Shown here: positions 1 through 64,000 of the stretch, one piece after another | Layout: each line of letters starts with the position of its first letter | Position numbering within the stretch: the stretch's first letter is position 1 | Origin: Selaginella tamariscina | Lineage: Eukaryota; Streptophyta; Lycopodiopsida; Selaginellales; Selaginellaceae | Length of the DNA: 64,000 nucleotides | Reading direction: 5' to 3' | Assembly (NCBI GenBank): GCA_003024785.1 | Contig: PUQB01000404.1 | Span: 124,001 to 188,000 of the forward strand | Notes under the pieces: model-generated | What the model was told of the DNA's origin: nothing | Database searches by the model: none | What the model saw: the letters and a program-made list of their open reading frames with translations, nothing else | Made by a program: the position numbers and the translations under genes

Positions 1-890
1 TATATACAAATGTAAATTAAGTACTCAAATAATTAACTAATTAATTATAATCATGTTTAATATTGGAATATTTTTGGAATAATAAGAAAATAATAAAGAA
101 TATCCCATTAATATAAAGAAGATTAATTACTCAAGTAATTAAGGAAATGATATTAATATACACACTATGAACATATTTTAAATTATACATATAATACATC
201 ATTTTATCTAATATATAGTCATATATATTTTAATAATATATATTAATTTAATATTGATAATAAGGTTTAACACATGAATATTCTTGAAATAATAACAAAT
301 TAATTGAGAAAATCCCATTAATATATACAAATGTAGAATAATTACAGCAATAATTAAGAACAAGACTAATTTAATTATGATAATCAGGTTTAATATTAGA
401 ATATTCTTCAAATATTAATAAAATAATAAAGAATATCCCATTGATACTAGGAAATGAAAACTAAATACTCGAGTAATTAAGAAAATAATAATAATAAACA
501 GACTATGAATATATTTTAAATGATACATAATAATATATCAATTTATTTATTGTATAAGTATATATTTATATATATATATAATATAATATACTTGAATATA
601 AGAATGTAGAATATAGTCTAAAATTTCGTAATATTAAACAGCTTGAATCACTTGAATAACATTAAATGCAATTTTAAAATACTCATTGGAACTGGAGAGT
701 ATATATGTCAGAGTGTCGGATATTTGTGTCAATTCATCTTAAATTTTTTTTCTGTTCTTTTTAAAAAATTTGAATTTCTGACATATGTATTATCGGTCTG
801 ACATGTAAATTTGAAAATGCATTTAATTTCCACTCAAATTCAGATCTGGTTCTTTCTCCGGCAAGGGTTTCTTCATTTCTGTATTTTTCA
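1..890. other. AT-rich DNA without a gene
   Basis: Very AT-rich. A block of about 250 bases (an 'aatatcccattaatat' motif followed by a 'ctcaagtaattaag' motif) recurs around 75-150, 290-350 and 420-490, so it is a degenerate tandem repeat. No credible reading frame is seen on either strand. Confidence 0.7.
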
Positions 891-924
891 CTCTTTAGAT
901 CTTCTTTTTTCTTCATAGTGATCA

Positions 925-994
925 TCTCAGGAGCGAGATTAAATTGGGTGCTATTCTTTATAGGAAAGCACGGCGCCTTCAGTGTTGTTTACAA
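925..994 (+). other. Possible captured exon fragment resembling a protein kinase glycine-rich loop
   Basis: In one frame the bases just before a strong splice donor (CAA|GTAAGTAT, donor at 995) read IGKHGAFSVVYK, which resembles the nucleotide-binding loop of eukaryotic protein kinases (G-x-G-x-F/S-x-V-Y-K). No other kinase motif is seen nearby. It may be the 5' exon of the transposon gene downstream, a captured host-gene fragment or chance. If it is an exon, the matching acceptor could be the TGTGCAG ending at 1772, which would put the palindrome array inside an intron. Confidence 0.25.
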
Positions 995-1157
995 GTAAGT
1001 ATTATAAACAAATTTAAAAATACTTATAAAGATTCACTCTCTTACATTCTCTCTTAAAATTACAATTTAGGGGTTTAGGAATGCATTAGGATTATAATAT
1101 ATTCCGTTAGGGATTTATCCCGTTTAAATATCCTTTTAACTTAATATTCTAGGTTAA

Positions 1158-1636
1158 CCGGGGGCGGGATTAATCCGGCCATTTCTTTTTCGCCTCTTCG
1201 AAGAGGTGGCGGGATTAATCCCGCCACCATCTCTCGGGCAATGCTTCTCCGCCACTGAAAAAGAGTGGCGGGATTAATCCCGCCGATAACCTTCTCAACT
1301 GATGAAGAGTTACCAGAATTTATTAAAAAGAGTTGTCGGCGGGATTAATCCCGCCAACCATTTTAGGAAGCAGGGAAGGGGTGGCGGGATTAATCTCGCC
1401 ACCACATCCCTGTTTTAAGGATTTGGGGACAGGATTTATCCCGAGATCTCTTTGAAATCATAGTTTTGGAGAGAGTTATGTGCGGGTTTAATCCCGCCAC
1501 CCATTCCCCGTCGTAAGAATTATGGGCGGATTAATCCCGCCGACTCTCTCCGAAGGGGTTGAGTCGGCGGCGGGATTAATCCCGCCGACCGTTCCTCGTC
1601 GGAGGGATTCGTGGGCGGGATTAATCCCGCCCATCA
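1158..1636. repeat. Array of an 18-bp perfect palindrome (minisatellite)
   Basis: The self-complementary word GGCGGGATTAATCCCGCC, or a close variant, occurs about ten times at near 45-base spacing (intervals roughly 43-71). Perfect copies start at 1207, 1267, 1338, 1569 and 1614. One-mismatch or shorter copies lie at about 1162, 1383, 1430, 1482 and 1525. Some copies extend the symmetry: 24 bases at 1205-1228 and 22 bases at 1612-1633. The sequence between copies is less conserved. The block is sharply GC-rich within AT-rich flanks. Each unit can form a cruciform or bind a symmetric dimer; the core GGATTAATCC is two head-to-head GGATTA half sites. Confidence 0.9.
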
Positions 1637-1772
1637 GTTGTATTAATCAAACATGAGATATTATCTCTAAACATAATTATGTATTATTGCATATGCATAT
1701 TATTAAGTAACCGTAATTCAGATTTCTTAGAAATATTGCATAAAGATATCATAAATAATTATTTATGTGCAG

Positions 1773-4700
1773 GACAATATGTTTAATACTGGAGATAAAG
1801 TATGTCTTCTTCGGAACAACGAGATAGTTGGCACTGGAACTGTGGAAGTTCGAGATAATAATGCATCATGTCACAATATTGCCCAAGGATCTTGTGTGTA
1901 CGTATGGGTGAACACCATTTACAAGCATGTTGAGGTTCTGGGAATGGAATTTGAGGAGGGTTCTCCTGTATTGTGGAATTTGGATGAAGTCAAGGCTGAC
2001 ACAGAATATGCAGAGTCACAAACAAATAGTAGCACGAGTTTACCAGATGATGGCTTGCCTGCTGTGATGGATGAGGTGATTCTCTTTCTTCGTGAGATTG
2101 AAGTCGGAAGAGGCATCATCACAGCTATAAATCCAATGGAAGCAGTGTTAGAAGAGAAACTAGGGTCCGACTTCGTGGGTGTAGTTGTGACAGAGGTTTC
2201 ACCTAATGGCACATTGTATCTGGATCCCTCGTGAGGTGGCGAACATCTGAATTAAGACGGCAAGATGGTTCAACATATTCTGGGTTGGATTTCAATAATA
2301 ACAACCCGGAAGAACAACTCATATTTGAAGAGGTTCCTTGCATTGGTCTATTGTAAGAAAAAGGCGATTCATGGGTTGTAGATCTTCCCCTGCAAGTTTC
2401 AGCAAGAGGGTAAAGATGGATCCTACATCTTCCGAAAGTGTTACAGCATTTCCACGATTGACTGTTGCAAGAAGAAGTGTTGTCAGATGGCAGACCGGAA
2501 TGAAATTACCCAATGTAGACATGTCTTTCGTATGCTCACCCAAAAGCAAAGGCATGAGTTTGTATATGCTGCACTAACTGGGTGTATTGATGGAATGGCC
2601 TCGGACACAGGTTATCAGAGTACATCCATGGTATTTAATAAGGTGGCCATCTGCTTCAAAGCTTGGTACAGTATATATGGGATCCCAAAGACCACGTTCT
2701 ACCGTCGGAGGGATGAGTGGCTAGATGGAGCGCGAACCTCAGTTCATGGGAACACTCGCTTGGTCAAAACCCGCTCTCACATCATGGCAGCCATAGAGAT
2801 ACTCAAGGCTTTTGTGGAAGCAAATGCAGACAGGATGCCTCACAAATGCCGAACCACAAATGCAGGGGTCAGGGAAAATCTCAAGGTTTTGCCTTCAATC
2901 TACACTCAATTGAAGCTGTGTGAACATGTGAACAAGTGCCTCAGTTTGATGGGGCTCCAAGCAATCTGCACTGGTACCTTCAACAACATATGGAATACTC
3001 ATTTTAAGGATGTGGAGATTGCAAAACACTCTAGCTTTTCCAAGTGTGACACTTGTACATCATTGAAGGCTGCAGAGGCTTGTGCAAAAACCTTGGTGGA
3101 GATCACTACCATTCAAAAGAAGATGGAGGCCCACATGATTGCACAACAAACTTGCCGGTCTCAGTACTATGCACACCGCATGCTTTCTGTGTCACCCATC
3201 AAGTACCTGTGCTTGATCCATGACAAGATGGATCATTCAAAGACCAGCATTCCAAAGCTCTTTGCAACACCAAAGTGCCTTGGAAATGTCATGAAACTTC
3301 CGATTTCATTGACAGTGTGCTAACACATGGACACGGTTGTGAGTCATATGGACACTTTTCACTTCCACATTGGTCTAGCGACTCCAATTTCACTATTGGG
3401 TCGTTAGCCATGTGTTTCAGAAACCTTGAAGCCCACTCACAGACAAGTCCTATCAGTGATCTCAAAGTGAAGAAACAACACCTTCAACCTTTACATAATG
3501 CTCTCATGAACACATCTGCACTTGAGGCTACTTGGGAATATGAGAGGCATTGTCAACAGCCTGCACAGAAAATAGATGGCCCTGTTGAGAGTTCTGGTTC
3601 AGTGGAGGGATCTAGCTCAAATAGTGTACATGTGTCCTCAACATCAAATAAGCTTCCTCGTCATTTGCTTTTACAGATGGATAATTGTGCAGGCGAGAAC
3701 AAAAATAGGTAAATCATTTTACTTAAGGGTTTCTCAAGCTCATACTTACTTTTATTTTCTAGATATGTGCTAGCATACTTGTCAATGCTTGTTGCCAAAG
3801 GTGTGTTTGAAACAATCACGCTCAGTTTCCTTATGGTTGGTCACACTCATGAAGATATTGATGCGTTCTTCAGCAAGGTCTCCAACTCTACAAAAAGGAC
3901 AAGTGCACTTACCTTACCGCATATGATGAATCTTTTTGAAAATTGCATCTCCAAAAAAAGTTGTGCTTTGCTTGTGACTGAGGTGCCAGACTTCAAAAAA
4001 TTTCTCAAGGAGTATATAAAAGAAGGGAGTGATTCTTTAGTTGGTCACTTGTGCCGCTACAATTCTTTTTCTCCATACGAGATGGTATACCTATTATGCA
4101 GTACAAGTTACGGCCATCAGAGCAGGAGTGGTTACCGAAAGAGGGCTTAATGCTCTTCAAAAGTGGAGAGGATGGAAAGCCACTTCTCCCAGAAGGACAA
4201 CCAGACCCTATTCCATTGAGTGCCCAGCTCAAGGAACAAGAGGTTATTATTGATGGCATCAAAAAATATGTGGCATGGTTCAAAAATCGATGCCAAAGAA
4301 TTCTGATAAGGCAACTGGTTACTCAGAACTATATAAGCATGTGGTCACTATTGGGAGACTGTTGTTCGAGAGTTGGAAGGGCCTACTGTCACAAGTACAG
4401 AATTGCAACACCCTTTCTGGCCTAAAACAAGGTGGCGAGAGGAGATTGAAATGACATCACTGAGCATAGACGACATAGAAGCCAGTAGTGATGTGGAAGT
4501 GCAAACCCCACACTTTGTTGGACAAAGGAACCAAAAACCTAAAGCATACTTTGATTGTGCAAGGATCTTCAAAAACTAATGATGGTTCTCATTACTCCAG
4601 ATGCGTCATATAATCAGCCTATTTGGATGGGTCAAATTATCGACACACCTGAAGTAATCACAAAAAATAGTATTGTTAAGGTTGCATGGTTCAAACCACA

Positions 4701-4870
4701 AAAAAGGCGACACGAGAAGGAGAGCGAAAGATATAATGGATGCCTAGAAAACATGGTTTCCCAATCAAAAAGACCCAGCATGTTTTATAAATGTTAAATC
4801 CATTCGATATAGGTGGATGTCAAGAAGCGTTGATAAAGTCACGATTAACAAAACTGCAAGGGAATGTATG
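1773..4870 (+). pseudogene. DUF7869-type transposon gene, frameshifted
   Basis: This is probably the coding part of a decayed DNA transposon. In order: an N-terminal 150-residue domain (1767-2231) resembling the DUF8039-like domain of plant transposon proteins; a Cys-rich segment (CCKKKCCQ, near 2470) leading into 2487-3323; a frameshift near 3300; 3275-3708 ending in the signature MDNCAGENKNR; a 54-base GT-AG intron (3709-3762) that joins it to YVLAYLSMLVAKG and then MVGHTHEDIDAFF (about 3834-3875). HDKMDH (about 3220), MDNCAGEN and GHTHEDID are the candidate acidic catalytic sites. Further frameshifts near 4085, 4330-4370 and 4560 break the C-terminal part, which ends in a segment like the small BAH-like tail of such proteins. 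I recognise the DUF7869 signature; the DDE assignment is inference. No terminal inverted repeats were found. Confidence 0.7.
3709..3762 (+). other. Short intron in the DUF7869-type gene
   Basis: The donor AG|GTAAAT and acceptor TTTTCTAG flank 54 bases. Removing them joins GENKNR to YVLAYL in one frame across the most conserved part of the protein, so the intron is well supported. Confidence 0.75.
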
Positions 4871-5370
4871 TTTTCTGAAGCTTAAAGCAATTACAAAATT
4901 ATAAAATATCATATATTTAATATTCATAATTATTATAAACTCTTTAATAATAGTACCAAATTGTATACTTAACTATATAAATTTAAAAAATGATATGGAA
5001 GATTGACTATATTATTATAGGATTTTATATATATATTATTATACTACAAATTTTTAATTAATAATGTTATATTTAAATATTAATATTTTAATAACAACAT
5101 TAATATTTATATAATGTACCTCTTATGCTCTTCCTTAATTGTTATATTAGGCAATATATTATATAATTTAATACCTTCTACTTTTATAATGTTATTAATT
5201 TTTTTAATGAATGCTATAATTTATTAAAGGGTAGAATACAAAATAGAATATTCTAAAGAATATTCTATTTTCAAACATATATTCTAAAGAATATTCCTTT
5301 AATTAGAAAATGCTAATTAAATAGCTAAAATTGCTAATTATTAGAAATGGGACTATAGCCATGCCCATTT
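4870..5370. other. AT-rich spacer
   Basis: No gene is seen. A short 'attctaaagaatattc' motif, itself palindromic, recurs at about 5248-5300. Confidence 0.6.
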
Positions 5371-5389
5371 TAGTTACAACTTGCATACA

Positions 5390-5665
5390 TCTCAAAATTT
5401 TGCTTCATTATTAATAATATCTTGCACAACAAAAGTGTAGTATCGCTTTGCCTTTACATATTAGTCCTTGGGATCACCATTAGGTGGATATTGGATGTGT
5501 ATGTGAGTGCAGTCCATTGCACCAACACATTCAAAAACCCCTCGTAACACTCGGAACCATGCATGGAGGAAAGTGCACAGGAGTAGGCGCTGTATCCAAG
5601 GTCTCCAATGCTATTGATGTCGTGAAACTGGAAGCAAAGACTGAGGAATAATTAAAATCCTTGCA
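5390..5665 (-). pseudogene. PIF/Harbinger transposase fragment, copy A
   Basis: Read on the minus strand, the region matches the block around the first catalytic Asp of Harbinger (DDE_Tnp_4) transposases, with an MDCTHIHIQYPP-type motif followed by an NGDPKD-type segment. Copy A has one base fewer than copy B in the stretch before VGAMDC and several in-frame stops. The second Asp and the Glu were not found. It is a fragment of a cut-and-paste transposase and cannot be active. Confidence 0.7.
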
Positions 5666-6884
5666 GGCGTCGACTTGAGGCAAAGATGAAGAACTTCATC
5701 CAGGTCCTTGATTGATGCTAGCTATGTGTTCAAAAAGGGATGAGCTTTTTCTCAAGATAATACTAAGTTAATCCTGCTCTTGCATCTGTTGGCTGTGTGT
5801 GAGAGAGGCCTATGCTTTCCTTAATCGCTCCATGTGTTTGTGTCACGTTCTACATGGTGCTTTTATGTTTTCTAGTTTCCGTTTCTTGGCTATGTCTCTG
5901 GTTGTGAATCTGGTGTGTTGCCCTAAACCCAACCCAAGGTAAACCGACAATTTGCTTTTGTTTCACAAAGCCTCAACGTCATACGGTTGTGTAACCGTTA
6001 TTCTTCCATGATAGAGCCCTCTCTCGGAGGTATGCCAACAGAGGATGAGTTTCCTTCAAGGTTTGTTCCCTTGCTGGCTAGCCATGGGAAGGTGTCGGGG
6101 AGGGGCTTGTGAAATTGGATGAAAGACTCACAGAAAGGCTAGGAGCCATGTAGGTCATTGTGGTTTCAACTAGTGGATAAGGGAAAACGAGGATGTCTTG
6201 AAGGTGGATCTAGAGACATAAGAGCAATTGGAATGCATTTGTTCAGGAGAAATTAATATTAACCAATTCAGCAAAATGAAATGTAGGAATTATTGATTGC
6301 AAACAGTGATTTACTGTCAAATTTCTACAGAATAGGTTATATAAATTATATGTTAATGAATCTAATTAATAATTATAACGTAAAACCGCTAGCATATGCC
6401 ATTCAATTAAGTTAGTCATAATTAATCATAATAAATGTTAATTTTGAGTTGCTGGTCAAAATGACTGCGCCTTTGCCTGGACCACTGGATCCGGTGGACC
6501 CACTGGATCCGTTGTGAGTTGTTGCGTTGGTTTCCATCTTAAACCTACTTAAGAAGTTAAAGGTAGGGTTAGAGTATTCCAAAGTCAAATGTGTTTTTGA
6601 ATTTAGCTGAAGAACTGCTCTTTCTTATTTCGTATCGCACTCAGGTGGCCCACTTTGTTGTGCAGTTTGGTTCATGCATTACAAAGCTCATGGAGTTGGT
6701 GTGATGGAGTGATAGTGGTGGATGAAGCCCAGGAGTTGCTACACTATATGAGAGGCCATTTCAGCACTCCTTAGGAGGGGCAGTTGTTGTTGAATCCTTT
6801 TATCTTAGCTCTATTTGACTGTTGAATAGCCTCTTGCTATGAAACTTTGTGCTAACGAAATGTCAATGAAATGATGCAGCTGTG

Positions 6885-7075
6885 AGTGTCAGGCAGCATT
6901 GAAGAAAAGGTACCTGCAGAAGTCTTGGGCGTGCTTGGGACGCCAACAATGTACATGGTGAAGTACACCCTAAAAAGGCATTTTCGGTGCAACCATTATA
7001 CGATGAAAGAAGCACTTCATTTACAACATATGTATGGACTAGATTATTAAGTAAACAAGGGTTTAAAGGGCCATA
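6885..7075 (+). other. Conserved unrecognised stretch, copy A
   Basis: The equivalent stretch in copy B is open for about 66 codons on the plus strand and starts within an acceptor-like TGCAG context. In copy A it carries short deletions. The peptide is basic and contains GVLGTPTMYMVKYTLKRHF. I do not recognise the family; it could be an exon of the gene that lost its other parts when the repeat formed. Confidence 0.3.
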
Positions 7076-7749
7076 CATGATATTTATGCTACGACGAAAG
7101 CAACAGACAACAATGTGGCAACGATGAATTACAAAGTAATGAGTTTTATAAAGATGTTGAGGTGAGTTTTGAAGGTTAAAACATTATCACTCATGGAATA
7201 TGTTTATCCTTGTGCAAGTTACACCTTCGTCAGATGTTTAAGCCGGCAAGAGTTAGGTGGTAATTACAATCTATATATTGTCCAACCGACTTTGACTATT
7301 TTCATTTTTACGATATTGTTCGATGACATAATTTTAAACAACATAAAGACTAAGGCTAAGGTTGACTGACGAATTTAACTTCAGTTTTTTAGGTTTTCAT
7401 TTTTTATTTTTACAATGAGTTAAAATTTATTAATAATAAAAACATCCCTGTTTCTCACGATGTGCATGCGTGTATGTTTGTATTCGCACCTGTAAAGTCC
7501 ATTCCATGCATGCACGTAAGAAATCGGAATTGATGCTGTTTATGAATATTCTTGGTATATACGTTGAGAAGTATCAGATTCTCGAATATACTTTTTCAAG
7601 CACGGAACAATGGACATATGTACAAATATAGAACATTTGAAGAGGCGCGCTGGCAACTAGCAATGTGCGAGATATGAAGATCTATAATTAAATATTGTTT
7701 TATTGTTAATTTATTATTTATTATTAATTAAATATTGTCATCTTTATTA

Positions 7750-9120
7750 AGGAAGTTCATCAAGCCGTGTCCATCGAGAACGAGGTGTAAGAAAATGAAC
7801 TGCCATAGCTAGACATCCACAGCGGAACTTCACCAAGTGTATCTTCGCGAGAGAACTTTCACAAGGATCCATAACGTATACTTGCGAGCAGTCACTAAGC
7901 TTTGTTTAAATATATAAAGGTTTCTCTAACCTGTGCTTTCCTGTGTCTGTTAACCAGACTCTACCAGCCAGTACGGGATATAGAGACAGTTTTAGCCGAA
8001 GGCTTTTGGAGACCTGTTCGCTCCGTGCGTAGCATCTCGGAATAACAAAAAATTGATGTGTACTCAGGCTTTGTGTACATAAGATCGATATTTGTAAGTT
8101 GAGTACAAGGAGTTTGCTTGTTCTCTCCGTACAGCGGTTTGATTTCATGGAAAGATTTTGAATTACATTGTACTACGAAATGTTTGAATGTGATGACATT
8201 GTGCTAACGATAGCAACACTAGAAAGTACGTGTGTGTGTGTATGGATTAAGGTGTGATATAATGAGAATAATGTGAGCACATGTTGCATGTATGCAGTTC
8301 ACTACGGCAAGATCGTGCCCGGCATTTTAAAGTATACATATATAAACTGGTTTGACTTTGGGAAGGAGTTTCCGCCGGGCAAATAAATTAAGAAATTTAA
8401 AGATTCTATTCATGGTTTCCAATGTTTGTATATGTCTACAAGCAAAACAGCGTTTGTATATGTCACATGTACGTTAGGGAGTTCTATTTTAAAATATTAA
8501 ATATTATATATGAATGTTTAATGTTAGCATGATTTTTTTTTATGGATTTCTCTGGTATTCGTCACTCGCTCTTTCTTTGATGTAAAGATACTACCATGGA
8601 TCGATGTACTTTCTTAAAGATTCATCAAGTTCTCAATTTACTCATATGGGTCTAAACGATTTCTTTTATATATTAAAATTTATGTAACTATTAACGATAT
8701 TCAAAAGAAATATTAATATATTTAATTTATAACTATTTGATACATGAATGTATCACGAAGGCTAATTGTCCTTATGTGTTTGTGAACCTGTCAACAAGTG
8801 TCTTACACGCACATGCCCAGTAAATATATTTAACAAGGCGTCTGGTGTTGAATCATATGATATTTAAATTGTTCAATGACAACATAATAATACGCCAGTA
8901 CAGAGGCAGAGGTTATCTCACTTTTGCTTGCGTTATTTCTGGACAGATTTGTTTTTTCTTTTTTTAAATAGACAGAGGACGGTAAACCTTAAATAAATAA
9001 TCTTAAGACAAATCCTTGAGAATTTGCATTGATCATTTAATGCAGTTAATGATAAATTTGTGGAAGTAAGCCGTTCGAAATCTGAAGAGTGAGCAAAGAA
9101 TAATTTAGTGGTGTAGTTGT
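7750..9120. other. Spacer without a recognisable gene
   Basis: 7750-8160 is less AT-rich than its surroundings and looks like old transposon DNA, but no domain can be read. The rest is AT-rich and holds no convincing reading frame on either strand. Confidence 0.5.
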
Positions 9121-9935
9121 GTTTTGTGGAAAATGTCATATATACCCTCAAAAATTATCATATTTAAATATATACCTTTATAAATTTTAAATTTACATAT
9201 ATACTATTGTGAAAATTTAAATTTATATTTATTGTATTTAATAAATTATGTATTTAACTTAACATATTTAGAATAAAATAAAATAAAGTTTATTAATTGT
9301 TAAATGTTAAAGATGTTATAATAGAAAATGTTAAGAAATAATATATCTTTTAAAATAATTATATTTTATTTTTAATTAATTGCACTTTAAAATTAGATAT
9401 AATAAATAAATTAATCATAAATTTGTTTGATTTAAAAAATGTATATATTGTTTATTTTATGGAAATTCATATATATCCTTGAAATTTATCATATATTTCT
9501 TAAATTTTTAAATTTACATGTATACTCATGAAACTTTAATTTAAAACTTTATACACTTTAAAATTAAATTTTAATATATTTTTATAAATAAAAAAAACAT
9601 TATAATTAATTTATATTTATTATATTTAATTTCAATTTATAATCAATTAAACATATATATCTAGTATAATATAATTATTTAATATATATTACTATGACAT
9701 TTTAACATTTAAAGTTATAAACTTTATTTCATTTATTTAAAATGTGTTATAAGTTAAATACATACTTGTATTAAGTATTATTATTTAAAAATTAAAATAC
9801 AAAGTTTGAAGTTTTTCAATGGTATAATACAAATTTATAACTTTAAAAAGGGTATATATGTAAATTTAAAATATTTAGGGGTATACATATGTAAATATAA
9901 TAAATTTCAAGAGAATATACAAAATAGTCCTTAAT
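9121..9935. mobile_element. AT-rich inverted-repeat element (MITE-like)
   Basis: The left end (about 9130-9260: 'catatataccctc', 'atatttaaatatatacc', 'ttttaaatttacatatatac') is matched in reverse complement by the right end (about 9790-9925: 'gtatatatgtaaatttaaaa', 'ggggtatacatatgtaaata'). The inside, including 9460-9540, repeats the same words. No coding capacity. This fits a non-autonomous foldback or MITE-type element of about 0.8 kb; a target duplication was not established. Confidence 0.5.
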
Positions 9936-9939
9936 ATTG

Positions 9940-11430
9940 ATTTGTGGCTTTCATTATTTCATAAAGAATTGATAAAGTTTCACTGGGCAGAGACATTTTA
10001 GTGATGTAGTTGTTTTTTTTAGTGAATTTATGAATTCTTTTTATAAAATTTTATTTATTGTTTAGAGAAGTGAATGTGATCATTTTATTTTATTTAATTT
10101 ATTATTAATGCAACTTGTATGTATCATTAGTACATCGACCATGGTCATATCACTTTGAATAACAAACATTACATGGTTCATTATAAATTTATTGAAGCTC
10201 ATTTTCCAGTGGCTACCACGTCATGTTTTTGTAAGTGCATCATCTATGTGTCTTTTCCTTTCATGGCGTTACGAACACCTTACTTAATGAATATTAACAA
10301 GGACATTTATTATTCTTGACTTTCGTTATTAGCAATTTAATTCATCAACATTTGTTCTTCTTTTAGTTATCATTTTGTAAATGCTTATTACTCATGTGAC
10401 TTTTATGGAAAAAATGAATGTAAGTTCCTCATTTTGATTGATATGTTATTTTGTATAAAAAAAAAAAAACTCATATGAAAAAAATCCAAATGATTAATAA
10501 AATAATTTTCTATGTTAAATTGAGAAGATTATTAAACTTTATAGGATCTAATAAATTTGTATTATCCCTTATAACAAGTTCTATTTTTGTTTTAAAACGA
10601 GAGTTTACCGTCACTTCTAATTCAGTGAAAAAATAACTTAAGTTATCTTTTTCACACAAAGTTCCAAGGTATATATGCAATATTATATGCCACATAGACT
10701 CTACCATATAGGTGCCAAGTGGTGCTAGAATTTACTTGGCACCAAGTGCACTAATTTGGGCGCCAAGATTTACCTGACACCATGCGCACTAATCTTGGCA
10801 TGAACATTTAATATAAATGCCTTATATGAGACATACCTAATCGAATCGTATTATGTCATTAATTGAGATTAAAGACTTAACTTTTTGTGTTCTTCTTTGT
10901 CTCCCTCTCCCCTTATTATTATTGTTCGTTTGTTTCAAGTGTGATGGTGAATGAAGAAAGATGGCTGCAAATTGTTCCATGTGTTGCAATTGACCGTGAC
11001 AAATCAAACCACTCTCTTATGGGAAATTCACCAACATACGCAGTAGAATGCCAGTATGTAGTAAAGTGCCAATTAACACCTTTCGATTTTGAATATGCGT
11101 GTTCGTCTAAAGTTCTTTAAGGGGAAAGTTGGAATAAACGTGTACCATTTTCTTAATTCAACCACCGTTTGTTGCTTTTCACATCCCTCTCCCTCTCTCT
11201 CTCACACACACACACAAAGTTTAAGAGTTTAATGTTTAAGCCTTACACATTAATGAAACATTTTATAGATCCAATCTCCATGGGGCCTCATGATAGAAAC
11301 CTAGTGTTAGTTATATGCTTGAGTATATACATAATGCATGTGAATGCAATGCTAATTGCAGTTAAAAATGCATATAATATTACCCATTCACACATTCTTT
11401 AATGGATTAATTCAAAATCTCTATATGGGG
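9940..11430. other. Spacer without a recognisable gene
   Basis: AT-rich. A two-unit repeat of about 45-50 bases with 'cttggcaccaagtgcactaa' and relatives lies at 10705-10802. 10880-11120 is locally less AT-rich and open for 77 codons, but the peptide resembles nothing I know. Confidence 0.5.
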
Positions 11431-11433
11431 AAG

Positions 11434-14163
11434 TCCTTTATTCTTAATAGTGCACGGTAGACGCTGTAAGTCCCTGCAACCTCCATGTTGATTATCGCAG
11501 CCGCCTGAATCACCGCTGAAACAGAAGGAGAACTTGCGAAGACGACCATGAAACCACTCGCTGCCAAGTGCATTCCACTGAACTACAAGGCCTCCTCAAA
11601 CTTCACTGGATCTAACTGCACAATGTCCTTGTTGATGCTAGCACCTCCATATGCAAGCTCATTGGGCAAGTCGAGGATGATGAGGTTGAAGCCGTATTCA
11701 CCTACCACTTCCTGGAACACCGTTTGTGACTCAGCCGTATGTAGTTTGTCAACCTATTGTCGGAGCTTGGTGTACACCTTTATCTGGGAGCACCCAGCTC
11801 AAAGAAAGACCTACTCATCTCCTCCATATCGCACACAGCCAGGTTGTAGGATCCACAGGATGTAGCCAGTGTCGGGATGAAGGTTCTCAGGTCATCCTTG
11901 ATGTCCAATCCAGCTACAAGTGGTTGCACCTCATTGAGTGTAAAGTTGATTGCCGACGGAGGTGCTGTAGAAGAGCTTGGTCCCGCTCCCGATCCCTTTG
12001 CAGGTGTAGATGTCTTCCGCACCGTCTTCTTCATCTTGCTCTTCTTGATAGCCTCTACTTCATCCGGCTCTCAAACAATCGCTGGAAGATCATTGGCATG
12101 CACGTCGAACAGTGAGCTCTCCCAAGCTGGTGGCTACTGTGATGGACAGTCGAGCCAAAATGGAACATGCTCTCGTTCGAATGGTGTTAGAGCTCCTCTG
12201 CTCTTCGACCACACGTAAGGCTCGCTTGTATGACCTGTCCACAGCTTCATCGTCTGAGACGGTGCCATTTTCTTCGCTATTATGAACCTGTAACACAAAG
12301 TTAGTCAGGAGCAATGTTGGAATGAAAGCTTACCTCCATATTATCCGACGCGTAGACTCCTCACGCTCCAGAAACTCATTCGGCTCCATCGAATAAGTGA
12401 ACCATATGCAGTCATGGAAGGGCTGAAAGACCAAGCACTTGCTCTGAGTTCGCATCTCGTCAAACCAGCTCATGAAGTCGACATCCGTCCCAACTTCTTC
12501 ACCATCCTCTCGCAGTCCCTTAAGGATCTGAATGGCTTCCTCGCGCACAACCTTCCAATATAAGTCCAAGGTGAACCACTTGATCCACTCTTTGTCCTGC
12601 ATGCCTGGTAGCCCAAGTGTCTATTGTTCTGCCTTGGATTCGAGACGAGTGAGCTTGTTCAAGTATCGGAGTCGCAGCATGTTTGAAATCTTTGCCTTTG
12701 ACATCGCGTACAACTTCTCAATGCCCATTCAGCGACACTGCTTATGAGAGATGTTCGTCACCTTTTGGAACCACTCCTCCCCCAACTCTGGGTCTATGAT
12801 AGAGAGGAACTTGTGCATACGCTTGTCATGCTTCTTGTACACTAACTGCTTCAGGTTCAATTCAAGTTGTGGATTGCCTTTAATTGCTAAATATTATAAG
12901 GTTTAATCTATCTTTTTAAATGTTGGGTAAACTATCTCAAAAAAGTTTATGAAACCTATCAATCAAACCGAAGGTTACCTTGAAAAGAATCTTTGCACAG
13001 ATCAGGTTTGGAAGAGGATGCCAAGCCGTCTTTCCTGTTGCACTCTCATTCCACTTCCGCACTTCAAGACGATCAACCTCTATGAGTGACTCGAGGATTT
13101 TCTGAGTTCCTTCAGTACTAGTGCAGACCGCCTTTACAACGAGGAGAATATGTAGTAGCGTTGTTTCCACATATGTTGCTGAAGATCTGTTCATTGAAAC
13201 TGTAAGTCTAGACCTTTAATGAAAAGAAAGAAATACTCACATGTTTATCGATTGGAACATCGAAACCAGTTGAAGATTGTCGAGGTTCTATGTGGAAATG
13301 AAACTCGATCAAATGCAAATAGCCCATTGCTGGTTGTCCTCTGCATCCTCCCGGTAGAGCTTCTGCAAAGCCTGTAGCCTATGATTCCCGTCCCAACAGC
13401 TGAACTTCCGGTTTGAGAGCCTCGAAGCTCACTGTTTGTACTCCAGCTGAGTAAGAGCTTGCTCGAAAGACCGGTGCTGCTCGTACTGAACCGTGTCTTT
13501 TGACAGCTCCGATAGCTCCTTAGTAGTGAGTGGATCTCCGATGAACAGAATGAACAAGGCCGTGTTGCGTAGATAACTAGCCTTCTTCAACGATGACACC
13601 AGCTTGTCCAAGTCCCCTAGGTTCACTCGTCGAACCACCTCGTTCGAATGCATTCTACAGATTGGCACATCAGGAGGATCACCAAGTCTCTTGATAGTAA
13701 TTTTGTCAAGCAGGTTCGCCGAGCTCTCCAAATGCAGGCTGGCCGGTATGCTGTATAACTCCTTCAACTCCTTATCGCTCTTCGCCTTCTTGCCTTTTGG
13801 ATCAGCTTTCCCACGGCCTCTCTTTTTGCTGACTGCCTCCTCCAAGTCGTCCTCACTAGCTTCAATTGCCTCTGTCATCTACACTTGCTCGTTCAAGACT
13901 GTAACCTTATCGGATGAAGGTGGCAACTGCGACGAGCTCTCCGGGAAATCTGTGATGGTTGATGGAGGTTGCTCCTGCTCAACTGGTACTACTTGAGACT
14001 GAGTCACTGGAGGATCCTCCTTTGCTACATTAGATGGTTCTCCTCTCTTTCCTCGCTTGTGCTTCGATATCCTCTTCTCTTCCCGTGGCTCTTCATCAGG
14101 CGCAATCTCTAGTAGACGTTTTAAAGCTCTCACCATTTTGTAGACTCTGGAAAGCAAACACAC
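11434..14163 (-). pseudogene. Multi-exon gene with ParB/Srx-like and methyltransferase-like regions, nonsense-riddled
   Basis: On the minus strand one frame can be followed through predicted exons. 14163-13230: a Lys/Glu/Pro-rich N-terminus with KKRGRGKADPKGKKAK, then a ParB/sulfiredoxin-like region (ICRMHSNEVVRR, LGDLDKLVSSLKK, and after one stop FSCWDGNHRLQALQKLY). An intron follows (donor GTGAGT near 13240, acceptor near 13200). Next come 13200-12937 and 12870-12333, then an intron (GTAAGC to TTACAG, about 12290-12332), then 12289-11434, which ends with YGFNLIILDLPNE and GFMVVFASSP. That order (acidic strand end, then a helix and a GF-hydrophobic strand) resembles a Rossmann methyltransferase around motif IV. 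About ten in-frame stops interrupt it, nearly all TAG or TGA. Domain names rest on my reading of motifs and need a profile search. Confidence 0.55.
13879..13881 (-). other. In-frame TAG between two otherwise continuous open stretches
   Basis: The 94-codon stretch upstream (14163-13882) and the 149-codon stretch downstream (13878-13429) are in the same frame and separated only by this TAG. A CAG-to-TAG change would explain it. Confidence 0.8.
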
Positions 14164-14206
14164 AAGTTAATTGATTCATAGACAAAAGGAAAAATAAAAA
14201 TCAAAG

Positions 14207-15000
14207 ATGACTAACCTTGTGGCTACCGACTCAAGCTAGATGGTGCCAACCCTCTCAGTCGGTCGACTGAGACAGGTTGGTGCCGACCCTCTCAGTCAGT
14301 ACAGCAAAGTAGATGAGCAAAACCTGCCGACTAAGACAGGTTGGTGCCGACCCTCTCAGACGGCACTGAAGAGATAATGTAAGAAGTATGCCAACTGAGC
14401 TAGGATGGTGCCATCCCTCTCAGACGGCACAAATGGGAAGACCCTTTAACTCTGGAAAAAAAAAAAAAACATTGTGATATGGATACTTGAGTTGCAAATC
14501 AAAAAATAAGGAAATTGAACAAACCTTGTGGCTGCCGACTGAGAAGGAAGGTGCCGTCTCTCTCAGTCAGCACAAATGGGAAGACCCTTTAACTCTGGAA
14601 AGAAAGAAACACATTGTGATATGAATATTTGAGCAAATCATAAAATAAAGAAATTGAATAGACCTTGTGGCTGCCGATTGAACCAGGATGGTGCCATCTC
14701 TCTCACACGGCACAAATTGGAAGACCCTTTAACTCTGAAAAATAAAAAACACATTGTGGTATGGATATTTGAGTTACAAATCATAAAATAAAGAAATCGA
14801 ATAGACCTTGTGTCTGCCGACTGAGCCAGGATGGTGCCGTCTCTCTCACACGGCACAAATGGGAAGACCCTTCAACTCTGGCATAAAAAAAACACATTGT
14901 GATATGGATATTTGAGCCACAAATTAAAGAAAAAGAAATTACACAAACCTTGTGGCCGTTGACTGAGTAGAATAGTGCCGACAATCTAAATCGGCACAGA
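14207..15000 (-). repeat. Tandem array of a ~143-bp exon-plus-intron unit
   Basis: About six units begin near 14217, 14325, 14528, 14668, 14812 and 14955 (plus-strand 'aaccttgtggctgccgactg' or variants). On the minus strand each reads as a pyrimidine tract ending in CCAG or similar, a ~71-base segment starting AGTTAAAGGGTCTTCCCATT and ending ACAAG, then GTTTGTG/GTCTATT/GTTAGTC. This looks like one small exon with its flanking intron, duplicated in tandem between the gene's 5' end and its large exon. The conserved peptide includes LCRVRETAPSWLSRQ. The last units are more diverged. Confidence 0.75.
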
Positions 15001-15090
15001 AATCTCAATTGATTTACTTGGGCGCTGCACGAATCGACTCGAAATGGATGGCGCTGCTCTCTCATGCCCCTTGGAGGAGATTTCAGATAT
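14955..15090 (-). other. Likely first exon of the ParB-like gene
   Basis: On the minus strand an ATG at 15065 opens a short frame (REQRHPFRVDSCSAQ) that reaches the ACAAG|GTTTGTG donor shared by the tandem exon units. The downstream gene is on the same strand, so this is the best candidate for its 5' exon; no independent evidence. Confidence 0.35.
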
Positions 15091-15185
15091 CAGATCTACG
15101 ATAGAAAAAACCCTAGCCGCAATGAAAACAGTAAACCCTATTTACCAAAAAACCCTAACCGCAATGAAAAAATGAACCCTACGGA
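15090..15185 (-). promoter_or_regulatory. Cluster of telo-box-like motifs
   Basis: Four copies of ACCCTA-type words occur in 80 bases (AAAACCCTAGCC, TAAACCCTATTT, AAAACCCTAACC, GAACCCTACGG). The telo-box (AAACCCTA) is a known plant promoter element, mostly in housekeeping and ribosomal protein genes. The cluster lies just upstream of the 5' end of the minus-strand gene. It could also be a scrap of telomere-like repeat. Confidence 0.5.
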
Positions 15186-15391
15186 ATAAATGTGACATTA
15201 ATATTTAGGGTTAATATTAAAATATGTGAATAATTGGTAAAGGTGAAGATATTTCAAATCATAAAAGGTAATAATTAAATTAAATTGGTGATACTAGAGG
15301 ACAGCATTAAGAACAATATGAGCTGGGCAACGTAGAATTAATTATATACAAAAGTGTATTCACGTTTATTATCAACGATTATAATTTTTTT

Positions 15392-18300
15392 TTGCGAACG
15401 AGAATGTGTTTTAATCTTTTGCTTTCCTTTCCTAAGCCACCGAGCTTTCTCCTTGCATTGTCATGGCTAGAGTTACTTTATGAAGGCATTGACAAAGATT
15501 TCCCAATCAATGAAGATGGAAATGCTTTTGTGTTTGAACATGATCTTCACTTTGCTTTCAACATTCCTTGTTGGTTCAGTATACATGTGGTTTAATTGAT
15601 GTCAGTTTCTGCGAGTTCTGGAGAAGATGTGGAGTTGTTACCAGAAGGCAATGCATCAAACCAGTTTATCTTTTACACATTGTGCCCAGCAAAGGGCCCG
15701 TTGTTTAGGTTGCGAACAAAGGAGCGTGAAGAATCCATGCTGGTGTGTCTTCTAAGAGCAGACAAATGTATGATAGGGAAGGATCTCATTGGTTCGTCTG
15801 AAGTTAAACGAGTCTTTGAACTACCGGAGATATACAATGGAAATGTCATTTACGAACTTCCTCCAAAGAAAGAAAGCACAAAGAAGTACTTGGGGATGAA
15901 TCGCAAGGATGGTTGCTACCATTGGACACACCCGAGCACAACACACTGGCATGTTTCGGTGCGAGTCAGTCGAAGTTCATGTGTCAGACATCTCAAATGC
16001 ATCAATCCTACCTGCCCCTACTTGGCTTTTGAGAAGAAAGCAAATGAATGTCACTTCAAGGGTGCTGTGGAGAAGGCAAAGACAACTGAGTCAGGCAAAG
16101 TAAAAGGCATGAAATGTAAGCATTGTGGAGAGGAGCCATTGCTAGTGCACACTTGTCTGGCTTATGTGTACTACATTCTGCTAGACGACATTTCTTTACA
16201 AGGTTGTTCATTCACAGAGGTGTTCATTAGCATCCAGTCAGCCCCTCAGTGTCAGCTTCAAACGTTCAGCGTGCCAGATCTAGTGTCAGCAACGTGGTAA
16301 AGAGCAGTCTGCGAACCAATCAACAAGTGATTAAGTTTCAAGCTGCACGTGAGCTCATCTTTGAAGAACTTTTCAAGGAAGGAGGAGAAGTCTCGTACAC
16401 TAGTTTACTCTCAAAACTTAAACCTCTTACAAACCATCGAAGGTATTTTTCTTTAGATCTCTACACACTGACGTGACCTTTTCTTTAGGACTCGGGACTG
16501 GATTACACAATCAAGACAGAAGAAGACACACTTTAGAGAGGGTTACGAGGGTCTTCTGGAGCTGAAGACAAAGTTGCCAATACCTTTCATTCACGTCATA
16601 CATGTTCCAGGGATGGAACTGCATGGTGTGAGGAGCAGCCTCTGATCTTCAAAATGACATTTGAGGGACCGGGTTCATGAGTTGACTACATCAGAAGGTG
16701 TCAAAGTGGAGGAGACCTTTATGATCAATGGGTTGTTCTGGACCACACGCACCGTATACCAGACTAGGGCGACAATTGGAATACACCTTTATGACCCATT
16801 ATAAGTTGTAGAACTCTTCATAACACTTTGTAATCTTTGTTATCTAATGCTCTCTTACAGTGTCAGATCCATGGTGACTATAGCTTACGCAGATATGTGC
16901 CGCGAAGATAATGTTGTAGTGCTGAAGTTCTTGAACACAATGCTAGAAGTTTGTAAGAAACAGGGTTTAGAGAATGTCAACTTTGCTGGTTTCATATCGG
17001 ATGAGGCTGGAGCAATATGGATAGCCTTGCGCCAAGTATTCAACAACGGAGAAAAGATGAAAGGGAGGAAAAGAAGCTGTCTGTTTCACTTTATGCAATC
17101 CGTGCGTTAGGTGACAAAGAAATGAATCGCAGAAGAACATCACGAAGAACACATGAAGCTTGCCCGTGCCTGGCCTAAGCACTGAATGAACAATCTAAGA
17201 AAGAACAACTAGCAATTCTCAAGTCTTTTTGGGAAGGACAAGCATCAAACATTCGTGCTTTGAAGACATGGTTGTTTTGGTGGATCATGCATGAGGACCA
17301 CATCTCCATGGCGGAACTGGGAGACATAACAGAAGAAGGACTCACAAGCGTTCCAACTACAAACAATGCTGAAGTGATTCACGCGAGAGCAAGAAGAGCA
17401 AGATTGGCCAAAAGAGTACCACTGCTGAAGGCAACAATGTTAGACCTCACCGATGCAGTTATGCCGAGTGCGAAGGTGAAAGCGGCAATAGAAGGGAGGT
17501 ATACAGGGTCAGGTCCTTCGAAGGAAACTCTGTTGAAACGAGTGCAACGCAAACTCTCTGAGGGAAAAAGTGTATCTCCATCAACAATTATCAATTTGGT
17601 GGAAGATGAGGAACACTTGACCAGCCCGAAGTTCACAAGTACCACTAACGTTCGAGTGCAAATGTTAGGAGAACAGTCACAAGAACAGAACAGTCTGATG
17701 CTCGACGTTCACACAGACATGATGTAGAGTACACAGAGCGGGTGGTCCAAAACAACAGGAGAAAGAGGTTAAAGTTCGAAGAGGTTTTGGAGAGAGAGAT
17801 TGCACAAACAGAGTGGGCCATCAGACGAATTGGAGCATCCAGTAAGGTTAAGTGTTTGGGGATGAATCAGGAAGGAACTGCTCTGTGTGGAAAACCAATC
17901 GGTTATCCAAGCAGAGTGCCAGCACCAGGATTCTATGGAAAATGAATGTACAGTGATGCCTTGGGGAATGAGGAGTATGTACAACAGATGATGTGGTTCT
18001 GCCCAAAAGATTCAGGGTGTTTCACACGGCTAAACGGCAAAATTCTTCAGTCAAGAATTCTAACACCACCAACGGTTTGGCCTGTGCTCAAGGAAATGAA
18101 GCTGACAAGTGAGGAGGTCAGAGAACTACAGGATGCAGGCTTTGTTCTGATGGTTTATAGGGGACGGTAGGAAGAGTAGATGAGGGTCAGAAGGACAAAA
18201 CACCATCGCCACCACGTGGAGCTGGATCTACAACAATTCCACCTTTCGAAGGACGCATGGTCCGGACTCCAACAAAAATGTCTAAGGAACAAGAGAAGAA

Positions 18301-18547
18301 TTTCCACAAGGCCAAGACATTTTTAGGTCGAGTGCGAAATGTTGAAGTGATAGTTAGAGGACGGAAGGAGGCTTCCGTTGTGTCGGCAGGAAATGACTCT
18401 GCAAAGGTGACTATTAGTACTTATCCTACATGCAGTTGTTCTACCTTTCAAAAGAGCAAAAATTGGAGCCCATGTGTACACATGTACTTCGTCTACAGCC
18501 GTGTGCTTGGCTTGAACCCGGACGTCACTTATTTTCTACAAAAGTGA
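15392..18547 (+). pseudogene. MULE-type transposase gene with SWIM finger, frameshifted
   Basis: Plus-strand pieces in several frames form one decayed Mutator-like transposase. 15596-16300: an N-terminal region with paired CxxC sequences (INPTCPYLAF, MKCKHCGEEP), a likely zinc-binding DNA-contact domain. 16320-16445: FQAARELIFEELFKEGG. 16847-17110: the transposase core region, with GFISDEAGAIWIALRQVF followed by SCLFHFMQSV, where MULEs have the second Asp and the C/H motif. 17260-17727: a helical linker. 17742-18170: a second CxxC-like region. 18257-18547: a SWIM finger (TCSCSTFQKSKNWSPCVHMY, pattern CxC...CxH). Frame changes and stops occur between most blocks; some gaps may be introns (for example 16443-16490). 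No terminal inverted repeats identified. Confidence 0.65.
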
Positions 18548-18599
18548 TCACTCAGTAAGATGGAGGTCCACCGTTTACTAGTGAATTGCAGCAGAGTTC

Positions 18600-21500
18600 T
18601 TGACCCACCGGTGCTACAGAGATAAATGGTTTACATAAAAATGCTTTGTTTGAATAGTAATTTATTGAACTTTTTTATAAAGTATTAAAAAAAATTCTAA
18701 AAATTTAAATGATTTATTTGTTGATCGGCAAATATTAAGCCAGTCGGCATATTAAAAAAACTTATATCAAAAAATATTCTTAAGAATATTCTAGAATATG
18801 CTAGAATACCTAGAATATCCGTGAATATACTAGAATAATACGAAGCCTCCTGAGCCGGAGCCTCCTTTTCGCCGAGACCCATATAACTGCAGTTTGATGA
18901 ACATATTGATCAATATTAAACAATAAATAGAACGCAGTTTGATGAACATAAAACAATCAATATAAATTTCTGTAGAAGTTGCGCGACCCAATCTACCTGT
19001 AGAATTCACCTACTTGCTGAAGTATATATGCATGGTTGATTGTTTATGTCTTGACCATTCCATAATCCATACACATGATGCTATATGTGTATACTAGCCT
19101 TATGATTTATAGGTGGCTATAGTTACTTAATCTATATACATTAGATTTAACATTAAACATTAGCATATTTTTAAAATATATTTTAATAATATATTCCTAT
19201 AGTATATTCGTGTCATGTGAAATCTATGCTTATACATAAATTAAAAAAACTTAATGCATTTCAGATAAATACAAATCTTCTTATAGTTTTTTCTTAGATT
19301 TAATTTGTTAATTAATTATGGTTTAATTAATTATAGCTAATACAAAAAGAGAGTTGTATAGCCCTGCGATTTTTCCGATGAATGAAACAGATACATTTGT
19401 ATAAATGCTAAGAATCCCATATTTTATAACACCTTAGCTCTCTAGAGTTGTTGTTAGTGTAAAATAATTAAATTAATTTAATATAATATATTGTATTACA
19501 TATCAGTAGTGTTACTTTTACAAATTTCCATATTATTATTATAATTCAAGCCATAGTTTCACCTCTAAAACAGAAAACCTGAAAATATATTTTTAAAAAT
19601 TATTATTAAAAAAATATAATCTAAGATTTATTTAAAATATATACCCTTTAGTAATAAGTGGTCTCCTAAAGTGATTTGCTAATTTCCTTTTAAAATAAAA
19701 AATAATACTTTAATATTTATTTTAGAATTGATAAAATGAGAAAAAAGATTTTAATAACATAAATAGATTAATAGTGTAAATAAATGCTCAATGTTGTGTG
19801 ATGATTTTCCTTTGCATAAGCCAAAACCTTATCTATCAATCTTCTTAATCATATTCGAACTACGTACAATATCTTTATTTTATGATCATCTTCTTTTTTT
19901 ATTTTCTTTAATTAATTATTTTTTTTCCCCCATTAATAAGAACTTACTATTTCATTCTTTGACTAAAAAGTAAACTCGTAATATTTTACAATTTCATCAC
20001 AAACCGAGTTGAATTAAATGCACAAAATTTTAAATGATTTTTACTTGATTTTTAGTATATAATGATGCAATAAATATAACTAGTTATATTAATTATTTAT
20101 TATAAGTACTTTAATTAATTATGTAACTTTTATATCAATATAACATGGAATTTAAGGATTTGTTTTTTGAAACAAAGTTTTGAATGATTTTTACTATATG
20201 ATGATGTAATACAAATGTACAAAGAATAACTTATTTATTATAAATAGTTTAGCTAATCATATAACTTTTTTTACCATGTCATTGGTTGTTTCGTAATTAT
20301 ATATAAAAAAATTATTTATAACACATTGTTTCTCGTTACATTGCATATTTAATAATAAAATTATATGATTTAAATAGTTTTTCTCATTGAAAAACTCTTC
20401 CACACTTGGTGCTTTTTGTTCTATAATAATTCCTTGTAAAGAATATATTGAAAAAACAATTCCTTAGAATAGTTCATTTCTATAATATAAAAAATAAAAG
20501 AAACACAACAGTAATTATGTATAATAATATAATAATATTTATTCAATTTAATTTAATATATTTATATATACTTTAACCTTTTTACTCAATTTAGTTAGTA
20601 TTCATTCAATTTAGTTTATTTATATATTTATCCAACCCACGGGTATGGTGCATATTAATCAACACATATAGTGTTCAAAGAAGTCTCACTTACTATAATA
20701 ATAACCTAGCTGCAAACAACTTATAAATGTAGTGCTTATATACGAAGTATATTTTATATAATTCTTAAAATAACTTAAACTATATACACTTTGACCTTAT
20801 ATAACACTAGTGTGAATGTCGTTATTTTTACGTGTCTATATTGATTTGTGTGTAAATGTATGTGTGTGTGACGGGTGTGTGTCTGTATATATATACTTGT
20901 ATGTATGTGTCTATGAATATTTTACTGTGTGCTACATCAATATAATTTTATTTTAGTTAAATAGTTCACAGTAAAGAGAAAAGATTACTCTAGCCAAGTT
21001 CATTGAGATTCTTAATTTAATTTACAAGTGACTGAATAAAACTATCTTTATAGAATAAATAATAATTTTGATTTTTTTATATAGTTTTTTGGACTTTCAA
21101 TTTGATATATAATAAGCCAGTGATTTTTTTCCGTTCCCATCTATTAGGCGTCCTTGTGTTAAACAAGTTACATAGACAACCGTACACATACATATCGTAC
21201 ACGCACGTCACATATATAACAATCCAAGAGACATTATATCACACAGAGGAGCATATGCGTAAGGGTGTAAAAAGGGCGAATTAAGGGTCCTTGAATGAAT
21301 TAAGCAGGATCTGTATTGCTTTGGAAGGAGTCTGTTAAAGAATGCGTTAATGATCACAGTAGAATTTTAAACATATGCGTGGTGTAAGTTGAAATATAAT
21401 ACATAAATAATATAATAAATTACATCGTATGTGTATGTATTATGAATACGCGCACACACACACACACACACACACGTGGAATACCATTTTGTGAAGTCTC

Positions 21501-21790
21501 CACATCATCACACCAAGCCTCCCCAAGCTCCATATGTACTTGCTGGGCATCCTGTATATACATTATACATAGAAGAGCTTATATATTTCAGACTTAAATA
21601 TAGGCTACACAGGGTGTACTTTATCTGAGTCGAGGGATGATTACATAATCCGTGAAAGAAGTTTATTAATTAATTAATGTTAATTAATTTCATTATAATT
21701 AATATTAATTTATTTCATATAATTATTTGATACACAAGCTACAAACAATATATAAGTTATTATATTAACTATTTAATCAAATAGTATATA
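18600..21790. other. AT-rich gene-free stretch
   Basis: No gene seen. 18690-18880 contains 'agaatattctagaatatgctagaata' type repeats next to a short GC-richer scrap. (CA)n at 21451-21475. The bases before 21870 are the probable promoter region of the O-acetylserine (thiol) lyase locus. Confidence 0.6.
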
Positions 21791-21877
21791 TATGTGTATA
21801 CAAACTCTCATTACTTTGTTGGAATATGCCACGTAGGATTAGTCCCTGCATTTTATGATACATTGCGCAATTTTATA

Positions 21878-24466
21878 ATGGCTGATCAGGTCAAAGATTT
21901 ATCGGACGAGGAAGGAGCTATGGCGACCATGGATGCCGGATTGAAGGCGCTGGGTCTCGGCGATTGGAGAAGCCGGGTATTCTGCGGCGCAGGGTGTCTC
22001 AGATCGAACTATTCCGGTGGAAATCTGCGGGCGAGCTTGGGGAATTCTGCGAAATCTGCTGCTGTAAGCGTTGAATCGGAGGCTGCCGCCACGGATTTGG
22101 AAGGATTGAGGATGTTACACAGGTTAGCGCTTTAAAATCTATGTTTTCTGCGTTGTTTTCTTTCTGCTTAGCTTTTTGCTTCCTGTGTATGATCATGTAC
22201 TTCGAGGGTATAATGTAGTGTTTAGTTTTGAGATATCGATGCAGTGTCACACACACACCCACACACACACCTCATATAATATCTTATTGGTTTATTTTCT
22301 ATAAAATCATGCATTGCATACCTAAGTATCATTCATTATCTTCTTGTTTCACAACTTCTGACACTTTTCTTTTACACTTGGTTAAACACAAACATAGGAT
22401 GTTATTTAACTTGTGTGTTTTTGCTTTTCTTTTGTAGTTGATTGGGAGGACCCCGATGGTTTATTTGAACAGCGTGGTTGAGGGCTGTGTAGCAAATATT
22501 GCGGCCAAGCTTGAAATTATGGAACCGTGTTGCAGTGTCAAAGACAGGTATATCATTTTAATTCATCTTATATACTAAATGTATGCATATGAAGTATCTA
22601 AACGGACTCTCTTAATTCTAAGCATTTTCTGTTTGTTTTCCTTCAGGATAGGATACAGTATGCTTTCAGACGCTGAAGCTAAAGGTGCAATAACTCCTGG
22701 AAAGGTACTAGCATTTCAAATTTATATTTAATTATAACATGTAAGTATGCTAACAATAAACGTTTATGTTTACCATATACAGTATACATTTGTATTCATG
22801 CATGTATCTATATTTATCTTCTTCACATGTGGTGTGTGTTTATCTAAGATTTTATTATTCTGTCTTCTAATTTATACACGAACACGGTGATTAGAAACAC
22901 AGTTATACGTATAATAATTATGTACATGATAAATTAGATGAAAACACACAGTGTCACATGTATGCTATCTTTTAACATATATGTTTGTAATATAGAGTGT
23001 CCTCGTTGAGCCCACCAGCGGATAGGATTAGCATTCATAGCAGCTGCCAAGGGATACAAGCTGGTATTGACGATGCCAGCATCTACGAGCCTCGAGCGAA
23101 GAATCTTGCTCAAGGCATTCGGAGCAGAGCTTGTCCTCACTGATCCTGCCAAGGGCATGAAGGGTGCTGTTTCCAAAGCCGAAGAAATTGTTACCAAGAC
23201 TCCAAACGCTTATATGCTTCAACAGTTTGAGAACCCTGCCAATCCCAAGGTAATATATCCGTACTATATATAAATATATCGTAAATATATAGGTATATTA
23301 TACAATATTCAGCTCTCATATGGTTGTTAGTGATAATTGCGTGTGTACTGGAAATTTGTATGGGTTATACACGCTCACACCCACACAATTATGTAACACT
23401 GCGGAGTATGTGCTATTTATGAGCTATATTTCATTTATTTTCTTTTAATTTTTGTTTCTTAAATAGATTCGTTTCGACCTGAGATCTGGGAAGATACCCG
23501 TGGAAAAGTGGATATTCTCGTGTCTGGTATCGGAACTGGTGGTACTGTGACTGGAGCTGGTACTTTCCAATGTTAACGTAATAATCCGAGCAACAGTATA
23601 TATATTTATAATACATGCACATTTGGATTGTGTTTATTAATTCTTTCTCTGCAGATATTTGGTGTTGAGCCCACGGAAAGCAATGTGTTATCTGGTGGCA
23701 AACCAGGTTGGTCTTTATACATTTAGTATTCTAATAGCATACTTACTATGCCCATATATATTTATTAAACACATGTACACGTATAATATTTTACTTAAAG
23801 AATGTTATTGCAGGTCCACATAAGATTCAAGGTATTGGTGCAGGGTTTATTCCTGGTATCCTGGATGTCTCGATCCTTGACGAAGTTATCCAGGTAAATA
23901 CATGTATCCAGTTATATAGTAATCCTTTCTAAAGTTATAGATACTCTCAGAACGAATTTGATGATATCTCTCTCTGTTTTATCTATTTTAACTGATTAAT
24001 TTTTTCTCATAGATATCCAGTAACGATTCAGTTGAAATGGCAAAGCAACTTGCATTGAAGGAAGGCTTGCTGGTAATTTTGTGCACATGTGTTTAATTGT
24101 TAATTGTGATATGATTTAACGATTTGATGTTTTAGGTTGGCATTTCGTCAGGAGCTGCGGTTGCTGCAGCTATTCAGGTGGCAAAGAGACCAGAGAACGA
24201 GAATAAACTCACTGTGGTAAGCACTCTCTTATATAGATAGAGAGAGATACATACATACATATATATGTACTGCCACACACACAGACGTGTGTGTGTCTCT
24301 AAAGAGTCGTAAATATTGTTACCTCTCTCTCTTGCGCTTCTGGACAGATTATATATATTAAACATATTATATGTTAGTATTAATAAGTGAAAATATATGC
24401 AGGTGGTGCTCGGTTCTGTTTCAATCAATCAGAGCAGAAGCTGAGAAAATGCAGCCAGAGATTTGA
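21878..24466 (+). pseudogene. O-acetylserine (thiol) lyase (cysteine synthase), decayed
   Basis: In life this PLP enzyme makes cysteine from O-acetylserine and sulfide. Exons by splice signals: 21878-22122, 22438-22547 ([11 protein letters not shown] ... CSVKDR with the PLP lysine), 22647-22704, 22996-23249, 23467-~23564, 23655-23706, 23814-23893, 24013-24072, 24136-24216 (VGISSGAAVAAA), 24403-24466 (reads to EKMQPEI and TGA in one frame). The Ser/Ala/Arg-rich N-terminal 70 residues suggest an organelle transit peptide. Defects: exon 1 is out of frame with IEDVTQ at its end; about 10 bases are lost after 23022, deleting the centre of the substrate loop (TSGNTG) and creating a stop; exon 5 lacks part of its start and end; exon 10 lacks about a dozen codons. 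All exon borders survive, so decay followed loss of function of a normal intron-bearing gene. Confidence 0.88.
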
Positions 24467-24697
24467 GTTAATAATTAATTATTCTATGAAAATCAACTAA
24501 TAAACCCTATGCCAGTGAATAAGCTTCATTTTTGGTGTTAAATTAGTTTTATGCATAAATGAAAATAATTTGTATAAGAATTTAAAGCATTTTAATTAAA
24601 TAAGGTTAATTTCTCTACTTGTTCAGATTAACTGGTTAAGATCATTTAGGTTAACCCCGATTGAGGTTAGATTTAGGGGCGGCGGATCGCCAGAGGT

Positions 24698-26869
24698 ATG
24701 GCGCCCACGATCAGGCAACGGGTAGCGCAAATAAAATGCTTCCAGTGCAAACTCTCAGCTGAGGGTGTCCGGAGGCACACAGATCTCGATTCTGTGTTAT
24801 CCAAACACAGCCAACATTCAGCAAAGAAAAGGAAACTGTCTGACGAAGAGGAAACGCCTGACTCGGCAGAAGCGGCAGAAGACTCGGCAGAAGCGGCAGA
24901 AGAGGAAACGCCTGCTCCTAGCAAAACACGAAAGGCGAAGGTAACTACTGACAGAATTTCTTTAGAATATATCATGCTTTTGTTTTTTAGGGACTGGGCA
25001 AGGCGGATTATACCAAAGCCGCAAAAAAGATCCTGACGTGTCCACCAAATCAAGCCACAGAAGAATCTCATCATTGGCAAGGGCTTTTCATAGAGGTAGT
25101 GTCACATACTGTTTGTATTTTTCTGTTTCTTGACAAGTGCAATGCAGGTGGGGAAAGGGATGCCATCTAACGATAAGATGGATCTTTTGCAAGAGGCGAA
25201 ACTTAACAACACGGTGGTCACTAAGGCACTCAAGTTCGGACGCGTGCTAAAGAATGTATTTCCAGTCGTCAATGGAGAAGGTTATAGCGAAGAAAACGAC
25301 AGACCTCGCGTAATAGGCCTCGTTGCAGGATTTGTGGCTCTCGTTGGAAAACCAGAGGTATGTGTTAAGTAAGTATATTGCATGCTGTTTATGCTAATTA
25401 AGTATTGCAGGTTGTTGTGCAGAACGGGCCGGTTCGATATTTTGTGATGAAAAGGGTTGATGGCCTCGACGTTCCGGTGGAAACGAGTCCCCTGGACAGT
25501 CTGCACGAGGCAAGTCTGAGGTTCTAGAGATGTCTCTTGAACATGGGGATTCAACGTCCAAGGTATTTACTGATTTACTGATTTGATGTGTTAATGGCTT
25601 TTGGTTCTTCCAGAAATGGAAAATGGATCTTCTTATGTTCTCAGAAGTGGAAATCAATGGTTGCAAGGTGTGGGTACCAAGAGATTTGGTGGAGGCCAAG
25701 GGCGATGATGCAAGTATGCTTGACTTGTATCAAGCTTCGTCTTCGGGCTTCAGGCTACAGCTGAAGAGGCTGCAAGATGAGTTAGATATTGATCGGCTCT
25801 ATCTTGAAGTTTGGGGAACGCAGACATATTATTATGGGATTCAGGACATTTTTGGGTATATCACCGTGAAGAACGGTGTTGTGACAAAAGAATCGTACGA
25901 CAAATATCATGCAACACTGAACAAGCGCAAGGGATTAAAGAACTTTCCAATGGATTCATTTTTCCGGTGAGTTTGATGAGAGACTTCGTGAGATAGTTCT
26001 TATCGGTGTTTCTTCTTATGCAGTTGCCCACAGACGCTGAAGGAGTTTCAAGATGCGTATGATAAAAAGGCACAGAAATTCTCGGGCAAGTACCATTGTG
26101 ATTTGCCGTCTTTATATGACCAAGAAGACTTCCCGGTGGGCATTGTTTACTTCTCTGACAAGCCTCGTTTGATGCCAACTGGCTGGGTCGGAGAGGATGT
26201 GACCTTCCAGAAAAATTGCGCTTTTGTGCAAGCACATATCCGAATTCTTGGGTCAAATGCAGCTATCGAGGGCGACGATTGCAATGAGAGGCTTCTCCAT
26301 AACTACAAGATGTTTAAGCAAAGAGCTGAACGGGAAGGTGTTGACAAGCCTATCGATTACCAGGTTAGTTCCCTTGATCTATTGTTGTGGTTACTCTGAC
26401 ATTGGTTTTTGTGTAGTGCCAAGGTACAAGATAGTTGAGCAGCCGACGGAGCAAAGTTTTAAAGTGGGGGATCTGTGGGTTGAACCATCTTCTCCAAATG
26501 ATTATGCAGGTGAAAGAAGCCAAGGTGATGTTGTCCGGAACACGGCAAGCTCGTCAGCCATTGTGACAGGTAAGAAGTTGTTGTATAGATTTGCGTACGT
26601 CTTGCTAAGGCATGTTTTGCAGTGGATGATGTGTGGAGAAATCCACCATCAAAGGAAAGAAGTTGAGCAATGGACGACCTCGGAGGTCGCCAAACTTCTT
26701 ACCCTTGTGTGTGGAAAACCGCTATAATCGTGATGCCTTTATGAACTCGCCGGTGGATGGATCACTGCTGATGGAAATGACTAAGAGTGAGCTTAACGAC
26801 TGGCTTGTCACTCTGAATAGTTACGTGGACCGGGTTCGAATCAGAAAATGGTTTAAGCAACTTAAATAG
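24698..26869 (+). CDS. Unrecognised eight-exon gene with C-terminal SAM-like domain; 3' end frameshifted
   Basis: Splice-consistent exons: 24698-24940, 24991-25095, 25148-25357, 25411-25509, 25614-25966, 26024-26363, 26431-26569, ~26624-26869. Phases join cleanly for exons 1-7, giving about 495 residues. The intron after 25509 is GC-AG (GAG|GCAAGT). The exon 7 start uses the AAG at 26428-26430, because the stronger-looking TAG at 26416 would bring an early stop. The N-terminus has KCFQCK, a basic KKRK (likely nuclear) and an acidic repeat of SAEAAE units (about residues 55-70). The middle is globular and unknown to me. The C-terminus (VEQWTTSEVAKLL ... DGSLLMEMTKSELNDWL ... RIRKWFKQL) fits a sterile-alpha-motif domain but lies in two frames, with shifts near 26655 and 26718. 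Either the 3' end is dead or these are base-call errors. Confidence 0.6.
25510..25613 (+). other. GC-AG intron
   Basis: GAG|GCAAGT ... TTCTTCCAG|AAATGG keeps the frame (HEK) across the junction, whereas no GT donor nearby does. GC-AG introns are a known minor class with this strong donor context. Confidence 0.7.
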
Positions 26870-26879
26870 TTTAGTCTGT

Positions 26880-27385
26880 TCAAAATTTTGTATAAGCCTA
26901 AGTAATGAATTTATAGTCAGAGGGATTTAGTTTTAAAATGTAAATTCTTACTAATTAAAAATACTTAATAATTTATAAATTTATTTTAAAATCAACAATG
27001 TGATATATATATATATATATATAATATATAATGTAATGTATTTAATATAATATTTATAATTAAACAATATATACACACACACAACGCAATAATAATAAAA
27101 ATTTATGTAAATCTAAAATTAAAAATTTATGTAAATCTAAAATTGCATGAATAAAATAGACAAAGATTATTTCACATGAATTGTTGAAAGGGCAGATGAA
27201 TTGATAATAACACCAGTATATATTTTAATATATGTCAAGGTAAACTCATTATAGTATATATTTTCTTACATGTAAAATATAATCTTACATAAACGTAGTT
27301 CGACAAGGTGGTAAACTTGGACGGGTCTAGGAAACTTCACTGGTTATATTCGGTTGGTTGTACAAACTCATCTTGGAGGTAAATT
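26880..27385. other. AT-rich spacer
   Basis: 3' flank of the SAM-like gene; (TA)n at 27005-27025. A direct repeat of 'taaaaatttatgtaaatctaaaatt' type occurs at 27095-27145. No gene. Confidence 0.6.
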
Positions 27386-27389
27386 TTCA

Positions 27390-28165
27390 AGAAGTGCGAC
27401 GAAGTGATCATATGACGAAAGCAGCAGACAACGATGTGGAAGCGCACGATGAACTACAAAGTAATGATTTTTATGATGAAAGGTAGAACATTATCACTCA
27501 TGGAGTATGTTTATCCTTGTGCAGGTTACACCTTCGTCAGGTGTTTGGCCCGCAAGAGGTCAGGTGGTATTCTAAAACGAAGAATTACAAAAGGCCTCAA
27601 CCTTAGTCTGAGGAAACAAGGAGCTTCCTTACATATTTGTAACTTTCTTAACATATTCTTCTTTCATGGTCAAATCTGGATATTCTGCCCATCAATTGCG
27701 GTATCTATCTATCTATCTATATATATTATATTATATATATCCTACGAGAAAACGCAGATAATAATAATCAACCGACTTTGACTAGTTTCATTGTTCGATG
27801 ACATAATTTTAAATAACATAAGGTTGACTGACGAATTTAATTTCAGTTTATTTATAGGTATTCATTTTTCATTTTTCATTTTTACAATGAGTTAAATTTC
27901 TTAATAATAAAAACATCCCTGTTTCTCACGATGTGCAATGTTTGTATTCGCACCTGTAAAGTCCACATTCCATGCATAGCTGCACGTAATATTCTTGGCA
28001 TATACGTTGAGAAGTACCAGATTCTCGAATATACTTTTCCAAGCATAATATGTATAAATACAGAACATTTGGAGCAACTAGCAATGTGCGAGATATGAAG
28101 ATCTATAATTAAACATTATCTTATTATTAATTATTTATTATTAATTAAATATTGTCATCTTTATT
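27390..28165 (+). repeat. Dispersed repeat, copy C (3' third)
   Basis: Matches 7080-7750 and about 58905-59635 with indels. It includes a TTGTGCAG|GTTACACC acceptor-like site at about 27526 conserved in copy B (TTGTGCAGGTTACACC), so it may carry the last exon of a lost gene. It ends at the shared CATCTTTATTAA. Here, as at copy B, the B-box gene's upstream region follows immediately, which places this repeat inside the duplicated segment. Confidence 0.75.
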
Positions 28166-28470
28166 AACCAAACTTGTCTTTTTGTGAACACCAAGTCAAC
28201 AAACATGCAAGCTTTCTGACTCAACCACGCTAGAAGACACACACACACACACACACATTAACATATATAATATATGTTAATTATACCACGAGCTCCATGC
28301 TATGCTTCCATTCTTTGATCAAGCTTTTATATTGCTGTAGAAGCACATTTCGTCATCTTCCTACATTTAAGTTACTATTTCCCCATGATCATGTTACTTA
28401 GAAAATGTGGTTACTTTTATATAATTTAGTTTCCATGGGTGTGCTTTAATAGGCTGAGCCAGCGTGCACT
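28166..28470. repeat. Dispersed 0.3-kb repeat upstream of B-box copy 1
   Basis: Matches 59645-59975 upstream of B-box copy 2 and, more weakly, 51080-51420 downstream of the GT77 gene. Shared words include 'accaagtcaacaaaca', a (CA)n tract, 'acatataatatatgtt' and 'ataccacgag'. No coding capacity. Confidence 0.75.
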
Positions 28471-28565
28471 ATTATCATAAATGTATGCACATATAAACTA
28501 CATCACAATAATGCCTGGATCAACCAATCAAAGGGAAGCTTAGTTATTAATATAATACTTCATAT

Positions 28566-28770
28566 TGAAAGAGCAGATATATTAAATGAAATGTCTGATA
28601 TATTAGTTTACAAAAACCCTGCTTATATACAGGAGGCCTCCTAGCACGTGGCACACATGTGACACGTGGCACTACACATGGGGGCCAGATCACCACCCAT
28701 GTGTCACTACGCATGTGTGTATATACACATGCGTATATACGGTACGTTACCTAATATACAGTATCTTACA
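28566..28770 (-). repeat. 3' LTR of retrotransposon 1
   Basis: 205 bases; pairs with 33226-33430. Contains an inverted 'catgtgtgtatatacacatg' palindrome at about 28713-28732. Confidence 0.92.
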
Positions 28771-28789
28771 CTATCCTCCCCTCTGTGGC

Positions 28790-30300
28790 TGTGTAGATGG
28801 TGAGGATCTGATGGTCCTGGATCCGTGTGAACTGGGCCATCTAAGGTATGACCAAATGTACTCAACGAGTCTCGAACGACAAACCGTTTCATTCGAACCA
28901 CGTGAACTATCTCAACCTTATGAGATCCCACCAACTGTACTTGATATACATGAGGACCAACCTTTCGGAGTACTCGGTAGGGACCCACTTATGTAATAAA
29001 CCAGTTGCAAGCCCAGGTGCAGTCAGCTTAGGAAAACGTACCAGGACTAAATCACCGCAGCAAAATCTGGTGGAATTTGATGTCGTGCATTGTAAGAAGA
29101 TTGCTGCCACATTTGAGCTCGACCAAGATGTTCAGCAGACTCTGCACGCAGAAGAGGCAAAACAGCATCCAAATGTCGAGCCCACATCTTTGCATCCTCG
29201 GCACGTGGCAGATTCGATGATAACCCCAATTCACTAGGCAACTTAGGATCATATCCATACAATGCCTTGAATGGAGAGATACCAATCGAACTCTGAATGC
29301 CTGTTACATAAGCAAATCTCAAACATCGCAAATACCAATCCCAGTCTGTGTGATTGAAGTTCACATACTTCGAGATCATACCCTTGAAGGTCCGATTCAA
29401 TCGCTCCACCAAAATCAGTTTGTGGATGATACGGAGAGGCAAATGAATGTTTTACCCTAACCTCTCACACAACACTCGGATTACCTCTGCAATGAAAGCG
29501 GGGCCATTGTCTGATAACATCCGCTCTGGACAAGAATGCTGCAAAACCACATTATCGAACAGAAACAAAGCTGTTGACATGGCAGTTGCATCTGGAAGAG
29601 CACCAACCTCCACCCATCGAGTTAAATAATCGGATACAACAATGATGTACTGGTTACCGTGAGAAGAACGTGGAAAAGGTCCCATTAGATCCACTGCAAT
29701 TAACTCAAAAGGGCGAGAGACATTGATGGATTCCAACATCCCCATGGCCCGAGTCGTAGAGGAATTCCGAGTTTGACAAGTGGGACAACTTTGAATATAC
29801 CTGATCACATCACCACGCATGCTGGGCCAATAAAATGATCGGCGCAGCTTCTCCAACACCCGTTGGTGACCAAGATGACCTCCAACAATAGGTGAATCAT
29901 GATATGCTCGAAGAAGGTGTGGAACATATGTAGAGGGTACATCCAAACGCCATCTGTCCTCTGGATTTGTCCCAATAAATACAATAAACCATCCTGAAGT
30001 CGAAACTGAGCATGATATTGTCGAAACCGAGGTTCGAAAGACGGATTTGCAAACGCATCGCGTAATTGCCTCGTCCATGGTTCATGTTTTTGAGCATCCT
30101 GCCACTGTTCCAAGGATGGTAAGTCGGCATCGAATACCTGAGGGACTTGTATCAAACCGAACGCTGCAACTACTGCATGAGCAGGCAAAGTGGAATCGAA
30201 GAGGGGTGCTCGAGAAAGTGCATCCGCATCCACCATTGTTCGCCCAGGCCTGTGCACCACCTTAAAGTTATATACCTGGAGACGTAATGCCATCTGCTAC
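28790..30300 (-). pseudogene. Integrase region of retrotransposon 1
   Basis: From high to low coordinate: the RNase H-integrase link (VHRPGRTMVDADALSRAP); an HHCC zinc finger (HDSPIVGGHLGHQR ... SCPTCQT); the first Asp in IAVDLMGPFPRSSHGNQYI; the second in MLSDNGPAFIAEV; then a frameshift near 29445, after which the Glu is seen in VERLNRTFKGMISKYV. The C-terminal part holds GDLVLVRFPK and GPYRVLRKVGPHVYQVQL and finishes near 28790 without a chromodomain. At least three frame changes (near 29870, 29445 and 29000) rule out activity. Confidence 0.85.
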
Positions 30301-31600
30301 GCGACCCACTAAATTCTTCCGTTTTAATAAGGAAGTGACAGCAGCATGATCACACTCCAAAAGTGTTTCACTCCCATGTAAGTAGGCATGAAGTCGTTCA
30401 AAACCCCAAACAGCAGCAAGGCATTCTTTTTCAGTAGTGGAATAATTCCTCTCAGCCGGCGTGAGTACTCGACTAATGTAAGCCACCGGGTGTCGAATTG
30501 AAGAATCCACAGCATCAGTTTGCATCAATACACCACCAATACCAACATCTGAGGCATCTACTCGTAAAATGAACGGACGAGTAAAATCTGGATATTGAAG
30601 CAATGGTGGAGTTGTCAGGAACTCTTTTAACTGGTCAAATGCCTGCTGACACCTGCGAGTCCACCTGAAAGATACCTGTGGATGAACTAACTCCCGAAGA
30701 GGGGCAGTTCGATCAGTGAGATGATCGATGAATCGACCCAAGTACTGCACCTTGCCCAAGAAATGCTGGACTTCCTGTATGTACGGGGACGAGGGAACTC
30801 TCGAACAGCTCGTAACTTCATTAGATCCACCTGTAAACCCTCTCGAGATATACGGTAACCCAAGTAAGTGGTGTCGGTCGAACCAAACACACACTTTTCA
30901 AGTTTCAACTTCAGGCCAACTTCTCGAAATCGATCAAGAACGCGCGTACATCACGAATGTGATCCTCCCAAGAACCAGACCCATGAATGAGCACATCGTC
31001 GATAAAATCGGCAGTGATATCAGGCATATCGAAAAGAAGCTCATCCATCATGCGTTGAAAGGTGGCAGGAGCTGAAGTCAATCCAAAAGGCATGACCAAA
31101 AACTCGTAAAGACCAAATGGTGTCCGGAAGGCTGTTTTGGAATATCCTCCTCAGCCATAGGAACCTGCCAATATCTGATGCCAAATCCAACTTAGTAAAC
31201 CACCGACTCTGACCCAAACGATCTAATAGATCGGCAGAGTTCGGAAGTGGATAGACATCTTTGATGGTAACATCGTTGAGAGGTCGGTAATCACACAAAA
31301 TCGTAGAGATCCATCAGGCTTGGAAACCAAATGAGGTTCACATGCCCATGGACTCCGTGATGGACGACACACCCGCTTACCGATCATATCTGTAACAGCT
31401 GTTCGCATGGCTGATAACTCTTTTGGTGACCTGTGTCGAACCGGGACTTTGAAAGGCTTTGCATTGCCTGTGGGTATACAGTGTCGAGTCTTCACACGTG
31501 CACCTTGGGACAGATCAAATTTGAACAAACTTGCATACTGCTGCTTAAGTTGTTCGATGCATTGTGCTCGATACTCCGGTGACGGATCCGACATTTGAAC
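30268..31600 (-). pseudogene. Reverse transcriptase and RNase H region of retrotransposon 1
   Basis: RT blocks: DYRPLNDVTIKDVYPLP (31290-31240), a fingers-palm segment ending WFTKLDLAS, MPFGLTSAPATFQRMMDELL (31095-31036), and the catalytic box read as FIDD in ADFIDDVLIH, followed by the connection segment CVFGSTDTTYLGYRIS. RNase H: FILRVDASDVGIGGVLMQ and NYSTTEKECLAAVWGFE. Frameshifts lie near 31200, 31130, 30910 and 30780, and shortly before the link to integrase. Confidence 0.87.
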
Positions 31601-31704
31601 CTGTTGAGATGAACACCATCCCAAGACTGAATCAAAGGAGCTGTATGTGTGATACAAACAGCAACAAGCTTGTCTGGACGTAAAGGAACAGACTTTCGAC
31701 TGCT

Positions 31705-32061
31705 TCAACCAGTCACATCCAGAATAATGTCAAAGACCTGGGAAGGGACAACCCTAAGAGACCCAGAGGGAAACTTATGATTGTCACCCAAAACCAGCGT
31801 AGTTGAAGTGGTGTACTGTGATACTGCACGAGACTGCCCATTACCATATAAAATGTGCAAGACCTTATCTGCACGTCTTAAGGGTAACGAGCACCGATGC
31901 ACTAGAGAAGAAGTTATGGAAGACATACTGGATCCTGTATCCACAAGCACTGTGACTGAAAGATCATTCATTCGTGCAGAAAATGTGAAAACTGGATGAT
32001 CCGGTGGAACTTGCAAACCCTGATATGCATAGCGGAAAAAGCATGGAGGTGAAGTCTCCAT
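31705..32061 (-). pseudogene. Retropepsin-type protease region of retrotransposon 1
   Basis: The active-site motif VLVDTGSSMSSI is intact and followed by the expected hydrophobic strands up to FDIIL. It is separated from RT by a frame change at about 31705. Confidence 0.8.
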
Positions 32062-33172
32062 CGCACGGGATCCCTCCGTCGCCCGTACGATTACTGGTTT
32101 TCTGCAACAGATCCATCTGCAAGAGAGGCTTCATCATCTGGAAGCTCATCATCAGACATAATGGCCGCCACAGCACACCATCCGGAACATATGGTCGCCA
32201 GCCTGGATGTGGTGGACGCCAATCAGGATACACATCGCATGCTCGCCAAGTATGTCCAGGCGCCCAAAGGCCCAACAATGAACTTGATTGGTATCTTCGC
32301 ATGAAAAGAAAATCTTTATATGTTATTACCTAAATGGATATAATTGTATACAAAACAAAATGGGTGCATGCAAAACATGAGATATCGATGGAGGTGGACC
32401 ACGGGGTGGGCCCGAGGTCGACCACGAAAGGCTTGCCGTGCGGGCACATACGCAGCAGCATCAACCTCCATTGGATCAGCACGCTGAACAAGAGGAGCAG
32501 GTAACCCAAGGGAACACGGCCCTCACCAGGCATCAACTCAAAACGTTGAGCTAGTGCAAAAGCTTCCTCCAATGTGGTAGGACGAAGAGCCCGAACAAAT
32601 CGAACAAGTTCGGGTCGCATAGTTGGCCATAACATACCGAGCTTAATAGGCTCAGGCATGTTAAGATATGCACGCCGAACTAAATCCCCGAACCTAATAC
32701 TAAACCGCATAACAGACTCACCAGGATGTTGTCGTATCGCATGCAGTTGTTGGAAAGCATCATCTGAATCCTCAACTTTGCCAAACGTACGTTTGAGACA
32801 TTCCGTTAACCGATTACTATTGGCTTGAATCTCCACAGCCAATCCATTATACCACTTGAGCGCAGGGCCTTCCAAACATGTAGGGAATTCTCTGAGAGCA
32901 CGGGCCTCATCCCAACCATGGTAATGAACAATGACTTGGAAATGATCAAACCAGTGGTATACATCATCTCCCGAATCACCACAAAAAGATCGGGGTGAAC
33001 CCTCAGATTTGTGGCCTGTGAAGAGATGGAGGAGTACTAGAAGCAGATCCCCGGCATGAGGCTCAGACAGGGAAGAGGAGGACGGACCCTCAACGAAGCG
33101 CTCCAACAACTTAGTTTGTGCATCAATAGCAGTAGCAATAATGCTAAAAGCTGTCTCCATGTTTATTGTCAT
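31964..33172 (-). pseudogene. Gag region of retrotransposon 1
   Basis: The 280-codon frame from 33172 contains the retrotransposon Gag domain (YHWFDHFQVIVHYHGWDEA, LEGPALKWYNGL, QHPGESVMRFSIRFGDLVRRAY). It shifts frame near 32500. Further down, PGHTWRAC (about 32240-32265) looks like the end of a CCHC zinc knuckle whose first two cysteines are lost or out of frame. Confidence 0.82.
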
Positions 33173-33225
33173 GGAAACAAGAAAAAGAAAATGCGGAAGA
33201 AAGGAATACCCAACTTCTCCACTAA

Positions 33226-33430
33226 TGAAAGAGCAGATATATTAAATGAAATGTCTGATATATTAGTTTACAAAAACCCTGCTTATATACAGGAGGCCTC
33301 CTGCCACATGGCACACATGCGACACGTGGCACTGACACATGGGGCCAGATCACCACCCATGTGTCACTACGCATGTGTGTATATACACATGCGTATATAC
33401 GGTACGTTACCTAATATACAATATCTTACA
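33226..33430 (-). repeat. 5' LTR of retrotransposon 1
   Basis: 205 bases; equal in length to the partner at 28566-28770, with which it shares both ends. Confidence 0.92.
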
Positions 33431-33955
33431 ATATAAATTATGCTAGAATTTAAAACAACACTTAATTAGTAATATAATCAACCAATCAGAGAGAAGCTTA
33501 CTTATAATATAATTATTCCTGGATCAACCAATCAAAGAGAAGCTTAGTTATTATATAATAATTCCTGATCAACCAATCAAAGAGAAGCTTAAATAAAAAT
33601 GTTTAATTAATTTGTTACAATACTAATCTAATTATCTGAGCTGTGTACCAAATGTTCTGTCCTTTCAGAAATGGAATCTCTAGTCACAATCAATCGCACA
33701 ACAAAAAATAGTAAATTCAACGCAAAAAACACATAAAAATAGTAAATTACATTAGACAATTTCTCTTTGCCAAATGTTGGCATATCCTGCAACAGGCACA
33801 TGGATGTGCCTCAGTCACACTAACAGAGACAAACAGATTTTATGCACTTAAGTCTGTTTAGCGAATGTGTCGGTGTGTTCGACTGTAGTTTCTTTCTGTA
33901 ATCACCAATCCTCCCAGATTATAGATAGATAAGATTTCCCCAATTTCTCCATCTA

Positions 33956-34645
33956 ATGAGAATTCAGTGTGACAGTTGCCAAGCAGCTGAAGCTGCAGTT
34001 GTATGTTGTGCAGATGAAGCTGCCCTTTGTAAGGAGTGTGATGTTCAAGTACACGATGCAAACGAGCTCGCGAGTAAGCACCAGAGAGTGCCTCTCTCCC
34101 GGCCTCCTACAGACACTCTATGCGATATATGTCAAGTAAGTATAGAATTCACCAGGAAACTCAAACACTACCACACATACGCACGCACAAACATGTATGT
34201 ATGCATGAGTAAGCATATTTCTTTGCACCTTGTGATAATTTACATATTTTTACAAGCTTATTTTGTTCTGTGTAGAGGACCGAGCACTTATTTGCCACGG
34301 TTTGGACATGTCCATTCATCGATCTAACCCCTCGACCCCGAACCACCGCAGATTTCTTGTAACCGGCGTTACTGCCTCATTACACACGCTGAGCACCGTC
34401 TCAAGCCAGTCAACCAGCCAGTCAAAACCGGTCAACCGGTTCGAAAACTTCACCACCTGAAGAGCGTACCGACGGTAGATCGCACTGCAGCTACGGTAGT
34501 ATTCAGTAACACATCTACTGCAGATACCGCCAAAAAGATAAGTATTTTCGAGTTTCTAACACAAGCTGTGCCGGTTGGAAATGTGATGAGCTTCTCAACA
34601 CGTCGGACAGTAACTTCAATGCTTTCGGTCTGGATCCATCTCCTA

Positions 34646-34685
<40 letters not shown>

Positions 34686-35114
34686 GTATTCCATATATGC
34701 CACGTAAGTGAAGTCATGTGTATACATAGAAGTGTGTCGTATCAAGGAAGTCATGTCAAGAATATATGTGTACATATATAGTTCTTACACAGATTTTTCA
34801 CTTACTTTACCTAGGAAGTCAAATACACGCTATCTCGTTTATATTTATTTTGTTATTTTTCATAAAATTTGTTTTATTTGAGGAATATACTTATTATATT
34901 CAAATGCAGTTCCAGCAACTCTGAGGAACAGATATACTCCAGATCCGTACCAACTCTCCGTTTAACCAAGAGTACGGACGAGTTTTACCAGCTGGAGGAT
35001 ACTCGGGTTACATTCCGTACCTGGGTACCGCCTGCCATGAAGAGAAGGAGAACAACTTACTCAGAGCTCTGTCTTTACATAATTCTTTTCTTTTTTTTCA
35101 AGTATAAGCAGTGA
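33956..35114 (+). pseudogene. Double B-box (STO/BBX24-like) transcription factor, copy 1, degraded
   Basis: Exon 1 (33956-34135, 60 codons) is intact: B-box 1 with CDSCQ, CC, CKECD, H and H ligands, ending CDICQ at a GTAAGT donor. Exon 2 begins near 34257. Relative to copy 2 it lacks the bases that held the acceptor and EKTA, and CHGCDM is CHGLDM, so a zinc-binding Cys of B-box 2 is gone. The PGW motif of the C-terminal block is frameshifted by one lost C (34572 region). Exon 2 ends at 34647 against a (GT)n donor. Exon 3 (from 34910) lacks the first 31 bases and the segment encoding the VPDLG motif, and carries the TAA shared with copy 2. Family members regulate light responses in the nucleus with COP1 and HY5; this copy could at best make a truncated one-B-box protein. 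Confidence 0.82.
34648..34686 (+). repeat. (GT)n microsatellite forming the splice donor of B-box copy 1
   Basis: The exon ends CCTAAG and the intron begins with about 16 GT units, so the donor itself is part of a microsatellite. Copy 2 has the same arrangement with about 10 units (61349-61368). Confidence 0.85.
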
Positions 35115-35874
35115 GCATTAAGTGTATTTCATTGTATGTATCAGAAGCTTTGTATTTTATTTATGTAATTATTCAAAAATATAAAATTTGTAATTCTAAA
35201 CATTTTGATATAATAAATTTGTTTATAAAAAGTTATTACTAAAATGATGATAATGATACTGTTTTACATCCATTGCTGTCTGTGATATCAAACGGGCACC
35301 AAACGTGGGAAATAAATATTGGCCATCGATATGTATGTCTTATAATGTATTTATATTATTATAATTAATTTATTCTAATCTAATTTTAATTATTGAAACG
35401 CAACTAATGTATATAATATTATCTTATTTAGTTTATTAATTAATTTAAATAGATTTTACTGTATATGTCTGCATTCCGTACTACGTGCATATCGTTGTTT
35501 GTGCATACAGTATATATATACACAAAGATATAGATATACACACACTATGTATATGCATCATAATCTCTAAGGTACGCTTTGAACAAACTATTTAATGAAT
35601 GAGTATCGATGGTTGAGATCTTGTTTTCACACTCTATCCACGTGAAGTCGTGATAAGAACCCCAACAACTAAAATTACATATATATATATATACACATTC
35701 ATGTACACATACATACACACATACGGATGATAAACGGATCCAAATACATATATAATACAATACATAGCACACAGACATCCATCGTAACATCTATATAAAC
35801 ATCGACTGTAAAATCCTTCTTAAGATGTATTCAAAAGATCTTATGGTTTAAAATCACAAACAATGTGTCAATAA

Positions 35875-35929
<55 letters not shown>

Positions 35930-36352
35930 ACACAGGCACACAAGATGTCTGTTGTTCATTGGAGACAATCCTTATATGAATGCTGCCAGTGTTTGGTATG
36001 CAGACGTACAGACACAATATGAAGGACATTCAATTTGCTCTTCCTTTACAACCGAACTGATATTGAAAGACTGTACTTCAAATGTATATGTAACACGCGC
36101 CAGTATATGTGTGCGTGGTTGCATGTGTATGTGTACGTATTACACAATAGCTTACGATATCGGAGGGGAGGCCTATCACACTTTGATAGTGCGAGAGAGG
36201 CCCCTCACAGCTAACCTCTAATACTTGACTTGGACGCTGCACGTATGTACAAGTGTGTATATACAATATTCACAATTCTACGCGTACGTGTGTGAAACCA
36301 GTAAAATAACACGTTACAACTGATACACACCACATATATAGCATAAATGCAT

Positions 36353-36394
<42 letters not shown>

Positions 36395-36565
36395 AAGGTG
36401 ATTATATTATTCTAAGCATAATGTGTGTATTTTCATAATATATATTTACAGATAACAAGGTGATTAATAACAATTAACTAGCTTCTATTGAATTACGAAA
36501 TGTGCAAAATTTGAAATAGCAAACTAACTAATGAAGTAGATAATCAGATATGTTGAATATAATTA
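35115..36565. other. Spacer between convergent B-box and reticulon genes, copy 1
   Basis: Collinear with 61822-63319 in copy 2. It includes (CT)n(TA)n at 35879-35929 and (TA)n at 36352-36391. A stretch at 35950-36090 is conserved between copies (GMQTYRHNMKDIQF in copy 2) but no gene is recognised. Confidence 0.6.
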
Positions 36566-38543
36566 CTAGCCTCGGTGTTGTTTACTGGCTCTTCTTGGAG
36601 AAGAGCGCGGGATCTTGCTTATGAACTGTGCATCCAGCTTAAAGTACTGCCCCTTCGCTTCATCAAACACCCTCTTCAGCAGTCCCTCGATTTGATCCTG
36701 GTACTTGTCGTACAGAAGCGGGAGTGTCTGAGCTCCAACCACAACTGTACACACATAGATATAGCTTATATACAAAATCATACGTACAATACTCACGTAT
36801 ACAATAACCTACATATACATATACACATACATAAGCAAATAGTTACGTATATAAACGAGTGTGAGAGATTGAACCATGCACCGAGCTTCGATAGGATATA
36901 CAGCAAACCGTCACCTAAAGAAATCATATAAAAAACATCAGCATATGTTCATATGTATAAAGTAATGTTAATAGTCAAATATTATTATTATGTAGTATAC
37001 GCAATTAATTAGTACTTAAATGTGTTGGATATATATATGGATATGTTAGACGAACGGTTAGGTAACATATGTAAACTTACTGTATATAAAATCATGATAG
37101 TTAACTAAGTTAAATAAACGTCGTCATAATTGATTAACCTTGATGAAGACCCTGAAATCCTTGCCAATGGCAACATCGTGAGCTGCGAGGAGGGCCTTGT
37201 TCATCTCCACACGAGCCGATGCGAAGTTCACTTAAGCACGATCGTGGTGCCCTGAACACATAAATATATTAATACGCTTGTTCAATACGTTATGCTTTAT
37301 ATATAATACAACATACCATGTTTCACACGTAGTTCGATTAAATATATAATATTTATATGTTTATAAATATATGTATCTATATAGCGCATATACATATTGG
37401 CAAGTTTATGTATCCTGTTTATATATAATATGAGCATATTGCATACAAATACTAATATAAACATGCATACACGCATGATGCTTTTACATATAATATACAT
37501 TACATGTATAACGTTCAACACTGTTACTTAAATTTTGCTTATATACATATAAACGGCCATACATTTACACAAGATAGATGGAAATACACAGACAGCATAT
37601 ATACATACATACTCATGTATATGTGTGCACATATATCAACATATATGCAATAAAATAACAAATACGTCCTATATACAAAGCACGTAAAATCCAAATATAA
37701 ATACATGTAAAATATAAACGTACACACACACACACACACACCTGTTGAGAAAGGATGCGCCTGCTGCCCAGAGAAAAAGGATAAGGGTGACGAACAGCAA
37801 CACATTGCAAACAAGAGAGAGCAATGTGTATCCCGACCACTCGAACAGGAACCACGCCACTGTTGCCCCAACTAGCAGGCTCATCGATATATGCACGTCC
37901 GCAGCTACATAAAACAAAACCCTTATACATGTTATATATCTTCGCATGAAAAGAAAATCTTTATATGTTATACCTAAATGGATATAATGTATACAAAACA
38001 AAATGGGTGCATGCAAAACATGAGATATCGATCGTTCATCATGAAAAACTATAAAAAATTAAACTTTGATGAAAAATCTTTTATACTGGAAGCGTAATGG
38101 TTTCAACCGGGAAATTGATATAGGATCGATCAAACATATACAACATATGAAAATCGTAATGGGTCCGATTAAAACAGTAAACTCATCAAACAACACGCGA
38201 AAGGAAAAGAAAAGAAACGGAATATGGCGATTACGTATATCTCAATCAAACAAAATCATATACATGGAATTGAAAAAGGGAAGGGCATATATATAAAAAT
38301 CACATTTTTACATTAGAAAAGGATCGTATATCAGAATGGATCCAAAAAACACAAATAGCCCTTAAAAACACATTTTTGTGTGTATATCTGACCAAAATGT
38401 GGAATAAAGAAAGAATACTTACATCTACCTCCGCCGAGGAGATCGTGAACATTCTTGCGCCTGCGAGAAGCATTGGGCCATCGATCACCTCGGACACTTC
38501 CGCCATAGCCAGAGCTTGATGAAGAACACAAACAGTTATTCAA
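36566..38543 (-). pseudogene. Reticulon-like (RTNLB) gene, copy 1, frameshifted
   Basis: Reticulons are ER membrane-shaping proteins. Exons on the minus strand: 38543-~38419 (RRRKNVHDLLGGGR, the start of the RTN domain), 37904-37742 (ADVHISMSLLVGATVAWFLF, then a second hydrophobic hairpin to FLNR), 37251-37139 (FASARVEMNKALLAAHDVAI), 36914-36882 (DGLLYILSKLG), 36744-36566 (VVVGAQTLPLLYDKYQDQIE ... LDAQFISKIPRSS). Splice sites fit, and the first junction keeps frame (GGR|SAD). Inside the third exon, the frame continuing from FLNR (RAPRSCLSE) and the conserved FASARVEMNK frame differ by a base, and a TAA sits in the latter. The start Met is uncertain. Copy 2 shares the last exon. The gene is convergent with the B-box gene. 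Confidence 0.8.
37921..38040. repeat. Stretch shared with the retrotransposon 1 gag region
   Basis: The block 'cttcgcatgaaaagaaaatc ... acatgagatatcgat' (37939-38030) also occurs at 32297-32388 in retrotransposon 1, almost identical over about 90 bases. In the reticulon it lies in the first intron. A shared fragment this similar suggests conversion, or capture of one by the other. Confidence 0.75.
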
Positions 38544-38544
38544 T

Positions 38545-40111
38545 ATGGAATCCTACAGGATATCTCAGCCGTTGATTGGGAATGTCACGCGACTCAAAAT
38601 GCAATCTCCACCGTCAGAGTTTTCTTTTTTTTTAAATGCAACATAATGATTGGCATTGTGCTTAATGCTCTCTCTCACACACACAAATGTTTATTGGTTT
38701 TTACATAAAGTTAAGCATTTCATAAATTGATTCATTAATTAAGGCTACTTTAATTTTAAACTTTTTTGTTAACAAATATCATATAATTCATTTCCGCTGG
38801 TTAAAAATATTCCAATTATGTTATTTGTTCTTTTCACTTGAAAAAATACAATCCCTTTAAGAAAGTTCCAGCCAATACCACGGAAAATCCACTACACATG
38901 GTTCAATACTACTTCTGCGTTTTTTTTTAAAAGATAAAGACAAACATGCAAAAGTACCTACCAAACCACAGCACTTCTAACCATCATTTAATTCAAGAAA
39001 TTACTAGTCGAAGGAGTGGCACTACCAATATGTAACACTTGTAAGTGCTTAAAAGTTTAATGACATGTTAGTCAAATTAAACTAGAGTGAACAAACACCT
39101 TCTATAATGGAGCTATTTAATTTTGCAGAGGTCTACAAATATGAAGGGAGGATCAAACAATATTGTAAAATTAATTTAATAGATTATAGCCTAGGCTTCC
39201 GCATTTTCTAGTCGTTACAAACAAATGATGTTATACACGATCTTATTTATGTCAATCTTGTGTGCCATATGTATAATTATATACTTGGTTGTATGACCTA
39301 TATTATATCCAAAAAATAAATCATATATCATGTCAGACATTGAATGAATTTCTACTACACAAATTGAATTAGCAACTGCTATTTATAATTTTAGTGTTTT
39401 AAATATGTACATGCCACAATCTTTTTTCTTGACATAATAACTTTGAGTCTCTTAGTATCATGCCAACTCCACATCTTAAACTTCTTCAACAATAGGAATC
39501 ACTTTTTTTATAATTACTTTCTTTAAAACAAGCTGCAACATCATAGTCTCAGTACGTTATGTATCCTCCATAGCCTTTCCACTAACCTATTGCTAGACCA
39601 ACTCAACTACAATATATACAAGCACATGTTCATTAGCTAGCATAAAATCACAATGATGAAGATGTTTAATAAATCTAAGCTAATGAAGTCACATTTAATA
39701 CAAAAGGTTGATTAAGTTACAATATGAGATGTGTTTACAAAGAGAAAAATGCTTATAAGTAATAATATACTGACAAGGAAACTAAGGAAAAGCTTCAAAA
39801 CCTCTTTGCAAGCAAATTGTAAGCAAGTGGGGTGACTTGTGTCGTGATTGGCTAATTTTATAGAGGAAGAAGTGGATGATGGGTTGATTTTGGTCTAGAG
39901 AATGATTAAAAATCAAAAAATTAAAACTAGGTTGTCCAATTCGTTTAACAAAGCTGTTTTTAAAATAATGACCTTATGAATGCTTGAGTCTTAAGCCAAT
40001 AATCCTAGTGGCTATGTCATTTCATCATCCTTTGAAAAGTAGATGTGTTTCTTTAGAAAACACTCTTATAGAAAACCCTCCAATATATAAAAAAAATAAA
40101 AATTAGAAACT

Positions 40112-40159
<48 letters not shown>

Positions 40160-40250
40160 AACATTATACCAAAGACTTATATGGATTGTCATCGACCAAC
40201 ATAATGTCGAGGTTATCATAACATCAAAAGTTTTCTAAAGTTTAGTTTTA
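38545..40250. other. AT-rich gene-free stretch
   Basis: The upstream flank of the reticulon gene is at the low end. (TA)n at 40112-40156. No recognisable gene. Confidence 0.6.
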
Positions 40251-41326
40251 TGTCATGAATTCCTTTGTTAATTGTGAATTTTAAAGGCTTCTACAACATT
40301 GAATATAAAGTCAGTATAAATAGATGGAGAATGGTATCTTAACTTTTGTCACTTTTTTCTTTTTCAAACTTTGGATGTGCTTGATTTATTTCCTTTTCTT
40401 CATTGGATCGTCCTTTGCTTCCTCTTTATTTTCATCCTTGTTGTCATTCCCCAACTCGTCATCATTGTTTGTTTTTTTCTCTTCCCTTTGTTGTTTCCAT
40501 ATGGAAGTTGGTACTACCTTGAACACCTTCTTTGTTAGTGGTGTGAAGGTTCTTATTTAAAGAAAAGAAGAGTTATGACATGATTTTTTTTACAACGTCA
40601 TGAGAGTTTTCTAGAGTCTTTTTCTTTTGTCAAGTAGAGTTATAAGAAATATCATTATGCTCCTTAACTAGTTCGTATTAAACGAACCTTCATATTTCTC
40701 CTCTTCACAACGTGTGTTAAGGCACTAGAAAGTGAGAATCCTTAATTTTTCATTCCATTAACCATAAAAACCAAGGTATAATAATAATCTTTGTTTTTGT
40801 AAAAAAGAAAGACTCAAACTAAGGTTGTTTAATTACCCATTTTTACAATTCTAGTTTTTGTGTCTAGTTTTTATGCCTAACTTTTAATTAAAATAATTTC
40901 ATACACGATTGTTTGGCAAAAAGAAATTTATTTCATAATTACAAATATTTTTAAATTGTCTTTTAACTTAACTCTCTTCATCTTCATTACAACTATTAAA
41001 TTCACAACCTAAATCTTCAAACACACACACATGCACACATATATACGTGTACACACACACACATATTGTTGCTATTTATGATATTAAACATATTCATATG
41101 TTTTGTATATACACTTTATTAAAGAATAAAGATACTATATATATATATAATATTGTACCCCTTGATAATCTTGATACACACACACACACGTATATATCAT
41201 ACATTTGTTGTTGATATAGATAGATATAGATATAGACATATGTACACATACACATACATATATATGTTGTTATGTATACACACTTAAAACATTTTGTATA
41301 TACTTCCCTAAAAATATATAGTTATG
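40250..41326 (+). repeat. Left arm of a ~1 kb inverted repeat
   Basis: Reverse complement of about 55445-56480. Matching landmarks in order: 'tgaattttaaaggcttctac', 'cctgttagtggtgtgaag' type, 'cacaacgtgtgttaaggcac', 'aacttttaattaaaataatt', 'gtaccccttgata' and 'acttccctaaaaatatata'. The arm ends abruptly where 'TGTAAGATCC' begins. Similarity is clear but interrupted by many indels. A 78-codon frame at 40324 has a shorter relative in the other arm and may be transposon-derived. Confidence 0.85.
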
Positions 41327-42000
41327 TAAGATCCACGTGTACGGCTGCATGTGCACGTACTATTATTAGCGTAGTGGATTTTGATAGTTGTCAGATTGAA
41401 TTCAATCTGGACCACTCGTTCTTGTATATTAGTTAGGGTTTCTAAACTAATGGATATACAGATTTCTATATTCCGAGCTCTCACATTGGTGGAGGTGAGG
41501 GGCACCTCTAATTGTCCCTACGGAGTGCTCCGATTTGTGTCTTTTTATCAATTTTCTTTGTCTTCTTAGGTCTAGCTTTTCCATTGTCTAGATCTATTCC
41601 TTTCTTGTAGATTTTTTCTTTCTTTATCCATGGATCCACAACATGCAAATCCTTTGTCTGTGGAGTAGTTACTCATGCAATTGTTGGAGGTCATGCGGAT
41701 GCAATTGCACAATCAATCTCAGATGATGGCAACATTCATAGCCCAAGGTACTCCTTTGGCATTATATATTTATATTTGAATTAACATTTTATGCAATCAT
41801 TTTCATTAGATTTCAAGTTGATGGTGATGTACAATTCTTATGGCTCACACTGGTTTGAACCACGATGCTAACTCTTGGTTTATGCAAATAATTAATGAAA
41901 TAAGACATTTTTTAGCATTTCTCCGTGTTGAAGAAATATACATAACAACACAAAAACATATTTCACTAATTAACATGAAATTGATTAGAAACAACAATTT
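41327..42000 (+). other. Possible LTR and gag start of a broken element
   Basis: The inverted-repeat arm stops at 'TGTAAGATCC', an LTR-like TG start. About 300 bases later, an ATG (41630) opens MDPQHANPLSVE, then a stop, then LLMQLLEVMRMQ, which resembles the N-terminus of a plant LTR-element Gag. No matching second LTR was found. Confidence 0.3.
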
Positions 42001-42649
42001 GTTCATTCTTCAAATCACAAATGATTAAATTCCTTAATCTTCTTTACTTAAATTGTAATTTTCTCTTTGGGGAGTGAATATGACTACATAGAGGCTGAGA
42101 AAACTACAGCTAATGAGAGGATCGCTTTCATTGGTAAATGCACATTCTCAAGTACTTCACATCTCATTTCTTAATTCATCAACACTCATGCTTGATAAAT
42201 TTATCAACATTCAGGCTTGGTAAATTCATCAAGTCTTGCACAACCCTTCAAATGTTCTTTATATATTTATTAAAAGACATGAAAAATTAGTGAATGAGAG
42301 AAAAGAAAAAACAATAATAAAAAGTAAAATAATATTAAGGTTTGATAAACAATAAAATCTAAGTCAGTTACCCTCATTAGTGATGTATTTATCCTCTTGT
42401 ACTTGACTTAGATTAACCTCTGAGCTGGATGCTTGCATGTCATGAATGACCCTTGGAGAAAGGTATAATAATAACCTTGAGTCCATAGACGAGGGCATCT
42501 ACTCTCTCCAAAGGGTTGGTGAGTGTCACTTAGTGAAGTCATTCGACTCATGTCCAACAAAGTCACTTTGAGTTCATGGATGAGGGCATTTATTCTCTCA
42601 AATGAGTGGTGAGCATCACGATTCTTATCTGGTGGAGTCATTCAACTTA

Positions 42650-44250
42650 GGTAGATCAATTGGCTTTTAGTCTTTATGACTAAAGGGAGGGCCTTTCAAA
42701 GCTTCCAGACTTTGGTACCATAAAACCCAATAGGAATGTGTATAAAGATCTCTTCGCCAATTCTTCATGTAAGAAGGCTATCTTAACATCCATATGATGG
42801 ACCTTCCAATTTCTGCCATTGGCAAGAGCCAGAATCACCTGCACACTTGTCATCTTGACTACATGTGAAAAGATTTAATCATAGTCGATGCCTTTACTAA
42901 CCAACACTGCTATAAGGCTCGTCTTGTGGCCAAAAGGCTTTACATAGGTGTGGGTGCGTTTGAACACCCATTTAAAGTCCATAAGCTTGTGTCATCTTGG
43001 GGTATTTGTTGAAAGTTTGATTCTCGATGAGAGAATCTATCTCGTTCTGAATGGCGGCACAATAAAACTAGGAATTAGCCCCATGGGCTGCTTCATTATA
43101 CATCCAAGGGACGGTATCATCTACTAACATGCATAATTCAGCTTCATCTTGATCAAAACACGGAAGTCGCATCTTTCAAAACCTTGCACGATGGCCTACA
43201 TAAACGAGGATTATCCAATATTTCAACAAAGTCAGACATGCCCCAATAGTGACAGACAAGGTTGACAACCACTATTTTCTTCAAGTTGCAGAGCCTCGTT
43301 AGCGAGTTGGGCATCTTCTAGTGGATGATGATGCTGAAGTTCGGCCTCATCATCCGCATTAGCACCACCATATCATTCTTCGTGGTGAGGGGGTGCCCAA
43401 GCCCGACATCATCACCCTCAATAACACCATTATCATTGAAATTTCAAAGAAAAAAGGAATAATAGATACCACAAGATCTTCATTGATGAAACTCGTAAAT
43501 GGTGATTTCATTACTTCACGTGTGAAGTTGTTCTCAGCAAAGATAACATCAGTGCTAACGAGGGTGTCTTTGGAAAGTGGGTCCCAAAGTTTATACTCTT
43601 TATAGTTGCGTTCCCCATCACTTGCATAACTAACAAAAATAAACTTCTTACTCTTGGATCAAGTTTTTTCCACAATTGGTCATGAATGTGAGCAAAGGCT
43701 ACATAGCCAGGATGAGTCACATCTAGCTTTCTTCCAGACCACATTTTCCCCTTTAACACAATAGTAGGAAGTTGATTTTGCATATGCAATGCCACAACAA
43801 TTGCCTCTTGCTAAAATTCCTTATCCAACTTTACACCAAGTAAGAGGCTTCATGCTGCATTTAACAATGTTTGATTCTTCTGTTTGGCAACTCCATTCTG
43901 TTGTGGGTGTAGCATGATGTGACTTCATGTTGGATTCCACAGGCGCAACAAACATCACAAAAGACATTATTAAGATATTCCTTATCATCATTAGTTCTTA
44001 GCGCCTTGATCTTTTGATCCAACTAGGTCTTTACAAAGCCTTGAAATGTTTGAAGGCCTATACAACTTCATCTTTGCTCCTTAGGAAGAAGACACACGTT
44101 TTGTAGCTAAAGTCATCGATGAGAGTCATAAAATACTTTGCACCAAAATGGTTGGGCAAAATTTGAGTGAGTGAGTTCAAAAGGGTGACTTGGCATGTCC
44201 AAATCCCCAGCTTGTCCAAATCCATTTTCCAACATGGTATCATAGCTATG
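42650..44250 (-). pseudogene. Ty1/copia retrotransposon remnant
   Basis: On the minus strand: integrase core (44243-44058, KYFMTLIDDFSYKTCVFFLR), the integrase-RT linker (43795-43511, GRKLDVTHPGYVAFAHIHDQ, KKLDP), and RT (about 42975-42750: WVFKRTHTYVKPFGHKTSL, GIDYD then a stop, FSHVVKMTSVQVILALANG, WKVHHMDVKIAFLHEEL). Integrase-before-RT order marks Ty1/copia. Stops and frame changes occur throughout. LTRs were not identified; the 81-bp array begins at its 5' side. Confidence 0.82.
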
Positions 44251-44790
44251 GTTAGGCATGTGTGGTGTGTTCAAGCTTAGGGGGAGTGTTGGAACTATGG
44301 TTGGATGGCCTGTGGTAAGCCTGGAGTGGCAGGTAGGGATGTGTGGTGTGTTCAAGCTTAGGGGGAGTGTTGGAACTATGGTTGGATGGCCTATGGTAGG
44401 CCTGGAGTGGCAGGTAGGGATGTGTGGTGTGTTCAAGCTTAGGGGGAGTGTTGGAACTATGGTTGGATGGCTTGTGGTAGGCCTAGAGTGGTAGGTAGGG
44501 CATGGGTAGGCTTGGAGTGGAGGTAGGGATGTGTGGTGTGTTCAAGTTTAGAGGAGAGTGTTGGAACTAAGCTGAATTGTGTTCAAGCGTAGGGGGAGTG
44601 TTGGAACTATGGTTTGATGGCCTATGATAGGCATGGAGTGGTAGGTAGGGATGTGTGGTGTTTTCAAGTTTAGAGGAGAGTGTTGGAACTAAGCTGCATT
44701 GTGCACAAGCTTAGGGGGGAGTGTTGGAAACTATGGTTTGATGGGCCTGGAGAGGGGAGTGTTGGAATATGATTGGATGGCCTGTGGTAG
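44240..44790 (+). repeat. Tandem repeat of an ~81-bp unit
   Basis: Units with 'ggatgtgtggtgtgttcaag', 'ttagggggagtgttggaact' and 'atggttggatggcctgtggt' begin near 44257, 44338, 44419, 44528 and 44650. The first three are almost identical; later ones have internal deletions. 'agtgttggaa' blocks like these are common near LTR starts of copia elements, so the array probably grew from an LTR/leader junction of the adjacent remnant. Confidence 0.85.
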
Positions 44791-44902
44791 GCCTGGAGTG
44801 GCAGGTAGGGATGTGTGGTTGAATAACACACACAACCCGGGCGGTAGATGCTATAGGAGGTCCTGGGTTCAATTCCAGCCTGTCCAGATCCATTTTCCAA
44901 CA
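44780..44902 (+). other. tRNA-like B-box sequence (possible SINE)
   Basis: GGGTTCAATTCC at 44867-44878 matches the Pol III B-box consensus, preceded by 'atggcctgtggtagg', which is close to an A-box, about 80 bases upstream. No tRNA cloverleaf could be drawn. It may be a SINE head or a coincidental match. Confidence 0.25.
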
Positions 44903-45003
44903 CAAACAACATCACCTTGGCTTCTTTCACCTGCATGACCATTCGGACAAAATGGTTCAAACCCACACACCCACCACTTCAAAACTTTGCTCTGTGCGCT
45001 AGT

Positions 45004-45206
45004 TGTTAGGCACCACTACGTACAAACTAGAGACCCTCACAAAACCACCCGACCTCCCCCGAGCTGTCTCTAGTCTCACACGCTCTCCCAAAAAGGCTTC
45101 CAATTTAGTGCCCTTAATTCTCTTAGATCTAGGTATAGCTCTTTAGGAATATTCTAGCTTATACCTTTCTGGGAATATTCTTTGATTCGTTATACGGGTC
45201 GTAACA
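45004..45206 (-). repeat. 3' LTR of retrotransposon 2
   Basis: Pairs with 48458-48689; both begin 'TGTTAGGCACCACTA' on the plus strand and end with 'GGGTCGTAACA' or 'GGGTCGTAACCA'. Confidence 0.9.
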
Positions 45207-45513
45207 ATCCTCCCCCCATTAGCAAGTCCTTGTCCTCAAGGGCAGTATAACTTACTCAACTGGTCCTGTATCATTAGCCTTGTACATCCACAAAGAATCT
45301 ACCCGGGACTCGTTCCTTGTGAGTACTCTCTTTAACTGGCTAACATGAAACACTGGGTGCACCCTCACTCCTTCTAGCAGCCGTAGTCGATATGCACCTT
45401 ATCGATACGCTCCAGAATCTCATAAGGACCTGAGTACCTGGAGACAACTTATCATTGTGTCCCTTCCGTAAGGCCACAATAGTGTTCCGCCTTACATGTG
45501 TGGCAAATACCAC

Positions 45514-45970
45514 TCAGAGATATACATAATCTCCCACCTGGAACTCTTGGAAGCTTCTGTGCTCATTAACAAACTTGATAGCTCGGCTTTGAGCTACTTG
45601 TAAGTTCTTCTTGCACAAACTCTGAATGTTTCTAAGCTCAACACTCAGATCTTTAGCTTCCTCATCCATGTTGCCTTGAGCTTTCTTACTTGCTAAACCC
45701 AGCTCAAAAGCTGTCTTGGAATGCCGTCCAAACATAGCATAATATGGACTCATTCCAATGCCACTGTGTCCTTGGCAAATGGGTGACAAAGTCCATAGAG
45801 ATACTGCCCCATCGCCTGTCTGGAATAGGCAATGGTACTAATAGCCCACTTGGTTTTTCCCTGGGCACCTTTACTTGCTGACACTTGTCACAAGTCCTGC
45901 AGTACTCTATGATATTAGCTTTCATATTCCTCCAATAGAACCTTCTCTTGATCAACTCATACGTTTTCCT
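45514..45970 (-). pseudogene. Integrase of retrotransposon 2 with core deletion
   Basis: The zinc-finger end (YCRTCDKCQQVKVPREKPSG) and first Asp (ISMDFVTHLP) are followed at once by SGIGMSPYYAMFGRHSKTAF, which normally lies about 80-100 residues later. The second Asp and the Glu are therefore deleted, and the junction (near 45785) also shifts frame. Confidence 0.85.
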
Positions 45971-46080
45971 CCCCCAAAATGACCAGCCTCCGGGTGATCA
46001 TGATGGAAATATAGTACCTGGTTGATCAAATGGTCCACACGAGGAAGATACACACGGCCATTGTAGTACAAAACTCCATC

Positions 46081-47400
46081 CTAAAATGAGAATGGTGGCT
46101 CTAGCTGTCCTCTGAGCTCCTGCACCTCAGCGTCTTGTGCTTGAGCATGTTGAACTACCTGGCTAAACTCACTGACCGTCCTTGTTAATGCATTACATAA
46201 GCGTGTTTGGAATTCTCTAACCACTGTGGCTCTCCTAACGCGTGACAAAGCATATACCACCACGTTAGCCTTTCCCACGCAATGCTCAATAGGAAATTTG
46301 CCAAACTCCATGAGCTTAACCATCCAGCGAGCTTGCTGAGAGTTTAACTCTTTCTGTTTGAACAGATACACCAAAGTCTTGTGATCTGTAAACACTTTGA
46401 AACTTGCACCATAAAGATAGTGCCTCCAAACTCATAATGCATTAACAATAGCCAGTAGTTCTTGCTCATACGTTGAGTATTGTTGCTCTGCAGGATTCAA
46501 GTACGACTCTTATAAGCAATAGGCCTTCCCTCTTGCATAAGTACAACTCCAATGGCCACTCCACTTGCATCACACGATACCTCATAAGGCTTAGAGGGAT
46601 CTGCAATACATAAAACTGGTGCACGTACCAAAGCTTGTTTCAAAGCTTGGAAACTGCTCTTCTCTGAAGCACTTCATGCAAAGGGAACGTCCTTCCTCAG
46701 CAACCTAGTTAACGGAGAAGCTTTCTTGGCATAATCCTTGACATACCGCCGGTAATAACCAGCCATGCCCAAGAAACTCCGTAACTCTTCTGCATTGCTA
46801 GGAACTGGCCATTGCTCCACCACTGCCACCTTCTGTGGATCAGTCTTCACTCCACTTGGCGTCACAATGTGACCCAAATACTCCACTTTGCACTGAGCAA
46901 ATGCACATTTGCTCTTCTTTGCATAGAGCTTGTTCTCCCTCAACAACTGAAGAACTCTTCGCAAATGCTGCACATGCTCCTTCATATTCTTACTGTAAAT
47001 AAGAATATCGTTGAGGAAGATCTCCACAAAGTCGTGCAAGTAGTCACCAAACACCTCAGTCGTCAACCGAGTGAATGTGACTGGGGCATTTGTTAAGCCG
47101 AATGGCATAACAGTGAACTCGAAATGCCCAACTATCTTGGTGAACACTCTGGCTCCACCGAGATGATCCATGATAGTATCCACACATGGCATGGGCATCC
47201 TGTCCTTCACTGTTTTTGTTGAGAGCTCTGTAGTCTATGCACATCCTCATGGTGCCATTTTTCTTCCTGACAAGCAATACTGGTGCACCAAATGGAGACT
47301 TGCTCAGTTGTATGAAGCCATATTCCAATAGCTCCATCACTTGTCTCTTAACCTCTTGCTCCTTAGCATGGCTCAGTCGAATGGCTTTACGGTAAATGGC
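46081..47400 (-). pseudogene. Reverse transcriptase and RNase H of retrotransposon 2
   Basis: RT pieces: [43 protein letters not shown], and the catalytic box changed to FLNDILIYS (first Asp of the pair to Asn), then the connection domain (VEYLGHIVTPSGVKTDPQKV) and YYRRYVKDYAKKASPL. The RNase H end: FTDHKTLVYLFKQKELNSQQ and ALSRV. There is a frame change near 47210 and a broken RNase H start near 46670-46400. Confidence 0.88.
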
Positions 47401-47639
47401 TTTTGTACCCTATTCCAACACAATCTCATGCTCCGCACCTCTTGCAGTGGTACCATGAGGTAGCTCAGGGAAGACGTCAGCAAACTCCTCGCACAACAGC
47501 TTTGCTCGGGTGACAGTAAAGAACTTGTTTGGAGACTCAAGCTTTGTTCCAAACCAAGTGTCTTCACTTCACCTCAAGCTTCATGCGCTTGGTGCTCCAC
47601 TAGATCTTAGGATCCACACTCCAGCTCCGCAAGAAAGAA

Positions 47640-48075
47640 AGTCTCCACCAGTTGGGTTTGCCAACCTCTAACTGTAACTCCTCCACACAAGCAATTTAGC
47701 TCTGTGTGACAACTAAGCCCTCAATCTCGTATTGAGGCACAGTCTTCGTTCAGCTCCACCAGCTGGGTTTTGCCAACCTACAGCTGTAACTCCTCCACAC
47801 AAGCTGTAGCTCTGTGTGATAGCCCTCAATCTCGTATTGAGGCACAGTCTTTGCAGCTCTCACCAGCTGGGTTTTGCCAACCTACAGCTGTAACTCCTCC
47901 ACACAAGCACTGTAGCTCTGTGTGATAGCTGAGCCCTCAATCTCGTATTGAGGCTCTTTGCGCACTCCACCAGCTGGGTTTTGCCAACCTCCAGCTGTAA
48001 CTCCTCCACACAAGCACTGTAGCTCTGTGTGATAGCTGAGCCCTCAATCTGTATTGAGGCACAGTCTTCGTGGGC
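47640..48075 (-). repeat. Four tandem ~107-bp repeats at the protease end of retrotransposon 2
   Basis: The block containing 'ccagctgggttttgccaacc' and 'tgtaactcctccacacaagc' begins near 47648, 47757, 47862 and 47969. It encodes a CVEELQLEVGKTQLVE-like segment that normally occurs once after the protease active site. Units differ by small indels and one- to few-base changes. Confidence 0.88.
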
Positions 48076-48209
48076 AAGCTGCACTCCTCCACTAACTTTG
48101 TTGACACAAAGTTATCGCTACTCATGCTATCCACAAGGACTCGCACTGGACGCTCACCAAGTCGTCCCTCCACCACAATAGCACGTGTGTGTGGCTCCTC
48201 CCGTGCCAT
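48076..48209 (-). pseudogene. Retropepsin-type protease start, retrotransposon 2
   Basis: ERPVRVLVDSMSSDNFVSTK corresponds to the VLVDSGSTHNFIS-type active site; Gly after Asp-Ser is changed to Met. Confidence 0.7.
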
Positions 48210-48457
48210 GTAGTTTACCTATTGAGCAAGAACAAATAGAAATTTACCTTGTGGTTTAGAGAAGTCTCCTTTGTGCTCCTCTCCACGCTCCATCTCCTAA
48301 AGCTTCTTAGGCGTCTACTTGTCCTTGCTGCCATTGAAACTTTTGCCCTTGGGCTTGCTTCTCCTTGACAATTTGCCTTTAGTGTCCAACGTCTCCACAC
48401 AGGTGGTATTATCCCTTCCCACCAGGCACTCATCTCGAACCTTGCTCCGATACCAAT

Positions 48458-48689
48458 TGTTAGGCACCACTATGTACAAACTAGAGACCCTCACAAAACC
48501 ACCCGACCTCCCCGAGCTGTCTCTAGTCTCACACATTGCTCTCCAAAAAGGCTTCCAATCTTAGGGTACCCTTATTCTCTTAGATTTAGGTATAGCTCTT
48601 TAAAAATCCTAACTTATACCTTTTAAGGAATATTCTAACTTATACCTTTTTAAGGAATATTCTTTAATTCGTTATATGGGTCGTAACCA
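48458..48689 (-). repeat. 5' LTR of retrotransposon 2
   Basis: 232 bases, next to the primer-binding site. Confidence 0.9.
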
Positions 48690-49689
48690 GTCAAATATTG
48701 AATACGTATACACAATTTTGTATATAATGTATATATACATAATAATTTTCTTTAGCTTAGTGTGGTTATATATATATATATAATATATATATATTGTATA
48801 TTGCAGCGAACAACTCCGTTAAGTCGATCAATACTAGGTTAATAGAAAATAAATCATAATGAACAAGTTCAAAAAACATTTACTAGTAGATAAATACGAC
48901 TCAAAGTCTACAACCTATAGCCTATATTAAGTTTGTAAGGTTCCATGTGTACTCTATTTATTGTTTTACACCTATTTTACACCTAGTTAATATATAATAG
49001 ATAATTAAAAATTTATTTTAATCTTAAATTTCATTTTAATTAACTAATATTTAAATAATTATATTCTTAACTAAATTTTCTATTGAGTTTGAGTGAGTTT
49101 ATTAAGGGTCGTAAATAACCACACAAAAAGCAACGTCGTTACCTGGCTGAAATAAAATTTACATCATTCTTATCTTATATCTTATATATAAGATAAAGAA
49201 AGTATATTTATGATTTAAATTTTAGTTTAATATCAAATTTGATTAAAAATTTAATCATAAAAATAAATGGAAGATCCTATGTATCAATGGTAAAATATAT
49301 ATTAAGGATACACATATATGCAAACACATGCCCGCACGCGTCAATTAAATCACTTCGGTTTTATTAATTATATCAAAAGTAGAATATCCTAGTGTTAAGT
49401 AAGATATGCTTTTGAGTTCGAAATCATTATTTAAATAACAAATGCTAATTATTTAAATGGGACGTTTGTATTTAGTGAAGATTAACTGTATAGGATTTCT
49501 ACACAAGATCAACGGTAGGAGAGCAGGCTGGGTGAAGGAAACATGTTGTAGCTTATACACATAAACCATAATATATATATATATTATATAGAGAGAGAGA
49601 GAGAGAGAGAGTGGTTGGTAAAACTTGAAGTATAGGGACAGTTAGGTTAGACAGTGTGACGGTTAAGCTGTAACCCCAGAGCAAGGGAG
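48690..49689. other. AT-rich DNA, probable promoter of the GT77 gene in its last part
   Basis: No coding frame. (GA)n at 49588-49611 lies about 80 bases before the start codon of the GT77 gene; CT/GA tracts in 5' leaders are common in plants. Confidence 0.5.
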
Positions 49690-50978
49690 ATGAGATACTA
49701 TGCAAGTTCATATATGGCAAAAGCTGGTTTAATCATGCTGTTACTGTATACATTTGTGTTATATAGCATGGTCACTTTCTGGCTCAGAGCTTGGCCACTA
49801 AATGATTCTGCTCGTGCCTTTGTCCTCCCATGGATACCTGCTGAAACTACCAAAACCTTTGTAAGTTCATCTCTCTATGTCAAACACACACGCACGCACG
49901 CACATATTTGTATGCATATACAATTCTGTTCTGTTCCAGACAGATTATGAGCTTGAAAGACTGGGCAAAATCCTGTGGAACTCATCATCCAACTCTGATA
50001 ACACTGTCGTTCTTACTGCGGTAAATAAGGCCTGGACAACAAGTCCAATGCTTGATTACTTTCTGGACAGCTTTCGCACAGGTCCCTAAGATATACGTGC
50101 ACGTGGAATTATATATATAATCTGACTGTACAGGTGAAAATACAAGTCACTTGCTGGAAAACCTGGTAATTGTTGCCCTGGACAAAGCTGCATATAAGAA
50201 GTGTACGACTGTACATGGCCGATGCTTTGTTCTCAAAACCGATGGACTGGATTTCTCTGCTGAGAAAGCGTTTAACTCAGAGGATCATCGCTCCATGATG
50301 AGGAAGAAGATATCCTTCCTTAGTATTGTGTTGCAAATGGGTTACAACTTTGTATATACGGTACTAGCATTCTCTCTCTCTTTCATACACACACACACGC
50401 ACGCTAAACTTAGACGTTTGCAGGATGCAGATGTCATGTGGTTGAGAAACCCGTTTCCAGCTTTCTCAGAGAAAGCAGACATGGAAATTGCATGCGATTT
50501 TTTCAATGGCAACGACATGGATCTTCGAAGTAACTCAAGTGTAGGTTTCATGCAGGTGAGAACGAATAATGAGATAAATGCTGGGTTCATGAGAGTGAAA
50601 ACAAATCCGAGAACAATCAGTCTGTTCAAGTATTGGGATAGACACTCCAAGTTTTACTATGACGTCCATGAACAAGATGCATTCAAGAGGATTAAGAATC
50701 ATAGGGAGTTTAAGAATATAAACGCACAGATTAGGCTCTTATCCACTGAAGTGTTTAGTGGGTTTTGCCAGCCTGCAGTTAATTTTAACAGGGTTTGCAC
50801 CATGCATGCAAACTGCTGCAAAGGGTTAGATGCTAAAATATCCGATCTGCAGTTAGTTAAAGAAGACTGGTCACAGTACATGTCCCATAGGAGAAGTAGG
50901 TCTCCAAAGGCATGTTTAAACGGTTGTTTTAAGTTCTTTACTTCCAAAAAATGCTTGGAATCCATTGGAGCAATATAA
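49690..50978 (+). CDS. GT77-family nucleotide-sugar transferase (Golgi, type II membrane)
   Basis: Four exons: 49690-49860, 49940-50081, 50134-50360, 50424-50978. All junctions are GT-AG, phases match and no stop interrupts the 364-residue product. Residues about 12-31 form one hydrophobic signal anchor. The catalytic part is in the nucleotide-diphospho-sugar transferase (DUF271/GT77) family: LVIVALDKAAYKKC, then DADVMWLRNPFP with the metal-binding DxD, NAGFMRVKTNPRTISLFKYW, DVHEQDAFKRI, and the family's conserved C-terminal Cys-rich region (FSGFCQ, HANCCKGLDAKISDL). Relatives transfer xylose or arabinose to wall glycans and glycoproteins; the exact donor and acceptor cannot be read. The only clearly intact multi-exon gene here. 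It lies between retrotransposon 2 and a gene-free stretch, inside the large inverted repeat. Confidence 0.88.
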
Positions 50979-51059
50979 TTTTCTATGCACTGTACTTCAA
51001 TTAACTTCAGTTTAGAAAACACGTTATTTGTAGAAATTCACAATGTAATATTGTCATTC

Positions 51060-51420
51060 CTATTAAACATAACAGGTGGCTCACACCGGATTTGCGTGCT
51101 TGAAAAGCCCAAAACTGTCTTTTTTAAACATCAAGTCAACAAACAGCGAAGATTTGTGACTGAACCACGCTCGAAAATTTGTACACACACACACATATAT
51201 ATATTATATGTAACATATATAATATATGTTCATTATACCACGAGTTGTACGCTATGCTTCCTCAAGCTTTTTTTGCCCCTTCCTACATTTAATAATTAAG
51301 TTGTTTTATTTTTATATAATTAAGTTTGTATGGGTGTGCTTTAATAGGCTGAACCAGCGTGACTTATTATTATTATTATATTTGTATGCACATATAATAT
51401 ATCACAATAAGGAACTTAGT
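51060..51420. repeat. Third copy of the B-box upstream repeat, downstream of GT77
   Basis: Weaker match to 59636-59990 and 28166-28470: 'aagcccaaaactgtct', 'catcaagtcaacaaaca', (CA)n, 'acatataatatatgtt', 'ataccacgag', 'gggtgtgctttaataggctga'. More diverged than the two B-box-linked copies, so older or free of selection. Confidence 0.75.
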
Positions 51421-51515
51421 TATGTATTGTTTAACGTCACGTAACAACCCCTTCAGACCAGAAATGCAGACGCATATATGCATATTACAAATCACACCAC
51501 TGTCTATCCTTCTAT

Positions 51516-51701
51516 CTATTTACTGCTGTGGGATATCTGGGGCAGTTCTTGAAGCAATTTGTTCTCCATAGCTATGGCTTCTTTGAGAAATCTTGCTGCA
51601 GCCTTGTGCTTGTGTTTATCACCAAGTGCGAACTCTAGCCTTTGGTCTACCCAATTCATGTTCCAATACTTTTTCCTTTTAAGTTTGTGTAAGCCCAGCA
51701 T
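51516..51701 (-). other. Short minus-strand open frame, possible last exon
   Basis: 61 codons; hydrophilic and helical, with RLEFALGDKHKHKAAARFLK and ENKLLQELPQ, unlike random AT-rich sequence. I do not recognise it and see no convincing upstream exon; it may be an orphan gene tail converging on GT77. Confidence 0.3.
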
Positions 51702-51749
51702 TTATATACCATGTGGTGCAAGTTCTCCATTCTTTATGGCATAATCTTT

Positions 51750-54635
51750 GTGTAAAGTCGATGCACCATATATTTGCATATAACAAACTTATATATGTTG
51801 TCATTATTCATTCGTCAATGCTATAGACTCTGCAAGGTTGTTAACCACCCTCAAATGTCAAAATTCTTAATATATTAATATAAATATAAGAGTAATTAAT
51901 ATATTTACTAACTGATTTATAAAATATATTAATGTTTAAATGTAAAAGTCTAGACTCTGTACTATCTGAGGAAATTACAGGTTTATCAACTTTAACATCT
52001 AATGCTCTATTTATTAAAGTTGATACACTTGTAGTTTGCTTGATTAAAACAAAGTATAAACTTTTATTTATATATGCATTTAAAAATTAATATGAAAATA
52101 GAAAGTTAAAAAAAGAAAGAATTACATGTATAAATTTAAATGAAATATTATGGTTCTTGTTTTATGATTTTTAATGTTAATATATTATGTATGTAAATTT
52201 AAAATTAAAAATAAATAAATGACAAAGTAAAGCTATGTAATTTACTCGTGGACAACGAGTCGTACTGACATAAGAAAAGAATAATTAATTCACTAAAATG
52301 AAGCGTATCTAAATTTTAATATATTAAAAAGGCTTTGTAATTTGATGTTGAAGGTAATGTATAACTTATAAGTATAATTATTTATGTATATATATATATA
52401 TATTAATAACTATTCAGCTCGAGATATTTTATATTAATTAGCAACTAATGAAACTAAAGAGTTACAACTCATTAAACTATTTGTCTTTATAATTTTAAAA
52501 TTAATTAGTTATAACATAAAAAATGAAGATCAACAATATTGAATCTATACAAAACAAAAAATACAATTATCAAAGTTTTGATTTGGTACCACAAAAACTT
52601 GTCAATTGTCAACGTTGAAACCCTATTTAAAAACCCCATGAAATCTGGTAAACCCTATTTAAAAACCTATGAAATCTGGTAAAGTAAACCACGTTATGAA
52701 CTCACACCCCTCCATAAACAATGCTCACCTCGTGTGTCATGATGCGTGGGTTAGTCGAGTTGCAAGTATTGTTTTTAATTTAAATTATAATTTGGTATGG
52801 ATGAAGCAACTAGAGTAAAGCCTTAACTATTATTCTTGTTGAATGTAAACTCGAGCAACGCCTTTTAAGATTACGAATGGGTCATTAAACAAGAGGAGTT
52901 AGTTAACTCCTTGGATGCAATGTATTTGGAATTATATCAATGTTAAGGGTGAATTAACTCAAAGATGAGACATACTCTTATCATTTAAAAGTTATGGCAG
53001 CATAATAAAGAGTTGTGCTTTTAACGACATAAATTTAACTTGTACAAGTAGGAGGATAGCAAATTCTCTTTTAAATTTAATAACTCTTATTACATATACT
53101 CTACTTTATTTATATGATGGAGCCCTCCCAAACCCCTTTTTTCTTATTTGTGTAATTGGGCTAGCACGAAATGCCAGTGATGAGATTACCCTAACCGGAT
53201 TTTAAGGCGTAAGGTTAGGGCAACCCTACCTATTTAACATGCTGAATTCATTTAAACTAATTAGAAAATCTAATTAGGACATCAAGAGTTTTTAAAATAT
53301 AAGGTTTAGCTTTGTTTAGAGTTTCTTATAAATACCTAAATTGGACCATCACTAAATACTTAAACGTACTAAACATGCTTGCTTCGTATTATATTTAAAA
53401 CCCATAAACATAACACGATGATAATAATCAACCTCCAAAGTAAAGAATCATGTTATAATAAAATTATAAATATGTATTGTTTCCCTTTATCATCTATCAA
53501 TTTACCTATGCATATGTATGTAAATGCATATGTATACAAAACAATTGTTATGGAACTTTGTTTGACAAATGACTTCAATTCCTTCCTATGATGCATTGTT
53601 TCATACAGTGCTCTCTTGCATTTGGGGCTCTAGTACCTCAACCATTATGCAAACACAACCTTTGTAACAACGAGCCACTGTCGTAGCCCTGAAGATTTGT
53701 GTCTGGTCTTCTGATTATATAATAATATATTGTAAGTATCTATACACACATATAGATTATCATACACATATATCTAGAATTATCTATTATTTGTGTAGAC
53801 ACATAGAGGCATTACATATTGTAATGTTGTTTGATTAAAATTTATATCTATTATGTGTAGGCACACAAAAGTACATTATATCTACCAAGGTATACATGAC
53901 AGACATTGCAGGTGCACACGTAGGAATACATAGTATGTGTGTGTGAATGTTGCATAACGTATGAATTGGTTAATCAATTCATGGCTTGTGAGAGAGTGCT
54001 GTATTGAAGCTGATGAAGTTAGAAGAAGAAGGTATTACATAGACACACATATAACATACTCAAATTGAAGTATTACAACATGTCAATCAAATATAGAGAT
54101 TCTAATATCAAGGGTCAGATGGTACCGTTATCGTATTATTATACTTTAATTATTTTGCAGATATGCATCACTTTTATCTAGTATTTATAATTATGTAAAC
54201 TAATGTTTAATTGTGATTACATACTGCTTAAGTTTTATTTTTATAAAATCCTTCACCAGGTATCGTGTAATACATGCAAGAAGCTTATCAAGGCCAGCAA
54301 TATGCAGCTCATGTAGGTTCATTCATATATATATATACACCTGCATATACATTATGCATGTGTGTGTGTATGTGTAGTATATTATTAAAAGATATATGTA
54401 CTATGGGTGGGTGTATAAGATTATTTGTGTATATAATTATATATTTACTAATCAAAATTAAAATGTTTTAGATTAGAACGATGTAGATCATTCATAGTAG
54501 ATGACAATGTATTAGACAAAAGACCTCATAAACAATGTAAGTATTCCATGTGTATAAATTTACATGAAGTAATATAATTATATATAGACTTTGGTAAACA
54601 TGTATGTGTGCTATTTTACGCGCACACACACACAC

Positions 54636-54713
<78 letters not shown>

Positions 54714-55440
54714 TATATTAAACAAATAAACTAATAATTTATTAATTTTTGCTATTTAAACTCAGGAAATGCAATGCTAGGAGATATAGAAATATGAGAC
54801 AGCCACGGATTTAATGTCAGAAATACAAAACCTCCTAAAAATAAAGTAATAATAATAATAAGTAATATCTATCATATATATAACTCTATATGATGCATTC
54901 ATGTAATTTAGTTAACTGATTCCTCATTTTTAGAGAAGTTTTTCATATACCTCTTCATAATAAAAATGGATAATTATGTATTAATTAATTATGTTTAAAG
55001 TATTAAAAGAAATTTATCTATATGTTAGGGAGCTTATACAACTAATCTTACCGTGGATTTATCAAATGGTGAAGATTAATGATTATGATGCTCTTTAAGT
55101 GTTTGATTGCTTGGTACTATAGCTTTGATGATCAGTAAATGACAAGTAAAGGTCACATGGCATATGATGGGGTTGGTATCATCGTTGTTGGAGGCATACA
55201 CACACACGGTAAGTACGTGTGTGTATGTAAATATATATGCATAACATATTTAATTATAATTTTATATCGTTTTGTATTTATATAAAAATATTAATCATAG
55301 ATTAATCATTTGCAAAAGAACAAAAGGCTTCTAATAAATCTTTAATGAAGTATATTTACAAAATATATAAATATGGTTTAAGTGTGTATTAGAGGGTACC
55401 ATATTATATATAGAATATGCACTACTGTATATAATAATAT
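51750..55440. other. AT-rich gene-free stretch
   Basis: No gene on either strand. A short direct repeat of 'aaaccctatttaaaaac' occurs at 52617-52665. (TA)n(GA)n at 54641-54713. 53130-53230 is less AT-rich but shows no domain. Confidence 0.6.
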
Positions 55441-55444
55441 ATTA

Positions 55445-56480
55445 TAAATATCTAACTATATATCTTTAGGGAAGTATATATACAAAATATATGAATATGC
55501 TTTAAATAACAACATATATATGTATGTGTATGTGTGCGTATGTCTATATCTATATATCTTTCTATCTATCTATCTATAACATATGTATGATATATATGTG
55601 TGTGTATCAACATTATCAAGGGGTACAATATTATATATATAAGTATCTTTATTCTTTAATAAAGTATATATACAAAACATATAAATATGTTTATAATATC
55701 ATAAATAGCAATAATATGTGTGTGTGTACACGTATATATGTGTGCACGTGTGTGTGTTTGAAGATTTAGGTTGTGAATCTAATAGTTGTAATGAAGATGA
55801 AGAGAGTTAAAGTCAAATACAATTTAAGAATATTTATAATTATGTAATGAATTTTCTTTTTGCCAAATGATTGTGTGTGAAATTATTTTAATTAAAAGTT
55901 AAGCATAAAAATACTAGAATTATAAAAATGGGTAATTAAACAATCTTGCTTGGGTCTTTTGTTTTTATAAAAACAAAGATTACTATGGTTTTTATGGTTA
56001 ATGGTTAGGGATTTTCACTTTGTGGTGCCTTAACACACGTTGTGAAGAGGATAAATAGAAGTTTGTTGAAGATGAACTAGTTAACGAGCATGATGATATT
56101 TCTTATAACTCCACTTGACAAGAGAAAAAGACTCTCTAAGAAAAAAATATTAACATGTAAAAAAAATATCGTAGCTCTTTTTTTTTTAATAGGAACTTTC
56201 ACACCACTAACAAAGGTGTTCAAGGTAGTACCAACTTTCGTATGAAAACAACAAATAAACAACGAAGACGAGTTAAAATGATAATAAAAATGAAAAATGA
56301 ATAGGAAGTAAAGGATGATCCAATAAAGAAAGGGAAAAAAATCAAGCACATTTAAAAATTGAAAAAGAAAAAAGAAACAAAAGCTGAAATACCAAAACTG
56401 AGATAATATTTTTTATTTTGTATTTAATGTTGTAAAAGCCTTCAAAATTCATGATCAACAAAGTAATCCATGACTGTTAA
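55445..56480 (-). repeat. Right arm of the ~1 kb inverted repeat
   Basis: Reverse complement of 40250-41326 over its whole length with indels. The 15-kb interior contains both gypsy 2 and GT77. Confidence 0.85.
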
Positions 56481-56489
56481 AAATAGCCA

Positions 56490-57175
56490 CACATATAAGA
56501 TTTGTCATACATATACATAAAACTTCATATTATGTGTGTATATGTATGTGTTTTTTTAAGAACAAGCCTTTGAAGCTTAGACATGATCAAACAAGTGTAG
56601 GTCCTAGTCAAACACTTAAGAGTTATGTGGACATGCAATGGACACACAAGTTTCTCAAAAGACATTGGCTTGTTTATGATGTGTATGTGTTTATTAATTA
56701 ATGGCAAAAAGCATTATTAATTCCTTCCCACTCCACTGCATAAAATAAATAAATAATTTATGTTACACACACTTACCTTGAGAATTGATATTAATAATTT
56801 TAATGTACTTCTTTAAGATGTTTTTTATATTTGTTCTGTTCGAGACTTTTTAAGGTAAGTAACTTACATCAAGATTATAATACATTAGATTAAATTCTTC
56901 ATAAAACCTTTGGTTTCGACCTAAAAAAAACATTTATAAAGTAATTGCATGCCTTTAACAAACTAAATGCTCATGCAACAACAATGCATAAGTGAATAAA
57001 GAAAATTGTACCTTTTAGGGTCTTGAATAATTATATCCTCTGTCAAATGATGTTTTCAATGTATTGAACAATTGTATCCTCCATAGAAGGATGTTTATAG
57101 ACATGTTTCCTTTCGATGTTTTTAGGGATATTCAAGCACGATCATATTTATTTGTTAGGTGCAACTCATAACAAA
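56490..57175. other. AT-rich spacer
   Basis: No gene seen. A 20-base near-repeat ('ttgtatcctccatagaagga' and 'ttatatcctctgtcaaatga') occurs at 57033 and 57071. Confidence 0.55.
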
Positions 57176-57194
57176 CCTACATACACATCTCAAA

Positions 57195-57470
57195 ATTTTA
57201 CTCCATTATCAACAATATCTTGCACAACAAAAGTGTAGCATCGCTTTGCCTTTACATATTAATCTTTGGGATCACCATTAGGTGGATATTGGATGTGTAT
57301 GTGAGTGCAGTCCATTGCACCAACACAATTCAAAAACCCCTCGTAACACTCAGAACCATGCATGGAGGAAAGTGCACAGGAGTAGGCGCTGTATCCAAGG
57401 TCTCCAATGCTATTAATGTCGTGAAACTGGAAGCAAAGACTGAGGAATAATTAAAATCCTTGCAGGCGTC
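57195..57470 (-). pseudogene. PIF/Harbinger transposase fragment, copy B
   Basis: On the minus strand GFLNCVGAMDCTHIHIQYPP followed by NGDPKD, a stop, then YVKAKRCYTFVVQDIVDNGV. This is the region around the first catalytic Asp of Harbinger transposases; two in-frame stops remain. Frame preserved better than in copy A. Confidence 0.75.
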
Positions 57471-58683
57471 GACTTGAGGCAAAGATGAAGAACTTCATCC
57501 AGGTCCTTGATTGATGCTAGCTATGTGTTCAAAAAAGGGATGAGCTTTTTCTCAAGATAATACTAAGTTAATCCTGCTCTTGCATCTGTTGGCTGTGTGT
57601 GAGAGAGGCCTATGCTTTCCTTAATCGCTCCATGTGTTTGTGTCACGTTCTACATGGTGCCTTTTATGTTTTCTAGTTTCCGTTTCTTGGCTATGTCTCT
57701 GGTTGTGAATCTGGTGTGTTGCCCCTAAACCCAACACCAAGGTAAAACCGACAATTTGCTTTTGTTTCACAAAGCCTCAACGTCATACGGTTGTGTAACC
57801 GTTATTCTTCCATGATAGAGCCCTCTCTCGGAGGTATGCCAACAGAGGATGAGTTTCCTTCAAGGTTTGTTCCCTTGCTGGCTAGCCATGGGAAGGTGTC
57901 GGGGAGGGGCTTGTGAAATTGGATGAAAGACTCACAGAAAGGCTAGGAGCCATGTAGGTCATTGTGGTTTCAACTAGTGGATAAGGGAAAACGAGGATGT
58001 CTTGAAGGTGGATCTAGAGACATAAGAGCAATTGGAATGCATTTGTTCAGGAGAAATTAATATTAACCAATTCAGCAAAATGAAATGTAGGAATTATTGG
58101 TTGCAAACAGTGATTTACTGTCAAAATTTCCTACAGAATAGGTTATATAAATTATATGTTAATGAATTAATTAATAATTATAACGTAAAACCGCTTAGCA
58201 TATGCCATTCAATTAAGTTAGTCATAATTAATCATAATAAATGTTAATTTTGAGTTGCTGGTCAAAATGACTGCGCCTCATTGCACTGGACCCACTGGAT
58301 CCGGTTGTGAGTTGTTGCGTTGGTTTCCATCTTAAACCTACTTAAGAAGTTAAAGGTAGGGCCAATTAGAGTATTCCAAAGTCAAATGTGTTTTTGAATT
58401 TAGCTGAAGAACTGCTCTTTCTTATTTCGTATCGCACTCAGGTGGCCCACTTTGTTGTGCAGTTTGGTTCATGCATTACAAAGCTCATGGAGGAGGTGGG
58501 GGTTGGTGTGATGGAGTGATAGTGGTGGATGAAGCCCAGGAGTTGCTACACTATATGAGAGGCCATTTCAGCACTCCTTAGGAGGGGCAGTTGTTGTTGA
58601 ATCCTTTTATCTTAGCTCTATTTGACTGTTGAATAGCCTCTTGCTATGAAACTTTGTGCTAACGAAATGTCAATGAAATGATG

Positions 58684-58889
58684 CAGCTGTGAGTGTCAGG
58701 GCAGCATTGAAGAAAAAGGTACCTGCAGAAGTCTTGGGCGTGCTTGGGACGCCAACAATGTACATGGTGAAGTACACCCTAAAAAGGCATTTTCGGTGCA
58801 CACACCATTATACGATGAAAGAAGCACTTCATTTACATATGTATGGACTAGGTTATTACGTAAACAAGGGTTTAAAGGGCCAGACATGA
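58684..58889 (+). other. Conserved unrecognised stretch, copy B
   Basis: Open for 66 codons from an ATGCAG acceptor-like site (ATGATGCAG|CTGTGAGTG). Contains ALKKKVPAEVLGVLGTPTMY and a basic tail. No family recognised. Confidence 0.35.
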
Positions 58890-59635
58890 TATTTATGCTA
58901 CGACGAAAGCAACAGACAACAATGTGAAGCACACGATGAATTACAAAGTAATGATTTTTATAAAGATGTTGAAGTGAGTTTTGAAGGTTAGAACATTATC
59001 ACTCATATCCTTGTGCAGGTTACACCTTCGTCAGGTGTTTGGGCTGGCAAGACTTAGGTGGTAATTACAAAAGGTCTCAAACTAGGGTTGAGGCTTTCTT
59101 AACATATTCTTCTTTCGTGGTCAAAGATGGATATTCTCCTCCATCAATTGCGGTATCTATATATTGTCCAACCGACTTTGACTATTTTCATTTTTACGAT
59201 ATTGTTCGATGACATAATTTTAAACAACATAAAGACTAAGGCTAAGGTTGACTGACGAATTTAACTTCAGTTTATTTAGGTTTTCATTTTTTATTTTTAC
59301 AATGAGTTAAAATTTATTAATAATAAAACATCCCTGTTTCTCACGATGTGCATGCGTGTATGTTTGTATTCGCACCTGTAAAGTCCACATTCCATGCATA
59401 GCTTGCACGTAAGAAATCGGAATTGATGCGGTTTGTGAATATTCTTGGTATATACGTTGAGAAGTATCAGATTTTCGAATATACTTTTGCAAGCGACATA
59501 TGTACAAATACAGAACATTTGAAGAGGCGCGCTAGCCAACTAGCAATGTGCGAGATATGAAGATCTATAATTAAACATTATCTTATTGTTAATTTATTAT
59601 TTATTATTAATTAAATATTGTCATCTTTATTAAAC

Positions 59636-59990
59636 ATAGCCCCGGATTTGGTGTGCTTGAAAAGCCCAAACTTGTCTTTTTGTGAACACCAAGTCAACAA
59701 ACAGCGAAGCTTTCTGACTCGACCACGCTAGAAAACACACACACACACAGACGCACGCACACACATATTAACATATATAATATATGTTAATTATACCACG
59801 AGCTCCATGCTATGCTTCAATCCATTCTTTGATCAAGCTTTTATATATGCTGTAGAAGCACATTTCGTCGTCTTCCTACATTTAAGTATACTATTTCCAT
59901 GATCATGTTACTCAGACAATGTGGTTACTTTTATATAATTAAGTTTGCATTGTGTGCTTTAGTAGGCTGAGCCAGCGTGCATTATTATTA
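59636..59990. repeat. Dispersed 0.35-kb repeat upstream of B-box copy 2
   Basis: Best-preserved copy; see 28166-28470 and 51060-51420. Confidence 0.75.
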
Positions 59991-60014
59991 TAAATGTAAA
60001 CTACATCACAATAA

Positions 60015-60240
60015 TGCCTGGATCAACCAATCAAAGGGAACTTCATATGAACTATGCTGAGTATCACAATAATGACACGAATGGATTATAAAAAACACTT
60101 AATTAGTAATATAATAATTCCTAGATCAACCAATCAAAGAGAAGCTTACTTATTATATAATAATTCCTGGATCAACCAATCAAAGAGAAGCTTAGTGATG
60201 ATATTATAATTCCTGATCAACCAATCAAAGAGAAGCTTTA
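60015..60240 (+). promoter_or_regulatory. Uninterrupted CCAAT-box tandem repeat, B-box copy 2 promoter
   Basis: Four units with ATCAACCAATCAAAG and mostly GAGAAGCTTA lie at 60017-60040, 60121-60147, 60166-60195 and 60211-60239, ending about 375 bases before the start codon. Possible NF-Y sites. The empty retrotransposon site (CTTCATAT at 60041-60048) lies just after unit 1. Confidence 0.6.
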
Positions 60241-60615
60241 AGTAAAAATGTTTAATTAATTTGTTACAATACTAATCTAATTATCTGAGCTGTGTTCTGT
60301 CCTTTCAGAAATGGAATCTCTAGTCACAATCAATCGGACAATGCACATGAAATAGAAAAATCAACGTAAAATACACATAAAAATAGTAAATTACATTAGA
60401 AAAAAAACAATTTCCCTTTGCCAAATGTACCAAAAGCTTGGCATATCCTGCAACAGGCACATGGATGTGGCTCAGTCACACTAACAGAGACAAACAGATT
60501 TTATGCACTTAAGTCTGTTTACCGAATGTGTCGGTGTGTTCGACTGTAGTTTCTTTCTGTAATCAATCCTCCCAGATTATAGATAGATAGACAATTTCCC
60601 CAATTTCTTCATCTA

Positions 60616-61821
60616 ATGAGGATTCAGTGTGACAGTTGCCAAGCAGCTGAAGCTTCAGTTGTATGTTGTGCAGATGAAGCTGCCCTTTGTAAGGAGTGTG
60701 ATGTTCAAGTACACGATGCAAACAAGCTCGCGAGTAAGCACCAGAGAGTGCCTCTCTCACGGCCTCCTACAGACACTCTATGCGATATATGTCAAGTAAG
60801 TATAGAATTCACCAGGAAACTCAAACAACTACCACACATACTCACGCACAAACGCGTATGCATATATCTTTTGCACCTTGTAATAATTTACATATTTTTA
60901 CAGGAGAAAACAGCTTATTTTTCTGTCTAGAGGACCGAGCACTTCTTTGCCACGGTTGCGACATGTCCATACATCGATCTAACCCCTCGACCTCGAACCA
61001 CCGCAGATTTCTTGTAACGGGCGTGACTGCCTCATTACACACGCTGAGCACCGTCTCAAGCCAGTCAACCAGCCAGTCAAAACCGGTCAAGCAAACAAGG
61101 AAGGCAGCCGGTTCGAAAACTTCACCACCTGAAGAAACACATGTTCCACGGTTACGACGAAGAGCGTACCGATGGTAGATCGCACTGCAGCTACGGTAGT
61201 ATCCAGTAACACATCTACTGCAGACACCGCCAAAAAGACAAGTATTTTCGAGTTCCTAACACAAGCTGTGCCCGGTTGGAAATGTGACGAACTCCTCAAC
61301 ATGTCAGACAGTAACTTCAATGCTTTTGGTCTGGATCCATCTCCTAAGGTGTGTGTGTGTGTGTGTGTATTCCATATATGTGTATACATAGAAGTGTGTC
61401 GTATCAAGGAAGTCATGTCAAGAATATATGTGTACATATATAGTTCTTACACAGATTTTTCACTTACTTTACCTAGGAAGTCAAGTACACGTTAATTGAC
61501 ATCACTCTAATATCACTATCATTTATATTTATTTTGTTATTTTCATAAAATTTGTTTTATCTTGAGGAATATACTTATTATATTCAAATGCAGTTAGATG
61601 CCAACAACTGCAGTTTCAACTGGTCTTCCAGTAACTCTGAAGAACAGATATATCCAGATCCGTACCGACTCTCGGTTTAACCAGGAGTGGACGAGTTTTA
61701 CCAGCTGGAGGATGCATTCCTGGTACCTGATCTCGGGTTACATTCCGTACCCGAGGTACTGCCTGCCATGAAGAGAAGGAGAACAACTTACTCAGAGCTT
61801 GACAACATTGTCTTTACATAG
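60616..61821 (+). pseudogene. Double B-box (STO/BBX24-like) transcription factor, copy 2, nearly intact
   Basis: Exon 1 (60616-60795) encodes B-box 1 (CDSCQ ... CKECDVQVHDANKL ... H). Exon 2 (60904-61348) encodes B-box 2, with LEDRALLCHGCDMSIHRSNP, in a frame reached only if one T is restored in a T-run at 60918-60922; as written the frame stops. A second frame change near 61140-61175 leads to FEFLTQAVPGWKCDELL, the C-terminal block typical of this family (SEYL..LPGWxVDDLL). Exon 3 (61594-61821) has a TAA (61677-61679) also present in copy 1, after which the frame stays open through FLVPDLGLHSVPEVLP and RRRTTYSEL to a TAG. VPDLG matches the V-P-E/D-hydrophobic-G motif by which STO-type proteins bind COP1. 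The fragmentation may include base-call errors; family and structure are sure. Confidence 0.85.
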
Positions 61822-62652
61822 TTCTTTTCTTTTTTCTTTTCAAGTATAAGCAGTGAGCATAATGTATTTCATTGTATGTATAAGAAGCTTTGTATTTTAT
61901 TTATGTAATTATTCAGTTTTTTTAAAGAACAACGAAAAAATAAAAAAAAAACGTAATTCTAATATTATGATATAATAATTTATTTATTAAATATAAAATG
62001 ATGATAATGGTACTGTTTTGTCTGTGATATCAAACGGGCACCAAACGTGGGAAATAAATGGATACAATCTATATGTTAAATTCCCTCTTTTAAATATGTC
62101 TTATAATGTATTTTATATTATTAAATTAATTTATTCTAATCTAATTTTGCCTTATTGAAATGTATTTACACAACCTAATGTATATAGTATTAATTATTTA
62201 GTTTATTAATTAATTTAACTGTATATGTCTGCATTCCGTACTACGTGCGTATCGTTGTTTGTGCATACAGTATATATATATATATATATATATAAAGATA
62301 TAGATATATATACACATGTGTATCTATGTATATGCATCATAATCTCTAAGGTACGCTTTGAACAAACTATTTATTGACTGAGTATCGATGGTTGAGATCT
62401 TGTTTTCACACTCTATCCACGTGAAGTCGTGATAAGAACCCCAACAACTAGAATTACATATATATATACACATTCATGTACACATACATACACACATACG
62501 GATGATAAACGGATCCAAATACATATATAATACAATACATAGCACACAGACATCCATCATAACATCTATATAAACATCGACTGTAAACTCCTTCGTAAGA
62601 TGTATTCAAAAGATCTTATGGTTTAAAATCACAAACAATGTGTCAATAACCA

Positions 62653-62722
<70 letters not shown>

Positions 62723-63319
62723 ACACAGACACACAAGATGTCTGTTGTTCATTGGAGACAATCCTTATGAATGCTGCCAGTGTTTGGTATGCAGACGTAC
62801 AGACACAATATGAAGGACATTCAATTTGCTCTTCCTTTACAACCAACTGATATTGAAAGCTTGTACTTTAAATGTATATGTATGTATGTGTGTGCATTAC
62901 ACATTAGCTTACGATACCAAATTTCCACACAACATCATAAGGGAGGGGAGGCCTTGCGAGAGAGGCCTCTCACAACTAAACTCTACTTATTGTGAGCACG
63001 TATGTACAGTGTGTATATGCAATATTCACAATTCATACGTGTAAGTGTGTTAAACCAGTAAAATAACAAGTTACAACTGACACAGCCTAAATGCATATAT
63101 ATAACTGTATGTAAGTTTCACATGTTATATGTAAAGGTGATTATATTATTCTAAGCATAATGTGTGTATTTTCATAATATATTTACAGATAACAAGGTGA
63201 TTAATAACAATTAACTAGCTTCCATTGAATTACGAAATGTGCAAAATTTGAAATAACAAACTAACTAATGAAGTAGATAATCAGATATGTTAAATATAAT
63301 TACTAGCCTCAGATGTTGT
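61822..63319. other. Spacer between convergent B-box and reticulon genes, copy 2
   Basis: Collinear with 35115-36565. (TA)n at 62271-62294 and (CT)n(TA)n at 62653-62723. No gene recognised. Confidence 0.6.
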
Positions 63320-63482
63320 TTACTGGCTCTTCTTGGGAGAAGAGCGCGGGATCTTGCTTATGAACTGTGCATCCAGCTTAGAGTACTGCCCCTTCGCTTC
63401 ATCAAACACCCTCTCAGCAGTCCCTCGATTTGATCCTGGTACTTGTCGTACAGAAGCGGGAGTGTCTGAGCTCCAACCACAA
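63320..63482 (-). pseudogene. Reticulon-like gene, copy 2, last exon only
   Basis: Read on the minus strand from the acceptor near 63483: VVVGAQTLPLLYDKYQDQIE, then one base is missing relative to copy 1 (CTCAGC here, CTTCAGC there, near 63413), so the remaining RVFDEAKGQY ... LDAQFISKIPRSS is in another frame. A further extra G near 63335 changes the tail. The remaining exons would lie beyond 64000. Confidence 0.8.
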
Positions 63483-64000
63483 CTGTACACACACATACAC
63501 ACATCACTACACACGTATACAAGACACATGTACATACATACAACGGCTATATTTAATTCATTACAAAATGCATATAACATTTGTACATGTACACGACAAA
63601 TGAACAACTATAGATACATTAACTACGCAAAGTAGAGTCAAGCACAAGCCCCTAATAGAACACGCAAGACACACAAAGAAGTGGTATGTTCATATTTATA
63701 AACTATGCTTGTTCACTTTTGTTCATTATGTCTGCGTGTGCATGTGTATAGAAACATGCCTACAGGCATAACCCGATACATATATGCTGTGAGTCATATG
63801 CATAACTATATAACTTGTGTGCGTGTGTCGGGAAACAAATCTGGTTGGAAACTTCGCATTAAGTCAGAAGATTTAACATCAAATATACACACCGATACAT
63901 ATACATATATATAATTATAGTTCTGTCATGCATATATAGGCGAAACTGTGTTCGAAGTAGTCATATTTGTCTGACTATTACTTATTTGCAAAATTTGTAA
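63483..64000. other. Reticulon copy 2 intron, to window end
   Basis: AT-rich with CA/TA tracts; diverges from copy 1 right after the splice acceptor. No further exon (the DGLLYILSKLG exon of copy 1 is not found) before the window ends. Confidence 0.5.

Follow-up and report, generated by a model that had tools for sequence, protein, structure and literature searches.

The window, a stretch of 64,000 nucleotides of Selaginella tamariscina DNA, contains a decayed, right-truncated copy of an ~8.3-kb transposon (11450..18880, minus strand in the orientation of the ParB/methyltransferase gene, delimited by blastn to the undecayed copy C336). The element carries two genes in divergent orientation. 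One encodes a Mutator-like transposase; the other, on the minus strand of the window, encodes a predicted protein of 992 amino acids in which a ParB-like segment precedes a relative of the N6_N4 DNA methyltransferases. The element, its copies, its two genes and the methyltransferase homology are shown; there is moderate support for ParB homology, for purifying selection and for one much older locus in which the two halves follow each other in the same order. The anatomy of element and gene, as described below, is held with good confidence.

The shared sequence begins and ends together ~8.3 kb apart among the copies. The terminal inverted repeats are imperfect (local score 61, against a maximum of 44 in 200 base shuffles), and the exact right end of the element is uncertain by a base or two. 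Mutator-like elements generate target duplications of 8-11 bp. Flank duplications of 8, 8, 9 and 10 bases, scored as the longest flank match by script and all within that range, were present in four of the six copies with both ends recognised and absent from the other two; the remaining three of the nine copies, in which both ends were not recognised, were left out of this test. The transposon ends that the earlier note had suggested looking for are thus present in the copies as terminal repeats and target duplications. In blastn against C336 the window copy aligns at 18880-18725 (90.6% identity), 18633-15091 (95.1%), 14939-14278 (78.3%) and 14262-11450 (91.2%), so that it is 91-95% identical to the full element over its two genes and 78.3% identical over the tandem array between them. 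The left terminal sequence is retained at 18855..18880 (minus strand) as an exact 26-base match with a chance expectation of 0.00, and the right end was not found in the window copy with up to three mismatches allowed. The similarity to C336 ends inside exon 4 at 11450, and everything beyond is missing from the window copy: the remainder of exon 4, exons 5 and 6 with the SAM-binding half, and the right end of the element.

The plant's own genome was searched in an assembly of 1391 contigs that total 300,702,823 bases. A protein search found at least 151 matches to the ParB-like exon segment there (150 of 1475 first-look candidates scored), and one identical stretch of 196 amino acids occurs in 15 of the 20 fetched loci in which this segment is open. 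Nine element copies were compared with one another, and all 36 pairs are 99.4-99.9% identical, measured in the best blastn segment (2.18-2.71 kb) of the ParB/methyltransferase gene only. The region of this gene, with the array in front, is found in nine of the nine copies compared. Judged by these identities, the element family multiplied recently and the window copy, at 91.2% and 95.1% in its two main pieces, is older than the near-identical copies. The earlier note had suspected a multi-copy or mobile family with better copies elsewhere, and the number of matches together with undecayed copies such as C336 confirms it. Chance or a sequencing artefact as the source of the window gene is ruled out by the family of copies, and a phage remnant or an organelle gene by the introns, the transposon ends and the copy number. 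In the C475 stretch (L017 and L032) a second, inverted element copy of 91-95% identity adjoins the first.

In C336 the second gene has six predicted exons, which together encode 992 residues and are separated by GT-AG introns of 56, 54, 46, 46 and 46 nt; introns this short are in keeping with Selaginella. A model without one optional piece of 15 residues is open at 977 amino acids in two of the nine copies, C336 and C1137; in the seven others it is broken or a splice site was missed by the script. Four exons are present in the window, all on the minus strand. Exon 1 (13241..14136, placed by comparison with C336) holds the start codon, a basic N-terminal tail and the ParB-like segment. Exon 2 (12979..13186) is followed by exon 3 (12334..12878), of unassigned fold and lying between the two domains, and the truncated exon 4 (11450..12287, by blastn and alignment to C336) holds the motif-IV half of the methyltransferase. 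The minus strand at 14136-11450 contains the peptides quoted in the earlier note, with in-frame stops between them, and the intron-bearing gene joining ParB-like and methyltransferase-like regions that was proposed there is recovered in the undecayed paralogues. That gene is real, but it is only one half of an element that reaches 18880 and is cut at the right. The four window exons are 92.5-93.9% identical to those of the undecayed C336 with one gap column; frameshifts in exons 1-2 were considered and ruled out, since splice phase explains the reading. Ten stop changes separate the window copy from C336, nine of them C>T or G>A, as are 97 of the 171 base differences, as expected of methylated DNA. 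The same pair differs by 80 synonymous changes in 555 sites and 81 nonsynonymous changes in 1929 sites; the resulting pN/pS of 0.33, a single-pair value to which both ancestral selection and decay contribute, suggests purifying selection at the protein level in the ancestors.

Fusions with ParB_N before N6_N4_Mtase are common in phages. The fusion of Wolbachia phage WO (L036, 408 amino acids) matches ParB_N with an E-value of 1.6e-5 (25.3 bits, just under the cutoff of 26.3) and N6_N4_Mtase with 1.9e-26, and 311 of the 621 phage records matching it cover at least 80% of the protein, in agreement with the earlier statement that ParB-like and DNA methylase domains occur together in phages. For comparison a set of 14 phage/plasmid fusion proteins was used, from which 12 viral-contig loci and one further phage locus were left out. 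The plant protein resembles these fusions in its domain order, in having motif IV before motif I, and in the order of a helix followed by DGxHR in the ParB part. It differs from them in length (992 amino acids predicted, against 389-505 in the 14 compared), in an insert of ~58 residues in the ParB-like part and ~420 residues between the parts, and in its basic N-terminal tail, its five introns, the replacement of DPPY by DLPN and its carriage by a plant transposon.

The ParB-like segment (13288..13689, minus strand) comprises a predicted helix at about DLDxLVSSLKKA, the insert of ~58 residues and then WDGNHRLQALQKL. DGNHR is present in the 20 loci read and in ten divergent relatives. Taken literally, the profile search proposed in the earlier note goes against it, as the window pieces 13429-13300 and 11434-11760 match no ParB/Srx or methyltransferase profile. 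The window pieces alone also gave no relevant match in Pfam, PHROGs or PDB and no meaningful phage match by tblastn, and a further phage search with them returned 8 phage records, all with E-values of 2 or worse. The verdict therefore rests on the paralogues. No piece searched matched ParB_N (Pfam, E up to 10). The searches of phages, of viral contigs with part of exon 3 (5 stretches) and of genome contigs with the ParB-like segment (46 stretches) returned no close relative from prokaryotes or viruses.

Divergent relatives were collected with a pattern for another spelling of DGNHRL, which occurs at 13 places in the genome (3 for the backwards control). Eleven of these places were read, of which ten are relatives sharing WDGNHRLQWLxII or a decayed form of it and one, L071, is unrelated. 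Their similarity to the 992-residue protein by tblastn is weak (best E-value 0.002, and 0.068 for L080, in a 12-sequence set). A first ParB profile of ten sequences gave an E-value of 0.0077. A longer profile of the same ten, C336 and nine relatives (L071 dropped, and L075 left out as a near-repeat of L074), gave an hhalign E-value of 6.5e-4 with a score of 27.6, against a maximum of 17.2 in 200 column shuffles, at an hhalign probability of 28% (3.5% global); after realignment the core covers 27 columns around DGNHR, and the choice of the relatives by the DGNHR pattern favours that motif. Globally the longer profile scored 16.1 (maximum of 8.0 in 200 shuffles), the helix and DGNHR pairing with DGHLR. 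An AlphaFold2 model of the exon-1 segment made without relatives has a strand-helix order compatible with ParB at low confidence (pLDDT 38.7).

From these comparisons the exon-1 segment is probably homologous to ParB. The opposing reading, a chance likeness in which the methyltransferase is joined to an N-terminal domain of other descent that happens to contain DGNHR, is distinctly less probable, though it would agree with the lack of relevant Pfam, PHROGs and PDB matches, with the low hhalign probability obtained from relatives chosen by motif, with the low confidence of the structure model, and with the 2.5 bits that C336 alone scores on the ParB parts of these 14 fusions, a value within the shuffles (best of 1000, 6.6 bits). 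It is opposed by the profile, which exceeds 200 of 200 column shuffles both locally and globally, by the global alignment, which pairs helix and DGxHR in ParB order, and by the succession of ParB_N and N6_N4_Mtase known from phages. The catalytic cysteine of sulfiredoxin lies in a GCHR motif. Sulfiredoxin is ruled out by the lack of GCHR, DGNHR being present instead; the ParB/Srx order read in the earlier note has support on its ParB side in a modest profile match, but not for a sulfiredoxin active site.

The methyltransferase half is better resolved in the undecayed copies, the intact paralogues whose search had been suggested. The last-exon reading frame of C336 matches N6_N4_Mtase (PF01555) in Pfam with an E-value of 1.5e-9 (38.6 bits, cutoff 26.7) and, by phmmer against PDB, M.MboIIA with 0.00051; the window copy, lacking the last exon, matches no N6_N4_Mtase in Pfam. 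Against the profile of the 14 phage/plasmid fusions the methyltransferase part of C336 scores 23.8 bits (best of 1000 shuffles, 3.3). Global alignment of the single C336 sequence to the fusion profile has an E-value of 6.6e-7, carried mainly by the motif-I half, and places DLPN at DPPY, the motif-IV half being placed and not significant alone. In the global profile alignment and in MAFFT, FNLIILDLPNELVYGG falls on the DPPY region of the relatives. In the SAM-binding motif I, WDIGSGTGSSLLAA aligns to DPFxGSGSTLIA, with DIGSGTG kept.

The catalytic motif IV of N6_N4_Mtase is (D/N/S)PP(Y/F/W). It reads DPPY in 14 of the 14 phage/plasmid fusions, and DLPN, which departs from this motif, at the aligned place of the plant family (11661..11672 in the window, minus strand, by alignment with C336; the same residues are found in the window reading frame 11583-11753). 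The earlier reading of the C-terminus as the motif IV half was therefore rightly placed by alignment, but the residues are DLPN and not DPPY. Descent from the beta-class (N6_N4) methyltransferases is firmly indicated by these matches. Because DPPY is replaced by DLPN, family descent only and no enzyme activity is claimed; with DIGSGTG kept and DLPN at the place of DPPY, SAM binding by the protein is likely and ordinary amino-methylation unlikely.

Both halves also appear to be kept at a much older locus, L080, of which 5 kb were read. It has DGNHRL at 2029, YDLVVANFSTGE at 3838, assigned by eye to motif IV and reading ANFS there, and GWGYNDDVK followed by GTATCA at 4049, where the C336 counterpart is GWGYRDKIK followed by the intron start GTAAGC. 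At 4516 it has GDYILDLFMGMG, which matches N6_N4_Mtase with 24.9 bits and an E-value of 2.2e-5, under the cutoff of 26.7. The locus is full of stops and its pieces lie in two frames; we infer that they form one gene with both halves in order. If L080 is one gene, the fusion predates the split of the element family and L080 lineages. No such downstream motif was seen at L079 in the stretch read.

The transposase-like gene (15450..18544, plus strand, the start at ~15450 being approximate) is divergent to the ParB/methyltransferase gene and is represented in the window by decayed pieces in the reading frames 15596-16297, 17179-17724 and 18161-18544 (plus strand). A SWIM zinc finger lies near 18428-18502 on the plus strand (E-value 0.0023, 17.8 bits, under the cutoff of 19.6). 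In other copies the gene reads, by eye, VVLDHTH, MSDEAGA, CLFHF and TTNNAEVIH, which we take to be Mutator-type DDE and CxxH features. No Pfam transposase family was matched by the element proteins at E-values up to 10, SWIM alone being found, under its cutoff. Naming the element Mutator-like is thus a reading without profile assignment. An element of another DDE superfamily with 8-bp duplications would suit the two of four duplications that are best read as 8 bases and the lack of a Pfam transposase match, and it is made improbable by the SWIM-like finger, by two copies whose duplications measure 9 and 10 bases, and by the TTNNxE and CxxH motifs seen by eye, which are Mutator features.

The two genes are separated by a tandem array (14227..14967, no strand assigned). 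Its units, which measure 143 and 37-64 bases, contain imperfect dyads and have splice-like CAG and AAG|GT at their borders. The dyad form TGCCG(A/T)CTGA-N(10-30)-TCAGTCGGCA occurs 7 times per 20-kb stretch in the nine copies (9 times in C475, where the second copy is present); these are raw counts without shuffle comparison, of repeat units that are not independent. Exon-like units bounded by splice-like signals number 5 in each of the nine stretches, and 9-5-9 hairpins in the array number 2, equal to the shuffle maximum. The units of the C336 element at ~3640-4850 and of the window at 14227-14967 look like repeated short leader exons. The array may consist of repeated leader exons, may be a binding array, or both.

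Several described systems are comparable in part. Passages of PMC5735166 report that the VANC proteins of Arabidopsis VANDAL elements bring about loss of DNA methylation and that their targets often form tandem repeats. The present element resembles VANDAL and Mutator-like elements in having a second gene beside a SWIM-type transposase and tandem repeats in non-coding parts, and differs from VANDAL elements with VANC in that its second gene is ParB/methyltransferase-like. Extra open reading frames of Mutator-like elements named in passages of PMC6446971 include PMD, FAR1, SET, an ovarian-tumour gene, DUF and unknown ORFs, and the words 'methyl' and 'ParB' are absent from the main text of that paper. 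Cytosine methyltransferases shown to be active are described in passages of PMC5890265 from retrotransposons of dinoflagellates and charophytes. The element is similar to these in carrying a DNA-methyltransferase-type gene inside a eukaryotic transposon; those are C5 enzymes, whereas here an amino-methyltransferase relative is found in a DNA transposon. Bdelloids are described in passages of PMC8885841 as having a bacterial-type N4-methylcytosine system. As there, a gene of the bacterial amino-methylation type is present in a eukaryote. We know of no ParB-like part or transposon carriage for the bdelloid enzyme. A ParB-methyltransferase gene in a plant transposon was not found in the titles and abstract starts of the open-access literature (subscription papers and preprints being outside this search).

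It is proposed that a Mutator-like plant DNA transposon would have recruited a phage- or bacterial-type fusion of ParB-like and N6_N4 methyltransferase parts beside its transposase, and that the fusion protein would keep SAM binding through DIGSGTG and lose the usual methylation with the replacement of DPPY. This descent with loss of ordinary methylation, taken apart from any regulatory role, is slightly favoured. The protein may further act as a regulator that binds DNA sequence-specifically: it would read the dyad repeats of the array between the genes and would maintain expression of the element or shield it from silencing, in the way VANC proteins act on the VANDAL elements of Arabidopsis; this mechanism is suggested because of the VANC parallel, in which the targets often are tandem repeats, and is put forward tentatively. 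The full combination is rather doubtful, namely that the recruited fusion without its methylating motif would bind SAM, read dyads and serve in anti-silencing or in a partition-like role at the repeat array of the element's own control region, and that the gene would be old enough in this plant for lineages retaining both halves and an intron position to have diverged.

Two other functions of the second gene are considered improbable, and about equally so. If it were a working DNA N-methyltransferase despite its changed motif IV, the protein could mark the element's own DNA for protection or chromatin change in the manner of the retrotransposon DNMTs, given its N6_N4_Mtase homology, the kept SAM-binding motif and the active transposon-borne DNMTs described in passages of PMC5890265; this is opposed by DLPN at the place where all 14 phage/plasmid relatives have DPPY, and by ANFS at the putative motif IV of L080, read by eye in a decayed locus. 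As a passenger, the gene would have been captured and would hitch-hike without a role for the element. Mutator-like elements have a tendency to pick up pieces of host genes, according to passages of PMC6446971, and the frame is open in only two of nine copies, seven being broken or unspliced by the script; yet the gene region with its array persists in all nine copies compared, both halves seem to be retained at one older locus, and the pN/pS of the window copy against C336 is 0.33.

Under the proposed reading, the gene carried by this high-copy and apparently recent plant element is of the type known from prokaryotic viruses, and one part of it would probably read DNA and another probably bind SAM. 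To our knowledge few transposons carry their own tools against silencing. The family would make testable the takeover of bacterial DNA-modification genes by DNA transposons, the protection of an element from host methylation by a methyltransferase relative without the catalytic motif, and the working of a ParB-like domain outside prokaryotes.

Elsewhere in the window, plus-strand frames at 2382-4422, of which 3713-4147 matches DUF7869 (E-value 3.1e-27), are apparently another mobile-element-type gene, separate from the ParB/methyltransferase element. Two repeat pairs of 84-96% identity are found at 5387-7750 and 57185-59633 and at 33477-36755 and 60125-63493; the second pair has two frames beginning like a B-box zinc-finger gene, the profile match having been checked on the first. 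Minus-strand frames at 29050-33241 and 46084-47409 resemble, by eye, a decayed Ty3-type retrotransposon. A nucleotide-diphospho-sugar transferase domain at 50121-50975 (E-value 2.7e-47) is likely an exon of a host gene.
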